NCBI RefSeq assembly: GCF_947331435.1
Contig: NZ_CAMZOF010000008.1
Span: 372,001 to 436,000, forward strand
DNA from: Pelagibius sp. Alg239-R121
GTDB taxonomy: Bacteria; Pseudomonadota; Alphaproteobacteria; Kiloniellales; Kiloniellaceae
Direction of reading: 5' to 3'
DNA: 64,000 nt
This document shows, piece by piece, positions 1 through 64,000 of this stretch; position 1 is the first letter of the stretch, and the number at the start of each line of letters is the position of its first letter. A program made the translations under genes and the position numbers. Under the pieces are notes generated by a model. It worked only from the letters and a program-made list of their open reading frames with translations, was not told where the DNA came from and searched no databases.

Positions 1-893
<893 letters not shown>

Positions 894-897
894 CTAA

Positions 898-912
898 GCA
901 ACCGCCGTGCCA
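898..912 (-). promoter_or_regulatory. Sigma-54 (-24/-12) promoter of dctP
   Basis: Read on the minus strand the bases are TGGCACG-GCGG-TTGC, a full match to the RpoN consensus TGGCACG-N4-TTGC, with GG and GC correctly spaced. Transcription would begin near 886 and give a leader of about 65 bases before the dctP ATG at 821. It fits the presence of the sigma-54 activator DctD and its operators upstream. Confidence 0.93.
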
Positions 913-1032
913 GAAACAGGGCCATCGCTAATCCGGATCATGAGTTGGAGTGTAACACCCTGATAGGACGAGAGAAACACTGATGGGGTGCCGGTCGCTC
1001 CCTTACATCCGTCGGAGTGTCAGCTGTGCCGC

Positions 1033-1083
1033 TGTGCGGATTTCCACACAGTCAATCACATGATATGTGCGGATTTCCGCACA
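1033..1083 (-). promoter_or_regulatory. Tandem DctD upstream activating sites
   Basis: Two copies of an 18-bp dyad lie at 1033-1050 and 1066-1083. The distal copy is a perfect inverted repeat (TGTGCGGA-TT-TCCGCACA). The copy nearer the promoter has one arm altered (TCCACACA). Their centres are 33 bp apart, about three helical turns, so both lie on the same DNA face. They sit 121-171 bp upstream of the sigma-54 promoter, the usual place for enhancer sites of an NtrC-type activator. Tandem sites of unequal quality are known upstream of rhizobial dctA; binding by this DctD is inferred. Confidence 0.85.
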
Positions 1084-1124
1084 GTCCGCGTTGTGACGAC
1101 GCACCGGCCTGTGCTTATCTGGAG

Positions 1125-2495
1125 TCAGTCGATCAGATCGTCTCGCCGGATGCCGTGGCGTTTCATTTTGTCGTAGAGCGTTTTTCGAGGCACGCCGAGC
1201 GCTTCGTAGGTCGCCGTCACATTGCCGCGCTGCTTGATCAGTTCCCGCCGGATTAAACTGCTTTCAAAGGCATCGATCTGTTCCGACAAGGGCACGCGTG
1301 CAACGCTCACATACGATTCGACCTGTCCATCTGGTTCAAGCCCAATCCCCAGACCCAGCGTAAAGCGCTCTGCGGCATTCTGAAGTTCCCGGACATTGCC
1401 CGGCCAGCTGTGATCCAACAGGGTAGAGAAAACCTCTTGAAAACCGGCCGGTGGCGAACGGCGGTAGCGGCGGCTTGACTGAGTGACAAAATGCTGGAAC
1501 AGCAGCGGGATGTCTTCAATCCGCTCCCGTAAAGCCGGGATCGAACAGTTTACGACATTGAGGCGGTAGTACAGGTCCTCCCGAAAGATGCCCTCGGTGC
1601 TCGCTTTCCGGAGATCTATTTTCGTCGCGGCGATGACGCGCAGATCCAGCGGCAGCGTCTTGTTGGATCCGACCCGTTCCAGCGAGCGCTCCTGAATCAC
1701 CCGCAACAACTTGACCTGCAGATCCTGTGGCATGCTCTCGACTTCGTCCAGGAAGAGAGTGCCGCCGCTGGCATGTTCGAACTTGCCGATACGCCGCGAG
1801 GTCGCGCCGGTGAAGGCGCCCGGTTCATGACCGAAGAGCTCGCTTTCGATTATGTTTTCCGGAACCGCGCTGCAGTTGATTGCGACGAAGTTTCCGGAAC
1901 TGCGGTCACCGAATTCATGCAGGCACCGCGCGACCAGTTCCTTTCCGGTGCCGGTCTCGCCCAGAATCAGCACGTCCGCCGAGACCTGAGCGATCGTGTC
2001 GACTGCCTGCCGCAGTTGCACCATGGCAGGGGAGCGGCCGATAAGTCGGGAGGCAAGGCCTTTGTGCGCGTCCAGTTCCTGCCGTAGTTCCCGGTTCTCC
2101 AAAACCAGCCGGCGTTTTTCATAGGCCCGCGAGACCACATCGACCAGCAAATCGGAGTCATAGGGTTTTTCGATGAAGTCGTAGGCGCCGTCACGCATGG
2201 CGCCGACCGCCATGGGAATGTCGCCATGTCCTGTCACCAGAACGATCGGGATATCCGGATCGATGCCCTGAGCGCGCTTCAGGAACGACAGGCCGTCCAT
2301 GCCGGGCATCTTGATATCGCTGACGACTGCCCCGGTCCAGGTGCGCGAGAGTTCACGCAATGCGCTTTCAGCTGAATCCATGCAGATGACCTTAAAGCCG
2401 GCCAGCTCGATCGACTGTTTGGTCGCCATGCGCACATGGCGTTCGTCATCGATGACGAGAATAGGACCGGGATTATCGTCTTCGGATTTAGACAC
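1125..2495 (-). CDS. dctD: C4-dicarboxylate response regulator DctD (sigma-54 activator)
   Basis: NtrC-family activator of 456 residues. An N-terminal receiver (about 10-125) has Asp60 as the phosphorylation site (VVSD-IKMPG). An AAA+ ATPase follows, with Walker A GETGTGKE at 169-176, the sigma-54-contacting GAFTGA loop at 216-221 and Walker B LFLDE ending at 241. A Fis-type helix-turn-helix occupies about 420-450 (RGNVTATYEALGVPRKTLYD). It starts two bases after the dctB stop, so the two are co-transcribed. It should bind the tandem dyads downstream and drive dctP from the -24/-12 promoter. All key motifs are intact. Confidence 0.95.
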   Translation of the reverse strand: MSKSEDDNPGPILVIDDERHVRMATKQSIELAGFKVICMDSAESALRELSRTWTGAVVSDIKMPGMDGLSFLKRAQGIDPDIPIVLVTGHGDIPMAVGAMRDGAYDFIEKPYDSDLLVDVVSRAYEKRRLVLENRELRQELDAHKGLASRLIGRSPAMVQLRQAVDTIAQVSADVLILGETGTGKELVARCLHEFGDRSSGNFVAINCSAVPENIIESELFGHEPGAFTGATSRRIGKFEHASGGTLFLDEVESMPQDLQVKLLRVIQERSLERVGSNKTLPLDLRVIAATKIDLRKASTEGIFREDLYYRLNVVNCSIPALRERIEDIPLLFQHFVTQSSRRYRRSPPAGFQEVFSTLLDHSWPGNVRELQNAAERFTLGLGIGLEPDGQVESYVSVARVPLSEQIDAFESSLIRRELIKQRGNVTATYEALGVPRKTLYDKMKRHGIRRDDLID

Positions 2496-2497
2496 GA

Positions 2498-4546
2498 CTA
2501 CACGGCCTTCCGTTCTTGTTGCAGCTGTTCATCAAAGCGGGGGAGGGAGAGCGTGAAAACCGCGCCGCCATCAACGTGGTTGGAGGCGCGGATGCTTCCG
2601 CCGAAGTCCTTAACGATACCGTAGGTGATCGACAAGCCCAGACCAAGACCCTGACCGACATCCTTAGTCGTGAAAAAGGGATCAAATATCTCGTTGATAT
2701 GATGAGCTGGAATCCCTGGGCCGCTGTCGCGGACGATTAGAGTGACGTCCTGGCCCACTGCTTCAACCTGTATAGTGATTAAAGGGTTTTCGCAGGATGT
2801 GACCGCATCCAGAGCATTGCCCAGAATATTACCCAATACCTGTTCCAGGCGCAGTTCATCGGCGAAAACCTGAACATCCGTGTTATTTCCGATTTCGAGC
2901 TTCACCGACATTTCGTCGATTCTCGACTGCAAAACTTCAATTGTTCGATCGAGCACAGATTGGAGAGAGATGACGGACTTTTGCGCCGGTGCATTGCGGG
3001 CAAAGGTCCGAAGTTGTTTCATCAACTGCGCCATGCGTCCGGTCAATTCGGAGATTAGACCGAGGTTCGAATGCACGTCTTCAAAGCGTTCCCGGTCGAG
3101 AAGCTTACGTGCGTTGTCAGAGAAGGACCGGATGGCAGTCAGGGGCTGGTTCAGCTCATGACTAATACCTGCCGATATATGCCCGAGGGCAGCGAGTTTT
3201 TCCGCCTGTACCAGCTCATCCTGCGTTTGCCGCAGCTCCTGTTCTGCACGCCGCCGCTCCTGGATCTGATCCTGGAGCATCCGGTTGCTCTCCACGAGAT
3301 CCCGGGTTCGATCGTGAACACGGGTTTCCAATTCGCCGTAGGCAGCTTCCAGCGCCACCCGGCTTTGCTGCTGCAGTTCTGCCCGCTGGGTGAGGTTTCG
3401 TCTGCGCTGAATCCAAAAACCGCTACCCAATGCGAGGGCAATCAGTACGACACCCACAAGAATCGTCACTGTTGCGGTTTGACGGGGGATCGTGCTGATG
3501 TCAGCCAGAAAGTAAAGAGTCCAACCCAACTCGCGCATCTGCAGGTTCTGCAGCAGATAATTCTCGGTCCTCGATCCGCGGTAATTGGGTAAACTATCCG
3601 TGGTGGGACCGACTTGGACCATCTGAGCCCCCGAATCTGGCTCAGGCGCGTCGAAATCGGCCTCGGTGTCGTCAAAGGGGGCGATTTGGACGACCCGGCC
3701 TCCCGTCTTCAAGTTCCGGCCATAAACCAGATTAAAGGGGGTAATGGCTGCCTGATTGTAACGCGCCGATTGAACGGCTACGGCCGCAGCTTCGTTGATC
3801 TGTTGGCCGGCATCGCTCGATTTAGTGGCCGGCACGCGCCGATATCGCCAGCCAGGACGGCTTGATATAAAGATGATGCCGTTGTCGTCGGTCACGAAGA
3901 GTTCATTGCGACCTGTCGTCCACCAAGAGTCTTCAATGGCTTCAACACCTACAATGGCGACGACTACACCGCGAATGATGCCATCACGGCGTACTGGAGA
4001 CGCAAAATAGTATCCGCGTTCATCCGAACCGCTACCTATTGCATAGTACCGACCGAGCCGTCCTTGCATTGCCGCCTTGAAGTAAGGTTCGCTGCTGAAA
4101 TTTCGACCGATAAAATTCGAGGTCTGGTCCCAGTTACTGGCTGCCAGAGTAATACCCTTGGTGTCGAGAAGGTAACTATTGGATGATCCAGTCAGGCGAT
4201 TGGAGCGCTCCAGAAGAGCATTGCTTTGAGCCAGAAACTCCGGACTTTCGGGGTGCGCCAACAATCCGGCCACGCTTGCATGATTGGCGTAAAGTGATGG
4301 AAGAAACTCATACCGCTCAAGTGACCGGCGAAGATTCTGCGCATAAAGATTGAGACTCTGACGGCTTTGCGCCTGTGTTTGATGGAGGAAAAAGTCGTAG
4401 CTGAGTTGCGCCGTTTGCCAGATCACAAGGCAAAATCCAACAACGAGAATGGCGAGCAGCACATTACGGCGCTGGAAAGTGTTGAGCGTTTGCGCCCTCT
4501 TACCAATTTGTTGCTTAGGTATTGTCATCGGTGCTTTGCGAGGCAT
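2498..4546 (-). CDS. dctB: C4-dicarboxylate sensor histidine kinase DctB
   Basis: Membrane histidine kinase of 682 residues. A first membrane helix at about 28-48 and a second at about 360-380 enclose a periplasmic PAS/Cache-type sensor with the DctB-like stretch GRYYAIGSGSDERGYYFASP. A charged, probably coiled-coil region (about 385-455) leads to the dimerisation domain with phospho-acceptor His463 in SHELNQPLT. The ATP-binding domain has an N box (NILGNALDAV), DSGPGIP and GLGLGLSI. An alternative start at Met7 would remove six residues. It is the partner of the dctD gene two bases downstream and is divergent from the antiporter gene at 4782. Confidence 0.94.
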   Translation of the reverse strand: MPRKAPMTIPKQQIGKRAQTLNTFQRRNVLLAILVVGFCLVIWQTAQLSYDFFLHQTQAQSRQSLNLYAQNLRRSLERYEFLPSLYANHASVAGLLAHPESPEFLAQSNALLERSNRLTGSSNSYLLDTKGITLAASNWDQTSNFIGRNFSSEPYFKAAMQGRLGRYYAIGSGSDERGYYFASPVRRDGIIRGVVVAIVGVEAIEDSWWTTGRNELFVTDDNGIIFISSRPGWRYRRVPATKSSDAGQQINEAAAVAVQSARYNQAAITPFNLVYGRNLKTGGRVVQIAPFDDTEADFDAPEPDSGAQMVQVGPTTDSLPNYRGSRTENYLLQNLQMRELGWTLYFLADISTIPRQTATVTILVGVVLIALALGSGFWIQRRRNLTQRAELQQQSRVALEAAYGELETRVHDRTRDLVESNRMLQDQIQERRRAEQELRQTQDELVQAEKLAALGHISAGISHELNQPLTAIRSFSDNARKLLDRERFEDVHSNLGLISELTGRMAQLMKQLRTFARNAPAQKSVISLQSVLDRTIEVLQSRIDEMSVKLEIGNNTDVQVFADELRLEQVLGNILGNALDAVTSCENPLITIQVEAVGQDVTLIVRDSGPGIPAHHINEIFDPFFTTKDVGQGLGLGLSITYGIVKDFGGSIRASNHVDGGAVFTLSLPRFDEQLQQERKAV

Positions 4547-4781
4547 CCTTTTCGTTCATACCAGCCAACAGAAACACCTAAAAATCCATGTATCCTGGCC
4601 GTGATGGGCATGCACATGACCCGTCGTTCATGCCGTCCAGTGGATTAACTTAGATCCCGGTCTTGCTTGGCGGCAAGCTTCCGACTAAATGAGCATGTGT
4701 CCCAAGGGTTTTCGCGCTCCGCCGAGACGTATAGACTTACCGCGGGGACAGCAGGGGTGAATTCAGGGGGGACAAACAATC

Positions 4782-6245
4782 GTGGCCAATTCATTTTTAT
4801 CCGGGACACCTGTGCGTATTCTGATCGCGGGTTTGTCAATTCTGTGTGCTGGATCGACTGCAGCCATGGCGGCAGGGGCAGGTGCGCCACATTTGGAAGG
4901 CGCAACGCTTGGGTTGATCTGGGTCGCACCCTTTGCCGGCATCCTGCTTTCAATCGCAATTTTTCCATTGGTGGCGCCGCACTTCTGGCATAGCCACTTC
5001 GGAAAGATCTCTGCCTTTTGGGCTTTGGCGTTTCTGATTCCCTTCACAGCCATCAAGGGTTACGAGCTGGCTTTGTTCGAACTGCTTCACGTTGGATTCC
5101 TAGAATATCTGCCTTTCATCATTCTCTTGCTGTCCCTCTTTACCGTTGCCGGCGGTGTCCGCGTGACAGGCAAGCTGCGTGGGACGCCCGTCGTCAATAC
5201 CGTCATCCTGTTGATCGGTACCCTCATTGCCAGTTGGATGGGGACGACCGGGGCTGCGATGCTGCTGATCCGCCCGATTCTCCGTGCCAATGAGTGGCGT
5301 AAGAACAAAGTTCACGTGGTCGTGTTCTTTATCTTTCTGGTTGCCAACATCGGTGGCTCGCTGACTCCGCTGGGCGATCCGCCGCTTTTTCTGGGGTTCC
5401 TGAAGGGCGTCGAATTCTTTTGGCCAACGACGCACATGCTCGTGCCAATGCTGCTGGTCTCGTCGATCCTGCTGGTCGTGTTTTTCATTCTGGACAGTTT
5501 CCTGTACCGGCGCGAGGCCGCGAGCGAGGCACCCGTCGAAGAGGAAGTGGACGACGGCACGCCGCAGGAGAAGCTTGGCCTGGATGGTAAAATCAATATT
5601 TTGCTACTCGGCGGTGTGGTTGCTGCGGTTCTGATGAGCGGCATCTGGAAGCCAGGTATCTCCTTTACGATTTTCCATGTGGATGTCGAACTTCAGAACA
5701 TCTCACGTGATGTTCTTCTGCTTGCGATCGCGGGTCTGTCGCTGCTGGTAACCAGCAAGGATAACCGCGAGGCCAACGGTTTCTCCTGGTTTCCAATTGT
5801 TGAAGTGGCCAAACTTTTTGCAGCGATCTTCGTGACAATCGTGCCCGCCATTGCAATGCTCAAGGCCGGGACCGATGGCGCTATGGGCGCGATTGTCTCG
5901 TCGGTGAGCACCGAAGCGGGCGAACCGGTGAACGTCATGTATTTCTGGGCGACGGGTATTCTTTCGAGCTTCCTGGATAACGCACCCACTTATTTGGTGT
6001 TCTTCAACACGGCCGGTGGTGATCCCATCAATCTTATGGGTGCGGACTCGAATACCCTGCTGGCAATCTCAGCCGGCGCCGTCTTCATGGGGGCGAACAC
6101 CTATATCGGTAATGCGCCGAACTTTATGGTGCGCGCCATTGCCGAGGAGCGCGGCATCGCAATGCCAAGTTTCTTCGGTTATATGGGCTGGTCTTGCCTC
6201 TTCCTGATGCCGATCTTCGTGCTGGTGTCCTTCATTTTCTTTTAG
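4782..6245 (+). CDS. NhaD-like sodium:proton antiporter / ArsB-NhaD superfamily permease
   Basis: Integral membrane protein of 487 residues with an N-terminal signal-like segment and roughly a dozen hydrophobic helices. Conserved ion-transporter signatures include NIGGSLTPLGDPPLFLGFL in the middle and SSFLDNAPTYLVFFN plus GANTYIGNAPNFMV near the end. These paired Asn/Asp-Ala-Pro motifs are typical of NhaD-type Na+/H+ antiporters and related citrate-type carriers. The GTG start at 4782 follows a GGGGGG ribosome-binding stretch. It stands alone, divergent from dctB. Na+/H+ exchange is the likeliest activity, but an organic-anion substrate cannot be excluded, and the location beside a dicarboxylate sensor makes that alternative worth keeping. 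Confidence 0.8.
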   Translation: MANSFLSGTPVRILIAGLSILCAGSTAAMAAGAGAPHLEGATLGLIWVAPFAGILLSIAIFPLVAPHFWHSHFGKISAFWALAFLIPFTAIKGYELALFELLHVGFLEYLPFIILLLSLFTVAGGVRVTGKLRGTPVVNTVILLIGTLIASWMGTTGAAMLLIRPILRANEWRKNKVHVVVFFIFLVANIGGSLTPLGDPPLFLGFLKGVEFFWPTTHMLVPMLLVSSILLVVFFILDSFLYRREAASEAPVEEEVDDGTPQEKLGLDGKINILLLGGVVAAVLMSGIWKPGISFTIFHVDVELQNISRDVLLLAIAGLSLLVTSKDNREANGFSWFPIVEVAKLFAAIFVTIVPAIAMLKAGTDGAMGAIVSSVSTEAGEPVNVMYFWATGILSSFLDNAPTYLVFFNTAGGDPINLMGADSNTLLAISAGAVFMGANTYIGNAPNFMVRAIAEERGIAMPSFFGYMGWSCLFLMPIFVLVSFIFF

Positions 6246-6393
6246 ATAAGGCAGTACGAACCTATTCAGGCTTGAATTCACGACGGTGTTGGTCTCGAAA
6301 TTCGTTTCCCGCGTCTGTTGAAAAACACTTCTCAGACGAGACAGATACGGAACGGACACGACTGGATCTGCGTGCTAGATTGCCGTTGATCTG

Positions 6394-7656
6394 ATGCCCC
6401 TAAACATGGTCAGTGTGGAGGTTTTGGAATATGACAAGGTGATTAGCCATTCTTTCATCGGTCTATTTCGCCGGCTTTTAGTTTTACTGCTGATCATCGG
6501 TCTTAGCGCCTGTTCCCGCCATCAGGGGACCACCCAGCTGTGCGAACCGCCTGGTTCCAATGCCGAGGAACCCTCCGACGGACCCGCGCTCTATCATCCA
6601 ATGGCTAAGCCACCAGATGCGGAGGATGACGGATGGCCCGTATCGAACCTGGAGGCTGAGGGTGTAAATCCCCAACTCGTGGGACAAATGCTCGGCGACA
6701 TTAAAGCCGGTGAATTCACGAAGATTGACAGCGTTCTGATTGCGCGAAACGGCAAGCTGATCTTCGAAGCTTATTTCAATGGCTTTGGTCGGGACAGCAC
6801 TCACGATACTCAATCGGTCTCCAAAAGCTTAGGTTCCGCATTGGCGGGCATCGCGGTTGACAGGGGGCTGATCACAGACGTTGATCAGCCTGTATCTCAG
6901 TTCTTTCCCGACCATTGGCCGCACATTCAAACCGATCGCGAAAAGAAGGATCGCATCACCCTCAGGCATCTCCTAACCATGACCCCGGGATTCGAAGCCG
7001 AGGAGAACTGGGGCATCGGTCCCAGGCGGACCGATGAAATGCGACGCACATCCGACTGGTATCGCTACGCTCTCGACATGCCGGCAGCCTGGGAACCCGG
7101 TACACGGTTTTCTTATAACTCGCCGACAGCTGTTCTCGTTGGCGGCGTAGTCGCGCAGGCAGCAGGCGAACCTTTACCGTCGTTCGCCAAAAAGCATCTC
7201 TTCGCCCCTTTGGGTGTGACCGATTACTGCTGGTCCATAACGCAAAGCGGGCAGGTGGCCACTAACAGTGGAATCTTCCTGCGCCCGAGAGACATGCTGA
7301 AATTTGGTCAACTCTACCTAAACCACGGGACCTGGCTCGGTCAGCGCATAATTTCCGAGCATTGGGTGAGGGAATCAACACGGAAACATGTCGCCTCCAC
7401 TCGTCCTGACAAACCAAGGGTTAAATCAAGCCGGAGAGGGTACGGTTATCAGTGGTGGACCCGGAGGACACTGCCTGGTGAGGACGCGAAACTCGACCTG
7501 TATTTGGCGAGTGGCAACGGCGGCCAGAAGATATTCGTCTATCCAAACCTGCAGTTGGTTGTCGTCTTCACGGGCAGTCATTATGGCAAACCGGCCGGCC
7601 ACGCACAGCCATGGAAGATTTTGGACCGCTACATTCTACCCGCTGTTCTTTTGTAG
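6394..7656 (+). CDS. Serine hydrolase lipoprotein, class C beta-lactamase-like
   Basis: Protein of up to 420 residues. A hydrophobic segment at about 28-40 ends in the lipobox LSAC, so it is probably lipidated and exported. A GTG at 6439 would put this signal at the very N-terminus and may be the real start; a GGAGG lies upstream of it. The catalytic S-x-x-K appears as SVSK at 141-144, followed by RHLLTMTPGF, typical of serine hydrolases of the EstB/penicillin-binding fold. A Tyr motif appears as FSYNS, slightly different from the usual YSN, and a GNGGQ stretch sits where the third motif lies. It may act as an esterase or peptidase on the cell surface. Substrate unknown. Confidence 0.8.
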   Translation: MPLNMVSVEVLEYDKVISHSFIGLFRRLLVLLLIIGLSACSRHQGTTQLCEPPGSNAEEPSDGPALYHPMAKPPDAEDDGWPVSNLEAEGVNPQLVGQMLGDIKAGEFTKIDSVLIARNGKLIFEAYFNGFGRDSTHDTQSVSKSLGSALAGIAVDRGLITDVDQPVSQFFPDHWPHIQTDREKKDRITLRHLLTMTPGFEAEENWGIGPRRTDEMRRTSDWYRYALDMPAAWEPGTRFSYNSPTAVLVGGVVAQAAGEPLPSFAKKHLFAPLGVTDYCWSITQSGQVATNSGIFLRPRDMLKFGQLYLNHGTWLGQRIISEHWVRESTRKHVASTRPDKPRVKSSRRGYGYQWWTRRTLPGEDAKLDLYLASGNGGQKIFVYPNLQLVVVFTGSHYGKPAGHAQPWKILDRYILPAVLL

Positions 7657-7711
7657 CGGCCGCACCGCCTGTGGTACCGCGAGGCGTCATCTAAATTGCG
7701 GAAGTGATTTA

Positions 7712-7751
7712 TTGACATCTTAAATGTCATAATGACATATTAGATGTCATG
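7712..7751 (+). promoter_or_regulatory. Double MarR-type operator overlapping promoter and start codon
   Basis: Two 17-bp dyads of the form TGACAT-N5-ATGTCA lie at 7713-7729 and 7733-7749, centres 20 bp apart. The first contains a -35-like TTGACA (7712-7717). A CATATT at 7736-7741 could be the -10. The second dyad ends inside the ATG of the MarR gene at 7749. Binding of MarR dimers here would block its own transcription. No Shine-Dalgarno is visible, so the mRNA may start at or next to the ATG. Confidence 0.72.
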
Positions 7752-8240
7752 AAAGTTCCGACAAAACTAACGGTTGATGCGCTGTACGATGTCATTCGAC
7801 AGGTGCGTCCTCTATACAAGACTCTCGAGGCTTCTGTTGCATTAGAGTTAGCAAAAACGGGCATCACCGTCTCGCAACGCGCCATCTTGGAACAGCTTCT
7901 GGATCATGGTGCGGAAACGGTACCGGCAATCGGGCGGCGTTTGATGGCTCCACGTCAGTTCATTCAGAAAATCGCTAACGAGTTAATCACGCTCGGGCTT
8001 ATCAAACGGAACGAAAATGTTGCGCATAAGCGTTCGTTACTGCTCAGTTTGACGCCTGAGGGGAACGCCATGATCACTCGAATCAAAGAACGCGAAGCCG
8101 AAGTTATGGCGCCGATTGCAAAAACTCTGAATGCCGCCGATATCGAGACCGCGCGTTCTGTGATGATTGCTATGACGCGGGCATTTAGTGCCCACAACGC
8201 GCAAGCCGAAACGCTCAAGGACAGTAAGGAGACGATATGA
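7749..8240 (+). CDS. MarR family transcriptional regulator
   Basis: Winged-helix regulator of 163 residues. The helix-turn-helix spans about 40-85 (TVPAIGRRLMAPRQFIQKIA) and the wing carries KRSLLLSLTPEG. N- and C-terminal helices fit the MarR dimerisation region. Its ATG lies inside a pair of TGACAT/ATGTCA dyads, which argues for autorepression. It overlaps the following GFA gene by four bases (ATGA), so the two form one operon and the GFA protein is the most obvious target. The inducer is unknown. Confidence 0.88.
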   Translation: MKVPTKLTVDALYDVIRQVRPLYKTLEASVALELAKTGITVSQRAILEQLLDHGAETVPAIGRRLMAPRQFIQKIANELITLGLIKRNENVAHKRSLLLSLTPEGNAMITRIKEREAEVMAPIAKTLNAADIETARSVMIAMTRAFSAHNAQAETLKDSKETI

Positions 8241-8668
8241 CGATTCGTGAAGGTGGATGCCTCTGCGGCGCCGTGCGGTTCGAAGTCAGAGGTGAGCCGA
8301 TTGTTGCCGGCGCCTGTTACTGCCGCGACTGCCAGTATGTTTCCGGTGGTGCTGCAGCATACGGGATGATGTTCCCTGCCGATGCGCTGACCGTGAAACA
8401 GGGTGAGATGAAGGCCTTCACCCTAAAGAGCGACAGCGGTGTGGATGTTTATCGCCATTTTTGCCCTCAGTGCGGTGTACATCTCATATCGCACAACGGC
8501 GCGCATCCGCAGTTTCGGGCGATTAAGGCCGGCGTTCTCGACGACCCAAGTTGCTTTGAATCCGAAGGCAGTATTTGGACGTCATCGGCGCAACCCTGGC
8601 ACCGGATTGATCCAGACCTGCCCAGCCGGGAAAAGAATCCCGATATTGACCCTGGCACCGCAAACTAG
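8237..8668 (+). CDS. GFA (glutathione-dependent formaldehyde-activating fold) protein
   Basis: Zinc-binding protein of 143 residues of the CENP-V/GFA fold. Cysteine ligands are seen in GGCLCGAVRF, ACYCRDCQ and CPQCG, the usual pattern for this small domain. It is translationally coupled to the upstream MarR gene through a four-base overlap. Most family members have no proven reaction, so detoxification of a reactive aldehyde or thiol adduct under MarR control is only an inference. A second GFA protein lies at 29281. Confidence 0.85.
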   Translation: MTIREGGCLCGAVRFEVRGEPIVAGACYCRDCQYVSGGAAAYGMMFPADALTVKQGEMKAFTLKSDSGVDVYRHFCPQCGVHLISHNGAHPQFRAIKAGVLDDPSCFESEGSIWTSSAQPWHRIDPDLPSREKNPDIDPGTAN

Positions 8669-8689
8669 GAGGTGTCGAGATTCAGGAGG

Positions 8690-9181
8690 TCATCTGGTGA
8701 GCAGATAGCGATAGAAGCGCGTGTCCACGGCCATCTTTGGAAAAGCTGCGGGCAGGTCAGCTTCATCGAAGAGATCAAAACCTGTCTTCTCATAGAAGCG
8801 ATGCGCGGCAAGGAAGCTGCTTGTCGTGCCCAGATAAACTTCGTCGAGGTTCTTGTGCCGCGCATGGGACAGGAGTGTCTCCAGTAATTTAGTGGCGACA
8901 CCTACTTCTCTGCCTCGGTAAGCCTGCTTCACGAACATCTTTCGGAGTGCAGCCTGGCGTTGACCGAAGTCGATTAAGGCGATCGAACCCACGACATCGC
9001 TGCCATCCAAGGCCACCCAGAATTCACCACAGCCTTTGCGGTAGGTGCTGGCAATATTCTGCAGGTCAGGTTGATCTTCGTAGGTGATTGGAATAGCGAA
9101 TTCGTCTTGTTGTATCGGCAGGATAAGATCGCGCACGCCCAAGAGATGTTCGTCCGCGTAGGGCAAGATTCGGATATTCAT
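8690..9181 (-). CDS. GNAT family N-acetyltransferase
   Basis: About 163 residues from the ATG at 9181 (MNIRILPYADEHLLG), which lies 12 bases after the stop of the preceding gene with GGAG upstream; in-frame upstream starts at 9223 or 9283 would overlap that gene. The acetyl-CoA loop appears as KQAYRGREVGVATKLLE (Q/R-x-x-G-x-G/A form), followed by the YLGTTSSFLAAHRFYEKTGF strand-helix typical of GNAT enzymes. It is the last gene of the phospholipid-type operon on the minus strand. Substrate unknown. Confidence 0.8.
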   Translation of the reverse strand: MNIRILPYADEHLLGVRDLILPIQQDEFAIPITYEDQPDLQNIASTYRKGCGEFWVALDGSDVVGSIALIDFGQRQAALRKMFVKQAYRGREVGVATKLLETLLSHARHKNLDEVYLGTTSSFLAAHRFYEKTGFDLFDEADLPAAFPKMAVDTRFYRYLLTR

Positions 9182-9192
9182 CAACTCGACCG

Positions 9193-9849
9193 TTACTCCG
9201 CTGCCTGTTTGCTCATCAGCCATGCTCTTAAACGTGCCGCCCGGCGCAGCGACGTAACACAGGCGCCGATGGCAACGAGCCACAATGCGATCATTAGAAC
9301 TTCATTCTGGCCATTCCATAAGGGCTCGAACGCCGCAAGAACCGCTGCAAGCGTAATAGCTGCCATGCGGTGGGGCTTTGCCATGGGGCCGCAAAAATCT
9401 GCCGGCATTCCGTTGGCTCCACCCAACTCCCGCACATAAGCAGTCAGAACCGCGAAAGCCGCCGCAGCCCAACCCAGGGCCGGTTCGCCAACGCCGTATC
9501 CGACACCGACCAGAATTAGAATGTCGGCAATACGATCCGGAAATTCGTTCCAAAAGGCGCCGTCGGGCGCGCTTTTTCCGGCCTCAATGGCGAGCATGCC
9601 GTCGAAGAGGTTGCAAAGCAGCCGCAACTGGCAAAAGACGGCTGCAGATATCAGCAGAATTGCGCGTGTGGCGTTTGCATCGACTTGGCCGGAAGTCCAG
9701 AAGGCGGCACCTGCAATAGCGGCCGCCAGCATACTGCCCTGAGATACCTGATTGGGGGACAGCGAGGTCTTGGCCAATGCCTGTGCCAGGCGCTTTGCCC
9801 AGCTGGTATCGCGGCTGGCCAGCGGACGTCGCGACTGATTTTCAGCCAT
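9193..9849 (-). CDS. CDP-alcohol phosphatidyltransferase family membrane protein
   Basis: Integral membrane enzyme of 218 residues expected to transfer a phosphatidyl or phospho-alcohol group from a CDP-activated donor. The CDP-alcohol motif (D-G-x2-A-R-x8-G-x3-D-x3-D) is present in altered form at 83-105: Asp83, Gly84, Ala87, Gly97 and Asp105 are kept, the Arg is Ile88 and the third Asp is Asn101, with Glu and Arg close by. Several hydrophobic helices surround it. It starts three bases after the stop of a small membrane protein and follows CdsA- and PlsC-like genes, which supports a lipid role. The motif change may mark a subfamily with another alcohol acceptor, or reduced activity. Confidence 0.8.
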   Translation of the reverse strand: MAENQSRRPLASRDTSWAKRLAQALAKTSLSPNQVSQGSMLAAAIAGAAFWTSGQVDANATRAILLISAAVFCQLRLLCNLFDGMLAIEAGKSAPDGAFWNEFPDRIADILILVGVGYGVGEPALGWAAAAFAVLTAYVRELGGANGMPADFCGPMAKPHRMAAITLAAVLAAFEPLWNGQNEVLMIALWLVAIGACVTSLRRAARLRAWLMSKQAAE

Positions 9850-9852
9850 ATC

Positions 9853-10254
9853 TTAGGGTCTCCGAGCGGTTTGCCGGGAATAGTTGTAGATCACCGCGTA
9901 ACTTGTCGCGACGGTCATGGGCAACGAGATCGTTGCCAGAATCTCTGGTGTTCCACTCGCTTTATGGATGGCAAGGAGAACGCAGGCCGACACGCTGCTG
10001 GCAATCAAAGGCGGTAACCACAAACGTTTTGAGCCTGAAAAGCGTGCGGCGAGGCGGTCGATGATCGTTTTTAACGTTAATGTGAGACAGGCTGACAGAG
10101 TGCCCTGCACAACACCCGCGACCACAGGCTCGGGCATGGGATGCGCACGATTGGAAAAGACAGCCCAACTTCCCATTCCTACAAAGGCGAAGAGAACGTG
10201 CGTAACACTATGGCCGGCAACTCGCCGTATGAGGGCGTTCAAGGCACCCACCAA
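9853..10254 (-). CDS. Small integral membrane protein of the phospholipid operon, unknown function
   Basis: Protein of 133 residues with about four hydrophobic stretches (around 18-34, 44-60, 80-97 and 105-122). It overlaps the end of the CdsA-like gene by 16 bases and ends three bases before the CDP-alcohol transferase, so translation is coupled on both sides. I recognise no family. The location between two membrane lipid enzymes suggests a transporter-like or accessory subunit in the same pathway. Confidence 0.65.
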   Translation of the reverse strand: MVGALNALIRRVAGHSVTHVLFAFVGMGSWAVFSNRAHPMPEPVVAGVVQGTLSACLTLTLKTIIDRLAARFSGSKRLWLPPLIASSVSACVLLAIHKASGTPEILATISLPMTVATSYAVIYNYSRQTARRP

Positions 10255-11186
10255 TAGCGGACAAGGTGGAAGAAGATTGGCGCCGAAAAGACCACTGAAT
10301 CGAGCCGGTCGATAAATCCGCCATGCCCGGCAATCAAGTGTCCCCAGTCCTTGATACCGCGGTCGCGTTTAATCGCTGACATGACAAGGCCACCGAAAAA
10401 ACCCATCAAAGCGATCACCAACGACAGCAACGCCGCCTGAAAAAAGGAAAAAGGCGTAATCCACCAGAGCGCGGCGCCGACCAGCATGGCGCTGAGAATA
10501 CCGCCCACAAAGCCTTCCAAGGTTTTCGACGGTGAGAGTTCCGGCGCGATTTTCCGGCGGCCATAGAGCTTACCCCAGACGTACTGCAGAACGTCGCTCG
10601 ACTGGACCACGACGATCAGAAACGCGATGAGCAAAACGTTCCGTCCTTCGTAACCGGGGATGTCCAGGCTGAGCAGAGCCGGAACGTGAGAAGCGCAGAA
10701 AACGCAGATCATCAAAGCCCATTGCGTTTCGGCGACCCGGTCCAGGTAGTTCTCGGTGTCACCTCGCAGGGCTGCGACGATGGGCATCAGCAGAAAGGCG
10801 TAAACCGGGATGAAGATCGAATAGAGGCCGTACCAGTCGATCCAGATAAGTCCGTACTGGATCGGTAGAACCACGAAGAACGCGCTGGCAAGTGCCCAAT
10901 GATCTGCGCGGCGGGTGTTTGTCAGTGTCGCGAACTCCCGTAGGGCCGCAAAGGAGCAAAACGCGAAGAGCAGCATGACGCCGGTCCGACCACCGAGGAA
11001 GGCGATGCCCATGAAAATGACCATAACCCACCAGGCCTGGATCCGGGCGTTGAGGTTCTCGATAACGCTGTTTGAGCCATCAGGTGACAGGCGTCGCTGC
11101 AGGACGTAGCCGATTGCAGAAGCAATCACAAGGATGGTGCCGATGCCGCCAAGAAGCATCATGAGATCCGAATGGAAGCCGGTCAT
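10239..11186 (-). CDS. Phosphatidate cytidylyltransferase (CdsA family)
   Basis: Membrane enzyme of 315 residues that makes CDP-diacylglycerol from phosphatidate and CTP. The family signature near the C-terminus is complete: SAIKRDRGIKDWGHLIAGHG followed by GFIDRLD. Upstream, SPSKTLEGFVGG is also a CdsA hallmark. About eight hydrophobic helices are visible. It overlaps the acyltransferase start by four bases. Its partners (acyltransferase before it, CDP-alcohol transferase after it) suggest a dedicated side pathway rather than the essential housekeeping copy, which usually sits with frr, uppS and dxr genes; none are here. Confidence 0.9.
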   Translation of the reverse strand: MTGFHSDLMMLLGGIGTILVIASAIGYVLQRRLSPDGSNSVIENLNARIQAWWVMVIFMGIAFLGGRTGVMLLFAFCSFAALREFATLTNTRRADHWALASAFFVVLPIQYGLIWIDWYGLYSIFIPVYAFLLMPIVAALRGDTENYLDRVAETQWALMICVFCASHVPALLSLDIPGYEGRNVLLIAFLIVVVQSSDVLQYVWGKLYGRRKIAPELSPSKTLEGFVGGILSAMLVGAALWWITPFSFFQAALLSLVIALMGFFGGLVMSAIKRDRGIKDWGHLIAGHGGFIDRLDSVVFSAPIFFHLVRYWWVP

Positions 11187-11824
11187 TTGCGGCTTCCTTC
11201 CGTATCAGGCGAGAGCGACAGGAGAGCCGACTCGGCGCGGGCAATGAAATCCGCCTTGCTTTCTTCCACGGCGACACGAAGGGGCCCGCCAAAGGTCACG
11301 GTGCAAATCAGGGGGATGGGAACCAACTCACCCTTTGGCATGACCCTGTTGAGGTTCTCGATCCACACGGGGACCATCTCAACAGCGGGACGGGCTTTGG
11401 CTAGATGATAGAGGCCCGCTTTGAAGGGCAGAAGCGGCTCAGCCGTTTCGTTGCGTGTTCCTTCGGGGAACAGAATGAGCGATGCGCCGCCGTCGAGTGC
11501 TTCTGCCATGGTCTCAATGGGATCACCTGTCCTGGTTTCCCGGTCCCGGTCGATCAGCACGGCGTTAAACACATTCCGGCCGATAAAGCGCTTGAGAGTG
11601 GATTTGAGCCAATAATCCGCACCGGCAACAGGCCGCGCCGTGCGGCGTAACCGAAACGGCAAAACCGTCCAGATCAGGATGAAATCGCCATGACTTGCAT
11701 GATTAGCGAAGTAAATCCGCTGCTTTGCAGTGGGCTCGACGCCCAGCCAGATACCGCGGACGGCCGTGATAAAACGGGCGAAGAGAACAATGGCCGTGCC
11801 GACGAGGCGTGCCAAGAGGCTCAT
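11183..11824 (-). CDS. 1-acyl-glycerol-3-phosphate acyltransferase-like protein (PlsC family)
   Basis: Acyltransferase of 213 residues. The catalytic NHxxxxD motif is present as NHASHGD and the glycerol-phosphate-binding block as FPEGTRN. A hydrophobic N-terminus would anchor it in the membrane. It begins 13 bases after the universal stress protein stop and overlaps the cdsA-like gene by ATGA. The expected product, phosphatidate or a related phospholipid, would feed the next enzyme. The lysolipid acceptor may differ from that of housekeeping PlsC. Confidence 0.88.
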   Translation of the reverse strand: MSLLARLVGTAIVLFARFITAVRGIWLGVEPTAKQRIYFANHASHGDFILIWTVLPFRLRRTARPVAGADYWLKSTLKRFIGRNVFNAVLIDRDRETRTGDPIETMAEALDGGASLILFPEGTRNETAEPLLPFKAGLYHLAKARPAVEMVPVWIENLNRVMPKGELVPIPLICTVTFGGPLRVAVEESKADFIARAESALLSLSPDTEGSRK

Positions 11825-11836
11825 CGTCTTAGCGCA

Positions 11837-12664
11837 CTAGTGGGAAATGACGACAGGACGTTCGGTGGTCTTGAGTATGTGATCGGTGACGCTGCCCATG
11901 ATCAGCTCCCGCAGGCGCGAATGCCCGTGGGCACCGATGACAATGAGATCCACGTCGCAGCTATCAGCCACATCCAGGATTGTCTGGCCAACGGATTCCT
12001 CATAGTTCGCGATATTCTGTGTGTCCACATTAACGCCGTGACGCTCAAGATACTTTGCGACTTCGTGCAGTGACAACGCATCGTAGGCGTCGGGAGCCAC
12101 GGTCAGCACAAAGACTTTATCGGCACCAATCAGCAATGACATATTGTCGCGGACGGCCCTGACCGTTTCACGGGTATCCTTCCAGGCCACCAGGATACGT
12201 TTTCCAATGGTCTCGATGTTTTCATCGCGGGGAAGAACGAGAACCGGCAGGCCGCTATGCAGCGCAAGCTCTTCCGGCAAACGCATCCGGAGCCGGTCCT
12301 CCAGGCTGTCGTAAGTCGGCTGACTGGCGATAACCAGATCTGCCGCATGGGCATGTCTGGCGAGCAGGTCCAGATGATCGCCTTCGGTGGTGATCCAGCT
12401 GTATTCAATATTGCTGCGTTCGCAGCGCGCATCAAACTCTTCTTCCAAAGCCTCTGCCGTTTTACGGGCCTGGGCCGTTGCTTCTGAAAGATAGGCAGCC
12501 GACGCACCGCGCCCAGTGATCTCTGCCGGCATGCCGATCGGTGTGGTGATGAACAATGCCGTTACATGTGCCTTGCGTTCCTCCGCGAGCGTCAGGGCGA
12601 CCTCTAGGCGTTTCAGGTGTTCTTCATCATCGGCGAGATGCACCAGGATCGTCTTTACAGTCAT
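11837..12664 (-). CDS. Tandem-domain universal stress protein
   Basis: Cytoplasmic protein of 275 residues with two UspA-like alpha/beta domains (about 1-140 and 150-275). The C-terminal half has the ATP-binding signature G-x2-G-x9-G-S in GAHGHSRLRELIMGSVTD; the N-terminal half lacks a clear copy. It appears to lead the operon with plsC- and cdsA-like genes, only 13 bases away. A link between stress and membrane lipid remodelling is possible but inferred only from gene order. Confidence 0.88.
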   Translation of the reverse strand: MTVKTILVHLADDEEHLKRLEVALTLAEERKAHVTALFITTPIGMPAEITGRGASAAYLSEATAQARKTAEALEEEFDARCERSNIEYSWITTEGDHLDLLARHAHAADLVIASQPTYDSLEDRLRMRLPEELALHSGLPVLVLPRDENIETIGKRILVAWKDTRETVRAVRDNMSLLIGADKVFVLTVAPDAYDALSLHEVAKYLERHGVNVDTQNIANYEESVGQTILDVADSCDVDLIVIGAHGHSRLRELIMGSVTDHILKTTERPVVISH

Positions 12665-12906
12665 CTTCTTCCCTCTTACGCAGGACTATCCTTTAGAGTC
12701 TGATCGTCGTTCGCTGGATCGGCGAAACACACAATTCATTCTCTATCTCATGTCGTTAGAGGGCGAGTCATCTTCTCGATTAATTTCGTCAAGTATGATC
12801 GCACTCTATGCCGGTGATCGCTTACCTATCTGATTACCGCCTAAAGCAAGCTAACGAGCGACGAAGCTTGACGCAACCTGTCCGTAGTCTGCGGGCGAAC
12901 GCGCCT

Positions 12907-13653
12907 TTAGAGCGTTTTATCCGCTTGCCATGGGATTAAAAGCCGAAGACCACGGTCGATGGAGAAGTAGAGACAAACCGCAAAGAGTGCGAGAACAAGG
13001 AGTGCAGCGAACATGACGTCAACCTGCAGGCGCGCGTTTGCGTGCAGCATCAGGTAACCCAACCCGGCACTCGAGCCGACCCATTCGCCGACAATGGCGC
13101 CAATTGGGGCAACGGACGCTGCAACCCGGAGGCCTGACGCAAGGGCCGGAAGGGCCGCAGGAATGCGGATTTGGGTCAGGGTGCGCCAACGCGAACCACC
13201 CATGACTTGAGCGAGGTCAAGCCACCCGGGTTCGGTTCGCCGCAAACCGTCGTAAAAGGCGACCGTGACGGGAAAATAGATGATCAACGTCGCCATCGCG
13301 ACCTTGGAGGCCAGGCCGTAGCCGAGCCACAGCACCAGGATCGGCGCGAGAGCAAAAACCGGAATGGCCTGGCTCACCACCAGGACCGGCAAAATCCATA
13401 GTCTTGCGCTTCGAAAATTGGCGATGACCAGGGCAGAGGAACAACCAAGAAGCATCCCCAGGCCAAGACCAAGTAGAATTTCGGATATGGTCACGCCCGC
13501 GTGCGACAAAAGCAGGGGCCATTGCGCAAACAACGCCGACAGAACCGAAAGCGGGGCAGGGAGGATAAAGGCTGCAACGCCGGTAATGCTGACCAACAGC
13601 TGCCAGACAACGAGAAGACCCAAAAAGATGATGACGGGGCGCAGCAGCTTCAT
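12907..13653 (-). CDS. ABC transporter permease, SsuC/ThiX type
   Basis: Inner-membrane permease of 248 residues with about six helices of the nitrate/sulfonate/taurine/pyrimidine importer class. The loop that contacts the ATPase is seen around MGGSRWRTLTQIRIPAALP. It overlaps the upstream ATPase gene by four bases. No periplasmic binding protein is found next to the pair, and no TPP riboswitch lies upstream, so the substrate (thiamine precursor, sulfonate or other) stays open. Confidence 0.85.
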   Translation of the reverse strand: MKLLRPVIIFLGLLVVWQLLVSITGVAAFILPAPLSVLSALFAQWPLLLSHAGVTISEILLGLGLGMLLGCSSALVIANFRSARLWILPVLVVSQAIPVFALAPILVLWLGYGLASKVAMATLIIYFPVTVAFYDGLRRTEPGWLDLAQVMGGSRWRTLTQIRIPAALPALASGLRVAASVAPIGAIVGEWVGSSAGLGYLMLHANARLQVDVMFAALLVLALFAVCLYFSIDRGLRLLIPWQADKTL

Positions 13654-14474
13654 TGACCGGCCTGAATTTGCGCATTCGACGAAGCGGCTCGTGCCTGATG
13701 CTTTGCCGCGGTCAGCCGCTCCATGATAGCGGCCTGCAATGCTGCAACTTCGACAGTACCTGCATCGCGCAACGGTTCGCTCGGCGGGTCGATCGGGGTT
13801 TCAAAGCGCGCTGGTGAGCCTGTCAGTAACAATAACCGGTGGCCAATGCGCAAAGCCTCAAGGGGGTCGTGCGTAACCAGAAGTGTTGTTTTCCCGGCAA
13901 GCAGGCTCGACGCGAGTTCCTGAAGCTCGAAACGCGTGATGGCATCGAGTGCGGAAAAGGGCTCATCCATCAGAACAATCGGGCGGTCTTCCATCAAGGT
14001 CCGCGCCAGTGCCACCCGTTGGCGCATTCCGCCGGAAAGGCTGGCAGGTCTGCTTTTTTCCTGTCCGCGCAGACCGACGCGTTCCAGCAGAGCGCTCGCG
14101 CGGCCACAATCGGGACGCACGCCGCGCAGCCGGCTGCCTAGCATCACATTGTCCAGGACGTTCAACCAGGGGAGCAAAAGGTCCTGCTGTGCCAGATAGG
14201 CGACATCCGCCTTGGAGCCCTCGGTACCGTTGAATAGCAACCGGCCCGAAACCGTTGCCTCTGCACCGTTGCCGCTTAAGCCGGCGATGTACCGCAGCAA
14301 ACTGGACTTGCCGACACCTGATGGCCCCAACAAGCAGGTCATGTGTCCAACTGGGAGGTCGAGGTCCAGGTCTTCGAAAACGACTTTGCCCTCGTAGCTC
14401 AGACTCGCGCTGCGCAGACTGATTCCAGAAATGGCATTCTGTACGTTGTTGGAAGGGGCGGAAACGTCGGTCAC
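13650..14474 (-). CDS. ABC transporter ATP-binding protein, SsuB/ThiZ type
   Basis: ATPase of 274 residues with Walker A GPSGVGKSS, a Q-loop in AYLAQQDLLLPWLN, signature LSGGMRQR and Walker B IVLMDEPFSALD. It drives the adjacent permease (four-base overlap). The first codon appears to be GTG at 14474, with no strong ribosome-binding site; an internal start is possible. Its leader region contains one arm of the inverted repeat described at 14484-14743. Confidence 0.87.
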   Translation of the reverse strand: MTDVSAPSNNVQNAISGISLRSASLSYEGKVVFEDLDLDLPVGHMTCLLGPSGVGKSSLLRYIAGLSGNGAEATVSGRLLFNGTEGSKADVAYLAQQDLLLPWLNVLDNVMLGSRLRGVRPDCGRASALLERVGLRGQEKSRPASLSGGMRQRVALARTLMEDRPIVLMDEPFSALDAITRFELQELASSLLAGKTTLLVTHDPLEALRIGHRLLLLTGSPARFETPIDPPSEPLRDAGTVEVAALQAAIMERLTAAKHQARAASSNAQIQAGQ

Positions 14475-14483
14475 AAGTTTAAT

Positions 14484-14743
14484 ACCAAGGAGCGTTGATA
14501 ATGACGCATAGAGATTGTTTACAGGGGGCTTCGGGTAGGAGAAGGGACGCAGGCGATGCAGAGCATCGGCCAGATCTTTCGACGCCCTCTGTAGGTTCCT
14601 GTAGTCAACTGAAACGGCGACTTTGCACGACTTTCGGACTGCGTCCCGCGCGGCTTCCGATGCCCAGCATCGCTGCGCCGCACGCTCCTATCCGAAAGAC
14701 GCGTAAAGACGCCTCTATGAGTCATTATCGACGCTCCTTGGCA
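14484..14743. repeat. Long imperfect inverted repeat between the ABC operon and the deacetylase gene
   Basis: The arm at 14484 onward (CCAAGGAGCGTTGATAATGA...) recurs inverted from 14743 inward (CCAAGGAGCGTCGATAATGA...). The first 29 bases match at 27 positions. Similarity continues, with gaps, for about 85-90 bases, through shared TTTAC, TTCGG-TAGGAG and CGATGC-GCATCGG blocks. About 80 bases separate the arms. Each arm reads AAGGAG-N8-ATGACNCATAG, a ribosome site plus start of a short Arg-rich frame beginning Met-Thr-His-Arg, so a duplicated small gene or a mobile palindromic element are both possible. The 386-bp gap holds no other gene I can support. Confidence 0.7.
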
Positions 14744-14860
14744 TAACTGCTCCGCAGGGTAGGGCTCCGGCGCTTGACCTTGAGCAGGCCGCGCTTAGGC
14801 TATTCAGTATTGGCCGACTATGGCAGCCGATCCAGGGTGCGGCAAGCTGGTGCGTGAGGT

Positions 14861-16024
14861 ATGGAAAATGCCCCGAAAGGGCGTAGGTACAAGTCTTTGA
14901 CGCGAGAACCGCAATTCATCGGCAGTGAGATCTACCGGCGTTCAACATATGGCATGCGTCACCCGCTTGCGATCCCGCGCGTCTCCACCTGTATCGATCT
15001 CTGCCGTGCAATGGGCTGGCTGCCGGACCGGCAGTACCATGATTCTCCGCTTGCCACGGATGAACAGCTGGCGCGTTTCCACACACCGGACTATATCGCC
15101 GCGCTCAAAAGGGCAGAGGCCGACCAGACCTTAAGCGCAGAAGAGCGCGAGACCTTCAATCTTGGACGCAACGGCAATCCGATCTTCTCAGAAGTCTTTC
15201 GCCGTCCGGCAACGGCTTCAGGCGGTTCGATTCTGGCTGCCCAGCTCGTCGCGAACGCGGGTGTTGTCTACAATCCTGCCGGCGGTACGCATCATGGGCG
15301 CCCTGACCACGCCAGCGGTTTCTGCTTTTTCAACGATCCTGCTCTTTGCATTCTCGAACTCTTGGATAAGGGAGCCGAACGGGTGTTCTATCTGGACGTC
15401 GATGCCCATCATGGCGACGGTGTGCAGGACGCCTTTGGTGAGCGCGGCAACGTCATGACCCTTTCCGTTCACGAAAATGGTCGCTGGCCAATGAACGCCA
15501 GGGAAAGCAATGGATCAGGCACGCTAGAAGACCGTGCCGGCGGCATGGCGAGAAATCTACCGGTCCCGGCGGACTTCAACGACAGTGAGATGGATTACAT
15601 CATGGAGGCCTGTGTTCTGCCTTTATTGGACGAGTTCGGGCCGGACACGATTGTCCTGCAGTGCGGTGCCGACGGCCTGGCGGATGACCCCATGAGCCGT
15701 CTGGACCTGTCGAACGGGGCGCTTTGGCGCGTGGCGGGCAGGCTTTTGGGCAGAGCAGGTAAATTTATCGTGCTTGGTGGCGGCGGATATAATCCCTGGT
15801 CGGTTGGGCGTTGTTGGGCGGGGATTTGGGCTGTGCTCAATGGTTACGATATTCCAGACCGTCTGCCTGATCCCGCCATCGAGATACTGCGTGCACTGAG
15901 CTGGCGGCACAGCAAAGGACGCAATCCACCGGATTATTGGATGACCACGTTACTGGATCCGGCACGGCCGGGACCGGTCCGCCCGGAGATCAGGGATATT
16001 GTCGCCGAGGTCTTGAGACCCTAG
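14861..16024 (+). CDS. Histone deacetylase / acetylpolyamine amidohydrolase family protein
   Basis: Zn-dependent deacetylase-fold enzyme of 387 residues. The catalytic core is complete: GGTHHGRPDHASGFCFFND (His pair and Asp/His), DVDAHHGDGVQ (zinc Asp and His), QCGADGLADDP (zinc Asp) and LGGGGYNP. Length and motifs fit the class I HDAC/AcuC group more than the shorter polyamine deacetylases. The likely role is removal of acetyl groups from protein lysines or small amines. It is monocistronic or co-transcribed with the DUF192 gene that follows 34 bases later. Confidence 0.88.
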   Translation: MENAPKGRRYKSLTREPQFIGSEIYRRSTYGMRHPLAIPRVSTCIDLCRAMGWLPDRQYHDSPLATDEQLARFHTPDYIAALKRAEADQTLSAEERETFNLGRNGNPIFSEVFRRPATASGGSILAAQLVANAGVVYNPAGGTHHGRPDHASGFCFFNDPALCILELLDKGAERVFYLDVDAHHGDGVQDAFGERGNVMTLSVHENGRWPMNARESNGSGTLEDRAGGMARNLPVPADFNDSEMDYIMEACVLPLLDEFGPDTIVLQCGADGLADDPMSRLDLSNGALWRVAGRLLGRAGKFIVLGGGGYNPWSVGRCWAGIWAVLNGYDIPDRLPDPAIEILRALSWRHSKGRNPPDYWMTTLLDPARPGPVRPEIRDIVAEVLRP

Positions 16025-16058
16025 GTTGAAGGATAAGCCAACCTGCCTGGATTTTACG

Positions 16059-16523
16059 ATGACCCGTTCGCTCTGCCGCCTGATTCTGATCACCATCTTT
16101 TCGTTCACCGCCTCGGCGGCTTCGGCGCAAAGCGGCCTTGCCAGTTTCGAACGGGACGAATTGACCATCGTGACGGAGGAAGGAACTGAACATATTTTCG
16201 ACATTGAGTTGGCCGTCGATCCCAAGCAGCAGGCACAAGGCCTGATGTTCCGGCGTCAAATGCCGGCAGACGCCGGTATGCTGTTCATCTACAAGCCATC
16301 GCGCGAAGCCGTCATGTGGATGCAGAACACCTTCCTACCGCTCGATATGCTGTTCATAAAGGCGGATGGGCGCATCGTGAAGATCGTCGAGCGCACGGTC
16401 CCGCAATCGCACAAACGCATTCCTGCGGGTGAAGCGATCACCGGGGTTCTCGAACTGAACGGCGGCACCGTCTCGCGGCTGGGCATCAAGACCGGCGACC
16501 GTGTAGAGCATTCGAGTTTTTGA
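16059..16523 (+). CDS. DUF192 family exported protein
   Basis: Protein of 154 residues from the ATG at 16059. A TTG at 16026 would add eleven residues but would place a polar stretch before the signal. A signal peptide covers about residues 1-23 ending ASAQS. The DUF192 core follows with QAQGLMFRRQMPADAGMLF, MWMQNTFLPLDMLFI and a VLELNGG turn. The family is periplasmic and of unknown biochemical role. Confidence 0.88.
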   Translation: MTRSLCRLILITIFSFTASAASAQSGLASFERDELTIVTEEGTEHIFDIELAVDPKQQAQGLMFRRQMPADAGMLFIYKPSREAVMWMQNTFLPLDMLFIKADGRIVKIVERTVPQSHKRIPAGEAITGVLELNGGTVSRLGIKTGDRVEHSSF

Positions 16524-16540
16524 TGCAGCGCAGACAGTCC

Positions 16541-17008
16541 TTACGCGCTGAAGCGTTCGCGCAGCAGCACAAAAAGGCTGGACTCCTCTGTGACGGGACA
16601 GCGGTAAATCCCGACGCCGCCAAGGACCTTTAAGGCGATGGCCGCCGCGTTCCAGGCATCATCTTCAACAGCGTCGTCCCACACCGGTTGGGCAAAGAAT
16701 TTCAAGCCTGAGCTTTCGGTCAGCTGTTTCAGCTTTGCGGTTTCGGCGGAAAAGGTCTCCAGGATGGACTCATTCGCCCAACCCCACATCCAACTGTTAT
16801 TGGACAGCGACCCGATGGCAATGGCGTCGAAGGTCAGCGGCGCTTTACCTTCGGCGGAAAGGGTGACTGTGGCGCTTTCCTGGTCCATGTGCCAGTGACG
16901 GCCCTCGAGATCGAAATTGCGTTCCAACTGGGTTTGAGCACTTTCCAGCCCTTCCCAGGCTTCGGAAGCAAAGCTGTTGATCTGCTCCTGAGACCAAGTC
17001 ATGTGCAT
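16541..17008 (-). CDS. DUF6882-like hypothetical protein
   Basis: Cytoplasmic protein of 155 residues, rich in Trp, with the block SNNSWMWGWANESI that I associate with the DUF6882 family. No membrane segment or signal. It overlaps the end of the O-methyltransferase gene by ten bases and is probably co-transcribed with it. Function unknown; the family name is from memory and could be wrong. Confidence 0.65.
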   Translation of the reverse strand: MHMTWSQEQINSFASEAWEGLESAQTQLERNFDLEGRHWHMDQESATVTLSAEGKAPLTFDAIAIGSLSNNSWMWGWANESILETFSAETAKLKQLTESSGLKFFAQPVWDDAVEDDAWNAAAIALKVLGGVGIYRCPVTEESSLFVLLRERFSA

Positions 17009-17664
17009 TTCCTTGCCAATGTCAGGCCGTCTCCGATTGGCACCAGCGAGAGGTCGACGCGCGTATCTTCCTTCAGCACTGCGTTCAGTGCCCGAATAGC
17101 CCGGGTGTCGTCGCTGTTGTCGTCTTCATTCACGACCGAACCACCCCAGAGCACATTGTCGATCGCAATCAAACCACCCGGACGAACCAGCTTCAGGCAG
17201 CGTTCGTAATAGCTTGCATAGTTGGTTTTATCGGCATCGATGAAAGCAAAGTCGTAACTGGCTTCCTGGCCGTTTGCCAACAAACTATCGAGACTATCGA
17301 CCGCCGGTCCAATCCGCAGGTCGATCTTTCCGGCAACACCTGCTTCTTTCCAGAAGGGCTGGCCAACCGAGGTGAACGTCTCGCTGACGTCACAGGCGAC
17401 CAGCTTGCCGTCTTCGGGCAGGACGCTGGCCACCGCAAGCGCGCTGTAGCCGGTGAAGGTACCGATTTCCAGTGTTTTCCGGGCGCCGATCAGCTTGACC
17501 AGCAACTGCATGAACTGACCCTGCTCGGGGCTGATCTGCATACCGGCCTCCGGCATGTTTTCCGTCGCCTGGCGCAGGCGGGCAAAAAGATCCGGTTCAC
17601 GCAGAGAAACAGTGAGCAGATATCTGTAAAGACTGTCATCAAGACCAATGGAGCGTGTCGACAT
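16999..17664 (-). CDS. Class I SAM-dependent O-methyltransferase
   Basis: Methyltransferase of 221 residues of the caffeoyl-CoA/catechol O-methyltransferase type. The SAM-binding motif I is LEIGTFTGYSALA at about 66-78, and the metal/SAM acidic loop is FIDADKTNY, followed by GGLIAIDNVLWGG. All are usual for the family (O-methyltransferase family 3). The substrate is a hydroxylated small molecule that cannot be named from sequence. The gene is divergent from prfC. Confidence 0.88.
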   Translation of the reverse strand: MSTRSIGLDDSLYRYLLTVSLREPDLFARLRQATENMPEAGMQISPEQGQFMQLLVKLIGARKTLEIGTFTGYSALAVASVLPEDGKLVACDVSETFTSVGQPFWKEAGVAGKIDLRIGPAVDSLDSLLANGQEASYDFAFIDADKTNYASYYERCLKLVRPGGLIAIDNVLWGGSVVNEDDNSDDTRAIRALNAVLKEDTRVDLSLVPIGDGLTLARKCT

Positions 17665-17698
17665 GAAGCTGTAATCCCGAAACGGTGTGAGCCGAACC

Positions 17699-17721
17699 TT
17701 AACCTTTTGCGTAAAGGTTAA
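17699..17721. promoter_or_regulatory. 9-bp perfect dyad in the omt/prfC divergent region
   Basis: TTAACCTTT at 17699-17707 and AAAGGTTAA at 17713-17721 form a perfect inverted repeat with five bases between, 35 bases upstream of the methyltransferase start. It could be an operator or a leader hairpin. Confidence 0.35.
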
Positions 17722-17817
17722 AGCAGGTATGGAGGACTGATAAGGGAATTCGAGGATTTACGCGCTACAAAGATCTGGAGACGGCCTTCATTGTTTGAAT
17801 TTCCGGCGGTTTCGGGT

Positions 17818-17853
17818 CATAGAAGGGCCGAATTGACGGTTCGCCCCTCTATG
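17818..17853 (+). promoter_or_regulatory. Leader hairpin upstream of prfC
   Basis: CATAGA, GGGC and GAA on the left pair with TTC, GCCC and TCTATG on the right, about 13 bp with a single bulge and one mismatch, closing a loop TTGACGG. It ends 38 bases before the prfC start. No U-run follows, so it is not a terminator; a role in the RF3 mRNA leader is a guess. Confidence 0.35.
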
Positions 17854-17891
17854 GTTGGCTGAGAACCGAAGCAACGGAGCAGAATTTGTCT

Positions 17892-19514
17892 ATGAACGAC
17901 ATGGCGGTTACGCCCGCTGAAGCGGGGACGGTCAGCATCGGCGAGGCGGCAGGCAAGCGGCGTACCTTTGCCATTATCGCGCACCCGGACGCCGGTAAAA
18001 CCACGCTGACCGAAAAGCTGCTGCTGATGGGAGGCGCGATCCACCTCGCCGGCCAGGTGAAGGCCAAGGGTGAGGGACGGCGGGCCCGTTCCGACTGGAT
18101 GAAGATCGAGCAGTCCCGGGGCATTTCGGTAACCACTTCGGTCATGACCTTCGAGTACCGCGATGTGACCTTCAACCTGCTCGACACGCCGGGCCATGAA
18201 GACTTCAGTGAAGACACCTACCGCACCCTGACGGCGGTCGATTCCGCGATCATGGTCATTGACGGCGCCAAGGGCATCGAGGCTCAGACCCGTAAACTCT
18301 TCGAGGTCTGCCGTCTGCGCGACGTACCGATCATCACCTTCATTAACAAGATGGACCGGGAAGCGCGCGACAACTTCGAAATCCTGGACGAGATTTCCGA
18401 GATCCTGGCCCTGGACACCACACCGATGTCCTGGCCGGTCGGCATGGGCGGAATTTTCCGCGGTTGCTACGACATGCGCGAACAGAAAATGATGCTGTTC
18501 GACGGCGCCAAGGACTCAAGCGAACTTACCGACGTAATCGATGCGCCTCTGGACGATTCCAGGCTCGATGCCGCTTTGCCCGAGGATCAACTGGCACAGG
18601 CCCGCGAAGAGATTGAACTGGTCCAGGCGGCCTGTCCCGAGTTCGATCTGGAGAGCTATCGCGCCGGCCACCTAACGCCTGTCTTCTTTGGCTCGGCCCT
18701 TAGATCCTTCGGTATCAAGCAACTGCTCGACGCCGTGGTTGACTTTGCACCGTCGCCACGGCCACAGCCGACGGATGCGCGCGAGATCGAGCCGGGCGAA
18801 AAACCTGTGACCGGGTTCGTCTTCAAGGTCCAGGCCAATATGGATCCGAACCATCGGGACCGGATCGCTTTCATGCGCCTTTGTTCCGGTAAGTTTAAGC
18901 GCGGAATCAAGATGCACCAGGTCCGGACCGGCAAGTCGATCGGTATTTACAATCCGATCCTTTTCTTTGCCCAAAGCCGCGAACTGGCCGAGGAAGCCTG
19001 GCCGGGCGATATCATCGGGGTTCCCAACCACGGCACGCTGAGAGTTGGCGACACTTTGACCGAAGGCGAGAACCTACGCTTTACAGGCATTCCCAACTTC
19101 GCACCGGAAATCCTGCGCCGTGTGCGCTTGGACGATCCTATGAAGGCGAAACACCTGCGCAAGGCGCTTGAGAGTCTGGCGGAAGAGGGCGTTACACAGG
19201 TTTTCCGCCCTCTAATCGGCGCCGACTGGATTGTCGGCGTGGTTGGGCAATTGCAGATCGACGTTCTCGCAACCCGGATCGAAAGCGAGTACGGCATCAA
19301 AGTCGGCTTCGAAGCCGCGCCCTTTTACTCGGCTCGCTGGGTCGACGCCGAAGATCCGGCAGAACTCAAACGCTTCCTGGATCGTCATCAGAGCAGTGCG
19401 GCCGAGGATCGTGACGGTGCGCCGGTCTACATGGCCCGCAATAGCTGGGATCTGAACCGCGCGATTGAGGATTGGCCGAAACTGAAGTTTACGGCAACCC
19501 GCGAACGTTCGTAA
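17892..19514 (+). CDS. prfC: Peptide chain release factor 3 (RF3)
   Basis: Translational GTPase of 540 residues from the ATG at 17892 (an in-frame TTG six bases earlier is less likely). It recycles RF1/RF2 from the ribosome after termination. GTPase motifs: G1 AHPDAGKT at about 30-37, the switch region containing RGISVTTSV, G3 DTPGHEDF and G4 NKMD. The later domains keep RF3 features such as VFKVQANMDPNHRDRIAF and VVGQLQIDVL. Size agrees with E. coli RF3. It runs into a convergent transporter operon. Confidence 0.95.
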   Translation: MNDMAVTPAEAGTVSIGEAAGKRRTFAIIAHPDAGKTTLTEKLLLMGGAIHLAGQVKAKGEGRRARSDWMKIEQSRGISVTTSVMTFEYRDVTFNLLDTPGHEDFSEDTYRTLTAVDSAIMVIDGAKGIEAQTRKLFEVCRLRDVPIITFINKMDREARDNFEILDEISEILALDTTPMSWPVGMGGIFRGCYDMREQKMMLFDGAKDSSELTDVIDAPLDDSRLDAALPEDQLAQAREEIELVQAACPEFDLESYRAGHLTPVFFGSALRSFGIKQLLDAVVDFAPSPRPQPTDAREIEPGEKPVTGFVFKVQANMDPNHRDRIAFMRLCSGKFKRGIKMHQVRTGKSIGIYNPILFFAQSRELAEEAWPGDIIGVPNHGTLRVGDTLTEGENLRFTGIPNFAPEILRRVRLDDPMKAKHLRKALESLAEEGVTQVFRPLIGADWIVGVVGQLQIDVLATRIESEYGIKVGFEAAPFYSARWVDAEDPAELKRFLDRHQSSAAEDRDGAPVYMARNSWDLNRAIEDWPKLKFTATRERS

Positions 19515-19537
19515 GACAAGCTGGATTCAACACCCGC

Positions 19538-19569
19538 GATCAGTAACGCCCTTTGATTAGTAACGCCCT
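19538..19569. repeat. Short direct repeat between prfC and ehuA
   Basis: GATCAGTAACGCCCT (19538-19552) and GATTAGTAACGCCCT (19555-19569) are a 15-bp tandem repeat, 14 of 15 identical, with a 17-bp period. It lies between convergent genes and has no hairpin. It is probably a replication-slippage duplication. Confidence 0.6.
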
Positions 19570-19573
19570 GAAT

Positions 19574-20383
19574 TCAGTTGGCGTCCAGCACAGCGCTCAG
19601 AAACTGCTTTGTTCGTTCGTTCTGCGGATCGTTGAAAATCTGATCGGGCGTACCCTGCTCGGCGATCTTGCCTTCGTAGAAAAAACAAACCCGGTCTGAA
19701 ATCTCCCGAGCAAAACCCATTTGATGGGTCACCATCAGCATGGTGAGCTTATGTTCGCTGTTGAGCGCCCGGATGACGTTCAAGACTTCGCCGATAACCT
19801 CCGGGTCCAGGGCTGAGGTCACTTCGTCCAACAGCATGACCTTCGGGCGCATGGCAAGCGCACGGGCAATCGCGACGCGCTGCTGCTGACCGCCGGAAAG
19901 CCGCGTCGGATGCTGATCCTTCTTCTCCAACATCCCAACCATATCGAGCAGGTTTAGGGCACGTTCTTCCGCCTCATCGCGTTTCATCCCAAGAACGTTT
20001 ATCGGGGCTTCAATACAATTCTCAAGCGCTGTCATGTGGGGAAACAGGTTAAACTGCTGAAAGACCATGCCGATGTTGGTGCGCTGCGTACGCAGGTACT
20101 TCTCGTTGGCGAACTCCAGTTGCCCGTTTCGCTCCATATGACTGAGCGGCTTTCCGTCCACATAGATGACGCCTTCATCGATCTTTTCCAGCGTCATCAG
20201 CATACGCAGCACGGTGGTTTTTCCGGAACCCGAAGGCCCGATGACTGAAACCATTTCGTGGGCGCCGACATCGAGGTCGAGATTGTCCAGTACCGTCAGA
20301 TCCCCATAGCGTTTTGTGACCCCTGAAAAGCGCACGAGCGGGCTTCCTTCGGGGAGTTCCAGGGGATGATTTTGCGTACTCAT
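19574..20383 (-). CDS. ehuA: Amino-acid/ectoine-type ABC transporter ATP-binding protein (EhuA-like)
   Basis: ATPase of 269 residues of the polar-amino-acid importer class. Walker A GPSGSGKTT, Q-loop MVFQQFNLFPHMT, signature LSGGQQQR and Walker B VMLLDEVTSALDPE are intact. It is the last gene of a binding protein, two permeases and ATPase operon on the minus strand, 25 bases after the second permease. The Ehu name rests on gene order and on the EhuB-like binding protein. Confidence 0.85.
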   Translation of the reverse strand: MSTQNHPLELPEGSPLVRFSGVTKRYGDLTVLDNLDLDVGAHEMVSVIGPSGSGKTTVLRMLMTLEKIDEGVIYVDGKPLSHMERNGQLEFANEKYLRTQRTNIGMVFQQFNLFPHMTALENCIEAPINVLGMKRDEAEERALNLLDMVGMLEKKDQHPTRLSGGQQQRVAIARALAMRPKVMLLDEVTSALDPEVIGEVLNVIRALNSEHKLTMLMVTHQMGFAREISDRVCFFYEGKIAEQGTPDQIFNDPQNERTKQFLSAVLDAN

Positions 20384-20408
20384 TTAATCTCACCTTCAAA
20401 CACAGAAT

Positions 20409-21077
20409 TCATTTCGTGATACCCATGGAACGGCCCACGTACCTTTCGAACTTTCTCAACCAGGCTGCTGTAGGCAGAGAGATGATCAGGAACATGAAGC
20501 CAACCATTGTATAGGGTTCCAGGTAACGGTAGGTCTCAGCGCCGAGCGCATTCGCCGTATGCATTAATTCGACCACGCCAATGGTCGAGAGCATGGGCGT
20601 GTCCTTGAATATACCCACGAGATAGTTCCCCATGCCCGGCAGGCTGGCGGGAAGCGCCTGGGGAATGAGCACCCGAAAGTAGGTCCGCGCGGGACTGAGG
20701 TTGAGCGCCCTGCAGGCTTCCCATTGACCGCGGGGAATGGCCTCCAGGCCGCCGCGGTAAACCTCCGACAAATAGGTTCCGTAATGAAGACCGATGGTCA
20801 GCATTGCAGAGACCCAGGCTGACAGTACGAGACCAAACTGAGGGGCGACAAAGTAGACAAAAAACAGCTGAACGATCAGGGGAGTGGAGCGAATGAACTC
20901 GACACACTCCCGCACAATCCAGTTGCAGAGGCGGAACTTGGTTCTCTGCCCCAGCAAAAATATCAGCCCGACGACAAGCGCGATGGTGTAGCCGATACCC
21001 GCGGCGAGCAGGGTATTCAGCATGGCACTCAGCATGCGGGGCAAAATCTCTATGGTAAAATCCCAACGCCATTCCAC
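20409..21077 (-). CDS. ehuD: Amino-acid ABC transporter permease (EhuD-like)
   Basis: Permease of 222 residues with about five membrane helices, HisMQ type. The ATPase-contacting loop has the usual form: PRGQWEACRALNLSPARTYF followed by IPQALP. It begins 18 bases after the first permease gene and should pair with it as a heterodimer. Confidence 0.85.
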   Translation of the reverse strand: MEWRWDFTIEILPRMLSAMLNTLLAAGIGYTIALVVGLIFLLGQRTKFRLCNWIVRECVEFIRSTPLIVQLFFVYFVAPQFGLVLSAWVSAMLTIGLHYGTYLSEVYRGGLEAIPRGQWEACRALNLSPARTYFRVLIPQALPASLPGMGNYLVGIFKDTPMLSTIGVVELMHTANALGAETYRYLEPYTMVGFMFLIISLPTAAWLRKFERYVGRSMGITK

Positions 21078-21095
21078 GGTTCGTATCCTTTTCTT

Positions 21096-21770
21096 CTAGG
21101 CCTTACCGACTTTTCGCGCGGCCAGGACTTCCAGCCAGCGTAAAAAGGGCGTGAGAACAAAGCGGGCCATTGCGTAGTAGACGATGAGGGCGGTTCCGAA
21201 AGTCTGAGCCGACAGCCAGGTGGTCGCGTTGATCTGTTTCGCGACGAACATCAAATCAACGACGGTGATAAGCGCAACCAGTGCCGTCGCTTTGAGAAGC
21301 TCCACCATCAGGTTCGATGCAGGTGGCAACAGGATCGGAAAGGTCTGCGGGATGATGATCCGGCGCATGCGCTGGCCTGGCGACATATTAAGTGCGACGG
21401 CAGCCTCCCATTGTCCCTTGGGAACGGCTTCGATCGAGCCACGCACAATCTCGGCGCCGTAGGCACCGAAATTCAGACCTATCGCAATGAAGCCGGATTC
21501 GAACGCCCCTAGTTTTATGCCCATGAGCGGCAGGACATAGTAAATCCAGTACAGCTGGACCAAGAGGGACGTACCTCTAAAAAATTCGATATAGACTGTC
21601 GCAATACCCCTGGTCACACCCAGCCGAGACAGCCGCATTAAACCAAAGACCAGCGACACCACGATGGCGAGGGCCGATGCGCAAACTAATTGCAGGGCGG
21701 TGATATAGGCTCCGCCCGCTAGCTTCGGGAGATATTCGATTACAAAATCGAGATAGGACACAAAAGACAC
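21096..21770 (-). CDS. ehuC: Amino-acid ABC transporter permease (EhuC-like)
   Basis: HisMQ-type permease of 224 residues, homologous in layout to its downstream partner. The coupling loop is PKGQWEAAVALNMSPGQRMR followed by IIPQTFP. It is followed closely by the second permease and separated from the binding-protein gene by 165 bases, a gap often used for an mRNA processing or partial stop site that raises binding-protein levels. No strong terminator is visible there. Confidence 0.85.
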   Translation of the reverse strand: MSFVSYLDFVIEYLPKLAGGAYITALQLVCASALAIVVSLVFGLMRLSRLGVTRGIATVYIEFFRGTSLLVQLYWIYYVLPLMGIKLGAFESGFIAIGLNFGAYGAEIVRGSIEAVPKGQWEAAVALNMSPGQRMRRIIIPQTFPILLPPASNLMVELLKATALVALITVVDLMFVAKQINATTWLSAQTFGTALIVYYAMARFVLTPFLRWLEVLAARKVGKA

Positions 21771-21935
21771 CCTCGCTTTCTGTCCTGAAAATCCAAGACA
21801 GTCCTAGGCTCAAGATCGACCTGTTTACGATCTGTCAGCACCCAGGCCTTCGTCAGTTAACCGCGCGCAGAAAACGAAGCGGCAAACAAGCTTGCCGCTT
21901 CGTTCTTTATCGAGTGGCACGAAGCCTTTGGCCGA

Positions 21936-22790
21936 TTACCTGTTAGCGCAGGCAAATGCCGTAGAAGCGTCCGGACCGGGCAGCTGATATTTGGTGTAGC
22001 CATAGGGCTCGACCGCCGCCATCCACTTTTCACCGCCGATGACCTTGGCCATGGCCGTATTGAAAGCGGCGAGGAAATCTGTGTCGGCCTTACGCATTCC
22101 GATGCCGACCCAGTTCTGAGTCCATTTCGGCAGCTTTGCAGGATCCGTTACTTCAAACTTTCCGTCAGACTTTTCGACGTGCTCCTGCGCACCGAAGAAG
22201 GTTTGGATTGCCGCATCGGCGCGGCCGGCCTTCATCGCGGCCAGGATTTCGACTTCACCGGCAACCAGCATCATCTGATCTTCGGGAACGCCTTCCTTCT
22301 TGGCGGCTTCCACGGTGTTGAAACCTGCACCGGTTACAAGTCTTGCGCCGGACTTGATGACGTCTTGATAGGTGTGAATATTTTTCGGGTTCCCGGCCGG
22401 AACCAAAAAGGCGTCGCCGAATAATCCAATCGGATCCGAGAAGTTCATGTTCTCGCAACGGCTTTTAAGGATGTACATGCCGCCGGTCACGATATCGTAC
22501 CGGTCCGCCTGTAGTCCGGGAATCAGGCCGGCCCATTCGTTTACCGAAGTTTCGTGCTTTGTGATGCCCATCTCTTCCAACACCACCAGGGTAAGGGCAT
22601 TGACGAAGCCCAGGGCCTCTTTGTTGTCGCCGGGATAGGCCCAGGGAATGGCGGTTGCGAAGCCAAGTCGAATGGGCTCGCCGGCAGCGATACGATCGGT
22701 CAGCTCATCTGCTTGCGACGCCACAGGGCCGCCAACAACGATGGCGCTGCAGATAGCGGCAGCGGATAGTGATTTAATGAATTTTTTCAT
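21936..22790 (-). CDS. ehuB: Periplasmic amino-acid-binding protein, EhuB-like
   Basis: Exported binding protein of 284 residues with a signal peptide at about 1-27 (ends SQADE). The family-3 solute-binding pattern is seen in GLIPGLQADRYDIVTGGMYI and CENMNFSDPIGLFGDAFLVP, which resembles the rhizobial ectoine/hydroxyectoine binder EhuB as I recall it. It leads the transporter operon. A 15-bp perfect dyad lies about 57 bases before its start, and a divergent Lrp gene follows. Ligand identity (ectoine against another polar amino acid) is not proven, and no ectoine hydrolase genes are adjacent. Confidence 0.78.
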   Translation of the reverse strand: MKKFIKSLSAAAICSAIVVGGPVASQADELTDRIAAGEPIRLGFATAIPWAYPGDNKEALGFVNALTLVVLEEMGITKHETSVNEWAGLIPGLQADRYDIVTGGMYILKSRCENMNFSDPIGLFGDAFLVPAGNPKNIHTYQDVIKSGARLVTGAGFNTVEAAKKEGVPEDQMMLVAGEVEILAAMKAGRADAAIQTFFGAQEHVEKSDGKFEVTDPAKLPKWTQNWVGIGMRKADTDFLAAFNTAMAKVIGGEKWMAAVEPYGYTKYQLPGPDASTAFACANR

Positions 22791-22846
22791 ACTTAGGTCT
22801 CCCCGTTTCTACGTGATTGCCCCTGGCCCGGTCTCTTGTTCTTGCG

Positions 22847-22894
22847 TGTTTCGTATTTTGGCTTACAAAAGTTGCAAATCCAAAATACGAAACA
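22847..22894. promoter_or_regulatory. 15-bp perfect inverted repeat in the ehuB/lrp divergent region
   Basis: TGTTTCGTATTTTGG (22847-22861) and CCAAAATACGAAACA (22880-22894) pair perfectly across an 18-base spacer. The dyad sits 57 bases upstream of ehuB and about 220 bases before the Lrp start. No U-run follows on either strand, so an operator is likelier than a terminator. The divergent Lrp protein is the natural candidate to bind. The rest of the 22791-23113 gap is AT-rich with no gene. Confidence 0.65.
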
Positions 22895-23113
22895 ACCCCA
22901 ATATTTCCACGATAAGAACAGAGCATTCGGATCAAAGAACGTTTGGTGTTGTGGTTAGGTCATGTTTCATATCACGCTCGTTTGCGCGATCCGATATTTG
23001 GAAATATTCAAGACGAAAACATTGTAACGTTCGATTACGCCTATGAGGTGTCACCATCAAATTTAATATGAGAAAATTTTTCACCTTTTAAAATAATGTG
23101 ACATAACAAGGTC

Positions 23114-23581
23114 ATGACGAAATCGAATCCCGAGGACATAACAATCCTGCGTTTGTTACAGGCGAACGCAAGAGAACGGCTTGAGACAATCGCGAGTGAA
23201 ACCGGATTGTCGGTTGCGACGGTGCAGCGCCGCATCAAATCCCTGAAGGCAGAAGGTGTCATTATGGGTGAGGAAGCGCTGATCTCACCTGAGGCGGTCG
23301 GCTACAATATGACCTTTTTGATTATGGTCGAGTTAGAGCGCGAAAGGCTGGATCAACTGGATGCTTTCCGCCGGAAGACAAAAACGGAGCCGCAGGTGCA
23401 GCAGTGCTACTACATAACCGGTGAAGCGGACTTCGCATTGATCGTTCTGGCCAAGTCGATGCAGGATTTTGAAATTCTCACTCATCGACTATTCTTCGCC
23501 GATACCAACGTGAAGCGGTTCAGAACGTCGGTCGTTATGGACCGCACCAAGGTCGGCCTCACCGTTCCCTTGTCAGACTGA
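23114..23581 (+). CDS. Lrp/AsnC family transcriptional regulator
   Basis: Regulator of 155 residues. The N-terminal helix-turn-helix reads RLETIASETGLSVATVQRRI, and the C-terminal RAM ligand-binding domain contains VQQCYYITGEADFALIVLAK, the typical Lrp core. It is divergent from the EhuB-like operon and close to an amino-acid lyase, so control of that uptake and breakdown set by an amino acid is a reasonable inference. Confidence 0.9.
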   Translation: MTKSNPEDITILRLLQANARERLETIASETGLSVATVQRRIKSLKAEGVIMGEEALISPEAVGYNMTFLIMVELERERLDQLDAFRRKTKTEPQVQQCYYITGEADFALIVLAKSMQDFEILTHRLFFADTNVKRFRTSVVMDRTKVGLTVPLSD

Positions 23582-23615
23582 CGTATTAGAAGCCCAGTGA
23601 CGGCTTTGACGATTG

Positions 23616-25982
23616 TTAGAAGGTAATGGAGGGCGGAACGAAAGCGGTTACTTCCGGTGCGTTGCCGTGCCAGCGCTCGACCTCTACCAGACAGGTCATT
23701 GCACCGGGGCCCTGAGCCAAAGGAGATGTCGGTAGGTCGGCGGTGAGGACGTTGGGATTACCGTGTTTGCAGCAGTCGGGATCCCGGTCCCAATCAGGAT
23801 CGTACCAGGCACCGGTTGCGATGGACACAACACCCTGGCGCAAGTCGGGATCGATCTGTGCGACGCTCAGACAGGCGCCGCGTTTGTTAAAGAGGCGCAC
23901 GAAATCCCCCTCAGCAATCTGACGCCGGGCCGCATCGGCAGGATTCAAGCGGCAGGGTTCACGACCCTTTACCTTACCGGCGCGGCTGTGCGCACTGTGA
24001 TCGAGTTGGCTATGTAAGCGCTGGGGCGGCTGGTGAGAGATGAGATGCAAAGGGAATTGCCGGGCGAGATCTGCACCGAGCCATTCCTGCGGTTCGCACC
24101 ATACAGGGTGCCCGGGGTTATTATCGAGTTCAAAACCGGCAATCGTCTTGCTGAAAATCTCGATCCGGCCGGAGGGTGTGGTAAGGGGATGAGCCTCAGG
24201 ATCATTGCGGAAGGCCTTCAACAACACTTGTGCTTCTGCCGGGGACTCAAGGCGAATGACACCTTGCTCGAGGAAGGCATCGAATTCAGGAAGCTCATGC
24301 CCTAACTGGCGACCGCGCGCCCGCGTTTCGCGGTATAATTCGCGCAGCCATTCTTCTTCATTGCGGCCCTCGGTAAAAGCGTCCCTGAAGCCCACTTCAC
24401 TGCAACCCTCACCCCGCAAACGTTCCGCCAGGGCTGCGAAGATATCGTGATCGTTGCAGGCGTCGCGGTAAGGTTCGGCGACCTGACGCATCGCCATCAT
24501 GTAGCTGTCGCGCGGAGAACCGGAAAGGTCGTTGCGCTCCAGAGAAACCGTCGCCGGTAATACGATATCTGCATGACGGGCAATCGGAGTCCAAAAAGGC
24601 TCGTGCACGACCACCGTTTCGATACGCTGCCACGCCCGGCGTAAGCGATTAAGATCCTGATGGTGATGAAAAGGGTTGCCACCGACCCAATAGACCAGGC
24701 GAACGTCGGGATACTGCAGGTTCTGTCCGTTGTATTGAAAGGCTTCTCCCGGGTGCAGCAGCATGTCTGCAATTCGCGCCACTGGGATAAAGCTCTCAAT
24801 AGAGTTCTGCCCAGTGGGCAATGCCGCCCAGGGCAAATGTGAGCGATTATTGCCGATCCCGTTGACCGCACCGAGACCGAGCGCAAAGCCGGTTCCCGTT
24901 TGACCGATGCCGCCTAGCATGGCAGCCAGTACCACGAGCATCCAAAAAGGTTGCTCGCCGTGCTGTTGCCGGGTCAAGGACCAACTCGCACAGACCATTG
25001 TGGGCGTCGCGGCCATGCGACGTGCCAGAGCGACAATCGCTGCGGCTGGGATGCCGGTGATCTTTTCCGCCCAGCTTGCAGTCTTTGGCGTGCCGTCCTT
25101 TGTTCCCATCAAGTAAGGCACAAAGTCGTCGAAGCCGGTGCAGTACCGGTCCAGAAAGGCTTTGTCGTGCAAATCCTCGCTGACCAGGGTGTGGGCAAGC
25201 GCCAGCATCATGGCAACATCGGTGTTCGGCCGGATCGGGAACCATTCAGCTTGAAGTTCGCTCATGGTGTCCGAGGCGGCGGGGCTGACATTGACGAATT
25301 CCACCCCAGCCTGCCGCGCCGCCAGCATATCCTGTTGCTGGCTATGGCATCCGGTCCCGCCGGAGTTCACCTGTGTGTTGCGTAAGGCCATGCCGCCGAA
25401 AGCGACCACCAGTCCGGCGCCTTCAGCGATGGATCGCCATGATGTGTGCTCGATCAGCAACTTTTGCATCGGCCCCACCACGTGGGGCAGGATGACTTCG
25501 GCGGCAGCGTAGCTGTAGGAATCGCGGGATTTGCTGCAGCCGCCGAAGAGATTCATGAACCTGCGCAGTTGACTCTGGGCGTGGTGAAACCGACCCGCGC
25601 TCGCCCAGCCGTAGGATCCGGCGTAGATTGCCTCGTTACCCCAATCGTCGCGAACCCGGTTCAGCTCCCGCGCGACAAGATCCAACGCCTCATCCCACTC
25701 CACGGCGACGAAAGCATCACGTCCGCGCAGGCTGCGGTCGCCGCCGGGACCGTGGTCCAGAAAACCTCGACGCACCATGGGTTTTCCAATACGGCATGGA
25801 CCTTCAAGAGTATCCAGCATTGCATTGCCGATGGGCGAGGGTGCCGGATCATCGTCAAACCCGAGAAGCTTCACCGGTTTGCCGTCTGCAACAACAACCC
25901 GATAGGCACCCCAATGGGTCACGGCAATCGGATGTTGTGAATCTGAAGCCGCACCCTCCGTTATCTCAATATCTCCAGCCAT
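23616..25982 (-). CDS. Molybdopterin oxidoreductase, BisC/TorA-DMSO reductase type (cytoplasmic)
   Basis: Enzyme of 788 residues from the ATG at 25982, which has AGGA upstream and begins 34 bases after the previous gene stop; a longer frame to 26132 would overlap that gene. Blocks typical of the BisC/TMAO reductase group are seen: YAGSYGWASAGRFHHAQ, DSYSYAAAEVILPHVVG (with the probable Mo-ligand Ser) and NPFHHHQDLNRLRRAWQR. There is no N-terminal Fe-S Cys motif and no Tat signal, which fits cytoplasmic BisC-like enzymes reducing S- or N-oxides (biotin or methionine sulfoxide). It is co-transcribed with an ammonia-lyase-like gene. ModBC at the right end could supply its molybdate. Confidence 0.88.
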   Translation of the reverse strand: MAGDIEITEGAASDSQHPIAVTHWGAYRVVVADGKPVKLLGFDDDPAPSPIGNAMLDTLEGPCRIGKPMVRRGFLDHGPGGDRSLRGRDAFVAVEWDEALDLVARELNRVRDDWGNEAIYAGSYGWASAGRFHHAQSQLRRFMNLFGGCSKSRDSYSYAAAEVILPHVVGPMQKLLIEHTSWRSIAEGAGLVVAFGGMALRNTQVNSGGTGCHSQQQDMLAARQAGVEFVNVSPAASDTMSELQAEWFPIRPNTDVAMMLALAHTLVSEDLHDKAFLDRYCTGFDDFVPYLMGTKDGTPKTASWAEKITGIPAAAIVALARRMAATPTMVCASWSLTRQQHGEQPFWMLVVLAAMLGGIGQTGTGFALGLGAVNGIGNNRSHLPWAALPTGQNSIESFIPVARIADMLLHPGEAFQYNGQNLQYPDVRLVYWVGGNPFHHHQDLNRLRRAWQRIETVVVHEPFWTPIARHADIVLPATVSLERNDLSGSPRDSYMMAMRQVAEPYRDACNDHDIFAALAERLRGEGCSEVGFRDAFTEGRNEEEWLRELYRETRARGRQLGHELPEFDAFLEQGVIRLESPAEAQVLLKAFRNDPEAHPLTTPSGRIEIFSKTIAGFELDNNPGHPVWCEPQEWLGADLARQFPLHLISHQPPQRLHSQLDHSAHSRAGKVKGREPCRLNPADAARRQIAEGDFVRLFNKRGACLSVAQIDPDLRQGVVSIATGAWYDPDWDRDPDCCKHGNPNVLTADLPTSPLAQGPGAMTCLVEVERWHGNAPEVTAFVPPSITF

Positions 25983-26016
25983 GATCCTGCTGTTCCCCAA
26001 ACCAACTCTCGACGGC

Positions 26017-27105
26017 TCACTCTCCTCCCGTAGAGCCTTCCGATACAATGAGCAAGCAACGACTATCCATCCCGGGTGCAAACTCCTGGATGGCGGCAAG
26101 AGGCGCAGCCCCGCTGGGGGTAGTGGCAACACCGTGGTCTGCCAGCGTCTTTACGGCCGCGAGAGCGGCAGCGTCAGTGACGGTGACAAAGCGGTCGGCA
26201 TCACGGCGAAGAGATTCGAAGCTGATCAGTGATGCATCCTTGCAGTCCAGCCTGCCCATATTCGACAGGGGACCATCGGCACGGGTCAGGCAACCGGCTT
26301 TAACGCTTTCCATCAGGCAGGGTGCAGCTTCCGGCTCAACCACGACAATCGTCGGCTGCTCGTCCCAGAATTCACGAATGTGCCCGGCGACAGCGGCTGC
26401 AAGGCCGCCGACCCCTGCCTGAAGAAAGACATGTGTAGGCCAGCTACCATCATTTGCGAATGCCGTGCGGCATTCTTCCGCAAGCACGCTGTAACCTTCC
26501 ATGACCAGGGCCGGGCGGTCGATGTAACCTTCCCACGAGCCATCGGCTAATAGGAGCCAGCCCTTCGCATCTGCTTCCTCGATTGCATAGGCGACACTGG
26601 CTTCATAGGTTCCATCGACACGAACCACCTCCGCATCCAGTGCCCGTATCCGATTGGCAAAGTCCTCGGGTACCGAAGAGGAGAGAACTATAACGGCACG
26701 TGATCCAAACACCCGCGCGCCAGCAGCGACGGAAAGGCCGTGGTTTCCCGCGCTTGCCGTGATGAAAGTCATGGCTCCTGCGGTATCTCTGGCCTTTGGG
26801 CTCGTTAGATCAGCCACGCCGGCCGCATCGGAGATCATCTGAGCGACGGCAAACGCGCCGCCCAGGGCCTTAAAGCTGCCGAGCCGCATCCGTTGGGTCT
26901 CGTCCTTGGCCCATAGTGTGTCTATTCCAAGTTCTGCGGCGAGGCCTGACAGGCTATGAAGCGGCGTCGCTTCGTAGGCGGGACAGAGCCGGAGCATGGC
27001 AAGCGGACGATCGGCATTGACCCTGAACAGGCGTGGCGCGGTCGTTTGAAGCGGGGAGTTGATATGCTGCATCATCCACGCATGATAGCGAGCAATGCTG
27101 CACAT
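26017..27105 (-). CDS. Diaminopropionate ammonia-lyase-like PLP enzyme
   Basis: Fold-type II PLP enzyme of up to 362 residues. The PLP-binding Lys lies in RLGSFKALGGAFA, and the phosphate/substrate loop in TASAGNHGLSVAAGARVFG. These, together with LVMEGYSVLAEE, match 2,3-diaminopropionate ammonia-lyase and related threonine-dehydratase-like enzymes. An internal ATG at 27075 is a possible start. It should convert a diamino or hydroxy amino acid to a keto acid and ammonia. It sits between the Ehu-type transporter region and the molybdoenzyme gene in one operon. The exact substrate is uncertain. Confidence 0.82.
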   Translation of the reverse strand: MCSIARYHAWMMQHINSPLQTTAPRLFRVNADRPLAMLRLCPAYEATPLHSLSGLAAELGIDTLWAKDETQRMRLGSFKALGGAFAVAQMISDAAGVADLTSPKARDTAGAMTFITASAGNHGLSVAAGARVFGSRAVIVLSSSVPEDFANRIRALDAEVVRVDGTYEASVAYAIEEADAKGWLLLADGSWEGYIDRPALVMEGYSVLAEECRTAFANDGSWPTHVFLQAGVGGLAAAVAGHIREFWDEQPTIVVVEPEAAPCLMESVKAGCLTRADGPLSNMGRLDCKDASLISFESLRRDADRFVTVTDAAALAAVKTLADHGVATTPSGAAPLAAIQEFAPGMDSRCLLIVSEGSTGGE

Positions 27106-27117
27106 GAATTTTCGATT

Positions 27118-27145
27118 TTTAGATTTTTTAGAGAAAATTTCTCAA
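27118..27145 (-). promoter_or_regulatory. Predicted promoter with overlapping palindrome upstream of the lyase gene
   Basis: On the minus strand TTGAGA (27145-27140), a 16-base spacer and TCTAAA (27123-27118) resemble a sigma-70 promoter. The spacer overlaps a palindrome GAGAAA-A-TTTCTC at 27131-27143, a possible operator. A start near 27111 would leave only a few leader bases before the ATG at 27105. Confidence 0.4.
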
Positions 27146-27210
27146 CGTTTGTTCACATTTTGCCGCAAAGAGCGCATCTTGATGGAAGCCGGTTGCCTCG
27201 GCATCTTGTC

Positions 27211-27993
27211 CTATTCCACCAATTGATAGCGAACGCTGCTGACTACGCGGATGACTTTGTGCCGTTCGAAGCGCTCGTCATAATTGCCGTCGCGAGCCAA
27301 AAATTGCACCACGCCTTGGTTGGCCGATGCGATCTTGCCGATCGAGCTGCCCGAATCCTCTGCAAACCGCTGGGCGGCCTGACGCGCGCTTTGGGTCGCT
27401 TCGGCAATCATTTCCGGCTTGATCTCGTTGATCCCGGTAAAGATGTATTCAGCACGCGGAGTTTCACCATAATCGCCTTCGCCCAGAAGAACGCCGCGAT
27501 CGAGGAGAACCGGTGTGTTGGTGGTCAGGCTCGCGATAGCGCCGATGTTTTCGCTGCGTAGTCGTACCGCGCCCGATGCGACGTATCGCACCTGCTCGCG
27601 CTGTTCACCGTTTATCGTCAGGAAGTTTCGTTCGACCCGGAGAGTAAAGGGCTCAACCGTCAATTCATCGCGCTGAAGTCCGCCTTCTTCAGCGAAAGCA
27701 ATAACTGTATCGCGGGCTTTGATGGCCTCTGCAACGGCTGCCTTACGTTCTTCGGCGCCGCCGCGGAAGGGCAGGCGCCAACTCGCGACATTTGCTTCGA
27801 CTTCACGCTCGGACAAGCCCTTTACGGAGACGATTCGATCCGCACGGCGCATTTCGACCAGACTGTGCCCGAGTAGACCAGCCGCCGTGCCCAATCCAAC
27901 GGCAATAAAGAGTCCTGCCGTGGCGACGCCGACCCCGGATTGTTTGATGATATTTGACAAAAAACTATCTCCCTCTCGCTGCTGCTTTGTCAT
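27211..27993 (-). CDS. SIMPL (DUF541) domain protein
   Basis: Protein of 260 residues with one N-terminal hydrophobic helix (about 22-44) acting as an anchor or uncleaved signal. The SIMPL core follows: VSVKGLSEREVEANVASWRL early and ATQSARQAAQRFAEDSG later. The family is periplasmic and widespread; biochemical role unknown. It stands alone upstream of the DUF1491 gene region. Confidence 0.88.
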   Translation of the reverse strand: MTKQQREGDSFLSNIIKQSGVGVATAGLFIAVGLGTAAGLLGHSLVEMRRADRIVSVKGLSEREVEANVASWRLPFRGGAEERKAAVAEAIKARDTVIAFAEEGGLQRDELTVEPFTLRVERNFLTINGEQREQVRYVASGAVRLRSENIGAIASLTTNTPVLLDRGVLLGEGDYGETPRAEYIFTGINEIKPEMIAEATQSARQAAQRFAEDSGSSIGKIASANQGVVQFLARDGNYDERFERHKVIRVVSSVRYQLVE

Positions 27994-28071
27994 GCAGCAT
28001 CAGATCTGCCAGCCCAATCTGTCGGAAGTTAGGCAGCTTCAAGGCAGATCGTCTCCATAAAAGGGAAAGAG

Positions 28072-28410
28072 TTAGAGCAGTTTGCCTTCAAAGGGATGGC
28101 TGCCGTCGCGGGATTCGATTTCGACAACCCAGAGATCCGGATCACGTTTGACCGCGCGCTCGATATAGTCATCGGCGTCGCGCTCTTCGATCAGGTCGCC
28201 GTTTAGTGCCGGCATCCAGCCGAGCCTACCATCCATATCGCGCATCTGGGTCAGCACGCGGCAGCCCTGCCCAAGCTGATTGAGCTTAAGCAACAGCATA
28301 CCGCTCATGCGTTCGCCTTTGTGCACGACGGTCGCGGGCGTTCCTTCTGCCGAACAACGTCGGATATGCGCCTGAATCCAGAGGTGCGTTGGCAGTCTGT
28401 CGTCGGACAT
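28072..28410 (-). CDS. DUF1491 family protein
   Basis: About 112 residues from the ATG at 28410 (MSDDRLPTHLWIQAHIRRC); an in-frame ATG at 28485 would add an unconserved stretch. Conserved blocks are LLLKLNQLGQGCRVL, MRDMDGRLGW and DPDLWVVEIESRDG, characteristic of this alphaproteobacterial family. Function unknown. It helps to place the organism taxonomically. Confidence 0.85.
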   Translation of the reverse strand: MSDDRLPTHLWIQAHIRRCSAEGTPATVVHKGERMSGMLLLKLNQLGQGCRVLTQMRDMDGRLGWMPALNGDLIEERDADDYIERAVKRDPDLWVVEIESRDGSHPFEGKLL

Positions 28411-28648
28411 AAAGTTGTGTCTTGGCTTTAGTTTCCAGGGGAATTGCTTGCTTGAGTTTGCGCCAGGCAAATTAGGCAGGTTCAAGGGCGTCGGTAAAGA
28501 ACGAAGCGCGGCTTGCTGTTGAGCAACAACTGTCTATAGCCGGGCAGGGCGGCATCTTGGCGTTAGAAATGAGTGAAAATTACTTGAGAACAAATATAGA
28601 ACATTGTACGGTTCTGGCGTTGTTTTACTCCTATGAGGCGGATCATCA

Positions 28649-29230
28649 TTGGCTGAAACAGGTGAAATATCTATCCATGCGGCGACCGCTGAACGCTGGC
28701 CGGACTTTGTCGCTCTGATGGGTGAGCGTGGCGGGTACGGCGGCTGTTGGTGTATGAACTGGCGGCTAACCAGTAAGGCTTATGAGACGCACAAAGGCGA
28801 AGATAACCGTCAGGCGATGAAGGATCTTTTCGAAGCAGACCGCCCGCCTGGACTACTCGCGTACGAAGGCAGTGAAGCGGTCGCCTGGTGCTCGGTCGCA
28901 CCACGTTCTGAATTTACCCGCCTGAAAGCCTCTCGCGTTCTAAAGCCGGTCGACGCGCAAGAGGTTTGGAGTGTTTCCTGTTTTCTGATCCGTAAAAGCC
29001 ACCGCAAAAAGGGGCTGTCAGTGGCGTTGCTGAAAGCGGCATGTGAATTTGTGAAGGCGCAGGGCGGACGTATAGTCGAGGGCTATCCCATTGCGCCGAA
29101 TAAATCTCCTTATCCGTCAGTATACGCCTGGACGGGTTTCGATTCAGCTTTCAAGGAGGCCGGCTTTAAGGAAGTGCTGCGGCGGTCTGAAACCCGGCCG
29201 ATCATGCGGAGGAGCTTGAAGGCTCTATGA
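28649..29230 (+). CDS. GNAT family N-acetyltransferase
   Basis: Acetyltransferase of 193 residues from a TTG start. The acetyl-CoA site is seen in SCFLIRKSHRKKGLSVALLK (R-K-x-G-L variant of the usual Q/R-x-x-G-x-G/A). The N-terminal GGYGGCWCMNWR block is seen in a GNAT subgroup often next to small stress genes. It overlaps the longer form of the GFA gene that follows. Substrate unknown. Confidence 0.82.
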   Translation: MAETGEISIHAATAERWPDFVALMGERGGYGGCWCMNWRLTSKAYETHKGEDNRQAMKDLFEADRPPGLLAYEGSEAVAWCSVAPRSEFTRLKASRVLKPVDAQEVWSVSCFLIRKSHRKKGLSVALLKAACEFVKAQGGRIVEGYPIAPNKSPYPSVYAWTGFDSAFKEAGFKEVLRRSETRPIMRRSLKAL

Positions 29231-29280
29231 GGTTGGATCTTGCCTTTCCTGCCCGCATCAAGAGAAGGAATGCACCTGTT

Positions 29281-29706
29281 ATGACGGATGATGTGACCGT
29301 AACGAGAGGATCTTGCCTCTGCGGCGCCGTGGCGTTTGAAATTGACGGGCCGCTTCAGCCCGTCGTGAACTGTCATTGTGGCCAATGCCGCAAGATGACA
29401 GGACATTATCTGGCTGCGACGGACGTCTCGCATGATCACTTCCGCTTCACCAACGATGATGAACTTAAGTGGTATCATGCGAGCGATATCGCCCGGCGCG
29501 GCTTTTGTGGTGCCTGTGGTTCAACGTTGTTTTGGGAACAGCACGGATCAGGACGAATCGCGATTGCTGCCGGCTGCCTGGAAAATGCCGAAGGCTTAAC
29601 GACGGCGGCGCATATATTTGTGGCCGACAAGGGCGATTATTATGAACTTGCCGACGGTTTACCACAGTACGCGCGGAGTGATATGACCGATGAAGCAGAA
29701 AAATAA
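29281..29706 (+). CDS. GFA family protein
   Basis: About 141 residues from the ATG at 29281, which has AGAAGGAA upstream; an upstream in-frame ATG at 29227 would overlap the acetyltransferase end. Zinc-site cysteines appear in GSCLCGAVAF, NCHCGQCRKMTG and CGACGST, a full GFA/CENP-V pattern. It is co-transcribed with the preceding GNAT gene. Reaction unknown. Confidence 0.85.
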   Translation: MTDDVTVTRGSCLCGAVAFEIDGPLQPVVNCHCGQCRKMTGHYLAATDVSHDHFRFTNDDELKWYHASDIARRGFCGACGSTLFWEQHGSGRIAIAAGCLENAEGLTTAAHIFVADKGDYYELADGLPQYARSDMTDEAEK

Positions 29707-29769
29707 TTCATAATAAACAAATCGTTATGTGCATTTTTCATGGTTCCGTCAGAGCACGAAATAACGCCG

Positions 29770-29790
29770 AAAACGAAGGATCGTTTTTTT
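29770..29790 (+). terminator. Weak intrinsic terminator after the GFA gene
   Basis: AAAACGA (29770-29776) pairs with TCGTTTT (29781-29787) across AGGA and runs into seven consecutive T. The stem is AT-rich, so efficiency is doubtful. Confidence 0.4.
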
Positions 29791-29851
29791 GCAGCCACAG
29801 GCGCTCAATCTGGTTGCCATCACCGGAAAGAAGCCTTAGGTTCCGCGCTGT

Positions 29852-29928
<77 letters not shown>

Positions 29929-30160
29929 ACAGCAAAAAATGATTAATCTTCCCCTCGTGGTGTCTGATGATGCGCGCGGCTTTATGATGACCGAAGCCAT
30001 CTTGCCTGCGGATACACTGGACCTTTAGGCCCGAATCACATTAACTTCGCTTCAAGATGGCGGATTAACCCACCATAGAGATTTATTCCGCTAGTTTGGG
30101 TCATTCCCCAGGTGGGATGTTCTTAGATGCGAGACGGCTGAAAAGCCAAGGAACACGTCA

Positions 30161-30466
30161 ATGCAAGTGCGAATCTTCCAACCACCCAAGAACGCGATGC
30201 AGTCGGGGCGCGCCCGCAGCGAACGATGGCTCGTCGAGTTCGAGCCCGAGACCGCGCGTCAGGTCGAGCCGTTGATGGGTTGGACTTCGTCCGCTGATAC
30301 CAAGACACAACTGCGTCTTTGGTTCGACAGCAAAGACGAAGCCATCGCCTATGCCCAGCGCAAGGGCTACATGTACACGCTGGAGCAGCCGCGCGCGCGT
30401 AAAGTATCGCCAAGAGCCTACGCGGACAACTTCGGCTTCAAGCGGTCGGGTCGCTGGACCCACTAA
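30161..30466 (+). CDS. NADH dehydrogenase accessory subunit, NDUFS4 (18 kDa) family
   Basis: Protein of 101 residues matching the ETC complex I NDUFS4 family: QVRIFQPPKNAMQSGRA at the start, GWTSSADTKTQLRLWFDSKD in the middle and YADNFGFKRSGRWTH at the end. It is a peripheral complex I subunit found in alphaproteobacteria and mitochondria, which supports the taxonomic call. Full-length for bacterial members. Preceded by AAGGAAC at a good distance and followed by a hairpin terminator. Confidence 0.92.
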   Translation: MQVRIFQPPKNAMQSGRARSERWLVEFEPETARQVEPLMGWTSSADTKTQLRLWFDSKDEAIAYAQRKGYMYTLEQPRARKVSPRAYADNFGFKRSGRWTH

Positions 30467-30467
30467 T

Positions 30468-30525
30468 CTAAGCTTAAATACCTGTGCCGGCAGGTTTGCT
30501 GCCGGCAGGCGGGGCTTAGGTTTTT
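30468..30525 (+). terminator. Composite hairpin terminator after the NDUFS4 gene
   Basis: An inner perfect 9-bp stem TGCCGGCAG/CTGCCGGCA (30485-30493 with 30499-30507) is enclosed by an outer CTAAGC/GCTTAG pair (30468-30473 with 30514-30519), directly followed by a run of T at 30521-30525. Placed right after the stop codon. Confidence 0.7.
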
Positions 30526-30636
30526 AATTGTAACGACGCCTGTTGCTCTCTCACCCTGGAATCTGTCATAAGAGGCGAGAAGGCGAGGCTCAGCCCCGTT
30601 TTACTCAATCTCTTTGGCGCCGCCAAAGACCGATAT

Positions 30637-30713
<77 letters not shown>

Positions 30714-30813
30714 CCCCATTTTCTTCAACAAAAATAGTGCCGTATCCGTTGCTGAGAGCGGAGTTCATAGGGTTCGAACTATTTTTATCGTTATGGCAAG
30801 AGTTCGAAGTTTC

Positions 30814-30830
30814 TCCTGCCGGGCGCGCCA
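30814..30830 (+). repeat. Duplicated 3' end of tRNA-Arg (possible attachment-site scar)
   Basis: These 17 bases (TCCTGCCGGGCGCGCCA) are identical to the last 17 bases of the tRNA-Arg gene at 30697-30713 and are preceded by a partly similar AGTTCGAAG. No tRNA can form here. Duplicated tRNA 3' ends are the usual footprint of a site-specific integrase. Only 100 bp lie between the copies and no integrase is seen, so any element has been lost. The rest of the 30714-31135 gap shows only a hairpin at 30925-30957 (GGACGG/CCGTCC) and no gene I can support. Confidence 0.65.
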
Positions 30831-31135
30831 TTTTTTTAAACGCTTACATCATATGCACTTGTTGTAGAAACAATACTGAGGCCTGTACGTATCGGGTGTT
30901 TGCGCCTGTTTTGAGGTCAAATGCCGGACGGGGTAGAAATTTGCGCTATCGCCGTCCTTAAGGGGCACACTTTGTATTGCAGTCACATACAATTTCTAAA
31001 TCTCGCAAAGTAAGCTGATCGGAAGTTTCATATAGCTGGTGCAATGAAGTTCGCGAGGCTGCACCCAAATCCGTACAGCGGTCAATCGCTGCGCTGCGCG
31101 CGAATTGTAAGGTGCGGACTTCGCTGCCGTTGGGT

Positions 31136-31429
31136 CTATTCGTAGTATTTTCCGCCAAGGAGGATTTCAGCGCAAACTCTCCAAGGATTTGCGCCTGGAG
31201 CAATTCCACCGTTGCTTAGATACGTTTGTCCAAATGCGGTTGCAGCCGAGAGGTAACTGGCAATACAACCATTTTCCCAACCGAGTTGGCCCGGCCCATA
31301 TGGAGATGAAGGAGTTGTTGTTTCTAGTGCATCTTCGGCTTCTTTGTCCTGGGCAAGAACATCTAAAAACTCGATAAAGCTCGTTTCATCTCTGACTAGT
31401 TTGACCTGTTGCTCTGGATCTGCACGCAT
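31136..31429 (-). CDS. DUF7660-like small protein
   Basis: About 97 residues from the ATG at 31429; an ATG at 31465 is also in frame. The pattern ETSFIEFLDVLAQDKEAED, then GWENGCIASYLSAATAF, then NPWRVCAEILLGGKYYE at the C-terminus matches what I recall of DUF7660, a family of small acidic proteins with helical layout, some members thought to be immunity-like. It stands alone in a gene-poor stretch next to the tRNA-Arg scar, which suggests acquired DNA. No toxin gene is visible nearby. Confidence 0.55.
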   Translation of the reverse strand: MRADPEQQVKLVRDETSFIEFLDVLAQDKEAEDALETTTPSSPYGPGQLGWENGCIASYLSAATAFGQTYLSNGGIAPGANPWRVCAEILLGGKYYE

Positions 31430-31630
31430 AAGTTTCAACCCGCCGAATCTCGCATTCGCCTGCAAAAATTATTTAAACCACTTGGCAGCTACAGCCACAA
31501 GCATCAGGAAGTGATGTCCTATCACTAAGGCTTCGTTCGGGCCGTTCGCTGCAACACGCGCGAAGGTAGGCTGTCCGCCGAAAGCGTAGGATTCTGCCCC
31601 GTCTGGCATTTGACCTCTGTCTTCAATCCC

Positions 31631-31696
31631 AAAAAGAGAGCCCCGGCACTTAGGTGGGGCGGTATCGTGAAAACTGCGTCACCTTTCTTCCGGGGC
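31631..31696 (-). terminator. Long nested hairpin with U-tract on the minus strand
   Basis: GCCCCGG (31640-31646) pairs with CCGGGGC (31690-31696). After a 5/5 internal loop AGGTG pairs with CACCT, then GCGGT with ACTGC around a nine-base loop. Read on the minus strand the stem is followed by TCTCTTTTT, so it could terminate minus-strand transcription or attenuate the DUF7660-like gene about 200 bases downstream. Read on the plus strand it is a structured element 174 bases before the MttB-like start. Confidence 0.5.
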
Positions 31697-31795
31697 GGCG
31701 AGGCAGATTAATCGAACAACCGAATGACAAAGGTTGAAAGAACACATTCGGAAAGCACCGAACGCTTGCCGCCAAATCACATGAAGAATATTCAC

Positions 31796-31825
31796 AATTT
31801 GTGCCGAGTTATTGAATTTGTGTCG
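31796..31825 (+). promoter_or_regulatory. Direct repeat upstream of the MttB-like gene
   Basis: AATTTGTGCCG (31796-31806) and AATTTGTGTCG (31815-31825) are near-identical and 19 bp apart, about two helical turns, 45-75 bases before the start at 31870. They may be regulator sites, perhaps for one of the nearby LysR proteins. The rest of 31466-31869 holds the hairpin at 31640 and no gene. Confidence 0.4.
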
Positions 31826-31869
31826 CACGGGTTTTGAGCTTTAGTGGATCCACCGAGGTGGGATCAAGC

Positions 31870-33375
31870 ATGGCAAGACGGACAGCGCGGCGACAGGCTA
31901 AAGAAAAGGGTCTTGGTGAAGATGCCGGGCCGAGCCTGCACGTCGGTGGCCGGTTGCGCCCGCTTTCAGCGGCTGATCTGTCTCTGATCGTGGATCATGC
32001 TTTTGAAATTCTGTCGACGATCGGCATATCGGGTTTGCCGCAACAGGCGAGCGAACGCGTGCTCAGACGTGGGGCGCGGCATCGCGATGACGGTCGTTTA
32101 TGCTTCCCGGCGGAAATGATCCGCGACGCGTGTGATCGCGCACCCAAACATATTGACCTTCCCGGACTCACATCCGACCGGGATCTCAGGATTGGCGGGG
32201 GCCGGGTCCATATCGGCACCGGCGGGGCTGCAGTGCAGGTGCTCGATGCCGCAACCGGGTCTTACAGGGACAGCAACCTCAGCGATCTCTATGATCTGAC
32301 GCGCGTTCTCGACGCGTCGTCCCATATTCACTACGGCGTACGTCCGGTCGTTGCCCGAGATCTCGTAGACCCCTTTGAGTTGGATATCAATTCAGCGTTC
32401 GCCTGTATGAAGGCAACATCGAAACCTATCGGCGTCAGCTTTTGCGACGCGGATCATATCGGTCCGATTGTCGATATGTTCGACATGGCCCTTGGCGGTG
32501 CAGGGGCGTTCCGGGAACGTCCGTTCTGTATGGCGGTCATTGTGCATGTGGTGCCACCGCTGACCTATGCAGCCGAAGGCATTGCCATGCTGGAACAGGC
32601 AATCGCTGCGGGTATGATCCCACAGATATGTTCGGCGGGGCAGGCGGGAGCAACCAGTCCGGTGACATTGGCCGGCGCCCTTGCCCAGGGTCTTGCGGAA
32701 TGCCTGGCTGGCTTGATCGTGGTCGATAGCGTCCGGCCTGGTGCTCCCTGTATCTACGCATTCATGCCATTCATCTCTGATTTGCGAACCGGTGCGATGA
32801 GCGGCGGCGGCGGAGAGGCCGCGGTCGCCAATGCTGCCGCCGCCCAATTGCTGGCACATCTGGGCCTGCCGTCGACCGTTTCGGCGGGCATGACGGATTC
32901 CAAAATCGCGGATGCTCAGGCCGGATTCGAAAAGGGTTACACCGTCGCAATGGCCGGTCACGGTGGCGCGGACATGATCAACCTGTCGGTGGGCATGTTG
33001 GGATCCATCATGGTGGCAAGCCCCGAAGCGATGGTGATCGATGATGACATGTGCGGTGCCATTCTGCGTTCGATCAGGGGGATCGAAGTGTCCGATGCCA
33101 CGCTCGACCTCGGATCGGTGGAACGCGTGGTGACGCAAGATGGGCATTATTTGGGCGAGGCCGAGACCCTCAAACGCATGAAGTCCGACTATTACTATCC
33201 GACACTTGCAGATCGCCAAAGCGTGGATGACTGGATCGATGCAGGCCGGAAATCCATCTGGGACAGGGCGCAGGCGCGCGTGGCTGATATTCTCGCAGGT
33301 CCCCCCCCAACACATCTGAGTGCTGAGATTGAGACGAAGATCCGCGCTGCTTATCCCATTCGCCTTGCGCCATAA
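31870..33375 (+). CDS. Trimethylamine methyltransferase family (MttB-like, non-pyrrolysine)
   Basis: Protein of 501 residues from the ATG at 31870, with GAGGTGG upstream. The MttB TIM-barrel pattern is seen in LSLIVDHAFEILSTIGI, FACMKATSKPIGVSFCD and HLGLPSTVSAGMTDSKIADA. There is no in-frame amber codon, so it belongs to the large non-Pyl group whose studied anaerobic members demethylate glycine betaine, proline betaine or carnitine. Those need a corrinoid protein; none is seen here. In this operon the acceptor may instead be handled by the FAD/GcvT protein two genes on. Substrate: a quaternary or tertiary methylamine, inferred. Confidence 0.85.
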   Translation: MARRTARRQAKEKGLGEDAGPSLHVGGRLRPLSAADLSLIVDHAFEILSTIGISGLPQQASERVLRRGARHRDDGRLCFPAEMIRDACDRAPKHIDLPGLTSDRDLRIGGGRVHIGTGGAAVQVLDAATGSYRDSNLSDLYDLTRVLDASSHIHYGVRPVVARDLVDPFELDINSAFACMKATSKPIGVSFCDADHIGPIVDMFDMALGGAGAFRERPFCMAVIVHVVPPLTYAAEGIAMLEQAIAAGMIPQICSAGQAGATSPVTLAGALAQGLAECLAGLIVVDSVRPGAPCIYAFMPFISDLRTGAMSGGGGEAAVANAAAAQLLAHLGLPSTVSAGMTDSKIADAQAGFEKGYTVAMAGHGGADMINLSVGMLGSIMVASPEAMVIDDDMCGAILRSIRGIEVSDATLDLGSVERVVTQDGHYLGEAETLKRMKSDYYYPTLADRQSVDDWIDAGRKSIWDRAQARVADILAGPPPTHLSAEIETKIRAAYPIRLAP

Positions 33376-33386
33376 CAGGAGGACTT

Positions 33387-33821
33387 ATGCAGATATTCCG
33401 CAGCATGATCATCGAAGCCCCCATTGAAAAGGTTTGGGCTGCGGTCCGTGCTTTTGATGGTGTTGCCGCCTGGAATCCGGGTGTGACCAATGCCAGACTG
33501 GAAAGCGGCGCAGCAACGGCGACCGGGACCATCCGTAGCCTGCAAATCGCCGACGGCACCGTCTTTCGCGAAACGCTGCTGGCGCATTCAGACGTCGAGA
33601 CCTTCTACACCTACGACATTCTGGAGAGCCCGCTGCCGGTTACCGGATATGTCTCGACCCACCGGTTTTTTCCGATCACCCACAGCGACCAGACGCTTGG
33701 TGTTTGGGAAAGCCGGTTCGAATGCACGCCCGAGGACGCCGCCCAGATGGAACGGGTGGTTGGTGATGTCATTTACATCGGCGGAATGACCGGACTGAAC
33801 ATGTTTTTGAAGGAGAGCTAA
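33387..33821 (+). CDS. SRPBCC (START-like) family protein
   Basis: Small helix-grip protein of 144 residues. The N-terminal pattern SMIIEAPIEKVWAAVRAFDG with WNPGV is the usual first strand and helix of SRPBCC/polyketide-cyclase-like proteins, and the long C-terminal helix is present (GMTGLNMFLKE). The fold binds hydrophobic small ligands. It starts 11 bases after the MttB-like stop and ends one base before the next gene, so it belongs to the same operon. A substrate-binding or accessory role is inferred. Confidence 0.82.
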   Translation: MQIFRSMIIEAPIEKVWAAVRAFDGVAAWNPGVTNARLESGAATATGTIRSLQIADGTVFRETLLAHSDVETFYTYDILESPLPVTGYVSTHRFFPITHSDQTLGVWESRFECTPEDAAQMERVVGDVIYIGGMTGLNMFLKES

Positions 33822-33822
33822 A

Positions 33823-34527
33823 ATGCCTGATACCCTGGCCCCGCGCGCTGTGATCGGCGTTATGACCCCCGCCATGAACACGGTTGTTCAGCCTGAATTG
33901 GAACTCCTTCGGCCGGACGGCGTAACCAACCAGATGCAGCGCTTTCGATTGGGCGGAGACTCAATTTCGGACGACCTGCCAGAGGAAGCCGCGAAGCTGA
34001 TGGATTGCCAGCCCTCAGCCATTGCTGTGGGCCTGACCACAGATGCGGGGCCCGGTGGGCCGGATAAGCTGAAAAAGCGTTGTGATGAGGTTTCGGAGCA
34101 AATCGGTGTCCCGCTCATGGGGGCATCCTTCGCGGATTATGAAGCGCTGCACAGTTTGGGTGCGACTTGCATCGGTATTGTCACTCCGTTCGATGCCAAA
34201 GTGGATGCCGTCGTTAAGGCCAACACGGAAGCGGCGGGTTTTCAGGTCGTAGCGATCAAAGGTACCGAAGCTCCGTCTCTGCCCGCTATTTGCGAGACGC
34301 CGCTGGCAGACATTCGGAGAGTTTTTGCGGAAGTTGCCGCCTCCGATTGCGATGTGATCCTTCAGGTCGGCACCGCGCTGCCCGTTGTCGCGATGATTGC
34401 GGAGCTCGAAAAGGCGCACGGCAAGCCCATCGTCGCATGTAACGCCGCAGTTTATTGGCAAACGTTACGCAGTATCGGGATCACGGATCCCATCCATGGT
34501 TACGGTCAGTTGCTGGAGTCACATTAA
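33823..34527 (+). CDS. Asp/Glu racemase-fold enzyme, arylmalonate-decarboxylase/maleate-isomerase type
   Basis: Enzyme of 234 residues. One catalytic Cys is visible at 196 (KPIVACNAAVYW). The position of the first catalytic Cys of racemases and maleate isomerases reads GLTTDAGPGG (Thr72, Thr73) with no Cys. This single-Cys layout with Thr/Ser at the other site is that of arylmalonate decarboxylase, so a decarboxylation or a one-base isomerisation is more likely than racemisation. It is fused tightly into the operon (next gene starts directly after its stop). Compare the two-Cys paralogue at 41620. Confidence 0.8.
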   Translation: MPDTLAPRAVIGVMTPAMNTVVQPELELLRPDGVTNQMQRFRLGGDSISDDLPEEAAKLMDCQPSAIAVGLTTDAGPGGPDKLKKRCDEVSEQIGVPLMGASFADYEALHSLGATCIGIVTPFDAKVDAVVKANTEAAGFQVVAIKGTEAPSLPAICETPLADIRRVFAEVAASDCDVILQVGTALPVVAMIAELEKAHGKPIVACNAAVYWQTLRSIGITDPIHGYGQLLESH

Positions 34528-36945
34528 GTGTCTGATCATGCCGAGGTGGTGGTCATCGGCGGCGGCGCTGTCGGGGCCGCAGTCCTTTATCATCTTGCCG
34601 AGGCCGGCATCACCGACACAGTCCTGATCGAAAAGAACGAACTGACATCCGGATCTACCTGGCACGCGGCCGGCAATATCCCGACCTACGCAAATTCCTG
34701 GCTCGGGATGCGGGCAGGCAACTATGCGTGGCAACTTTATAAAGAGCTCGCAAAAGACCCCGAGGCGCCGATCACCTATCGGCATACTTCCGCCATCTGG
34801 CCTGCACACAGCCAAGAGAGGATGCAGCTTTTTCAGCATTTGTGCGGTGTATCGCGCTCTGCGGGATTCGATCTTTCCATGCTTAGCCCGGCGGAGGTTG
34901 AGGCAATGCATCCCTATTGGCGGACCGACGCTACGGTACTGGGCGGCATCCTCGATCCTTATGAGGGCGACATTGACCCAAGCCAGTTAACACAGGCTCT
35001 GGCGAAACATGCACGTGCCAAGGGGGCTCAGGTCAAACGCTTTACACGTGTGACAGGATTGACGCAGCGGGCGTCGGGCGAATGGGAAATTGAAACATCC
35101 CGTGGGGAGATTGTAGCGGGTACAGTGATCAACGCCGCAGGCTCAAGCGGCGCACTCATAGCTGAAATGGCCGGATTGCATCTGCCGGTCATCACGCTGG
35201 AGCATCAATACATGGTGACCAGCGCGCTGCCTCAACTGGAAAAGGATACCGAAACCTTTCCTTTGATCCGGGACCCGGATCTCCGCTTTTACCTGCGCCG
35301 GGAACGCAATGCGCTGCTGTTGGGGTCCTACGCGCACGAAGGGCGTCCGGTCTGGCGCGACGGGGTGCCCGCCAATTTCGACCACCAGCTTTTTGCGGAT
35401 GACATTGATGGCATGATGGCGGTTTTTGAGGCTGCGGCTTCGCACGTACCGCTTTTATCCGATGCAGGTGCGCAGCAGTTTGTAAACGGGCCGATCCCAT
35501 ATGCACCGGACGCGCTGCCCCTGGTCGGGCCCGCAGGCGGCATCCGCAATTTCTATCACGCCACGGGTGTTCAAATCGGCATCACGCATTCCGCGGCAAT
35601 TGGCAAAGCGATGGCCGAATGGCTAAGCGAAGGCGAAACCGAATGGGATCTTTCCGCTTGGGACCCGCGCCGCTTCGGACGTTGGGCGACAGAAGACTAT
35701 GCAGCTGCGCGCGCGTCCGAACATTACGATCTGCAATATGCCATTCCCTATCCGCACCGCATCCTGCAATCGGGACGGCCCGTAAATCAGACTCCGCTTT
35801 ACGAACATCTGCGCAGCCAGGGTGCCGTGATCGGACAGATCGGTGGCTGGGAGCGGGCATTCTGGTTCAAACGGAACGCGGCGGATGATTCAGAGGCGCT
35901 GAGCTTTGGGTATGAACCATGGCAGGACGCTGTGCGCGTTGAGTGCGAAACCGTAAGAGATGCGGTCGGCATCATGGACCATGGCGGTTTCACAAAATAC
36001 CTGCTGGAGGGGCCAGAGGCTGTTGCAGTTCTGAGCCGCTTAATTTGTGGCGCATTGCCCCGGGTTGGTCGTGTGCGCCTGTCATACATGCTGACCTCAA
36101 AGGGGCACATATGGTCGGAAGCGACGATCGCACGCCTGGCGGAAAACCGCTTTCTGCTATGCGGCCCGACGCTGGCCGTTGACCGGGATTTCGATTGGAT
36201 TTCCACCCAAATCGGGCAGGCAGATGCAGCGCTTGCCAAAGGCTATGTGCATGACGCGGCTTTGCTGGTAATGGGGCCCAAGTCACGTGCGCTGTTGCAA
36301 TCCCTGACATCGGCTGATCTGGGCTCAGAAACCGCCCCATGGATGAGCGTGACTGAGATCGAAATCGCGGGCGTCCCCGTCACGGCCATGCGGGTCAGTT
36401 ATGTGGGCGAATTGGGGTGGGAGCTGCATACATCGTCTGATCATCTGACAGAACTTTATCGAGCCATTTGGCAAGCGGGTTTGCTGCACGGCATCTGTAA
36501 TTTTGGCTCCTATGCACTGAACGCCATGCGGATCGAGAAAGGCTACCATGGCTGGGGGGCAGATTTCGGCACGGAATACACCTTGTTTGACGCGGGTCTG
36601 TCGAACTTCGCCAATATGTCGAAAGGCCCGTTCACAGGGCGAGAGGCAGTTGTCCGGCAAGCGAACAACGACGCTGACTGGAACTTCATCGGGATGGAAA
36701 TCACAGACCCGGGTCCCGACCCGCTGCCGTCCGATCCAATTGTGAAAGACGGCGAAGTGATCGGCTATCTCACTTCGGTGTCCATGGGGTACCGAACCGG
36801 CAAGCTTCTGGCACTCGGCTATGTCGAGAAAGGGGCGTTGAACATGGGCGAGGCCTGCAGCGTCCAAGCGTTCGGGACCGAGCGCCGGGCTGTCCGGCAT
36901 TCGCATCATGTCTATGACCCGGACAACCGCAAACTGCGGGCTTAG
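34528..36945 (+). CDS. FAD-dependent oxidoreductase with GcvT domains (dimethylglycine/sarcosine dehydrogenase type)
   Basis: Protein of 805 residues starting with GTG next to the previous stop. The N-terminal half is a DAO-type FAD domain: dinucleotide fold VVVIGGGAVGAAV at 7-19 and GSTWHAAG with His46, the position of covalent FAD attachment in dimethylglycine dehydrogenase. A bridging domain leads to GcvT and GcvT C-terminal domains (MRVSYVGELGWELHTSSDH, GYRTGKLLALGYVEKG) which bind tetrahydrofolate. The likely reaction is oxidative demethylation of an N-methyl amino acid with transfer of the one-carbon unit to THF. Same length as the paralogue at 58214. Confidence 0.9.
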   Translation: MSDHAEVVVIGGGAVGAAVLYHLAEAGITDTVLIEKNELTSGSTWHAAGNIPTYANSWLGMRAGNYAWQLYKELAKDPEAPITYRHTSAIWPAHSQERMQLFQHLCGVSRSAGFDLSMLSPAEVEAMHPYWRTDATVLGGILDPYEGDIDPSQLTQALAKHARAKGAQVKRFTRVTGLTQRASGEWEIETSRGEIVAGTVINAAGSSGALIAEMAGLHLPVITLEHQYMVTSALPQLEKDTETFPLIRDPDLRFYLRRERNALLLGSYAHEGRPVWRDGVPANFDHQLFADDIDGMMAVFEAAASHVPLLSDAGAQQFVNGPIPYAPDALPLVGPAGGIRNFYHATGVQIGITHSAAIGKAMAEWLSEGETEWDLSAWDPRRFGRWATEDYAAARASEHYDLQYAIPYPHRILQSGRPVNQTPLYEHLRSQGAVIGQIGGWERAFWFKRNAADDSEALSFGYEPWQDAVRVECETVRDAVGIMDHGGFTKYLLEGPEAVAVLSRLICGALPRVGRVRLSYMLTSKGHIWSEATIARLAENRFLLCGPTLAVDRDFDWISTQIGQADAALAKGYVHDAALLVMGPKSRALLQSLTSADLGSETAPWMSVTEIEIAGVPVTAMRVSYVGELGWELHTSSDHLTELYRAIWQAGLLHGICNFGSYALNAMRIEKGYHGWGADFGTEYTLFDAGLSNFANMSKGPFTGREAVVRQANNDADWNFIGMEITDPGPDPLPSDPIVKDGEVIGYLTSVSMGYRTGKLLALGYVEKGALNMGEACSVQAFGTERRAVRHSHHVYDPDNRKLRA

Positions 36946-37862
36946 CCGAACCCTCCTTCTATATTCGACCACGTGGCCAAGGCCTGTCCGACGTCCATAA
37001 TCGGACCGTTGTCCTCGTCTTCGGTGCGCATCAGAACCTGCCATGGAACCTCGATCCCATCCTTTCCAACGCGGGCTCCGACGATGCGTCCCGCCTCGAT
37101 CGCCGGGCGGACGGCCCAGCCTGCCAATACGCTGCTTCCCTGGCCGGCGGCAACCAGTTCGACGATGGCTTCAGGCAACTCCACAGTTGCGGTCCAGCGG
37201 GGATAGCTTTCTGTAGGACGGAACAGACGCGCAAACTCCCGGTCCGGTTCAGGGGTCTTGGTGTAGGTAATGAACTCCTCGCCTTCGATATCCACGCCGT
37301 CTATGAAGGCTTTTCCGGCATGGCGGTGGTTGGGTGGCATGATGAACAGCAGCTCATCCCGAAACAGCGCGATCGGGCAGGTCCCAAAGGGGACAGCTTC
37401 GCCCGAGACAACGATCAAATCCACATGCCGATTGGTAAGTGCCTGAATCGGCTCGCGCCCGGCGCTTGCCATGACCTGCAGGTCTACGCCCGGAAGATGT
37501 GTTCGCAAATAGCTCGTGAAGCCGGGCAGCCAGTGATACGAGCTATAGGCTTCTACAGCGATGCGCACAACGTGCTCGGCCCCGCGATCCATACGCCGGA
37601 CATCTTGTTCGGCACGGTCCATCTCAGACAAAACGCGTTCGGCAGTATCAGCGAGATAATCGGCGGCGGGCGTCATACGCAGTCGCTTGTGCATACGCGT
37701 AAAGAGGACGACATCCAGCCGGCGCTCCGCCTCTTTTATGCGATGTGAAAGGGCAGACGGCGTGACACCTAAGGCCTCGGCCGCATCGGTTACGCGCCCA
37801 TGCATCGCAATGGCTCGAATCATCTTGAGGTGACGCAGTTCAAGCAGCGGGCCGTCTGGCAT
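36942..37862 (-). CDS. LysR family transcriptional regulator
   Basis: Regulator of 306 residues. The winged helix reads GRVTDAAEALGVTPSALSHR followed by ERRLDVVLFTR, the MetR-like LysR style. An effector domain follows (AYSSYHWLPGFTSYL...). It converges on the FAD/GcvT gene with a four-base overlap and is divergent from the aminotransferase at 37965. A TGAAA-N13-TTTCA dyad covers its start codon. It probably controls the aminotransferase gene, itself and perhaps the MttB-like operon. Confidence 0.9.
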   Translation of the reverse strand: MPDGPLLELRHLKMIRAIAMHGRVTDAAEALGVTPSALSHRIKEAERRLDVVLFTRMHKRLRMTPAADYLADTAERVLSEMDRAEQDVRRMDRGAEHVVRIAVEAYSSYHWLPGFTSYLRTHLPGVDLQVMASAGREPIQALTNRHVDLIVVSGEAVPFGTCPIALFRDELLFIMPPNHRHAGKAFIDGVDIEGEEFITYTKTPEPDREFARLFRPTESYPRWTATVELPEAIVELVAAGQGSSVLAGWAVRPAIEAGRIVGARVGKDGIEVPWQVLMRTEDEDNGPIMDVGQALATWSNIEGGFG

Positions 37863-37884
37863 GAAATTACCTGAATTACTTTCA
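37862..37884. promoter_or_regulatory. Candidate LysR operator at the LysR start
   Basis: TGAAA (37862-37866) and TTTCA (37880-37884) form a 23-bp interrupted dyad that overlaps the first codon of the LysR gene and lies about 80 bases before the aminotransferase start. Interrupted dyads of this kind are usual for LysR proteins. Binding is not shown. Confidence 0.35.
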
Positions 37885-37964
37885 CAAGAACTACCAATTT
37901 TCTTAATTGCTTTTCATCTGAGGTCAAGTCGAAACTCATGCTCACGTCAGCAGAGGAGTGCGCA

Positions 37965-39242
37965 ATGACCGAATCAGTTCAGGATATGTGGTGTGCACGG
38001 GCGCGATCGGTTTTGCCAGCGGGCGGGTTTGGGAATTACGACCCAAGCATCGTTATCAAAAGAGGGCGCGGCGCCCGTGTCTGGGATGAAGATGGTAAGG
38101 AATACATCGACTACCTGATTGGCTCCGGCCCCATGCTCGTCGGTCACAACCACCCGGAAGTGATGGAGGCCGTACAGGAGCAGCTTGCCAACGGCATGAC
38201 GTATTTTGCCAATAACGCCGCCGGAATCGAATTGGCTGAGGTCATTTGCGAGGCCGTCCCCTGTGCGGATCAACTGCGGTACGTCTCATCCGGATCTGAA
38301 GCAGACATGTATGCCATGCGGTTGGCCCGTGCCCATAGTGGGCGCAATCTTATTCTGAAGTTTGAGGGCGGCTATCACGGCATGTCCGGCGAAGCGCTCA
38401 TGAGTATGGCACCCCAACGGCTGGAGAACTTCCCGCAAGCCGTTCCCGACTCTGCAGGCATCCCCCAGGCGACCCGTGATGGGGTTATTGTCGCGCCCTT
38501 TAACGACATCTCATTTGCGCGGCAGATTATCACCGAATATGCGGATCAATTGGCAGGAGTGATTGTCGAACCTCTGCAACGTCTGATCCCACCTCTACCC
38601 GGTTTTCTCGAAGCCCTGCGCGAAGAAACGACGCGCCACGGGATCGTGCTGATCTTCGACGAAGTCGTAACCGGATTCCGTCTCGCTTATGGCGGTGGTC
38701 AGGAGCTTTATGGTGTTACCCCTGATCTCTGTACTTTGGGGAAAGTCATTGGCGGCGGTTTTCCAATGGCTGCAATTGCCGGAACATCCGACATCATGGC
38801 CCATTTTGACGTCGAGAAAGTCGGTCCCGAAGGCCTCACTTTTCAAATCGGAACCCTCAGCGGGAATCCTGTTGCCGCCGCCGCTGGCTTAAAAACACTG
38901 GAAATTCTGCGTCGTGCAGGGGCTTACGAGACGCTTCGCGCCACCGGGCGCAAGCTGATGAAAAAACTTCAAACCGAGGCCGCCCGAATGGGTTTAACCG
39001 CGACCCTGGTCGGGGACCCGGTCCTTTTTGACATGGTTTTCGCGAAGGCGCCGGTGGCCGACTATCGCGATACCTTAAGAGCCAACTCCGACCAGCAGCG
39101 GACCTTCAATGCATCACTTCGCGCAGATGGGATTCTCAAAGCCCCAATGAAGTTTTACGTATCGCTTGCTCATACAGATACCGAAGCCGAAGTGACCGAA
39201 CGCGCAATTACCCGCGCAATCGAGGCTGTTGCGACCGCGTGA
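37965..39242 (+). CDS. Class III PLP aminotransferase, glutamate-1-semialdehyde-aminomutase-like
   Basis: Enzyme of 425 residues from the ATG at 37965 with GAGGAG upstream (an ATG at 37938 would add nine residues). Schiff-base Lys260 in DLCTLGKVIGGGFP, PLP-ring Asp232 in LIFDEVVTGFR and phosphate loop VSSGSEADMYAMRLAR are all present. The sequence is closest in style to GSAM-like aspartate aminotransferase family proteins. The true HemL usually lies elsewhere; the island context suggests transamination of an amine or amino acid from the methylated-compound pathway. Confidence 0.88.
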   Translation: MTESVQDMWCARARSVLPAGGFGNYDPSIVIKRGRGARVWDEDGKEYIDYLIGSGPMLVGHNHPEVMEAVQEQLANGMTYFANNAAGIELAEVICEAVPCADQLRYVSSGSEADMYAMRLARAHSGRNLILKFEGGYHGMSGEALMSMAPQRLENFPQAVPDSAGIPQATRDGVIVAPFNDISFARQIITEYADQLAGVIVEPLQRLIPPLPGFLEALREETTRHGIVLIFDEVVTGFRLAYGGGQELYGVTPDLCTLGKVIGGGFPMAAIAGTSDIMAHFDVEKVGPEGLTFQIGTLSGNPVAAAAGLKTLEILRRAGAYETLRATGRKLMKKLQTEAARMGLTATLVGDPVLFDMVFAKAPVADYRDTLRANSDQQRTFNASLRADGILKAPMKFYVSLAHTDTEAEVTERAITRAIEAVATA

Positions 39243-39519
39243 AGAGCCTTTAGTGCGACATTGGCACAACTGACGGACTCTGCATCGAAATACACCCGAG
39301 TTGCCGGGCGTCGGCGATACTGTATTTGTTGTTTGTATCCGTTAGTCCCGCAATATCCCGGCTCAACTGGGACGATCGAATTAACCAGCGTGGGACAACA
39401 GGCACGCTAATTCCTATCAAGCCTTTCCTAGAAATATAAGAAACGATCCCGTTTTGACCGAGGCGCTGCGTCTCTGTTGGCTCACATCAGGGATGATTCT
39501 GACGCCAGACCTGCATTGA

Positions 39520-40137
39520 TCACCAAAACTCAATATCATCGGTGTCGGCCAGGACCTTGGAGGCGGTGAAACCATCCGGCACACGCGCGCCGTCGTTGGT
39601 GAGCACCGCGCCGCCGCCGCACTTCAAACATTCATGCCAAATGGTGGTGAGCTGCGCTTGGCCGATGGTGTTGAGGACATTGAAATTGTTGAGCACGAAA
39701 AGCTGGTTGTGCGTATCGTTCACCTGAGTTGCGAACAGAGTCCAGACATAGTCAGCCACCTGAACATCCTTCTTCGTCTCACTTCCCGTCTTGTAACCCA
39801 AGCCCTCAAGGCGGACCTTTTCGGACGGATCGGTGGTCCCGACAGAAGTGGCGCCTTTTCTCTTCAGCTTGCCCGGTGGCTTCATCGTATAGAATTTGGC
39901 GGAGGTGGTTCGCTGGTTCACGCCAATCACCCGCTGACGGTCAACCCGCAGCTTGCCGCTGTGCTTTCCGGTGTCACTGGTCCAGAGCGTAGCGTTGGCT
40001 TGGCCGGCCCCCAGGCCAATCGGATTTTGACTGTGTGCCCGCAAGGTCGCGAGCGCGGTACTGACCCATTCCACGACGATCTTTACGTCTTCTTTCAGGA
40101 CCGGCATTTCATCGTAATTGCCCATAACAATCGTCAT
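39520..40137 (-). CDS. Hypothetical protein
   Basis: About 205 residues from the ATG at 40137, with GGGAG upstream. Third codon positions are strongly G/C, so it is a real gene. No signal peptide or membrane segment. The middle is Lys-rich (MKPPGKLKRKGAT), and a HECLKCGG stretch near the C-terminus has two Cys. I do not recognise the family. It is transcribed against the island genes and preceded by a 10-bp dyad, so it may be an inserted stand-alone gene. Confidence 0.6.
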   Translation of the reverse strand: MTIVMGNYDEMPVLKEDVKIVVEWVSTALATLRAHSQNPIGLGAGQANATLWTSDTGKHSGKLRVDRQRVIGVNQRTTSAKFYTMKPPGKLKRKGATSVGTTDPSEKVRLEGLGYKTGSETKKDVQVADYVWTLFATQVNDTHNQLFVLNNFNVLNTIGQAQLTTIWHECLKCGGGAVLTNDGARVPDGFTASKVLADTDDIEFW

Positions 40138-40183
40138 TTCTTGTGCTCCCAAAGGATATTCATTTTAGTGACAGTAACATCGA

Positions 40184-40228
40184 TCGATCGCGGCGATATT
40201 TTAATCTCTGAATGGGTTCCGCGATCGA
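40184..40228. promoter_or_regulatory. 10-bp perfect dyad in the 40138-40458 divergent gap
   Basis: TCGATCGCGG (40184-40193) and CCGCGATCGA (40219-40228) pair across 25 bases, 47 bases upstream of the hypothetical gene. It may be an operator or a leader hairpin. Nothing else recognisable is seen in the gap before the creatinase-like gene. Confidence 0.45.
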
Positions 40229-40458
40229 ATTGCTCTAGGGATGCGAGATGGTCTGCGCCCGGGCACTGTGGAAAACCGTAACCGATGACTTGATCAACCG
40301 AAAACGAAGGTATTGGACGTCGAAGAGCAACACGAGGAATTCAGCGAAGAAAACTTCAACAGCTTTGAGTTTTTTGCACTTGTTGGAAAAGCCGCGTCGG
40401 TCATAGCTTTGACACCTGCTTTGCGGCACTTGGTGATTCGGATAAGGAAGCGGCAGTT

Positions 40459-41607
40459 ATGTTTTCAGGGCGAATGGACGAACTTCGAAGAAAACTGATT
40501 GAGTCAGATTTCGATGTTGCACTGATCACCGACGACGACAGTGTCTATTACTTCACCGGCTACTACGATTATCTCCATATGGAATTCGGGCGCCCCACGA
40601 TCCTTGTCGTTCCCAGAGAGGGTGAAAGTCTGTTGATCACGCCCAGCATGGAACTGGACATGGCCGAAGCCGCAGCGGTCGTGGACCGGATCGAAGCCTG
40701 GAATGACGGTATGGGTGAGGAATGGCGCACGGCTCTGCCCGCATCGCTCGCCGGGTCGGGCAGGGTGGCAATTGAACCGGACGTCATGCCGCCGCTGGTG
40801 CGCAATTATCTTGATACCATCGTCGCGGTGTCGCGGCTGGGCGACGTTACACCCATCGTTTCGGATATGCGGATGATCAAGTCGGAGGAGGAGATGAACC
40901 TCGCCCGGCACGCGGGTCAGGTGGCGATGGCGATGATGGACGCCGGCCGTGAGGCAATCGGTGACGGTGTCCGGGAATACGAAGTGGCGCTCGCCACCTC
41001 GGCGGCGGGGACGCGCAAGGCGGCCGAACTGCTCGATGCGCACTATCAGGATGCGCGCATGTCACCCAACACCCATTTCCTGCAGATCATGGCTTCGGGC
41101 GCGGAAATCACCAAGCCGCATCATCGTGCGACAACCCGGGTGATGCGTCGGGGCGAACCTGTATTTCTATGCTTCTGCGGAATGACCAACTTCCATCGTT
41201 TCAAGCTCGGCTTCGATCGCACCTTCTGGATTGGCGAAATCGCAGATAAATCACAAGAAGCCGTCTATCGGGTCGCTGTCGAGAGTCAGGCAGCGGCACT
41301 CAAACTGCTGCGTCCCGGCATCACCGCAGAAGAAGTTCATGCTGCCTATGCCGACGTCATTCAGGGTGCCGGCTACGAGTATCCTTTCCGTTGCGGACGC
41401 GCCACCGGCTTTAGTTTTCTGGAGAAACCGCAATTGGTTTTTGGGGACAAGACAGTTCTTCAGCCGGGCATGGTTCTCGCCGTCGATGGGTCGGTCAGCG
41501 TGGCAAGATCTTTCCGCGCCCAGGTTGGCGACAGTTTTATTGTGACCGAAGACGGCTATGAGCAATTGACCATCCACCCCAAGTCTCTGAATGACGTCGT
41601 TCTCTAG
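40459..41607 (+). CDS. Creatinase-like M24 family hydrolase without metal ligands
   Basis: Pita-bread-fold protein of 382 residues. The N-terminal creatinase domain (SVYYFTGYYDYLHMEFGRP) leads to MRMIKSEEEMNLARHAG, a segment nearly shared with creatinase. The five metal ligands of M24 aminopeptidases are absent: the Asp pair region reads LGFDRTFWIG and the Glu region LAVDGSVSV. His221 or His222 (KPHHRATTR) aligns with the catalytic His of creatinase. This points to a metal-independent amidino- or amido-hydrolase, such as creatinase or the ectoine hydrolase group. Creatinase yields sarcosine, which would suit the FAD/GcvT enzymes here; substrate still inferred. It starts an operon with the isomerase at 41620. 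Confidence 0.82.
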   Translation: MFSGRMDELRRKLIESDFDVALITDDDSVYYFTGYYDYLHMEFGRPTILVVPREGESLLITPSMELDMAEAAAVVDRIEAWNDGMGEEWRTALPASLAGSGRVAIEPDVMPPLVRNYLDTIVAVSRLGDVTPIVSDMRMIKSEEEMNLARHAGQVAMAMMDAGREAIGDGVREYEVALATSAAGTRKAAELLDAHYQDARMSPNTHFLQIMASGAEITKPHHRATTRVMRRGEPVFLCFCGMTNFHRFKLGFDRTFWIGEIADKSQEAVYRVAVESQAAALKLLRPGITAEEVHAAYADVIQGAGYEYPFRCGRATGFSFLEKPQLVFGDKTVLQPGMVLAVDGSVSVARSFRAQVGDSFIVTEDGYEQLTIHPKSLNDVVL

Positions 41608-41619
41608 TGGAGGCAGGCA

Positions 41620-42414
41620 ATGTTTAATACAGGCGATAAAGTACGATCGGCGCCACGGACCCCTGAACTTGATGCAGGCCAGCACTGGCGGGCAAAGCTT
41701 GGCTTTATACTGATGTCCACGGATCTCGCGGCCGAATCTGATATGTTTGCCATGGTGCCGGAGGGTGTGGCGATACACTTCACGCGCCTTAAGACCGAGG
41801 ATTATACGACCAATGAGACCCTCGCGCGGCATATCGACGCCATGGCGGATGCCGCTTCCCGCCTGCAACCGGACACCAGGCCTGACGTTATCAGTTACAG
41901 CTGTACGAGCGGCTCGATCGTAAACGGCGAAGAGCAGGTTATGTCTGAAATCAGGCGGGGGGCACCCTACGCGCAGCCCATGACACTGGTGACCGGTGTC
42001 GTCGACGCTCTGCGCGAATTGGGCGCAAAGAAACTGGTCGTCGGCACACCTTATCTCGACGAGGTCAATACCGCCGAAGCGGAGTTCCTGGTTGATAAGG
42101 GCTTTGAGATTCTCGATATCCAGGGTTTGAACCTGGAGACCGGCGTCGAATTCGGACGCGTGACACCGGACTATTGGAAGCGTTTTGCGCTGGAGATCGA
42201 CCGACCTGACGCGGATGCGGTTTTCTTGAGTTGTGGCGGTATCCGGGCTCTCGAAGTTGCCGAGGAAATCGAACAGGAGATCGGGAAACCCGTCGTTACC
42301 AGCAATCAGGGTCAAATGTGGAGTTGCCTGCGCCGTGCCGGCATCAGAGATGAAATCAGCGGCTTCGGCCGGATCTTCTCCAGACCCGGAACATCACTCC
42401 TCCCCGCAGACTAA
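41620..42414 (+). CDS. Maleate isomerase / Asp-Glu racemase-like enzyme (two catalytic Cys)
   Basis: Enzyme of 264 residues. Both catalytic cysteines are present: Cys95 in SYSCTSGS and Cys205 in FLSCGGIRA. This is the layout of maleate cis-trans isomerase and of hydantoin/Asp racemase relatives. It begins 12 bases after the creatinase-like gene. It may epimerise or isomerise the product of that hydrolase. The paralogue at 33823 keeps only the second Cys. Confidence 0.82.
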   Translation: MFNTGDKVRSAPRTPELDAGQHWRAKLGFILMSTDLAAESDMFAMVPEGVAIHFTRLKTEDYTTNETLARHIDAMADAASRLQPDTRPDVISYSCTSGSIVNGEEQVMSEIRRGAPYAQPMTLVTGVVDALRELGAKKLVVGTPYLDEVNTAEAEFLVDKGFEILDIQGLNLETGVEFGRVTPDYWKRFALEIDRPDADAVFLSCGGIRALEVAEEIEQEIGKPVVTSNQGQMWSCLRRAGIRDEISGFGRIFSRPGTSLLPAD

Positions 42415-42581
42415 ACGGCGTTGCTGCTTCAATTGAATGAATCACTCTTGATAGGAAAAACGCTGCGTCCGTATCTGCCTTCGTCATCGCATCCTTGCCA
42501 TAGGCATGATTTACTTCCAGCTTCGAAGCGGAATCAACTGATCAAATTCGAGAACGAGGGAAGGGGCAGGGGCCTCGCAAA

Positions 42582-43418
42582 ATGAAACTGATCCACTTGA
42601 CCGACACGCATTTCGTACCTCGGGGAGAGACGCTCTATGGCGGTGACCCGCGCGCTGTCCTGGAAGCCGCGGTTGCAGATATCAATAAACACCACAGTGA
42701 TGCGGATCTTGTTTGTATTACCGGCGATCTCACGCACTGGGGCGAAACGGAAGCCTTTGAAAGTCTCGCCGAGGTCTTGTCGCCTTTAACACCGCCGGTC
42801 CAGTTGTTGCTTGGTAATCACGATAACCGCCCGGTCTTTACCGCATGCTTTCCCGATCAGAAATGTGACGAAAGCGGATTTGTGCAGTCCGTGCGAAAGA
42901 CATCGCAGGGACATCTGATTTTTCTGGATACCTATCTGGAAGGAAGCCATGCGGGGTGGTTTTGTGACAAACGGCGCGTCTGGTTATCGGAACAATTGAA
43001 GGGGGCGGAGGAGGCGGGGGCACCCGCTTTTCTCTTCATGCATCACCCACCTTTCAAGATCGGTCTGGCACCACTTGATAAGATTTCGCTCCAGGAACCT
43101 GAAGCCTTCGCCGCCGTTATTGCGCCTTACGCCGATCGTATTCGCCATCTTTTTTTCGGGCATATCCATCGGCCTTTATCAGGAAGCTGGAAAGGAATCC
43201 CGGTATCGAGCCTGCGCGGTATGAACCATCAATGCTGGTTCGATCTGGAGTCCGAAGATATCCTTTCAGGAAGTTTTGAACCGCCGGCCTACGCGGTTGT
43301 CTTGATAGCCGATGATACGGTCGTCATTCATACCCACGACTTCCTCGACGGCAGCAAAAAGTTTGATATACGCAACAGCCCGTTCGACGATTGGGCTGTC
43401 AGGTATAGCCATGCCTAA
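42582..43418 (+). CDS. Calcineurin-like metallophosphoesterase, CpdA type
   Basis: Phosphoesterase of 278 residues with the full metal set: Asp8/His10 in LTDTHF, Asp49 in ITGDLTHWG, Asn79-His80-Asp81 in LLGNHDNR, MHHPPF and GHIHRP. This class III group includes cAMP phosphodiesterase CpdA and glycerophosphodiesterase GpdQ. In this island a phosphodiester or phospho-amine substrate is as likely as cAMP. It begins 167 bases after the isomerase and is followed closely by a LysR gene. Confidence 0.86.
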   Translation: MKLIHLTDTHFVPRGETLYGGDPRAVLEAAVADINKHHSDADLVCITGDLTHWGETEAFESLAEVLSPLTPPVQLLLGNHDNRPVFTACFPDQKCDESGFVQSVRKTSQGHLIFLDTYLEGSHAGWFCDKRRVWLSEQLKGAEEAGAPAFLFMHHPPFKIGLAPLDKISLQEPEAFAAVIAPYADRIRHLFFGHIHRPLSGSWKGIPVSSLRGMNHQCWFDLESEDILSGSFEPPAYAVVLIADDTVVIHTHDFLDGSKKFDIRNSPFDDWAVRYSHA

Positions 43419-43439
43419 TTCAACGGAGGCATTCCACCA

Positions 43440-44378
43440 GTGGATCATCCTCTAAAACCGCCCAAGCAAAATACCGTTGCACCAACCCGCCTGCCGTCCA
43501 TGCAGTCGCTCAAGGCTTTTGACGCCGTCGCGAAATTCGGAAGCACGGTGCAGGCGGCAGAACACCTGCACATCACGCCGAGTGCCATCACCCATCAACT
43601 CCGTAAACTGGAAGAGTCTTTCGGTGCCCGTCTGGTCCGTAGGAACGGACGCAATTTAGAACTCACCTCAGCAGGCAATCGCTACGCCGCAGAAGTCAGG
43701 CGCGCCCTGCAGATTATCGCGCAGGCCTCGATCCCGGTTGGTGACGAGGAGCCCTACGGCCATCTCTGCATTAACTGTCAAAGCGGCTTCGGCGCTCATT
43801 GGCTCAGCCAGCACATAGGAAAGTTCAACGGACTCTATCCGAATGTTTCGATCAAGGTTGTCACACCCGACGACCGGATCGATGTCTTCAGCAATGACAT
43901 CGATCTTTCCATCGTCTATGGCGACGGCGTCTGGCCTGGAATGCAGGTGGAGTTGCTCTATTCACCGAGGTTCTTTCCGGTTTGCAGTCCACGGCTTATC
44001 GAGGCCTTCGGTGAGGTTTCTCATCCCAATGACCTCTCAAACTATCCTTTGCTTCACCACAAGGATTACAGTGATTGGGCGATCTGGCTGGCCGCCGTTA
44101 AGGCCAACGGCGTCAAGTCCGACCAGGGCACGGTCTTTACCGACGTAAATCATTGTATCGCAGCGGCCCGGGCCGGACATGGTATTGCCATTGGCGACAA
44201 TGTTCTTGCCAGTCAGGCCGTGCGTGACGGCGCCCTGGTGCGGCTGTTCCGTGGCGATGTTGTCGGCTCCAAGTCCTATTACCTCGTGACACAGGATGAA
44301 AAACGGAAACGCCTTGCTGTAGCCGCTTTTCGAAAATGGGTTTTTTCTGAGTTTGAGAAGTCGGTAGCTGACGGCTGA
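43440..44378 (+). CDS. LysR family transcriptional regulator, GcvA-like
   Basis: Regulator of 312 residues with a GTG start. The helix-turn-helix reads GSTVQAAEHLHITPSAITHQ followed by LRKLEESFGARLV, and the effector domain has the GcvA-group style (LCINCQSGFGAHWLS; HCIAAARAGHGIAIGDNVL). It lies directly before the ABC transporter operon at 44550 on the same strand and is the likely activator of it. The true GcvA controls glycine cleavage genes; one-carbon metabolism is a shared theme here. Confidence 0.88.
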   Translation: MDHPLKPPKQNTVAPTRLPSMQSLKAFDAVAKFGSTVQAAEHLHITPSAITHQLRKLEESFGARLVRRNGRNLELTSAGNRYAAEVRRALQIIAQASIPVGDEEPYGHLCINCQSGFGAHWLSQHIGKFNGLYPNVSIKVVTPDDRIDVFSNDIDLSIVYGDGVWPGMQVELLYSPRFFPVCSPRLIEAFGEVSHPNDLSNYPLLHHKDYSDWAIWLAAVKANGVKSDQGTVFTDVNHCIAAARAGHGIAIGDNVLASQAVRDGALVRLFRGDVVGSKSYYLVTQDEKRKRLAVAAFRKWVFSEFEKSVADG

Positions 44379-44549
44379 GAGTCCGGACCGTCTGGAGCGG
44401 AAGGTCGGTCCAGAGCAGCTTTAAGCCAACGCCAGTAACAGGCAATCGCTGAATAAAATTCATAAAATTGGGCAAAAACGTTTCAGTTGCGCGGAATTCG
44501 TTCGCCGTAATCATATGTGGCTGCGGAGAATTGCCGCGTCCGCGCTTGA

Positions 44550-45641
44550 TTGAACGAAGAGATTACTTTGGCCCAAATATCTACGAACGGCGTGTCGAAA
44601 CGCTACGGCGGCATCACCGTTCTGTCGGAAATCGGTATCGAAATCAACGACGGTGAATTCCTTACACTGCTGGGGCCATCCGGTTCGGGCAAGACCACAT
44701 TCCTGATGATCCTTGCCGGTTTCGTCGAGCCTTCAGCCGGCCAGTTGTTTAAAAACGGCAGCGATATCACACAGCTGCCCGCCGAACAGCGGAACTTTGG
44801 TATGGTCTTTCAGGGCTATGCCTTATTTCCGCATCTCACAGCACGCCAGAACATAGACTATCCCTTGAGGATTCGCGGTGTTCCCCAGGATAAACGCCGG
44901 TCTGACGTCGAACGGATTATCGGGACCGTTGGGTTGGACGGACATGGGGACAAGAAACCTTCACAGCTGTCTGGCGGGCAGCAGCAGCGCGTCGCCCTGG
45001 CACGGGCTCTGGTGTTCGGTCCTGATCTTCTTTTGCTGGATGAGCCCTTGTCCGCGCTGGACAGAAACATGCGCGAACAGTTGCAGGTGGAGTTAAAGCG
45101 ATTGCATCGGGAAACCGGAACGACCTTCGTGTTCGTCACCCACGATCAGAGCGAAGCTCTGGCGCTGTCCGACAAAATTGCAATCTTCGATCAGGGAAAA
45201 TTGGTACAGACCGGTACGCCTGAGACGATCTATCGCGAACCGAACACCCGTTTCGTCGCGGAGTTCCTGGGCAGCATCAATATTGTCCCTCTACAGGGGC
45301 CGGTGCAGGACGGCTCGGTGCTGAGGGGGACTTTTGGCGGGCAGCTTCTGGCGGCACCTCAAAGCAGTGACATGAACGGTTATACCAGCTGTTGCCTCGC
45401 CATTCGGCCTGAACATATGCGCGTCAGCCGCGATCGGCCGCAGGATTCAACCAATGCTCTGAAAGTTCAGGTTCGCGATCTCACTTATCAAGGCGCTACG
45501 ACCGATCTGGTTTTGTCGGCAGCCGATGAATTGATCCTGACGTTTTCGGTTCCGAGCACGACCGCTGAATTTCAACCTCGCGCCGGCGAAAAAATTTGGC
45601 TGAGTTGGCCCGCCGACAAAGGAAAAGTTCTGACCGTTTGA
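44550..45641 (+). CDS. Spermidine/putrescine-type ABC transporter ATPase (PotA-like)
   Basis: ATPase of 363 residues with Walker A LGPSGSGKTT, Q-loop MVFQGYALFPHLTA, signature LSGGQQQR, Walker B LLLLDEPLSALD and a C-terminal TOBE region (about 280-360). A TTG start at 44550 is used; another TTG at 44568 is possible. It is the first gene of a four-gene Pot-type importer. Pot-type systems also carry guanidino and opine-like compounds, which suits the hydrolases that follow. Confidence 0.86.
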   Translation: MNEEITLAQISTNGVSKRYGGITVLSEIGIEINDGEFLTLLGPSGSGKTTFLMILAGFVEPSAGQLFKNGSDITQLPAEQRNFGMVFQGYALFPHLTARQNIDYPLRIRGVPQDKRRSDVERIIGTVGLDGHGDKKPSQLSGGQQQRVALARALVFGPDLLLLDEPLSALDRNMREQLQVELKRLHRETGTTFVFVTHDQSEALALSDKIAIFDQGKLVQTGTPETIYREPNTRFVAEFLGSINIVPLQGPVQDGSVLRGTFGGQLLAAPQSSDMNGYTSCCLAIRPEHMRVSRDRPQDSTNALKVQVRDLTYQGATTDLVLSAADELILTFSVPSTTAEFQPRAGEKIWLSWPADKGKVLTV

Positions 45642-45679
45642 CATAGAGGCTTTGAGAACCACCAAAAAGGGGAGAAGAC

Positions 45680-46786
45680 ATGAATAAAGACTTCAAACGC
45701 GATTGCGTCGACCTTCTCAGGTCGAAATACGAGGCCGGTCAACTCAATCGACGCACGCTTCTCGCGGGCTTGACCGCACTCGGAGTGAGCGCAGTATGGC
45801 GACCAGGCAAGGCGGGCGCCGCAGACCAGCTTGTGGTGGTCAATTGGGGCGGCGACGCGATACCGGCCTATGAGCAGGCCTTTACCAAAAGTTTCAGCAC
45901 GGCCACGGGTACGACCATCCAAATAGACGGCTCCGGCCCGCTTGAAGGCTCAATGAAGACACAGTTTGAGAGTGGTTCAGTACGCTGGGATGTTTGCGAT
46001 GCTGAGCCCTATTCAGCACTGCGTCTTGGCCGGGCCGGCATGATTGAGCCCATTGATTATTCAATCGTGGACAAATCCAAGATCGAGCCAGGATTCGCCG
46101 ACGAATTCAGTGCGCCCTCCTACTTCTACAGCCATGTGATCGCCTATGACGCAACCAAGTTCGGCGCGAAGCCGCCGAGCTCCTGGGCTGATTTTTGGGA
46201 TGTGGAAAAATATCCCGGTAAACGCACGCTCTACAAATGGATGACCGGCGTGTTGGAAGCGGCACTTTTAGCCGATGGTGTCGATCCTGCGGAGCTTTAT
46301 CCCCTGGATGTGGATAGAGCGCTGGCCAAGATCGAAGGTTTGAAGCCCCACGTAGCGAGCTTTTGGCAGTCCGGTGCAGAAAGCCAGCAGCTTCTGCGCG
46401 ACGGTGAAGTCTCGATGGGTTTTCTCTGGCATACCCGGGCGAGCCTTACCGAACGCGACACGGAAGGCGATGTCCGCTGGACCTTCGACCAAGGGCTGGT
46501 AACGCCGTCAGGCTGGACAGTCATTAAAAACAATCCTTCGGGTGCAAAGACGGCGATGGAGTTCATCGCGCACTGCCAGAAACCTGAGTACCAGGTGATT
46601 CTGCTGCAAGAACTAGGCAATGGCCCGGCGAACCCGGCGGCGCATGCCCTGGTGCCCGCGGACTTCGCGAGCGTTGATGCGAGCTCGAAGGAAAATTTTG
46701 CACGTCAGATTGCCATTCAAAGCGAATGGTATGCCGAACACTTTGGCGGTGCTCTCGACAAATATCTCGCGCTGATCGGTAGCTAA
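45680..46786 (+). CDS. Extracellular solute-binding protein (PotD/family 1), Tat-type signal
   Basis: Binding protein of 368 residues. A twin-arginine signal is visible: NRRTLLAGLTALGVSAV at about 24-40, with likely cleavage near GAAD. The mature part has VVNWGGDAIPAYEQAF and WDVCDAEPYSALRLG, typical of polyamine-like binders. Preceded by AAAGGGGAGAAG. The Tat signal implies folding before export. Ligand unknown. Confidence 0.86.
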   Translation: MNKDFKRDCVDLLRSKYEAGQLNRRTLLAGLTALGVSAVWRPGKAGAADQLVVVNWGGDAIPAYEQAFTKSFSTATGTTIQIDGSGPLEGSMKTQFESGSVRWDVCDAEPYSALRLGRAGMIEPIDYSIVDKSKIEPGFADEFSAPSYFYSHVIAYDATKFGAKPPSSWADFWDVEKYPGKRTLYKWMTGVLEAALLADGVDPAELYPLDVDRALAKIEGLKPHVASFWQSGAESQQLLRDGEVSMGFLWHTRASLTERDTEGDVRWTFDQGLVTPSGWTVIKNNPSGAKTAMEFIAHCQKPEYQVILLQELGNGPANPAAHALVPADFASVDASSKENFARQIAIQSEWYAEHFGGALDKYLALIGS

Positions 46787-46801
46787 GAGACTGGAGCAGG
46801 G

Positions 46802-47638
46802 ATGGGGAGCGTGCGGCAGACCCAAGTGTTGCAGACGGTGTTGCTTTGGACTCTGCCTGTCCTGGTGCTTCCGTTTTACATCGCGCCTTTGCTAGGCGTT
46901 TTCGAGTGGTCTCTGTCGCGCCCAGAACCCGGGTTGCAGAACTATGTTAGGCTGGTAACGGATGGAGACGTCATCGCTGTTCTCCTCCGAACTTTCCGCA
47001 TCTGCCTGCTTGTGACTCTGATCAGCGTTCTCTGTGCGTATCTGCTCGCTTACCATTGGGTGTTCGGTTCACCGGCGCGACGCCTGATCATGGAGATCTG
47101 CATCTTTATCCCCTTTTGGATATCCGTGCTGATCCGTGCTTTCGGATGGATTGTTCTTCTGCGGACCAAAGGCGTGGCGAACGACATCCTGTTGTTTTCC
47201 GGGGTTATTTCGGATCCGCTTTATCTCGTGCGTACCGAGTTCTCAGTTGTCCTGGGTATGGTCCATTTCATGGTTCCCTTTGCGGTCTTCCCTCTGGCAT
47301 CGGTGATGCGGCAGATCGATCCCAAGATCTTACTCGCGTCACGCGGCATGGGCGCCAGCGCCAGCTTTACCTTTTTCAACGCCTTTCTCCCCCTGACTCT
47401 GGCCGGAATCGTCGCGGCCATCATTATCGTGTTCGTGTTTTCGCTTGGGTTCTTCATCACGCCGGCCGTCCTTGGCGGCGGTAAGATCGTGATGATCGCG
47501 GAATACATCTACATCCAGATGTTCCAGACTACGAACTGGGGGTTCGGCGCTGCGCTGAGCGTCGGGTTGTTGGCGATCGTGGCGATTCTGAGTGCTCTGC
47601 TCTTTCGGGTTATTCGGCCGGAAAGGCTTGTCAGATGA
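46802..47638 (+). CDS. ABC transporter permease (PotB-like)
   Basis: Permease of 278 residues with about six helices. The coupling loop is ASRGMGASASFTFFNAFLPL. It overlaps the next permease by four bases. First of the two membrane subunits of the Pot-type importer. Confidence 0.86.
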   Translation: MGSVRQTQVLQTVLLWTLPVLVLPFYIAPLLGVFEWSLSRPEPGLQNYVRLVTDGDVIAVLLRTFRICLLVTLISVLCAYLLAYHWVFGSPARRLIMEICIFIPFWISVLIRAFGWIVLLRTKGVANDILLFSGVISDPLYLVRTEFSVVLGMVHFMVPFAVFPLASVMRQIDPKILLASRGMGASASFTFFNAFLPLTLAGIVAAIIIVFVFSLGFFITPAVLGGGKIVMIAEYIYIQMFQTTNWGFGAALSVGLLAIVAILSALLFRVIRPERLVR

Positions 47639-48441
47639 CCTCATTCGGCGAGCATCTCAAGCGGCGTTGCCTGATCGTCATGGCTTATCTGGTCGGCATT
47701 TTCATGTTGGTACCGCTGATCGCAGTCATCCCGATCTCCTTTACGCCGAAGCGGTTTTTGTCCATGCCGGGCTCGGACTGGTCGCTCCGGCACTATCACG
47801 CCCTTTTCACCAGCGACGCCTGGACAGGAAGTATCGCCGACAGCGCCGTGATCGCGCTCGTCAGCGCCTGCCTGGCGACCCTTTTGGCGACGGCGTTTGC
47901 ACTGGGATTTTGGTACCGCCGGCCGCGTTTCGGTGCCCTTTTGGTTGGCCTGGCAATCCTGCCGCTTGCCGTGCCGCCCGTCGTCTCTGCCGTCATCATT
48001 TATTTTCTCGAGGCACGCCTGGGCATCATCGACAGCTATCTTGGACTCGTGATCACCCACGTCATCATGGTTTCTCCCTTCGCGGTTATCGTAATGCTGA
48101 CTGCGGTATCGAGGCTCGACAGATCGCTCGAACTCGCATCGCGAAACCTGGGCGCATCGGCGGTACAGACGACGTTTCTGATCGTACTTCCGAACCTCAA
48201 GTTCGGTCTCTTCTCCGCCTGGTTTCTCAGTCTTGTGCTGTCCTGGGAAGAGATCGCGGTGACCCTGTTTGTCAGCGGCATCGATGTTATCACCCTGCCC
48301 AAACGCATATGGGATGGTTTACGCCTTAATGTCGATCCGGTCATCGCCGCTGTATCGGTTATCCTCATGGCGGTGACTGTCCTTGTCATCTTGGCCCGTT
48401 CATTTCTGGTCTACGCCGGAAGGGCGAAAAATCACACCTGA
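47635..48441 (+). CDS. ABC transporter permease (PotC-like)
   Basis: Permease of 268 residues with about six helices and coupling loop ASRNLGASAVQTTFLIVLPN. It is translationally coupled to the PotB-like gene (ATGA overlap) and followed after 49 bases by the deiminase-like gene, so import and first hydrolysis share one operon. Confidence 0.86.
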   Translation: MTSFGEHLKRRCLIVMAYLVGIFMLVPLIAVIPISFTPKRFLSMPGSDWSLRHYHALFTSDAWTGSIADSAVIALVSACLATLLATAFALGFWYRRPRFGALLVGLAILPLAVPPVVSAVIIYFLEARLGIIDSYLGLVITHVIMVSPFAVIVMLTAVSRLDRSLELASRNLGASAVQTTFLIVLPNLKFGLFSAWFLSLVLSWEEIAVTLFVSGIDVITLPKRIWDGLRLNVDPVIAAVSVILMAVTVLVILARSFLVYAGRAKNHT

Positions 48442-48490
48442 TCTAACACTCCAAGCGGCTCAACGCATTTTAAACAGAGGAACGATTGCG

Positions 48491-49423
48491 ATGCTCACCA
48501 CGCCTGATCAAATGCAGACACAGGAACGTTTCACGCTTCAGCGCCGCCGCGAAGGCGGTTCCACGCCGCGTATGAACTTTTGGGGTGCAGAGGACGAGTA
48601 CGGCATTTTGACCGACGTGTTGTTGGGAACGCCGGCAAACCTGAAACACCTCTCAACCTCCTCCTTGTCGCGCAAATACCTGCGTGAAGCCCCTTGCGAC
48701 ATCGCAGTTGCCAAAGATCAACACAAGGAACTGATTGCCGCGTACGAGCACTTCGGGGTGCGGGTGCATTACCAGTCGGAGGATTCGGCTCTGCCGATGC
48801 AGGTCTATACCCGGGACTCCAGTTTCATGACTCCGTTCGGCGCGGTCATCACCAATATGTGCAACTGGTGGCGACGGGGCGAGAACTTCGCTGCAATCCG
48901 CACCTATGAGAAGTTGGGAATTCCGATCTACGACTGTATTACGGCCGGCTTGTTCGAGGGCGGCGATTTTAACGTTATCGAGCCGGGATGTGTTCTGGTT
49001 GGCTGTGGTGGTGAGCGCACGCAGGATGAGGCCGTTCAACAGGTAAAAGGCTGGTTCGAAGCGGAAGGCTGGGAAGTCAAGCCAACCTATTTCGATCCTT
49101 ACTATGTGCACATTGATCTGATGGTCGTAATGCTCGCTGAGAAACTGGCGGCGGTTTGCCTGGAATGTACGGCTCCGGACGTGGTTGACTGGCTGAAGGG
49201 CAAAGGCATTGAAATCATTCCCGTGCCGTTTCAGGATACCGTCACTTTGGGCTGCAACGTCATGTCTCTGGGTAAGGACAGGATTATTGCACCGAAGCAC
49301 AGCCGCAGCCTGATCGAACAGGTGAAGGCACGGGGCTTCCAGGTTGCCGAGATCGATATGAGTGAAATCTCGAAAACCGGCGGCGGTATTCACTGCATGG
49401 CGCAGTCACTTCGCCGGGAGTAG
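48491..49423 (+). CDS. Arginine deiminase / dimethylargininase-like amidinohydrolase
   Basis: Enzyme of 310 residues from the ATG at 48491 (AGAGGAA upstream); an earlier in-frame start at 48383 would overlap the permease. The guanidine-modifying triad is present: Glu156 in FEGGDFNV, His207 and Asp209 in YVHIDLMVVML, and nucleophile Cys302 in GGGIHCMAQSL. This fold includes arginine deiminase, DDAH (releases dimethylamine) and amidinotransferases. With an importer before it and M20 hydrolases after it, hydrolysis of an imported guanidino or methylguanidino amino acid is likely. Exact substrate not readable. Confidence 0.84.
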   Translation: MLTTPDQMQTQERFTLQRRREGGSTPRMNFWGAEDEYGILTDVLLGTPANLKHLSTSSLSRKYLREAPCDIAVAKDQHKELIAAYEHFGVRVHYQSEDSALPMQVYTRDSSFMTPFGAVITNMCNWWRRGENFAAIRTYEKLGIPIYDCITAGLFEGGDFNVIEPGCVLVGCGGERTQDEAVQQVKGWFEAEGWEVKPTYFDPYYVHIDLMVVMLAEKLAAVCLECTAPDVVDWLKGKGIEIIPVPFQDTVTLGCNVMSLGKDRIIAPKHSRSLIEQVKARGFQVAEIDMSEISKTGGGIHCMAQSLRRE

Positions 49424-49440
49424 AAAACATAGGGGGAAGA

Positions 49441-50730
49441 ATGCTCGACGAAACATTAAGCCGGGAGATCCTGGCGGCGGTTGATGAAGGTTTCGGCGGG
49501 CAGCTTGCCTTTACCCAGAATTTGGTGCGGTTTCCCTCCCTGCGTGGCCAAGAACACACGGCGCAGGATTTCCTCTTTGAAGAGATGCGCGCCCGGGATC
49601 TGACAATGGATCGCTGGGCAATCGAGGTTGGCGACATCGAGCACCATCCCGGTTTCTCGCCTGTCAAAGTCGACTACAGTAATGCCATCAACGTGGTCGG
49701 TACGCATAGGCCAGGAGAGGAGCAGGGGCGTTCCCTGATCCTCAACGGACATGTCGATGTAGTTCCGACCGGTCCGCTAGATATGTGGAGCAAGCCGCCC
49801 TTCGACCCGCATGTGGAGGGTGACTGGCTCTACGGTCGGGGATCCGGCGATATGAAGGCGGGGATCGCAGCAAACATCTTTGCTCTCGATGCTCTGAAGA
49901 GGCTTGGGTTTCATCCTGCCGCACGCGTACATCTTCAATCTGTGACCGAGGAAGAATGCACCGGCAATGGAGCACTTTCCTGCCTTGTCCGCGGTTACCG
50001 TGCCGATGCCGCAATCATCCCTGAACCGATGGATGGCAAATTGGTCAGGGCCAACGTCGGAGTTCTGTGGTTCCGCGTTCATGTGCGTGGTGTGCCGGTT
50101 CATGTGCTGGAAGCTGGTTCCGGCGCGAATGCCATCGAGGCGGCTTTCCCTCTGATATCCGCTCTCCATGAACTGGAAGAACGCTGGAACGGCGAGAAGT
50201 CGGCGCAGAAATACTTTGAAAACCTTGAACACCCAATCAATCTGAATGTCGGCAAGATCGCGGGCGGTGATTGGGCCTCTTCAGTGCCTGCCTGGTGTTC
50301 CTTCGATTGCCGTATTTCCATCTATCCCGGTTGGAACCCGGCCGAACGGGCGGCGGAAATCGAAAGCTGCCTCAGAGCCGCGGCACAAAACCATCCTTTC
50401 CTGGCCAACAATCCGCCCGAGGTTGAATGGAATGGGTTCTTCGCCGAAGGTTATGTACTGGAGGAAGGCAGCGACGCAGAACGGTTGCTCGAACGCACGC
50501 ACCTGGCGTCCCACGGGCATAACCTAGAGAGCATGGTCACACCGGCCTATCTGGATGGCCGCGTTTTCGTGCTTTACGATAACTGCCCGTGTCTCGTTTA
50601 CGGCCCTTATTCAGAAGGCATCCACGGCTTCGATGAACGAGTGAGCCTGAGCTCCATCAAACGCGTGACCGGCGCCATAGCGCTCTTCATTGCCGAATGG
50701 TGCGGCCTGGAACGCATTTCTGACGGCTAG
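49441..50730 (+). CDS. M20 family peptidase, ArgE/DapE-like deacylase
   Basis: Metallohydrolase of 429 residues. Metal-binding blocks: LNGHVDVVP, GRGSGDMKAG, TEEECTGNGA and a C-terminal EGIHGFDE. Matches acetylornithine deacetylase/succinyl-diaminopimelate desuccinylase relatives. It begins 17 bases after the deiminase-like gene and probably removes an acyl group from its product or substrate, for example N-acyl-ornithine or N-acyl-citrulline. Inferred only from family and order. Confidence 0.87.
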   Translation: MLDETLSREILAAVDEGFGGQLAFTQNLVRFPSLRGQEHTAQDFLFEEMRARDLTMDRWAIEVGDIEHHPGFSPVKVDYSNAINVVGTHRPGEEQGRSLILNGHVDVVPTGPLDMWSKPPFDPHVEGDWLYGRGSGDMKAGIAANIFALDALKRLGFHPAARVHLQSVTEEECTGNGALSCLVRGYRADAAIIPEPMDGKLVRANVGVLWFRVHVRGVPVHVLEAGSGANAIEAAFPLISALHELEERWNGEKSAQKYFENLEHPINLNVGKIAGGDWASSVPAWCSFDCRISIYPGWNPAERAAEIESCLRAAAQNHPFLANNPPEVEWNGFFAEGYVLEEGSDAERLLERTHLASHGHNLESMVTPAYLDGRVFVLYDNCPCLVYGPYSEGIHGFDERVSLSSIKRVTGAIALFIAEWCGLERISDG

Positions 50731-50740
50731 AGTCTAATCG

Positions 50741-51907
50741 TTAGCGTGCTGGAAGCTGTGTCTCGACCAGCTTGGTCCAGTAATCGCGGCCAATCGTCAG
50801 AATCTCGTCGTTCAGATCGTAATGCGGATTATGGAGCGATGATCCGCAGTGCCCCTCCAATCCGTTGCCGATCAGAATGTAGCAACCCGGTTTCTTCTGC
50901 AGCATACGCGCGAAGTCTTCCGAAGCGCCGCAGGTAGGGCAGTCCGGGTCGACGGCCGGTTCGCCCGCAACCATGCGCGCGGCAACGATTGCGGCCTCGG
51001 TTTCAGCCGGCGAATTCACCGTGGCGACAAAATCCTGTTGATAGTGAACGTGTCCCTCCGCGCCATAGGCGCCGCAGATTCCCGACACGATCTCACGCAT
51101 ACGCCGTTCAATGAGCTCCTGGGTATCGCTTGATAACGCGCGGCAGTCGCCTTTGATGGTCACCTCGGAGGGAATGATGTTCCGCGCACCGTCTGTGAGC
51201 ATTTCAGTAACCGAGACCACACACCAGTCCTGGGGGCCGACAGAGCGGGAGGCGATCGTTTGTAACGCAAGCACGACTTCTGCCCCGATCACGACCGGAT
51301 CGATGGTGCGGTTGGGCATGGAGGCGTGTCCACCACGGCCTTTGATCGTGATGACGAAGATGTCTTCCGAAGTCATCATCGAGCCCTTGCGGACAGCGAA
51401 GTGCCCAGCGGGTATGCCCGGCATGTTGTGCATGCCGTAGACGGCCTCCATGGGAAAGCGCTCGAACAACCCGTCATCGATCATGGAAAGCGCGCCGCGG
51501 CCGTCCTCTTCGCTCGGCTGGAAGATGAAATAGACCGTGCCATCAAAGTCACCACTCTCGGCCAGGTGCTTGGCGCCACCCAGCAGCATCGCGGTATGGC
51601 CGTCGTGACCACAACCGTGAAAGACCTTGTCGTTGACCGATCGATGCGCGAAGTCGTTGGCCTCCTGGATGGGCAGAGCGTCCATATCTGCGCGTAACCC
51701 AATGGCCCGGTTGCCCTGGCCCTTGCGCAGAACGCCTACGATCCCGGTGGTTCCGATGCCGCGATGGATTTCCAGGCCGAAACTTTCCAGCAGTTCAGCC
51801 ACCTTGTCCGAGGTGCGGACTTCGTTAAAGCCAAGCTCGGGATGTTTGTGGATATCCCGCCGCCAAGCTGTCATTTCTGACTGAATGAGTTCTGAATTTT
51901 GTGTCAT
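50741..51907 (-). CDS. M20 family amidohydrolase (hippurate hydrolase/aminoacylase type)
   Basis: Enzyme of 388 residues from the ATG at 51907 (MTQNSELIQSEM); an upstream in-frame start at 52015 would add a poorly conserved stretch. Blocks: RRDIHKHPELGFNE, GLRADMDALPI, HGCGHDGHTAMLLGGAKHL and GASEDFARML, the full M20D set with the metal-bound Cys. It hydrolyses N-acyl amino acids. It converges on the ArgE-like gene 10 bases away. Confidence 0.9.
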   Translation of the reverse strand: MTQNSELIQSEMTAWRRDIHKHPELGFNEVRTSDKVAELLESFGLEIHRGIGTTGIVGVLRKGQGNRAIGLRADMDALPIQEANDFAHRSVNDKVFHGCGHDGHTAMLLGGAKHLAESGDFDGTVYFIFQPSEEDGRGALSMIDDGLFERFPMEAVYGMHNMPGIPAGHFAVRKGSMMTSEDIFVITIKGRGGHASMPNRTIDPVVIGAEVVLALQTIASRSVGPQDWCVVSVTEMLTDGARNIIPSEVTIKGDCRALSSDTQELIERRMREIVSGICGAYGAEGHVHYQQDFVATVNSPAETEAAIVAARMVAGEPAVDPDCPTCGASEDFARMLQKKPGCYILIGNGLEGHCGSSLHNPHYDLNDEILTIGRDYWTKLVETQLPAR

Positions 51908-52115
51908 GGAAATCCCCAAACCCCGGATGTTTGCGCCATAGTCGGCTTTGTGTCTGATGAAACATGGAATGACAAGCCTGTAATGACGAGTCAGATTTAG
52001 ACGCGACGAAGCCAATCAGATGTGACCGAATTTTTATGATAAGGACTGCCGTCTGTATCCGCCGTCACCAACGCGGCTATCAAATTCCGTCTACCGACTC
52101 CAAGTCTGGATCTGT

Positions 52116-54119
52116 ATGTATTTTTGCCAACTCCCGTCCCTGAGAAACGCACAACCCCTATTGTCACGAAGGTCGTTCCGCTTGCTCGAGCGTTCCGTCA
52201 GATGGGTCTTATTGATCATCATAATGAGCGTGGCTGGCACGGCGATGGCGGACCCTGCAGCGGTTCAGGATTCTGATGCTCGTTCAAAGCCTGAAGGCAA
52301 CGGGTGGAGGCAACTTGGTATCGGCATTTCGAGCCAAACCTTTACCAAAGTCATCTTTAACAGCGATGGCCGCCGTGGTTGGGCGCTTGGAAACGATGAT
52401 TCGTTGTGGGCGACGACTGATGGCGGTGCCCACTGGGTAGTGCGATTCAGAGCTGGCATTGTTCTTCACAGTATTGCGTTTGCAGCTGATGGATTGAGAG
52501 GCTGGGCCGTTGGTGAAGATGGCACAATTATTTACAGCCACGACGGTGGCAAGAGCTGGAACTATAAACGTCAAGGAGGTTCCACCCTCTACAATGTCAC
52601 GTTCGATGCAGCTGGCAAACTGGGCTGGGCGGTCGGTGGGACAGCTTATCCTGCCGATGGAGTCATCCTCGCGACCAAAGACGGTGGTGAGTCCTGGGTT
52701 CAACAGTACAGCGGGAGCCTCGTCTTTTACGATGTCGCCTTCACTGCAGACGGGCGCCATGGGTGGGTTGTCGGACAAATCGGGGAGATACTCGAAACGA
52801 GTGACGGTGGGACGACATGGAACGAACAGTTCAGCAGTGCGGATGGGCTTCTGGGGGTTGAGATCCATCATGACGCCGTTCGAGGATGGGCGGTTGGCGT
52901 AAACGGCGTGTTGATAATGACTGAAGATGGTGGCCAAGATTGGTCTGAACTCTACCTGGGCCGGCACAAACTGATTGATGTTACGTTCGTAGATGATGGA
53001 AAGCGTGGTTGGATCGTAGGGGATGACGGTCTGATTTTATCTACGCTCGATGGTGGCGAGACATGGCGGGAACAGCAGAAAGGCGGCCCAGATCTTCTCA
53101 GCGTCACGTTTGACAGTGATGGGCGACAGGGCTGGGTTGTCGGCGCGTCCGGCACAATTTTTACGACGGCAGATGGCGGGCAAAACTGGACCCAACAGCG
53201 ACACGGCAGCCCAACCTTTTTATCCGCATCATTTTCTGATGATGGACAAACGGGCATCGCCGTTGGTGCAAGCTCCTACAATGATAGCGGCGTTATCTTC
53301 ACGACGAAAGATGCAGGCACGACGTGGCTCGAACAGGTTAACGGCGTCGAACCTTTATTGAGTGTTGTTCTTCACGGCGATGGCAATAACGGGTGGGCCG
53401 TTGGTGCGAAAGGGGCCATTTTCTGGACCATTGACGGCGGGGAGCATTGGGTGAGCCAGACTGTCGGAATTCCAACTCTCCTGGATGTTGCATTCGATCG
53501 GAAAGGCCGGCGCGGTTGGGCGGTCGGTTTGGCGAGCGCCATTTTTTCTACCCGTGACGGCGGCAATACCTGGGTCTCACAGCGAGAATTGAAGGCGGGA
53601 GATTTCGACAGGGGCAGCTTATGGGGGGTTGCGGCCTCGGAAGATGGTTCACACGTGTGGGCAGTTGGGGGAACGGGATATCGCGGTTCCAGGCGCAGGC
53701 TGATCATGATGACTAAGGATGGCGGGCGGACCTGGACAGAAGAGACAAATGACTCGCCAACTCTCTACGATGTGTTTTTTCTGCCTGACGCTAAGACCGG
53801 TTGGGCTGTCGGAGGATATCAAGGGTGGGGCGACGCCGTGATCATGAAGACCATCAATGGCGGGGAAAGCTGGACCGAACAACAGCGTGACGGCCCAGCT
53901 CTAATTAGAGTTTCCTTTCAGCCGGACGGGCGGCATGGCTGGATCCTGGGTGAGGAGGGCCTCATTCTGGCGACTGTTGATGGCGGTGAGACTTGGTCGG
54001 AGCTAGAACTGCCCAAGGCCGGTTTGTATGCTGTTACGGCGCTCAAGGGTGGTCGGTTTTTAGCTGTTGGAGACTATATGAACACGGTCATCAGCACAGG
54101 AATTGCGGGCGGCCGTTAG
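52116..54119 (+). CDS. Exported Ycf48-like repeat protein (about 14 beta-propeller repeats)
   Basis: Protein of 667 residues with a signal sequence (hydrophobic block at about 29-44, cleavage after AMA). From about residue 60 to the end it is built of some 14 repeats of 41-48 residues of the form RGWAVG-x-DGTI-x-x-T-x-DGG-x-x-W with a following L-x-V-x-F strand and DG. The last one is incomplete in its second half. Fourteen blades would fit two seven-bladed propellers. Such repeats occur in Ycf48/BNR-type photosystem assembly or sialidase-like proteins. No catalytic Asp-box set is obvious, so a surface or periplasmic binding scaffold is likelier than an enzyme. Confidence 0.82.
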   Translation: MYFCQLPSLRNAQPLLSRRSFRLLERSVRWVLLIIIMSVAGTAMADPAAVQDSDARSKPEGNGWRQLGIGISSQTFTKVIFNSDGRRGWALGNDDSLWATTDGGAHWVVRFRAGIVLHSIAFAADGLRGWAVGEDGTIIYSHDGGKSWNYKRQGGSTLYNVTFDAAGKLGWAVGGTAYPADGVILATKDGGESWVQQYSGSLVFYDVAFTADGRHGWVVGQIGEILETSDGGTTWNEQFSSADGLLGVEIHHDAVRGWAVGVNGVLIMTEDGGQDWSELYLGRHKLIDVTFVDDGKRGWIVGDDGLILSTLDGGETWREQQKGGPDLLSVTFDSDGRQGWVVGASGTIFTTADGGQNWTQQRHGSPTFLSASFSDDGQTGIAVGASSYNDSGVIFTTKDAGTTWLEQVNGVEPLLSVVLHGDGNNGWAVGAKGAIFWTIDGGEHWVSQTVGIPTLLDVAFDRKGRRGWAVGLASAIFSTRDGGNTWVSQRELKAGDFDRGSLWGVAASEDGSHVWAVGGTGYRGSRRRLIMMTKDGGRTWTEETNDSPTLYDVFFLPDAKTGWAVGGYQGWGDAVIMKTINGGESWTEQQRDGPALIRVSFQPDGRHGWILGEEGLILATVDGGETWSELELPKAGLYAVTALKGGRFLAVGDYMNTVISTGIAGGR

Positions 54120-54126
54120 ACTGGCG

Positions 54127-54561
54127 TCAAATAAAATCGACGTCGTCTCCCAGCGAAATCCTGCCGCCCTTTATCACGCGGCAACAAACGCCGCCGCGCC
54201 AGTCCGGTTCCAATGCCCGGCGTAGACCGGGGCTGGCTTTATCCATGATGGTACAGGGATCGGTTTCGCAGTAGATCTCCAGAACGACATCGCCAATTTT
54301 CAAGCGCGAACCTGTGGCTTCTTTCAATGCAACGCCTTCGACCAGCAGATTGGCGCGGCGGGTGGTCCAGGCCAGGTCCTTGCCATGTTCGGCGCAGGTT
54401 GCTTCCCAATCTTCGCGGGCAAGGACCGAAATCTGCCGGCGGCGAAGCTTGCCGCGGTAGTCGCCTTCAAGGCCCTGTTCCACCGTAACTCCGGCGGCGT
54501 GAATTTCTTCCATCGGCGCTCCGCTCTTGGCTTTTCGGGCAATGCCCAGCAACTTTCCCAT
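54127..54561 (-). CDS. MOSC domain protein
   Basis: Protein of 144 residues from the ATG at 54561 (AGGA upstream). The core has TRRANLLVEG, GDVVLEIYCETDPC and the late Cys-rich GGVCCRV, matching the MOSC domain that in molybdenum cofactor sulfurases and YiiM/YcbX proteins binds Mo cofactor or sulfur. No second domain is present. It starts 11 bases after the CFA synthase stop. Its role could be sulfur carrying or N-hydroxy reduction; not shown. Confidence 0.82.
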   Translation of the reverse strand: MGKLLGIARKAKSGAPMEEIHAAGVTVEQGLEGDYRGKLRRRQISVLAREDWEATCAEHGKDLAWTTRRANLLVEGVALKEATGSRLKIGDVVLEIYCETDPCTIMDKASPGLRRALEPDWRGGVCCRVIKGGRISLGDDVDFI

Positions 54562-54571
54562 CTTGCAGTTC

Positions 54572-55873
54572 CTATTCGTAGAGGTCTGCACGGGTCGGCG
54601 GCATACCCGATAGGCCGCGAGTGCGCTTGGAGGCAAGGGTCTGAAAGATGTTCAGGGTTCCGCGTTCGAAGGCCATGGAAACGCCGGCGAGATAGAGCAC
54701 CCAGAGCCGGTAGCGCTCCTCGCCGGCTTCGGCGATGGCGGCTTCGCGTTTGGCCATCAGGCGTTCCGCCCAGAGACGTGTCGTGCGTGCATAGTGTTCG
54801 CGCCAGGCTTCGACATCGTGCACTTCGAAGCCGTGGGCTTCCAGGTTTCGGATCGACATACCGACATGATCGACCTCTGCCCCTGGGAAGATGTACTTCA
54901 GCATCGAGGTGTATTCAGGACGCTTCTTGTTGAACTTCGCATCACTCGACTTGCCTCGCCGAGCAATGGAATGGTGCAGATAGAGGCCACGCGGCTCCAA
55001 CAGCCGGTTTACGGTCTTGAAGTAGCTGGCATGGTTGGCGATACCCACATGCTCGAACATGCCGATTGAAGATACCTTGTCAAAGGTTCCTTCCAGGTCG
55101 CGAAAGTCGCGCAACTCGACGGAGACCTTATCGCTGAGACCCCGTTCCTCGATGCGTTTACGGGCCAGTTCCAGTTGTTCATCCGACAGAGTCACGCCGA
55201 GGGCCGTGACGCCGTAATGCTCGGCAGCGTGACAGATCAGTGCTCCCCAGCCGCAACCGATGTCCAACAGGCGTTCCCCGGGCTTCAGGCGCAGCTTTTT
55301 GCAGATCATGTCCAGTTTGTCGCGCTGAGCCGTATCGATATCGTTGGCCCAATCCGTGAAGTAACCGCAGGTATAAACCATCTCCTTGTCAAGGAAGAGG
55401 CGATAGAAATCGTTGGAAACGTCGTAGTGATAGGCGATATCCGCCTTGTCGCTGCCTTTGCCTGCGGTGGAACCCTCGCCCAGCTTGTCGCTTGAGCCGC
55501 CTGACTTTTTAAAGGCGACAGCAAGAGGTAGGGCGGCCTTCAGCAGCAAACCTTTGTCCAGACGTTCGCGCAGAACCCGGGATTTGCCTTGCGGGCGACG
55601 GGATGCGAGTTCGAACAAAGTCCCGCCGCGGATGTCGATATCACCGGCAATATGCAAGTCGATCAGAGTCTTGGCTTTTGGACGCCGCAGCAGGCGGGGC
55701 AGGGCCATTTCGTCAGTGATCGCAAGCCGCAGGTCGGAATCGCCGTTTCGCTCCGCTGGAATGGTCGAGCCATCCCAGAGTTCGAAGCCGAAATCCAATT
55801 CGAGGCGTTCATGAACGTGAGCGAGAGCCCGGCGCGCCGCATCGAGACGGCTTTGCCCATGATTCGAGGGCAT
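54572..55873 (-). CDS. cfa: Cyclopropane-fatty-acyl-phospholipid synthase
   Basis: SAM-dependent enzyme of 433 residues acting on unsaturated acyl chains of membrane phospholipids. Motif I is LLDIGCGWGALICHAAEHYG, preceded by YHYDVSNDFYRLFLD and YTCGYF, both hallmarks. The later block EYTSMLKYIFPGAEV contains the conserved Tyr and FPG. Length is somewhat above E. coli Cfa (382). The MOSC gene follows in the same direction. Confidence 0.92.
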   Translation of the reverse strand: MPSNHGQSRLDAARRALAHVHERLELDFGFELWDGSTIPAERNGDSDLRLAITDEMALPRLLRRPKAKTLIDLHIAGDIDIRGGTLFELASRRPQGKSRVLRERLDKGLLLKAALPLAVAFKKSGGSSDKLGEGSTAGKGSDKADIAYHYDVSNDFYRLFLDKEMVYTCGYFTDWANDIDTAQRDKLDMICKKLRLKPGERLLDIGCGWGALICHAAEHYGVTALGVTLSDEQLELARKRIEERGLSDKVSVELRDFRDLEGTFDKVSSIGMFEHVGIANHASYFKTVNRLLEPRGLYLHHSIARRGKSSDAKFNKKRPEYTSMLKYIFPGAEVDHVGMSIRNLEAHGFEVHDVEAWREHYARTTRLWAERLMAKREAAIAEAGEERYRLWVLYLAGVSMAFERGTLNIFQTLASKRTRGLSGMPPTRADLYE

Positions 55874-56028
55874 GAAAACTCCTTGGAAGGTCGCGCATTA
55901 CCGGATTGCTATCGGTTAGCGAATCCGTTGGATCCGGGCGATGCTATCCAAGCAGGAGGATAGCCGCAACGCCGCTTCGCAGACTGATTTTTTCTGAATA
56001 AACCGCGGCGCTGCGTTCCAGGCCACCG

Positions 56029-56277
56029 TCAATGTTGACGGGCGGCAACGATGAGGCATTCAATCTCGGTTTCACCCAAAGCGCGGGAGGCTTCAAGGCG
56101 GTTGAGACCCTTGACCAGAACAAAGCCTTTTTTGTCGTCACGACGAACCTGAATGGGGCTCTGTTCACCCTCTTCAAGAAGGCTTTCTGCCCGTTCGGCG
56201 ATCTTGCCTTCGTCGAGGTCGTTTTTCAGCTTTGCCGGCACGTATATGCCGGCGATCGGTATCTGGTGTGTCTTCAT
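56029..56277 (-). CDS. Mini ParB/Srx-like domain protein
   Basis: Small protein of 82 residues consisting of only a ParB N-terminal-type domain: an early IPIAGIYVP, then SIQ-like SPIQVRRDD, and VKGLNRLEASRALGE, which resembles the ParB box (G-x-x-R-x-x-A). No DNA-binding domain follows. It sits 42 bases after a parvulin gene and might be co-transcribed with it. Function unknown; CTPase activity cannot be judged. Confidence 0.72.
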   Translation of the reverse strand: MKTHQIPIAGIYVPAKLKNDLDEGKIAERAESLLEEGEQSPIQVRRDDKKGFVLVKGLNRLEASRALGETEIECLIVAARQH

Positions 56278-56319
56278 TTAGTGACTACCGCTGTCAAACT
56301 GATGCCGGTCATCGGATTC

Positions 56320-56640
56320 TCAGGCTGTTCGAAGAATCAAATGATAGCCAAAAGGCGTCTCTACGACACCACTCAGGCCACCGACTTCAAGTCCAAAGGC
56401 AGCCTCGTCAAATTCCGGCACCATCATACCGCGGCCGAAGGGTCCAAGATCGCCGCCACTCTTTCCCGAAGGACAATCTGAATGGGCGCTTGCAAGTTCG
56501 CCGAAGTCCGCGCCTTCATCGAGTCGAGTCTTAAGATCTTCGATCTCGCTTAAGGCTTCGTCTTTAGAACGGGTTGCGCTGGAACGCTGTGATCCTGCAT
56601 ACATAAGTAGGATGTGCGAAGCAGCAACTTGAGCAGACAT
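56320..56640 (-). CDS. Single-domain parvulin peptidyl-prolyl isomerase
   Basis: Protein of 106 residues, the size of E. coli PpiC. Parvulin motifs: AASHILLMY, FGELASAHSDCPSGKSGGDL, GPFGRGMMVPEFDEAAF and TPFGYHLI. The active-site His pair, the Cys/Asp position and Phe residues are present. No signal, so it is cytoplasmic. Likely operon with the small ParB-like gene downstream. Confidence 0.88.
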   Translation of the reverse strand: MSAQVAASHILLMYAGSQRSSATRSKDEALSEIEDLKTRLDEGADFGELASAHSDCPSGKSGGDLGPFGRGMMVPEFDEAAFGLEVGGLSGVVETPFGYHLILRTA

Positions 56641-56859
56641 AGGGAACCTCTTGTAAAAAAAGCGAAAATTTCGAACATGGTTTTTCGAGAGCCGAAACGG
56701 CCTCGAGAAAGCTTTAACAGATTGAAAATAGTTTGTCCCGCAACCAATTTCTTATGGTAAACGGTTCTGTTAACCGAACTTTGCAAGACTTTAGAAAAAT
56801 GTGATCTTTATCGTTAGACCTTCGAACGAAAGAGAAGAAAGAGAGAAGGAGTGGACCAC

Positions 56860-57180
56860 ATGACGCTCAGCGGACGGCAGGACCAACGCCGCAGATACCG
56901 GCGATACCGGTCGACCAATGGCGCGACCCTGAAACTGGGTAGCGACTGGAATCCATGCTCCGCTGTGGATGTGTCGGGTGGTGGCGTATTCCTTGAAACC
57001 TCTTGCCGTCCCGAAATCGGTGATCCAATCGAGATGAAGATTGAAGTGCTGGGGGATTTCACGGGCACGGTTGTCAGGCATGCCTGGAACGGCATCGGCG
57101 TGAAGTTCGATGAAGTTGATTTCAAAAACGAAGGCCTGGCGCAAAACCTGGCCAACCCGAGCCGCCGGCGACTGCACTAA
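56860..57180 (+). CDS. PilZ domain protein
   Basis: Protein of 106 residues from the ATG at 56860, which has AAGGAG eight bases away; a GTG at 56851 overlaps that site and is unlikely. The cyclic-di-GMP-binding motif pair is seen: RRRYRRYR near the start and DVSGGGVFLET. The rest fits a single six-stranded barrel. It may sense c-di-GMP. No partner gene is adjacent. Confidence 0.86.
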   Translation: MTLSGRQDQRRRYRRYRSTNGATLKLGSDWNPCSAVDVSGGGVFLETSCRPEIGDPIEMKIEVLGDFTGTVVRHAWNGIGVKFDEVDFKNEGLAQNLANPSRRRLH

Positions 57181-57309
57181 TTTCTGAAATTTCGGCTAAG
57201 CGCAGCCAAAGCTGCATTCTCTCTCGCCCGTCGATACAGAAATTGGTTCGACTGGTGTTTTAGTTTCGAATGAAACAATGAAGCTTTCGGTCTCTGGTCG
57301 GACTGGCGC

Positions 57310-58065
57310 CTAATTTGAAGCAATCTTGATAGTCAGGTGTGAAATCAGGTCGTCGAACCTGATATCTGGTGCCTGATCCACGATCAAATAGTCGCCTTCC
57401 TGCAGATTTGGCAAAGCAAGAGCCGCTTTGCGCTCTGAGAACTTGGAATGATCGACAGCCATAACACGTTGATCTGCAATAGACATCATCGCCTTCGTTA
57501 TATCGACCTCGCATTGCTCCTGGACCAAAAATCCCCGTTGCGGGTGGATCGTAGACGCCGAGAGAATGGCGTAATCCACCTGCAAGGAAGCAATCACGTC
57601 AAACGCCGCGCGGTCGAAGGCAGCACCATCGTGACTGCGAAGCTGAGTGCCAGCCATAAAGACTTTGTTGCCGGGGATCATCGCCAAGGTGCTTGCGACG
57701 AAGGCCGAGTTGGTAACAAGCGTTAAATCACGATGATGCCGTAGTGCCTGCGCGATGAAGCCGGATGTGGAGCCCGTATCGATGGCCAGGGACTGCCCGT
57801 CGTTGACCAGGCGCGCGACCTCCCCGGCAATCGCAATCTTTTCTTCTCGGTTATGGTTCATCCGGGCCAGAAACGGCGGGTCTATGACGCTCTGTGTGCT
57901 GACAATCGCCCCGTGAACTTTCTGCAGTTCGCCACGTGCGACCATCGGTTTGACGATACGCCGTATGGTTTGATCGCTGACTTTTAAAAGATCTGCGAGC
58001 TCGTTCACGCTAATTCGGCCACGCAAGCCGATTGCGTTCAGAATGTCTTGCTCATACTTCGACAT
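57310..58065 (-). CDS. DeoR family transcriptional regulator
   Basis: Regulator of 251 residues with an N-terminal winged helix (ISVNELADLLKVSDQTIRRI) and a sugar-phosphate-isomerase-like effector domain with the loop AIDTGSTSGFIAQAL. It is divergent from the FAD/GcvT gene at 58214 and probably represses that operon, responding to a phosphorylated compound. A phospho-choline-type effector would suit the kinase-like gene in the operon, but that is a guess. Confidence 0.9.
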   Translation of the reverse strand: MSKYEQDILNAIGLRGRISVNELADLLKVSDQTIRRIVKPMVARGELQKVHGAIVSTQSVIDPPFLARMNHNREEKIAIAGEVARLVNDGQSLAIDTGSTSGFIAQALRHHRDLTLVTNSAFVASTLAMIPGNKVFMAGTQLRSHDGAAFDRAAFDVIASLQVDYAILSASTIHPQRGFLVQEQCEVDITKAMMSIADQRVMAVDHSKFSERKAALALPNLQEGDYLIVDQAPDIRFDDLISHLTIKIASN

Positions 58066-58125
58066 TAGAGTTTCCGGGTGCGACTGAATTCACATAGGGC
58101 CGGTGTTTCACTCATTCTAAAGTTT

Positions 58126-58194
58126 AATATCAACAAAAAACATCAAAATTATTGATTTATGTCGAAATAGAGGTTTTGCTTGAAGAGGCAAAAC
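58126..58194. promoter_or_regulatory. Candidate DeoR operators and leader hairpin in the divergent region
   Basis: An AT-rich stretch contains ATCAA-AATTA-TTGAT (58142-58156, a perfect 5-5-5 dyad) with a further ATCAA half-site at about 58129. Closer to the gene, GTTTTGC (58173-58179) and GCAAAAC (58188-58194) form a 7-bp hairpin just before the ribosome site of the FAD/GcvT gene. Either could be the DeoR target. Confidence 0.4.
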
Positions 58195-58213
58195 TGGAAA
58201 ATCGAAGCAGGAT

Positions 58214-60631
58214 ATGAGCACGCACTCGGCAAAGCACCTGATCATCGGCGGCGGTATTATCGGTTGTTCCATCGCCTATCACCTCGCCAAAGCCGGAGAG
58301 CAGGATGTGGTTTTGCTGGAAAAATCCAGTCTGACAGAAGGCGCGACCTGGCACGCAGCGGGGCTCGTCGGTCAGCTGCGCTCCTCGCGTAATACAACGC
58401 GCATGCTTCAGAAATCCGTGGCACTTTATGACCGCTTAGAAGCTGAAACCGGCTTGGCCTGTGATTGGAAGAAGGTGGGGAGTCTCCGCCTGGCTGCATC
58501 ACACGACCGGATGCTCGAGGCAAAACGCCTGGCGGCAATGGCCCGCAGCTTTGGGCTGGAAATGAACATCATTTCCGCTGCCGAAGCACAGGAACTCTTT
58601 CCCTACATTGAAACGAACGGACTTGAGGGTGCGGCCTTTATTCCCACAGACGGGCACGTTGATCCTGCCTCGCTATGCCAGTCAATTGCCGCTGGCGCAC
58701 GCCTTCACGGCGCTTCTCTGCGGCAGGGCGTGAAGGTAACCGACTTTAAGCTCGAAAAGGGCCGTATCGTTGAAGTCATGACCAGTGACGGGAGTTACGA
58801 GGCGGAAACGGTGACCCTGGCAACCGGGATGTGGAGCCGTGAGCTTGGGCAAAAACTCAGGCTCCGGATCCCGGCTTGTGCGGTCGAGCATCAATATGTT
58901 GTCACCGAACCAATTCCGGATTTCCCAGATGGCTTACCGACTCTCAGAGATCCCGATCGGCTGGTCTATTACAAGCCGGATGCGGGGGGCAGGCTGGTCA
59001 TCGGCGGTTATGAGGACGATACGCGGCCCTTTGGAGATTCCGGAATTCCAGGCGAGTTCGCCCGCCAGCTCTTACCGGAAAATCTCGAGCGCTTCGAGCC
59101 GTTGGCCGCCTGTGCAGCCGAGGTGACACCGGTCGTCAATGAAGTCGGTATCCGCCAATTCATCAATGGCCCGATACCTTATTCCGCCGACGGCGATTTC
59201 GTCATGGGCCCCGCACCGGATTTTCATAATCTGATGCTCGCAACCGGATTTCTCTATGGCATCGCGGCAGCCGGTGGCGCAGGTGAAATGATGTCGGAAT
59301 GGATTCTGGAAGGACGTCCGAGCCTCGATCTCTGGCCGCTCGATGCGCGGCGTTTCGATCGTCATCATGGGTCCAGGGCCTTCATGTATCCGCGCGCCGT
59401 CGAACATTACGCGCACCACTATAAAATGCGCTATCCCGGTGCAGAAAGCAGCGTCGCCCGAAATCTGCGGTTAAGTCCCCTGCACGAACGTCTGAAGTCA
59501 AAAGGTGCCGTGTTCGGGTCAAAAAACGGTTGGGAACGGCCACTTTGGTTCGCGCCAGCCGGAACCGCTCCGGTCGATCAACTGGATTTTCTTGAGCCGG
59601 GTTGGAAAGCCTTCGCTGCCGAAGAGCATAGGGCAGTGCGCGAAGGTGTCGTCCTGATTGATCAGTCGAGTTTCTCAAAGTTTGAATTGTTCGGGCCAGG
59701 CGCATTGAAAGCTATGCAGCAGCTGGCTGTCTCCAACATGGATAAGCCCGTTGGTGCCGTCATTTACACTCAGCTCTGCAATGAGCACGGTGGGATCGAA
59801 GCCGATATCACTGTGATTCGTCTCGCAGAGGCGCATTTCTACATCGTGACGGGGGCGGGATTCGGGGTCCATGACGGCGACTGGATCCGCCGCAACCTGC
59901 CGAACGACGGATCGGCCACGCTTGTCGAAATGACGTCGGCACGGGCTGTAATCAACCTCTGTGGTCCACACGCCCGCGACGTCCTGGCGGTGGTATCAGA
60001 GGATGATGTCTCGAACGCAGCCTTTCCCTTCGCGACGGCGCAAACCCTCACCATTGGCGCGGCACCGGTGAGGGCCGTCCGCATCGGTTACGTCGGTGAA
60101 CTTGGTTGGGAGCTCCATATTCCGAGCGAGTTTGGGCTCCATGTCTATGACCAGCTCTGGGACGCGGGACAGGAATTTGGCATCCGGGATGTTGGCTACC
60201 GCGCGATTGATTCTCTTCGCATGGAAAAAGGCTATCTCTACTGGAGTGCAGACATCACGCCCGACTACAGTCCATGTGAAGCCGGTCTTGGTGGGCGGAT
60301 TCATCTGCGTTCAAAGGGCGACTTTACTGGCCGTTCGGCGCTGGAAAGCCAGAAGAAAGAAGGTGTTACGCGGCAACTTTGCAGCTTCATCTCTGAACAG
60401 CCGCTTCCTCTCTATGGAGGAGAACCCATCCTCGTCGGCGATCAGACCGTGTCGCTCGTTTCGAGTACAGCGTTCGGCCACACGGTGGGGCGGCAGATCA
60501 TGACCGGTTACCTGCCGTCAGAGCTGACATCACGGCGCGAATTCAAGCTCGAAGCCTTTGGGGAACGATACGCGATCGAGCGCGTGGAAGGACCGCTTTA
60601 CGATCCGGAGAACAAAAGGCTTAAGGCCTGA
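58214..60631 (+). CDS. FAD-dependent oxidoreductase with GcvT domains (second paralogue)
   Basis: Protein of 805 residues. FAD fold LIIGGGIIGCSIAYHL at 9-24; GATWHAAG with His47 at the covalent-flavin position; later VRIGYVGELGWELHIPSEFG and SLRMEKGYLYWSADITPDYS in the GcvT part. The domain order matches the paralogue at 34528, as does the exact length, yet the sequences differ widely, so they are old duplicates or separate acquisitions. It should oxidatively demethylate an N-methylated amino acid such as dimethylglycine or sarcosine with THF as acceptor. It is followed after 24 bases by a choline-kinase-like gene. Confidence 0.9.
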   Translation: MSTHSAKHLIIGGGIIGCSIAYHLAKAGEQDVVLLEKSSLTEGATWHAAGLVGQLRSSRNTTRMLQKSVALYDRLEAETGLACDWKKVGSLRLAASHDRMLEAKRLAAMARSFGLEMNIISAAEAQELFPYIETNGLEGAAFIPTDGHVDPASLCQSIAAGARLHGASLRQGVKVTDFKLEKGRIVEVMTSDGSYEAETVTLATGMWSRELGQKLRLRIPACAVEHQYVVTEPIPDFPDGLPTLRDPDRLVYYKPDAGGRLVIGGYEDDTRPFGDSGIPGEFARQLLPENLERFEPLAACAAEVTPVVNEVGIRQFINGPIPYSADGDFVMGPAPDFHNLMLATGFLYGIAAAGGAGEMMSEWILEGRPSLDLWPLDARRFDRHHGSRAFMYPRAVEHYAHHYKMRYPGAESSVARNLRLSPLHERLKSKGAVFGSKNGWERPLWFAPAGTAPVDQLDFLEPGWKAFAAEEHRAVREGVVLIDQSSFSKFELFGPGALKAMQQLAVSNMDKPVGAVIYTQLCNEHGGIEADITVIRLAEAHFYIVTGAGFGVHDGDWIRRNLPNDGSATLVEMTSARAVINLCGPHARDVLAVVSEDDVSNAAFPFATAQTLTIGAAPVRAVRIGYVGELGWELHIPSEFGLHVYDQLWDAGQEFGIRDVGYRAIDSLRMEKGYLYWSADITPDYSPCEAGLGGRIHLRSKGDFTGRSALESQKKEGVTRQLCSFISEQPLPLYGGEPILVGDQTVSLVSSTAFGHTVGRQIMTGYLPSELTSRREFKLEAFGERYAIERVEGPLYDPENKRLKA

Positions 60632-60655
60632 ACTGATAGGGGGGGAGAAGACAGT

Positions 60656-61582
60656 ATGTCCGACGATTTGAACGCGGTCCGGGAGGCTCTGAAAAATCTG
60701 CCGAGCGTGACAGGTGCCTTGATCGCTGCCGATGCAGTGACACGTCTTGGCGGCCTTACCAACCTTGTCTACCGCGTCGAACTGGAAGAGGGGGTTGTCA
60801 TCGTCCGCATTCCCGGAAAGGGGACCGAGGGTTACATCGACAGAGCTGTGGAGCTGCACAATGCAATTGCGGCCGCACGCGCGGATGTTTCCGCCGAAGT
60901 GCTATGGGCGAATGCTGATACAGGCGTGATGATCAGCCGTTGCATCAATGAGACCGTCACCATGACGCCGGCAGAGTTCCAGTCGCGTGCAGGCTCGCCC
61001 GCCCGCGCAGCGCGTGCCCTGCGGCAGCTTCATCATTCGGGCGAGGTCTTTGAGTTCCGCTTTGAACTCTTCGCCATGATCGACGACTACCTCAATATTC
61101 TGTCGGGTAAGGAAATCAATCTGCCGGATGGCTATCAAAAAGTTGTCCAAGCTGCTGAACCAATAAAGAAATTGCTCGCGGACCGGCCTGGGCCACTGGC
61201 GCCCTGTCATTGTGACCCGCTTTGCGAAAACTTCCTGGATGACGGTGATCGGATGTGGGTTGTCGATTGGGAGTATTCGGGCATGAATGACCCATTGTGG
61301 GATCTGGGGGACCTGTCGGTCGAAGCGGGGTTCAATGCCGCACAGGACGAGGAGATGATGACCGCCTACTTTGGCGGCAGGGTGGATCCGTCTGATTTCG
61401 GGCGCATGGTCATCTATAAAGCGATGTGCGACCTGCTTTGGACACTTTGGGGACTGATCCAGCACGCCGACGGCAATCCAGCGGAAGATTTCTGGGCCTA
61501 CTCAGTCGAACGCTTCGAACGCTGCAAGACCTTGATGAACAGCAGCGACTTTGCACGGCATCTAGAGGCAGTACGTCGGTAA
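60656..61582 (+). CDS. Choline/ethanolamine-kinase-like phosphotransferase
   Basis: Protein of 308 residues of the APH/choline kinase fold. Catalytic loop CHCDPLCENFL (H-x-D-x4-N) and metal-binding VVDWEYSGMNDPLWDLGDL are intact. GGLTNLVYRVELEEGVVIVR is the nucleotide-binding segment. GGGGGAGAAG lies upstream. Together with the FAD/GcvT gene it suggests handling of a choline-derived or aminoalcohol compound, either by phosphorylating it or by using it as substrate supply. No cytidylyltransferase is adjacent. Confidence 0.87.
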   Translation: MSDDLNAVREALKNLPSVTGALIAADAVTRLGGLTNLVYRVELEEGVVIVRIPGKGTEGYIDRAVELHNAIAAARADVSAEVLWANADTGVMISRCINETVTMTPAEFQSRAGSPARAARALRQLHHSGEVFEFRFELFAMIDDYLNILSGKEINLPDGYQKVVQAAEPIKKLLADRPGPLAPCHCDPLCENFLDDGDRMWVVDWEYSGMNDPLWDLGDLSVEAGFNAAQDEEMMTAYFGGRVDPSDFGRMVIYKAMCDLLWTLWGLIQHADGNPAEDFWAYSVERFERCKTLMNSSDFARHLEAVRR

Positions 61583-61615
61583 CTGAAACAGGTTCCAGGT
61601 CTCAGATATGATAAT

Positions 61616-61644
61616 GGCGGCCAACTCACGTTGAACCGCCATAA
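61616..61644. terminator. Bidirectional hairpin between convergent genes
   Basis: ATGGCGG and CAAC pair with GTTG and CCGCCAT around a TCAC loop, with a small asymmetric internal loop. It lies between convergent ends at 61582 and 61674. The U-runs are short, so its strength is uncertain. Confidence 0.45.
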
Positions 61645-61673
61645 TTGCGCACTCAGTGTTTGTGTTGACGACG

Positions 61674-62459
61674 CTAGGTGATGTTGAACCGGTGCAATAC
61701 GTCGGCCAGATCATCGCCGAAGCTGGGACCGCGGCGAATCAGGCCGGAATTCATTGGCAGAGCCGCAAGATCCGGATGGTTGGGCTCAAGGCTGGTCAGG
61801 ACCGCGACAGGAATGCTCTTGGTCGACGGCATCGCTGCCAGCGCACAAGCCAGGTCAACACCGCTCAAACGCGGCATAACAACAGTTGTGATGACCAGGT
61901 CGGGACGGGTTTCCACAATCAGACCAATGGCTTCCAGGGGATCAAGGACAGTTGAGATCCGGTAACCGCAAGCCGCCAATTCGCGGCCGACTACATGGGC
62001 TGCAGAGCGTTGAGGGAGAACCACCGTCACTTCGGTATCCGTGATAGTCACGTCGCTAACGTTGAAAGACGTCACGTTCGGCAGATTACGAACGACCTCG
62101 GCTGTTTCTTCGGTCGTGACAACATCACCGTCCAACAGGGCGCCGATCCGGTCGCCGAAGGTCTGCAGATCCGCAATGTGCTGGTCTTCGATCATCTTGA
62201 TCGATGACATGTATTCGTCGAGCCGGTGGGTGATCGGCGCCAGACCGTTAATCGCGACCGTACGTGCCTTCAAACGCAGATTGGAGGCATCCTGGGAAAT
62301 GAGAACCGCAGCTTCATCCCGGTCAAGGCTGCCGGTACGTACCTGCTGTAGGCGAATTTCCAGATTCGAAACCACATCCCGGGCTTCGTCGAGAACTTCG
62401 TTTTCTGCGAGTTCGTCGGCTTGCTCTTCGGAAATTACATGTGCTGCGCTGGTACTCAT
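61674..62459 (-). CDS. Response-regulator-like protein with degenerate receiver domain
   Basis: Protein of 261 residues. The C-terminal half (about 142-260) has the receiver fold: VTVVLPQRSAAHVVGREL, DLVITTVVMPRLSGVDLA and IPVAVLTS. The phospho-acceptor Asp is replaced by Thr192, the acidic pair is missing (VVLPQ), and the Lys loop reads RRGPSF. The N-terminal 130 residues are helical and Hpt-like in character, with His78 in ITHRLDEY, but lack a clear Hpt motif. It therefore cannot be phosphorylated in the usual manner and is likely a protein-interaction scaffold. It stands alone. Confidence 0.75.
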   Translation of the reverse strand: MSTSAAHVISEEQADELAENEVLDEARDVVSNLEIRLQQVRTGSLDRDEAAVLISQDASNLRLKARTVAINGLAPITHRLDEYMSSIKMIEDQHIADLQTFGDRIGALLDGDVVTTEETAEVVRNLPNVTSFNVSDVTITDTEVTVVLPQRSAAHVVGRELAACGYRISTVLDPLEAIGLIVETRPDLVITTVVMPRLSGVDLACALAAMPSTKSIPVAVLTSLEPNHPDLAALPMNSGLIRRGPSFGDDLADVLHRFNIT

Positions 62460-62734
62460 ATTCCATACCCCTTGAAAATTTCCCGCAGGATAAGGCTTAG
62501 GCGTTAAAGGCTTCCTAAGAAAATCTTGTTCAACCTGATACTCAATGTCTTAGAGGTATGGAATCGCTCAATTATTACCTGTCGTTAAAGAACTACGTTG
62601 AGTGGTCCTATCGCGATAGCGCGGCGATCGCAATCGGGCGGTTTCTCAACGAATAAAGTACAAATGGACGCTCGTTAACACGTAGGAGTGTTCATCCGCG
62701 CGCACCACCAGTACCTGCATGGCACGAAAACCAC

Positions 62735-63856
62735 TTAGTTTCCTGACAGGAATCTATCACTACCTGTCACGCGACCCAGGCTATGGCGGTCAACGGCGAT
62801 TGCCTTGACCATGGCGTAAACCTCCCGGCCGGGCTCCAGTTTCAAGGTGACCAGTGCGCGTTTGGTAATACGGGCCCATACCGCAGCCCCTCCCGCATCC
62901 AACCTCAAGTCGACTTGAGGGCCGGTCTCGCTGCCGATATCCACAATGGTGGCCTTGAAAACATTCTGAATGCTGATGTCGTTGGGAGGCCTTAGGGCCA
63001 GCGAAACATCACGGGCTCGGATTCTGAGACGCAGAAGCGTCCCGGTTGGCATGTCCAGGAGCGGAATACGCAAGGTGCCGCCGCCAAACTGCAGCTCCGT
63101 CAAGCCGAAGCTGTGATCGTGGGAAGAGATCTGCGCAGCGATAACGGCACCGGCTTCGTAACGGCCTGTCAGAGGACGCAGGTCGAGGCGCCCCATAATG
63201 TCGTCCACGGCCCCGACAGCTTCAACCTGGCCATCGGATATCAGCACCATCGTGTCGGCCAGCCGGACGATTTCTTCCATGCTATGGCTGACGTAGATGA
63301 TCGGAACCTCGAAATCATCCCGCAAACGTTCGATAAACGGCAAAACATCTTCTTTACGGGCTTGATCCAGTGCAGCGAGGGGTTCGTCCATGAGCAAGAG
63401 ACTGGGATTGGCCAGCAGCGCGCGTCCTAAAGCAACTCGTTGTTTCTCACCTCCCGAAAGCCTTCCTGGACGTCGCTCCAGCAGCGGCTCGATACCGAGA
63501 AGTGTAACAACCTGCTCCAACTGGATACGCCGATCTTCGCGGGGGGCCCGGTTCCAGCCATAGAGTAAGTTCCCGCGGACCGAGAGATGAGGAAACAGGC
63601 GGTCTTCCTGAAAGACGTAACCCAGTCGGCGTTTCTGAGGTGGGACATTGATCCCTTGATCGGAGTCAAACAACACCCGATCTCTGATCGCTATGTGACC
63701 ACGGTCGGGCGAGAGCAGCCCGGAGAGCATATTGACAATTGAGCTTTTGCCTGCACCCGAACGCCCGAACAGAGCGATCACACCTGAAGATTCACACTCG
63801 AAACGGCTGGCGAGGTGAAAGGCCTTGAGATTTTTTTCAACGTCGACTTTGAGCAC
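62735..63856 (-). CDS. modC: Molybdate ABC transporter ATP-binding protein ModC
   Basis: ATPase of 373 residues with a GTG start. Walker A FGRSGAGKSS, Q-loop YVFQEDRLFPHLSV, signature LSGGEKQRVALGRALL and Walker B LLLMDEPLAALD are present. A C-terminal Mop/TOBE domain (about 290-365: ATIVDIGSETGPQVDL) binds molybdate and is diagnostic of ModC. It begins 14 bases after the modB stop. It would provide molybdate for enzymes such as the BisC-like one at 23616. Confidence 0.94.
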   Translation of the reverse strand: MLKVDVEKNLKAFHLASRFECESSGVIALFGRSGAGKSSIVNMLSGLLSPDRGHIAIRDRVLFDSDQGINVPPQKRRLGYVFQEDRLFPHLSVRGNLLYGWNRAPREDRRIQLEQVVTLLGIEPLLERRPGRLSGGEKQRVALGRALLANPSLLLMDEPLAALDQARKEDVLPFIERLRDDFEVPIIYVSHSMEEIVRLADTMVLISDGQVEAVGAVDDIMGRLDLRPLTGRYEAGAVIAAQISSHDHSFGLTELQFGGGTLRIPLLDMPTGTLLRLRIRARDVSLALRPPNDISIQNVFKATIVDIGSETGPQVDLRLDAGGAAVWARITKRALVTLKLEPGREVYAMVKAIAVDRHSLGRVTGSDRFLSGN

Positions 63857-63870
63857 AGGCGATCGCCTCC

Positions 63871-64000
63871 TTATCCCGCCAGACGGGTACGCAGACGGCG
63901 CGCCAGGATTTCGGAAACAGCCAGAGCCGCGAAGGAAAGAACAACCGACAGGATCGCCAGACGAAGCGCCGGAAACTCACCATCCGGCGTCTGTATAACG
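63871..64000 (-). CDS. modB: Molybdate ABC transporter permease ModB (C-terminal fragment in window)
   Basis: Only the last 42 codons are inside the window, from the right edge to the TAA at 63871-63873. They read VIQTPDGEFPALRLAILS, then a hydrophobic helix ending in SEILARRLRTRLAG, the standard ModB C-terminus. ModC follows 14 bases later. Confidence 0.85.
   Translation of the reverse strand, partial: VIQTPDGEFPALRLAILSVVLSFAALAVSEILARRLRTRLAG

Follow-up and report, generated by a model that had tools for sequence, protein, structure and literature searches.

Introduction

An aerobic protein of the MttB superfamily demethylates glycine betaine in the MtgBCD system of Ruegeria pomeroyi, which has a central set of MtgC, MtgD, MetF2, DUF1638 and RamA and is followed by demethylation of dimethylglycine and sarcosine; a shared corrinoid protein has been proposed there for multiple pfam06253 proteins (PMC12478193). 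According to the available sections of a second paper, Eubacterium limosum has a comparable arrangement: MtpB, MtcB and MtyB act on different substrates and share a single corrinoid protein, MtqC, encoded in a separate cluster, with MtqA and RamQ (PMC8604678).

The locus described here lies in a window of 64,000 nucleotides from Pelagibius sp. Alg239-R121. An earlier note had singled out four genes as a candidate corrinoid-independent demethylation operon with a gene set not characterised before, and our literature searches, restricted to openly licensed papers, likewise found no description of this set. We consider it likely that the operon is a substrate-specific spoke of the cobalamin demethylation hub that the cell shares among several such pathways.

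The operon and its conservation

All four genes are on the forward strand, and their coordinates bear out the order and near-zero spacing reported previously. The mttB-like gene (31870..33375) is followed by an SRPBCC/START-fold gene (33387..33821), a gene with the AMDase/maleate isomerase fold (33823..34527), and a fusion of FAD (DAO), FAO_M and GcvT domains resembling dimethylglycine dehydrogenase (DMGDH; 34528..36945). The start of mttB is ambiguous, being either TTG at 31834 or ATG at 31870, the latter chosen in the earlier note. An aggagg motif precedes the SRPBCC start at 33387, with the mttB stop at 33375, and the DAO-GcvT gene starts with GTG at 34528, directly after the AMDase-fold gene ends at 34527. 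As noted previously, the operon itself contains neither a corrinoid protein nor RamA. Promoter and terminator scans performed no better than on shuffled sequences.

Orthologous loci, defined by an MttB identity of at least 62%, number 20 in 19 genomes. The SRPBCC gene adjoins MttB in 19/20 and the AMDase-fold gene is complete in 18/20, one locus being truncated by a contig end; a single locus, L042, has neither gene beside MttB. MttB and DAO-GcvT share a cluster in 19 of the 20. Gene order is kept in most of these loci, so that the co-occurrence, for which a survey had been suggested, is not due to chance, and the four genes probably form a conserved demethylation operon. The cluster is larger than first described: it includes an adjoining LysR regulator (36942..37862, reverse strand; identified with Pfam) in 17/20 loci and, in half of them (10/20, some incomplete), a class III aminotransferase of the glutamate-1-semialdehyde (GSA) aminomutase type (PF00202; 37938..39242, forward strand in the window). 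No conserved transporter or upstream gene was found among 21 loci, and no substrate for the operon emerged from literature searches, including the accessible parts of PMC9723723 and PMC4334477.

A sister clade of loci (L115–L124 and L126) has the arrangement MttB-DAO(-DAO2), with MttB 59–62% and DAO 58–68% identical to the operon's proteins and LysR, where found, 55–62% identical. The search for these carriers scored the best three candidates per genome, and its count of 11/394 genomes may thus be a lower bound. DAO-GcvT lies beside MttB in 10/10 of the second-clade loci and a second DAO-GcvT is present in 6/10, consistent with an MttB that feeds a common hub. This clade differs from the operon in that the SRPBCC and AMDase-fold genes occur in 1/10 only, and, in some loci, in having another type of aminotransferase and an aldehyde dehydrogenase. 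Both of these enzymes are encoded in L115, as judged by profile matches, and in L126, according to its annotation, so that their gene sets constitute a full N-demethylation and deamination chain.

The DAO-GcvT protein has the Pfam architecture DAO + FAO_M + GCV_T + GCV_T_C, that of the dimethylglycine dehydrogenase type. Its best solved relative is mitochondrial DMGDH (5l46; 525 bits over residues 2–789), with which it has in common the stretch GSTWHAAG, whose histidine presumably carries the FAD. The aminotransferase has GSA aminomutases as its nearest solved structures and falls below the HemL cut-offs (TIGR00713, 360 < 527 bits; NF000818, 392 < 398 bits).

The MttB-like protein

The first protein of the operon belongs to the MttB superfamily (PF06253, MTTB; 348 bits against a cut-off of 25, covering profile positions 4–490 of 500). 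It is not a pyrrolysine MttB: its TIGR02369 score is 307 against 525 bits, Met353 occupies the pyrrolysine position, and the reading frame has no internal stop. Its nearest solved structures are those of MtgB (9yce/2qne). In the tree it falls in clade II, which has a long stem (1.52), and it is 24–29% identical to the clade I paralogs of the same genome. Both family structures that could be placed in the tree, MtgB and MttB, lie outside clade II, a point against the spoke reading.

The active site points in two directions. Asp355, Lys357, Asp360, Gln362, Gly364 and Glu366 are common to the operon MttB, MtgB and MttB, which favours a methyltransferase that serves a corrinoid hub; against it, the operon type has Leu384 where MtgB has His, Met353 for Leu and Ile392 for Phe, and this His is retained by the nine clade I MttB copies of the genome. 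The divergent positions could mean that the protein is no longer a methyltransferase and has a binding role or a different chemistry, leaving DAO-GcvT as the sole demethylase; the AMDase-fold neighbour has visibly lost the catalytic residues of its own family. We regard this as unlikely, because the six shared residues are present in every aligned operon-type row and because the clade is tied to genomes that bear the hub.

Corrinoid machinery elsewhere in the genome

The same genome has a single locus encoding an MtgC-like protein with domains PF02607 and PF02310, a DUF1638 protein, an MTHFR-like protein, a methyl-THF:corrinoid methyltransferase (371 > 259 bits) and a RamA with three RACo domains. 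It thus possesses a corrinoid protein, a reactivase and a THF methyltransferase, the set expected for corrinoid-dependent (MtgB-like) demethylation, and has 14 MttB genes to one standalone corrinoid gene. Hub genes of the same kinds are induced in R. pomeroyi on N-osmolytes (PMC12478193). The operon appears B12-free only because the shared corrinoid machinery is encoded elsewhere. The earlier note would have abandoned its proposal had a corrinoid protein and RamA been encoded elsewhere and co-expressed with the operon; as to their presence, both are found in this genome.

Carriers of the MttB ortholog (n = 19, 18 with an adjoining SRPBCC gene) have RamA in 19/19 cases and a PF02607 protein in 18/19, the one exception being a 1.7-Mb MAG. 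By itself the presence of RamA is weak evidence, because RamA is nearly universal in the sampled family (372/394 genomes), and a comparison with RamA-less genomes was therefore added. Clade-II-like MttB, assigned by score (319–395 bits with a profile coverage of 85% or more) and not by tree, occurs in 17/30 RamA+ genomes and in 0/16 genomes that have neither RamA nor a standalone corrinoid protein (Fisher p 8e-5, the genomes being related and not independent). The RamA+ controls were every tenth genome from G080 to G370 (30 of 372), among them one second-clade carrier, G280.

The RamA-less set comprised the 20 genomes listed out of 22. With corrinoid proteins classed as standalone or MetH-size by open-frame length only, four of these have one of standalone size (G133, G148, G203 and G238), 12 have MetH-size proteins only, including G312, which also has a weak 28-bit corrinoid match in a 329-residue frame, and four have none. 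Since RamA may be missing from draft assemblies, the first four do not count among the 16. Two of them, G133 and G203, have a clade-II-like MttB and a standalone corrinoid protein while being RamA-less, and RamA-less G167 has an intact clade I MttB with a MetH-size corrinoid protein only; these three genomes count against the spoke reading. Three further candidates were rejected as clade II carriers: in G376 the gene (383 bits, profile coverage 78%) is broken and nearer to clade I, and G245 and G414 contain fragments (355 bits over profile positions 1–279 and 354 bits over 1–297). A further six genomes, in which the RamA match was weaker (G306, G327, G393, G404, G413 and G423), were searched but assigned to neither group; each of them encodes a corrinoid protein of standalone size, and MttB is present in five.

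These data bear on whether clade II proteins could dispense with a corrinoid, passing the methyl group straight to THF at the folate site of the GcvT domain in the same cluster, or to another acceptor, so that the link to MtgC and RamA would reflect shared habitat and ancestry only. The pairing of MttB with DAO-GcvT in both clades and the long stem of clade II fit such a route, and the MttB corrinoid contacts Thr111 and Gly372 (PMC9842639) correspond to Ala132 and Ile392 in the operon protein. However, corrinoid-dependent MtgB, with Gly and Phe at the same two positions, departs from MttB as well, and the route is hard to reconcile with the distribution of RamA and the corrinoid protein among the carriers or with the lack of clade-II-like MttB in all 16 hub-less genomes. 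GcvT and DMGDH domains, moreover, oxidise an N-methyl group to methylene-THF and do not transfer it to yield methyl-THF. We found nothing in favour of the suggestion that the MttB-family protein works with THF directly, and we judge a corrinoid-independent route of either form to be very improbable.

The SRPBCC and AMDase-fold proteins

The second protein has the SRPBCC/START fold (PF10604, Polyketide_cyc2, 69 bits; AF2 pLDDT 95.9; best Foldseek match 7tmu, TM 0.91). The third has the fold of AMDase, maleate isomerase and Asp/Glu racemase (PF17645, Amdase, 47.5 > 25.9 bits; AF2 pLDDT 93.7), and its Foldseek matches include 4ix1, 2dgd, maleate isomerase and AMDase. Both catalytic positions of the family are replaced, by Leu71 and Gly183, in 18/18 aligned operon orthologs, while the 2/2 paralogs in the same alignment have Cys at both; the catalytic Cys of maleate isomerase (Ala in 4fq5) aligns with Gly183. 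The earlier description of a single-Cys racemase fold is thus right as to the fold and wrong as to the cysteine: six are present, none of them at a catalytic position, and four of these other cysteines are invariant. A literature search for Cys-less members of the AMDase family gave nothing useful.

It is unlikely that the SRPBCC and AMDase-fold pair carries out the usual Cys-type racemase, decarboxylase or isomerase step on an arylmalonate- or maleate-like intermediate, which would make the substrate a compound of that type. Although the fold matches maleate isomerase and AMDase (TM about 0.8), the catalytic cysteines are gone in all 18 aligned orthologs. The pair is also missing beside MttB at L042 and at 9/10 second-clade loci, and in these 10 genomes an ortholog of the AMDase-fold protein is absent from other loci as well (best matches 26–31% identical, or none).

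Discussion

For the preferred reading, in which the operon is a spoke of a shared hub, we infer the substrate, each reaction and their sequence as follows. A quaternary trimethylammonium compound would lose one of its methyl groups to MttB, which would hand this group on to the MtgC-like corrinoid protein from the other locus. From there the methyl-THF:corrinoid methyltransferase of the mtgC locus would carry the methyl group to THF, with RamA holding the cobalt in its reduced state. The DMGDH-like DAO-GcvT would subsequently oxidise a further N-methyl group to methylene-THF, and the aminotransferase, where present, may remove the amino group released in this way. The SRPBCC protein and its Cys-less AMDase-fold neighbour would be a dispensable two-gene accessory that acts on the specific substrate or its skeleton.

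The results point to a candidate route of quaternary-amine breakdown in aerobic bacteria, based on the recently reported cobalamin demethylation hub. Genes for DAO-GcvT, aminotransferase and aldehyde dehydrogenase accompany an MttB clade in which no characterised member could be placed, and this association would narrow the substrates to R-N(CH3)3 compounds that, once demethylated, yield an amine open to transamination. The AMDase-fold protein, with four invariant cysteines and none at the catalytic positions, is a candidate for new chemistry on a well-studied fold.

Compared with the MtgBCD system, the operon has an MttB from another clade, and its cluster adds SRPBCC, the Cys-less AMDase-fold protein, LysR and an aminotransferase. 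The E. limosum system belongs to an anaerobic acetogen, and the available sections of the paper (PMC8604678) make no mention of partners of the DAO-GcvT, SRPBCC or AMDase-fold kind. Another relative is an operon on the R. pomeroyi megaplasmid (SPO_RS21400 to SPO_RS21380), in the order MttB-aminotransferase-DAO-DAO-TPP: it also has LysR, a clade II MttB (43%), a GSA-type aminotransferase and a DAO-type oxidoreductase. A taurine-betaine substrate was considered for this relative and set aside, since its Xsc-like TPP enzyme falls below the cut-off (401 < 620), and the idea was not extended to the window. The megaplasmid operon differs in having two FAD oxidoreductases and the Xsc-like enzyme, and its stretch contains neither SRPBCC nor the AMDase-fold gene.

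Organization and conservation of the operon

The window covers G000:C8:372001–436000 of an 8.02-Mb genome (G000) in 48 contigs. The positions proposed in an earlier note for the four operon ORFs (31870–36945, plus strand) were confirmed, with intergenic gaps of 11, 1 and 0 bases. Pfam identifies them as MTTB, Polyketide_cyc2 (an SRPBCC protein), Amdase, and a DAO-GcvT protein consisting of DAO, FAO_M, GCV_T and GCV_T_C; directly 3′ lie a minus-strand LysR gene and a plus-strand gene for a class III aminotransferase, the latter being of GSA type and falling under the HemL cut-offs. Promoter-like and terminator-like patterns were no more frequent than in shuffled sequences.

The window MttB has 29 related loci, 20 at 62–83% identity and nine at 41–46%. 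Two of the 20 orthologous loci, L032 and L033, share a contig number and are probably one locus. SRPBCC adjoins MttB in 19/20; the AMDase-fold gene is complete in 18/20 and partial at a contig end in L038; DAO-GcvT is present in 19/20, being missing only from the cut L038 and fragmented in L040; and LysR is found in 17/20. The GSA-type aminotransferase occurs in 10/20, sometimes incomplete, and some contigs stop short of its place. The co-occurrence survey suggested in the earlier note thus finds the four genes conserved together in most orthologous loci. L042 consists of MttB, DAO-GcvT, LysR and aminotransferase genes and lacks the SRPBCC and AMDase-fold genes; its genome, G017, contains no AMDase-fold relative at E 1e-10. 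The L040 operon is on a contig labelled as an Acidimicrobiia MAG (1.7 Mb), with its DAO gene in pieces, reflecting either transfer or a binning error.

Among 21 loci compared, there are no widely shared genes 5′ of MttB or past the aminotransferase, and the cluster therefore looks like a movable unit. Genes for tRNA-Pro (29852–29928) and tRNA-Arg (30637–30713) lie immediately upstream and are possible island insertion sites. The window also holds a predicted tmRNA (50688–51224). At 58214–60631 there is another DAO-GcvT gene, accompanied by a divergently transcribed DeoR regulator gene and an APH/choline-kinase-like gene (60656–61582); this DAO-GcvT could provide another demethylation step. A cluster at 40459–50730 encodes an M24 peptidase, a second Amdase protein that keeps both catalytic Cys, a phosphoesterase, LysR, an ABC transporter (spermidine-like, by eye), a DDAH-like protein and an M20 hydrolase. 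It looks like a breakdown pathway for an arginine- or ectoine-like compound, and was not seen in the flanks (approximately 10 kb) of the orthologous operons.

Sister clusters and MttB phylogeny

A search of 394 genomes from the family of Ruegeria halocynthiae (G005), scoring the best three candidates per genome, found MttB at E 1e-180 in at least 11: G005 and 10 others at 59–61%. In these 10 sister loci DAO-GcvT always adjoins MttB, with a second DAO-GcvT next in 6/10, whereas SRPBCC and AMDase-fold occur only in L123, divergently transcribed. The AMDase-fold ortholog is confined to G152 among the 10 sister genomes (70%; others 26–31% or none). Genes for both a class III aminotransferase and an aldehyde dehydrogenase are present in L115 (by profile) and in the relative L126 (by annotation). 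An ABC transporter is also encoded in L126, and further sister loci resemble these two by eye. We therefore conclude that the core is MttB plus DAO-GcvT, mostly with LysR, and that SRPBCC and AMDase-fold are an accessory pair.

A 59-row tree, whose root serves only for drawing, divides the 14 G000 MttBs between clade I (nine copies, with MtgB 2QNE) and clade II (five, including the window's). Clade II comprises 48 rows (support 100/99), within which the operon type and sister clusters form a single 30-row branch (100/100). The 20 rows with SRPBCC and AMDase-fold (the latter cut in L038) lie in a 23-row subgroup (95/93), together with the pair-less L042, L118 and L122. The placement of Pyl MttB (7XCL) is unsure because of its very long branch. 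Neighbors of some G000 MttBs include DAO-GcvT, an FMN oxidoreductase with a mandelate-racemase-like gene (L013), and a two-Cys Amdase gene (L015).

Literature searches found no assay of any clade II MttB protein. On the Ruegeria pomeroyi megaplasmid, L125 (SPO_RS21405 to SPO_RS21380) encodes LysR, a clade II MttB, a GSA-type aminotransferase, two FAD oxidoreductases and an Xsc-like TPP enzyme. These would be consistent with a pathway in which taurine betaine is demethylated step by step to taurine, which is then converted to sulfoacetaldehyde. SPOA0309, listed as sulphoacetaldehyde acetyltransferase in PMC4334477, is presumed from accession numbering to be the Xsc-like gene.

Protein features

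Around the Pyl site, the window's MttB has D355, K357, D360, Q362, G364 and E366 in common with MtgB and MttB; D355 is not kept in the clade I MttBs of G000. Met353 occupies the Pyl position in operon-type MttB, with Ile in L122. A His common to MtgB and nine clade I copies is replaced by Leu384 in operon-type rows (Glu/Gln in other clade II rows), which suggests a different substrate pocket. Among solved structures, DAO-GcvT is closest to that of mitochondrial DMGDH, which it matches along its full length with 525 bits; bacterial dimethylglycine oxidase scores lower, at 327 bits.

The AMDase-fold model is confident (pLDDT 93.7); its top structural relative is the uncharacterised 4ix1, with maleate isomerase and AMDase at TM ~0.8. 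The catalytic Cys pair is replaced by Leu71 and Gly183 in 18/18 aligned orthologs, and both Cys are kept in two paralogs from the same genome (window:41620 and L015:15773). All 18 orthologs share Cys87, 157, 176 and 206, none of which occurs in either paralog. The SRPBCC model (pLDDT 95.9) is nearest to 7tmu, 3p51, XoxI and plant abscisic-acid receptors. Tandem SRPBCC pairs (30–39% to the window's) occur near ABC ATPase genes in L105 and L106, followed in L106 by genes that by eye resemble those for CO/xanthine dehydrogenase subunits; closely spaced SRPBCC pairs of this kind recur across the order.

Corrinoid machinery

The operon most probably represents an aerobic branch, specific to its substrate, of the cobalamin demethylation hub that is already known, and its accessory pair is unusual. 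The corrinoid independence proposed in the earlier note is not borne out: outside the operon, G000 encodes one standalone corrinoid protein and one RamA, as well as one MetH-size protein. The standalone gene is grouped with DUF1638, an MTHFR-like gene, methyl-THF:corrinoid methyltransferase and RamA, with no MttB gene within 10 kb. G001, which holds the nearest ortholog (L025), has a PF02607 gene and RamA 6 kb apart, adjoined by a clade-I-like MttB (28%; L109). Nearly all ortholog-bearing genomes likewise have a corrinoid protein. In the 19 ortholog-bearing genomes (SRPBCC beside MttB in 18), RamA is present in 19/19 and a PF02607 protein in 18/19, each of the 18 having at least one PF02607 frame of 227–422 aa.

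RamA is near-universal in the sampled family (372/394 genomes), and we therefore compared RamA-less genomes. Any MttB was found in 8/20 of these against 30/30 controls. Full-length clade-II-like MttB (319–395 bits, at least 85% of the profile) was found in 0/16 genomes without RamA and standalone corrinoid protein, against 17/30 controls (Fisher p 8e-5). The comparison covered 20 of the 22 RamA-less genomes, four of which (G133, G148, G203 and G238) have a standalone-size corrinoid protein and so fall outside the 16, and 30 of the 372 RamA-bearing genomes as controls. Clade II was assigned by score and the size classes of corrinoid proteins by open-frame length, and related genomes do not count as independent. 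Evidence against dependence on the hub comes from RamA-less G133 and G203, which have a clade-II-like MttB, both with a standalone corrinoid protein, and from G167, in which the clade I MttB at L163 (61% to L012) is intact. In G167 neither RamA nor a standalone corrinoid protein was detected, the only corrinoid protein being of MetH size; this MttB might be served by, or coupled to, full-length MetH. The L163 stretch contains genes resembling metF and metA by eye.

Comparison with known systems

According to PMC12478193, R. pomeroyi on N-osmolytes induces the same kinds of genes as those at the G000 corrinoid locus. In Eubacterium limosum, according to PMC8604678, MtqC is encoded in a separate cluster and used by MtpB, MtcB and MtyB alike. 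The lack of a corrinoid gene in the operon is therefore uninformative on mechanism. G000 has 14 MttB-superfamily genes at 14 places, twice the ‘up to seven’ mentioned in PMC12478193, and relatives have up to 18 (G024) and 14 (G393). Searches of openly licensed papers found no description of the gene set, in keeping with the earlier note, to which no characterised system with these genes was known. The principle is already known.
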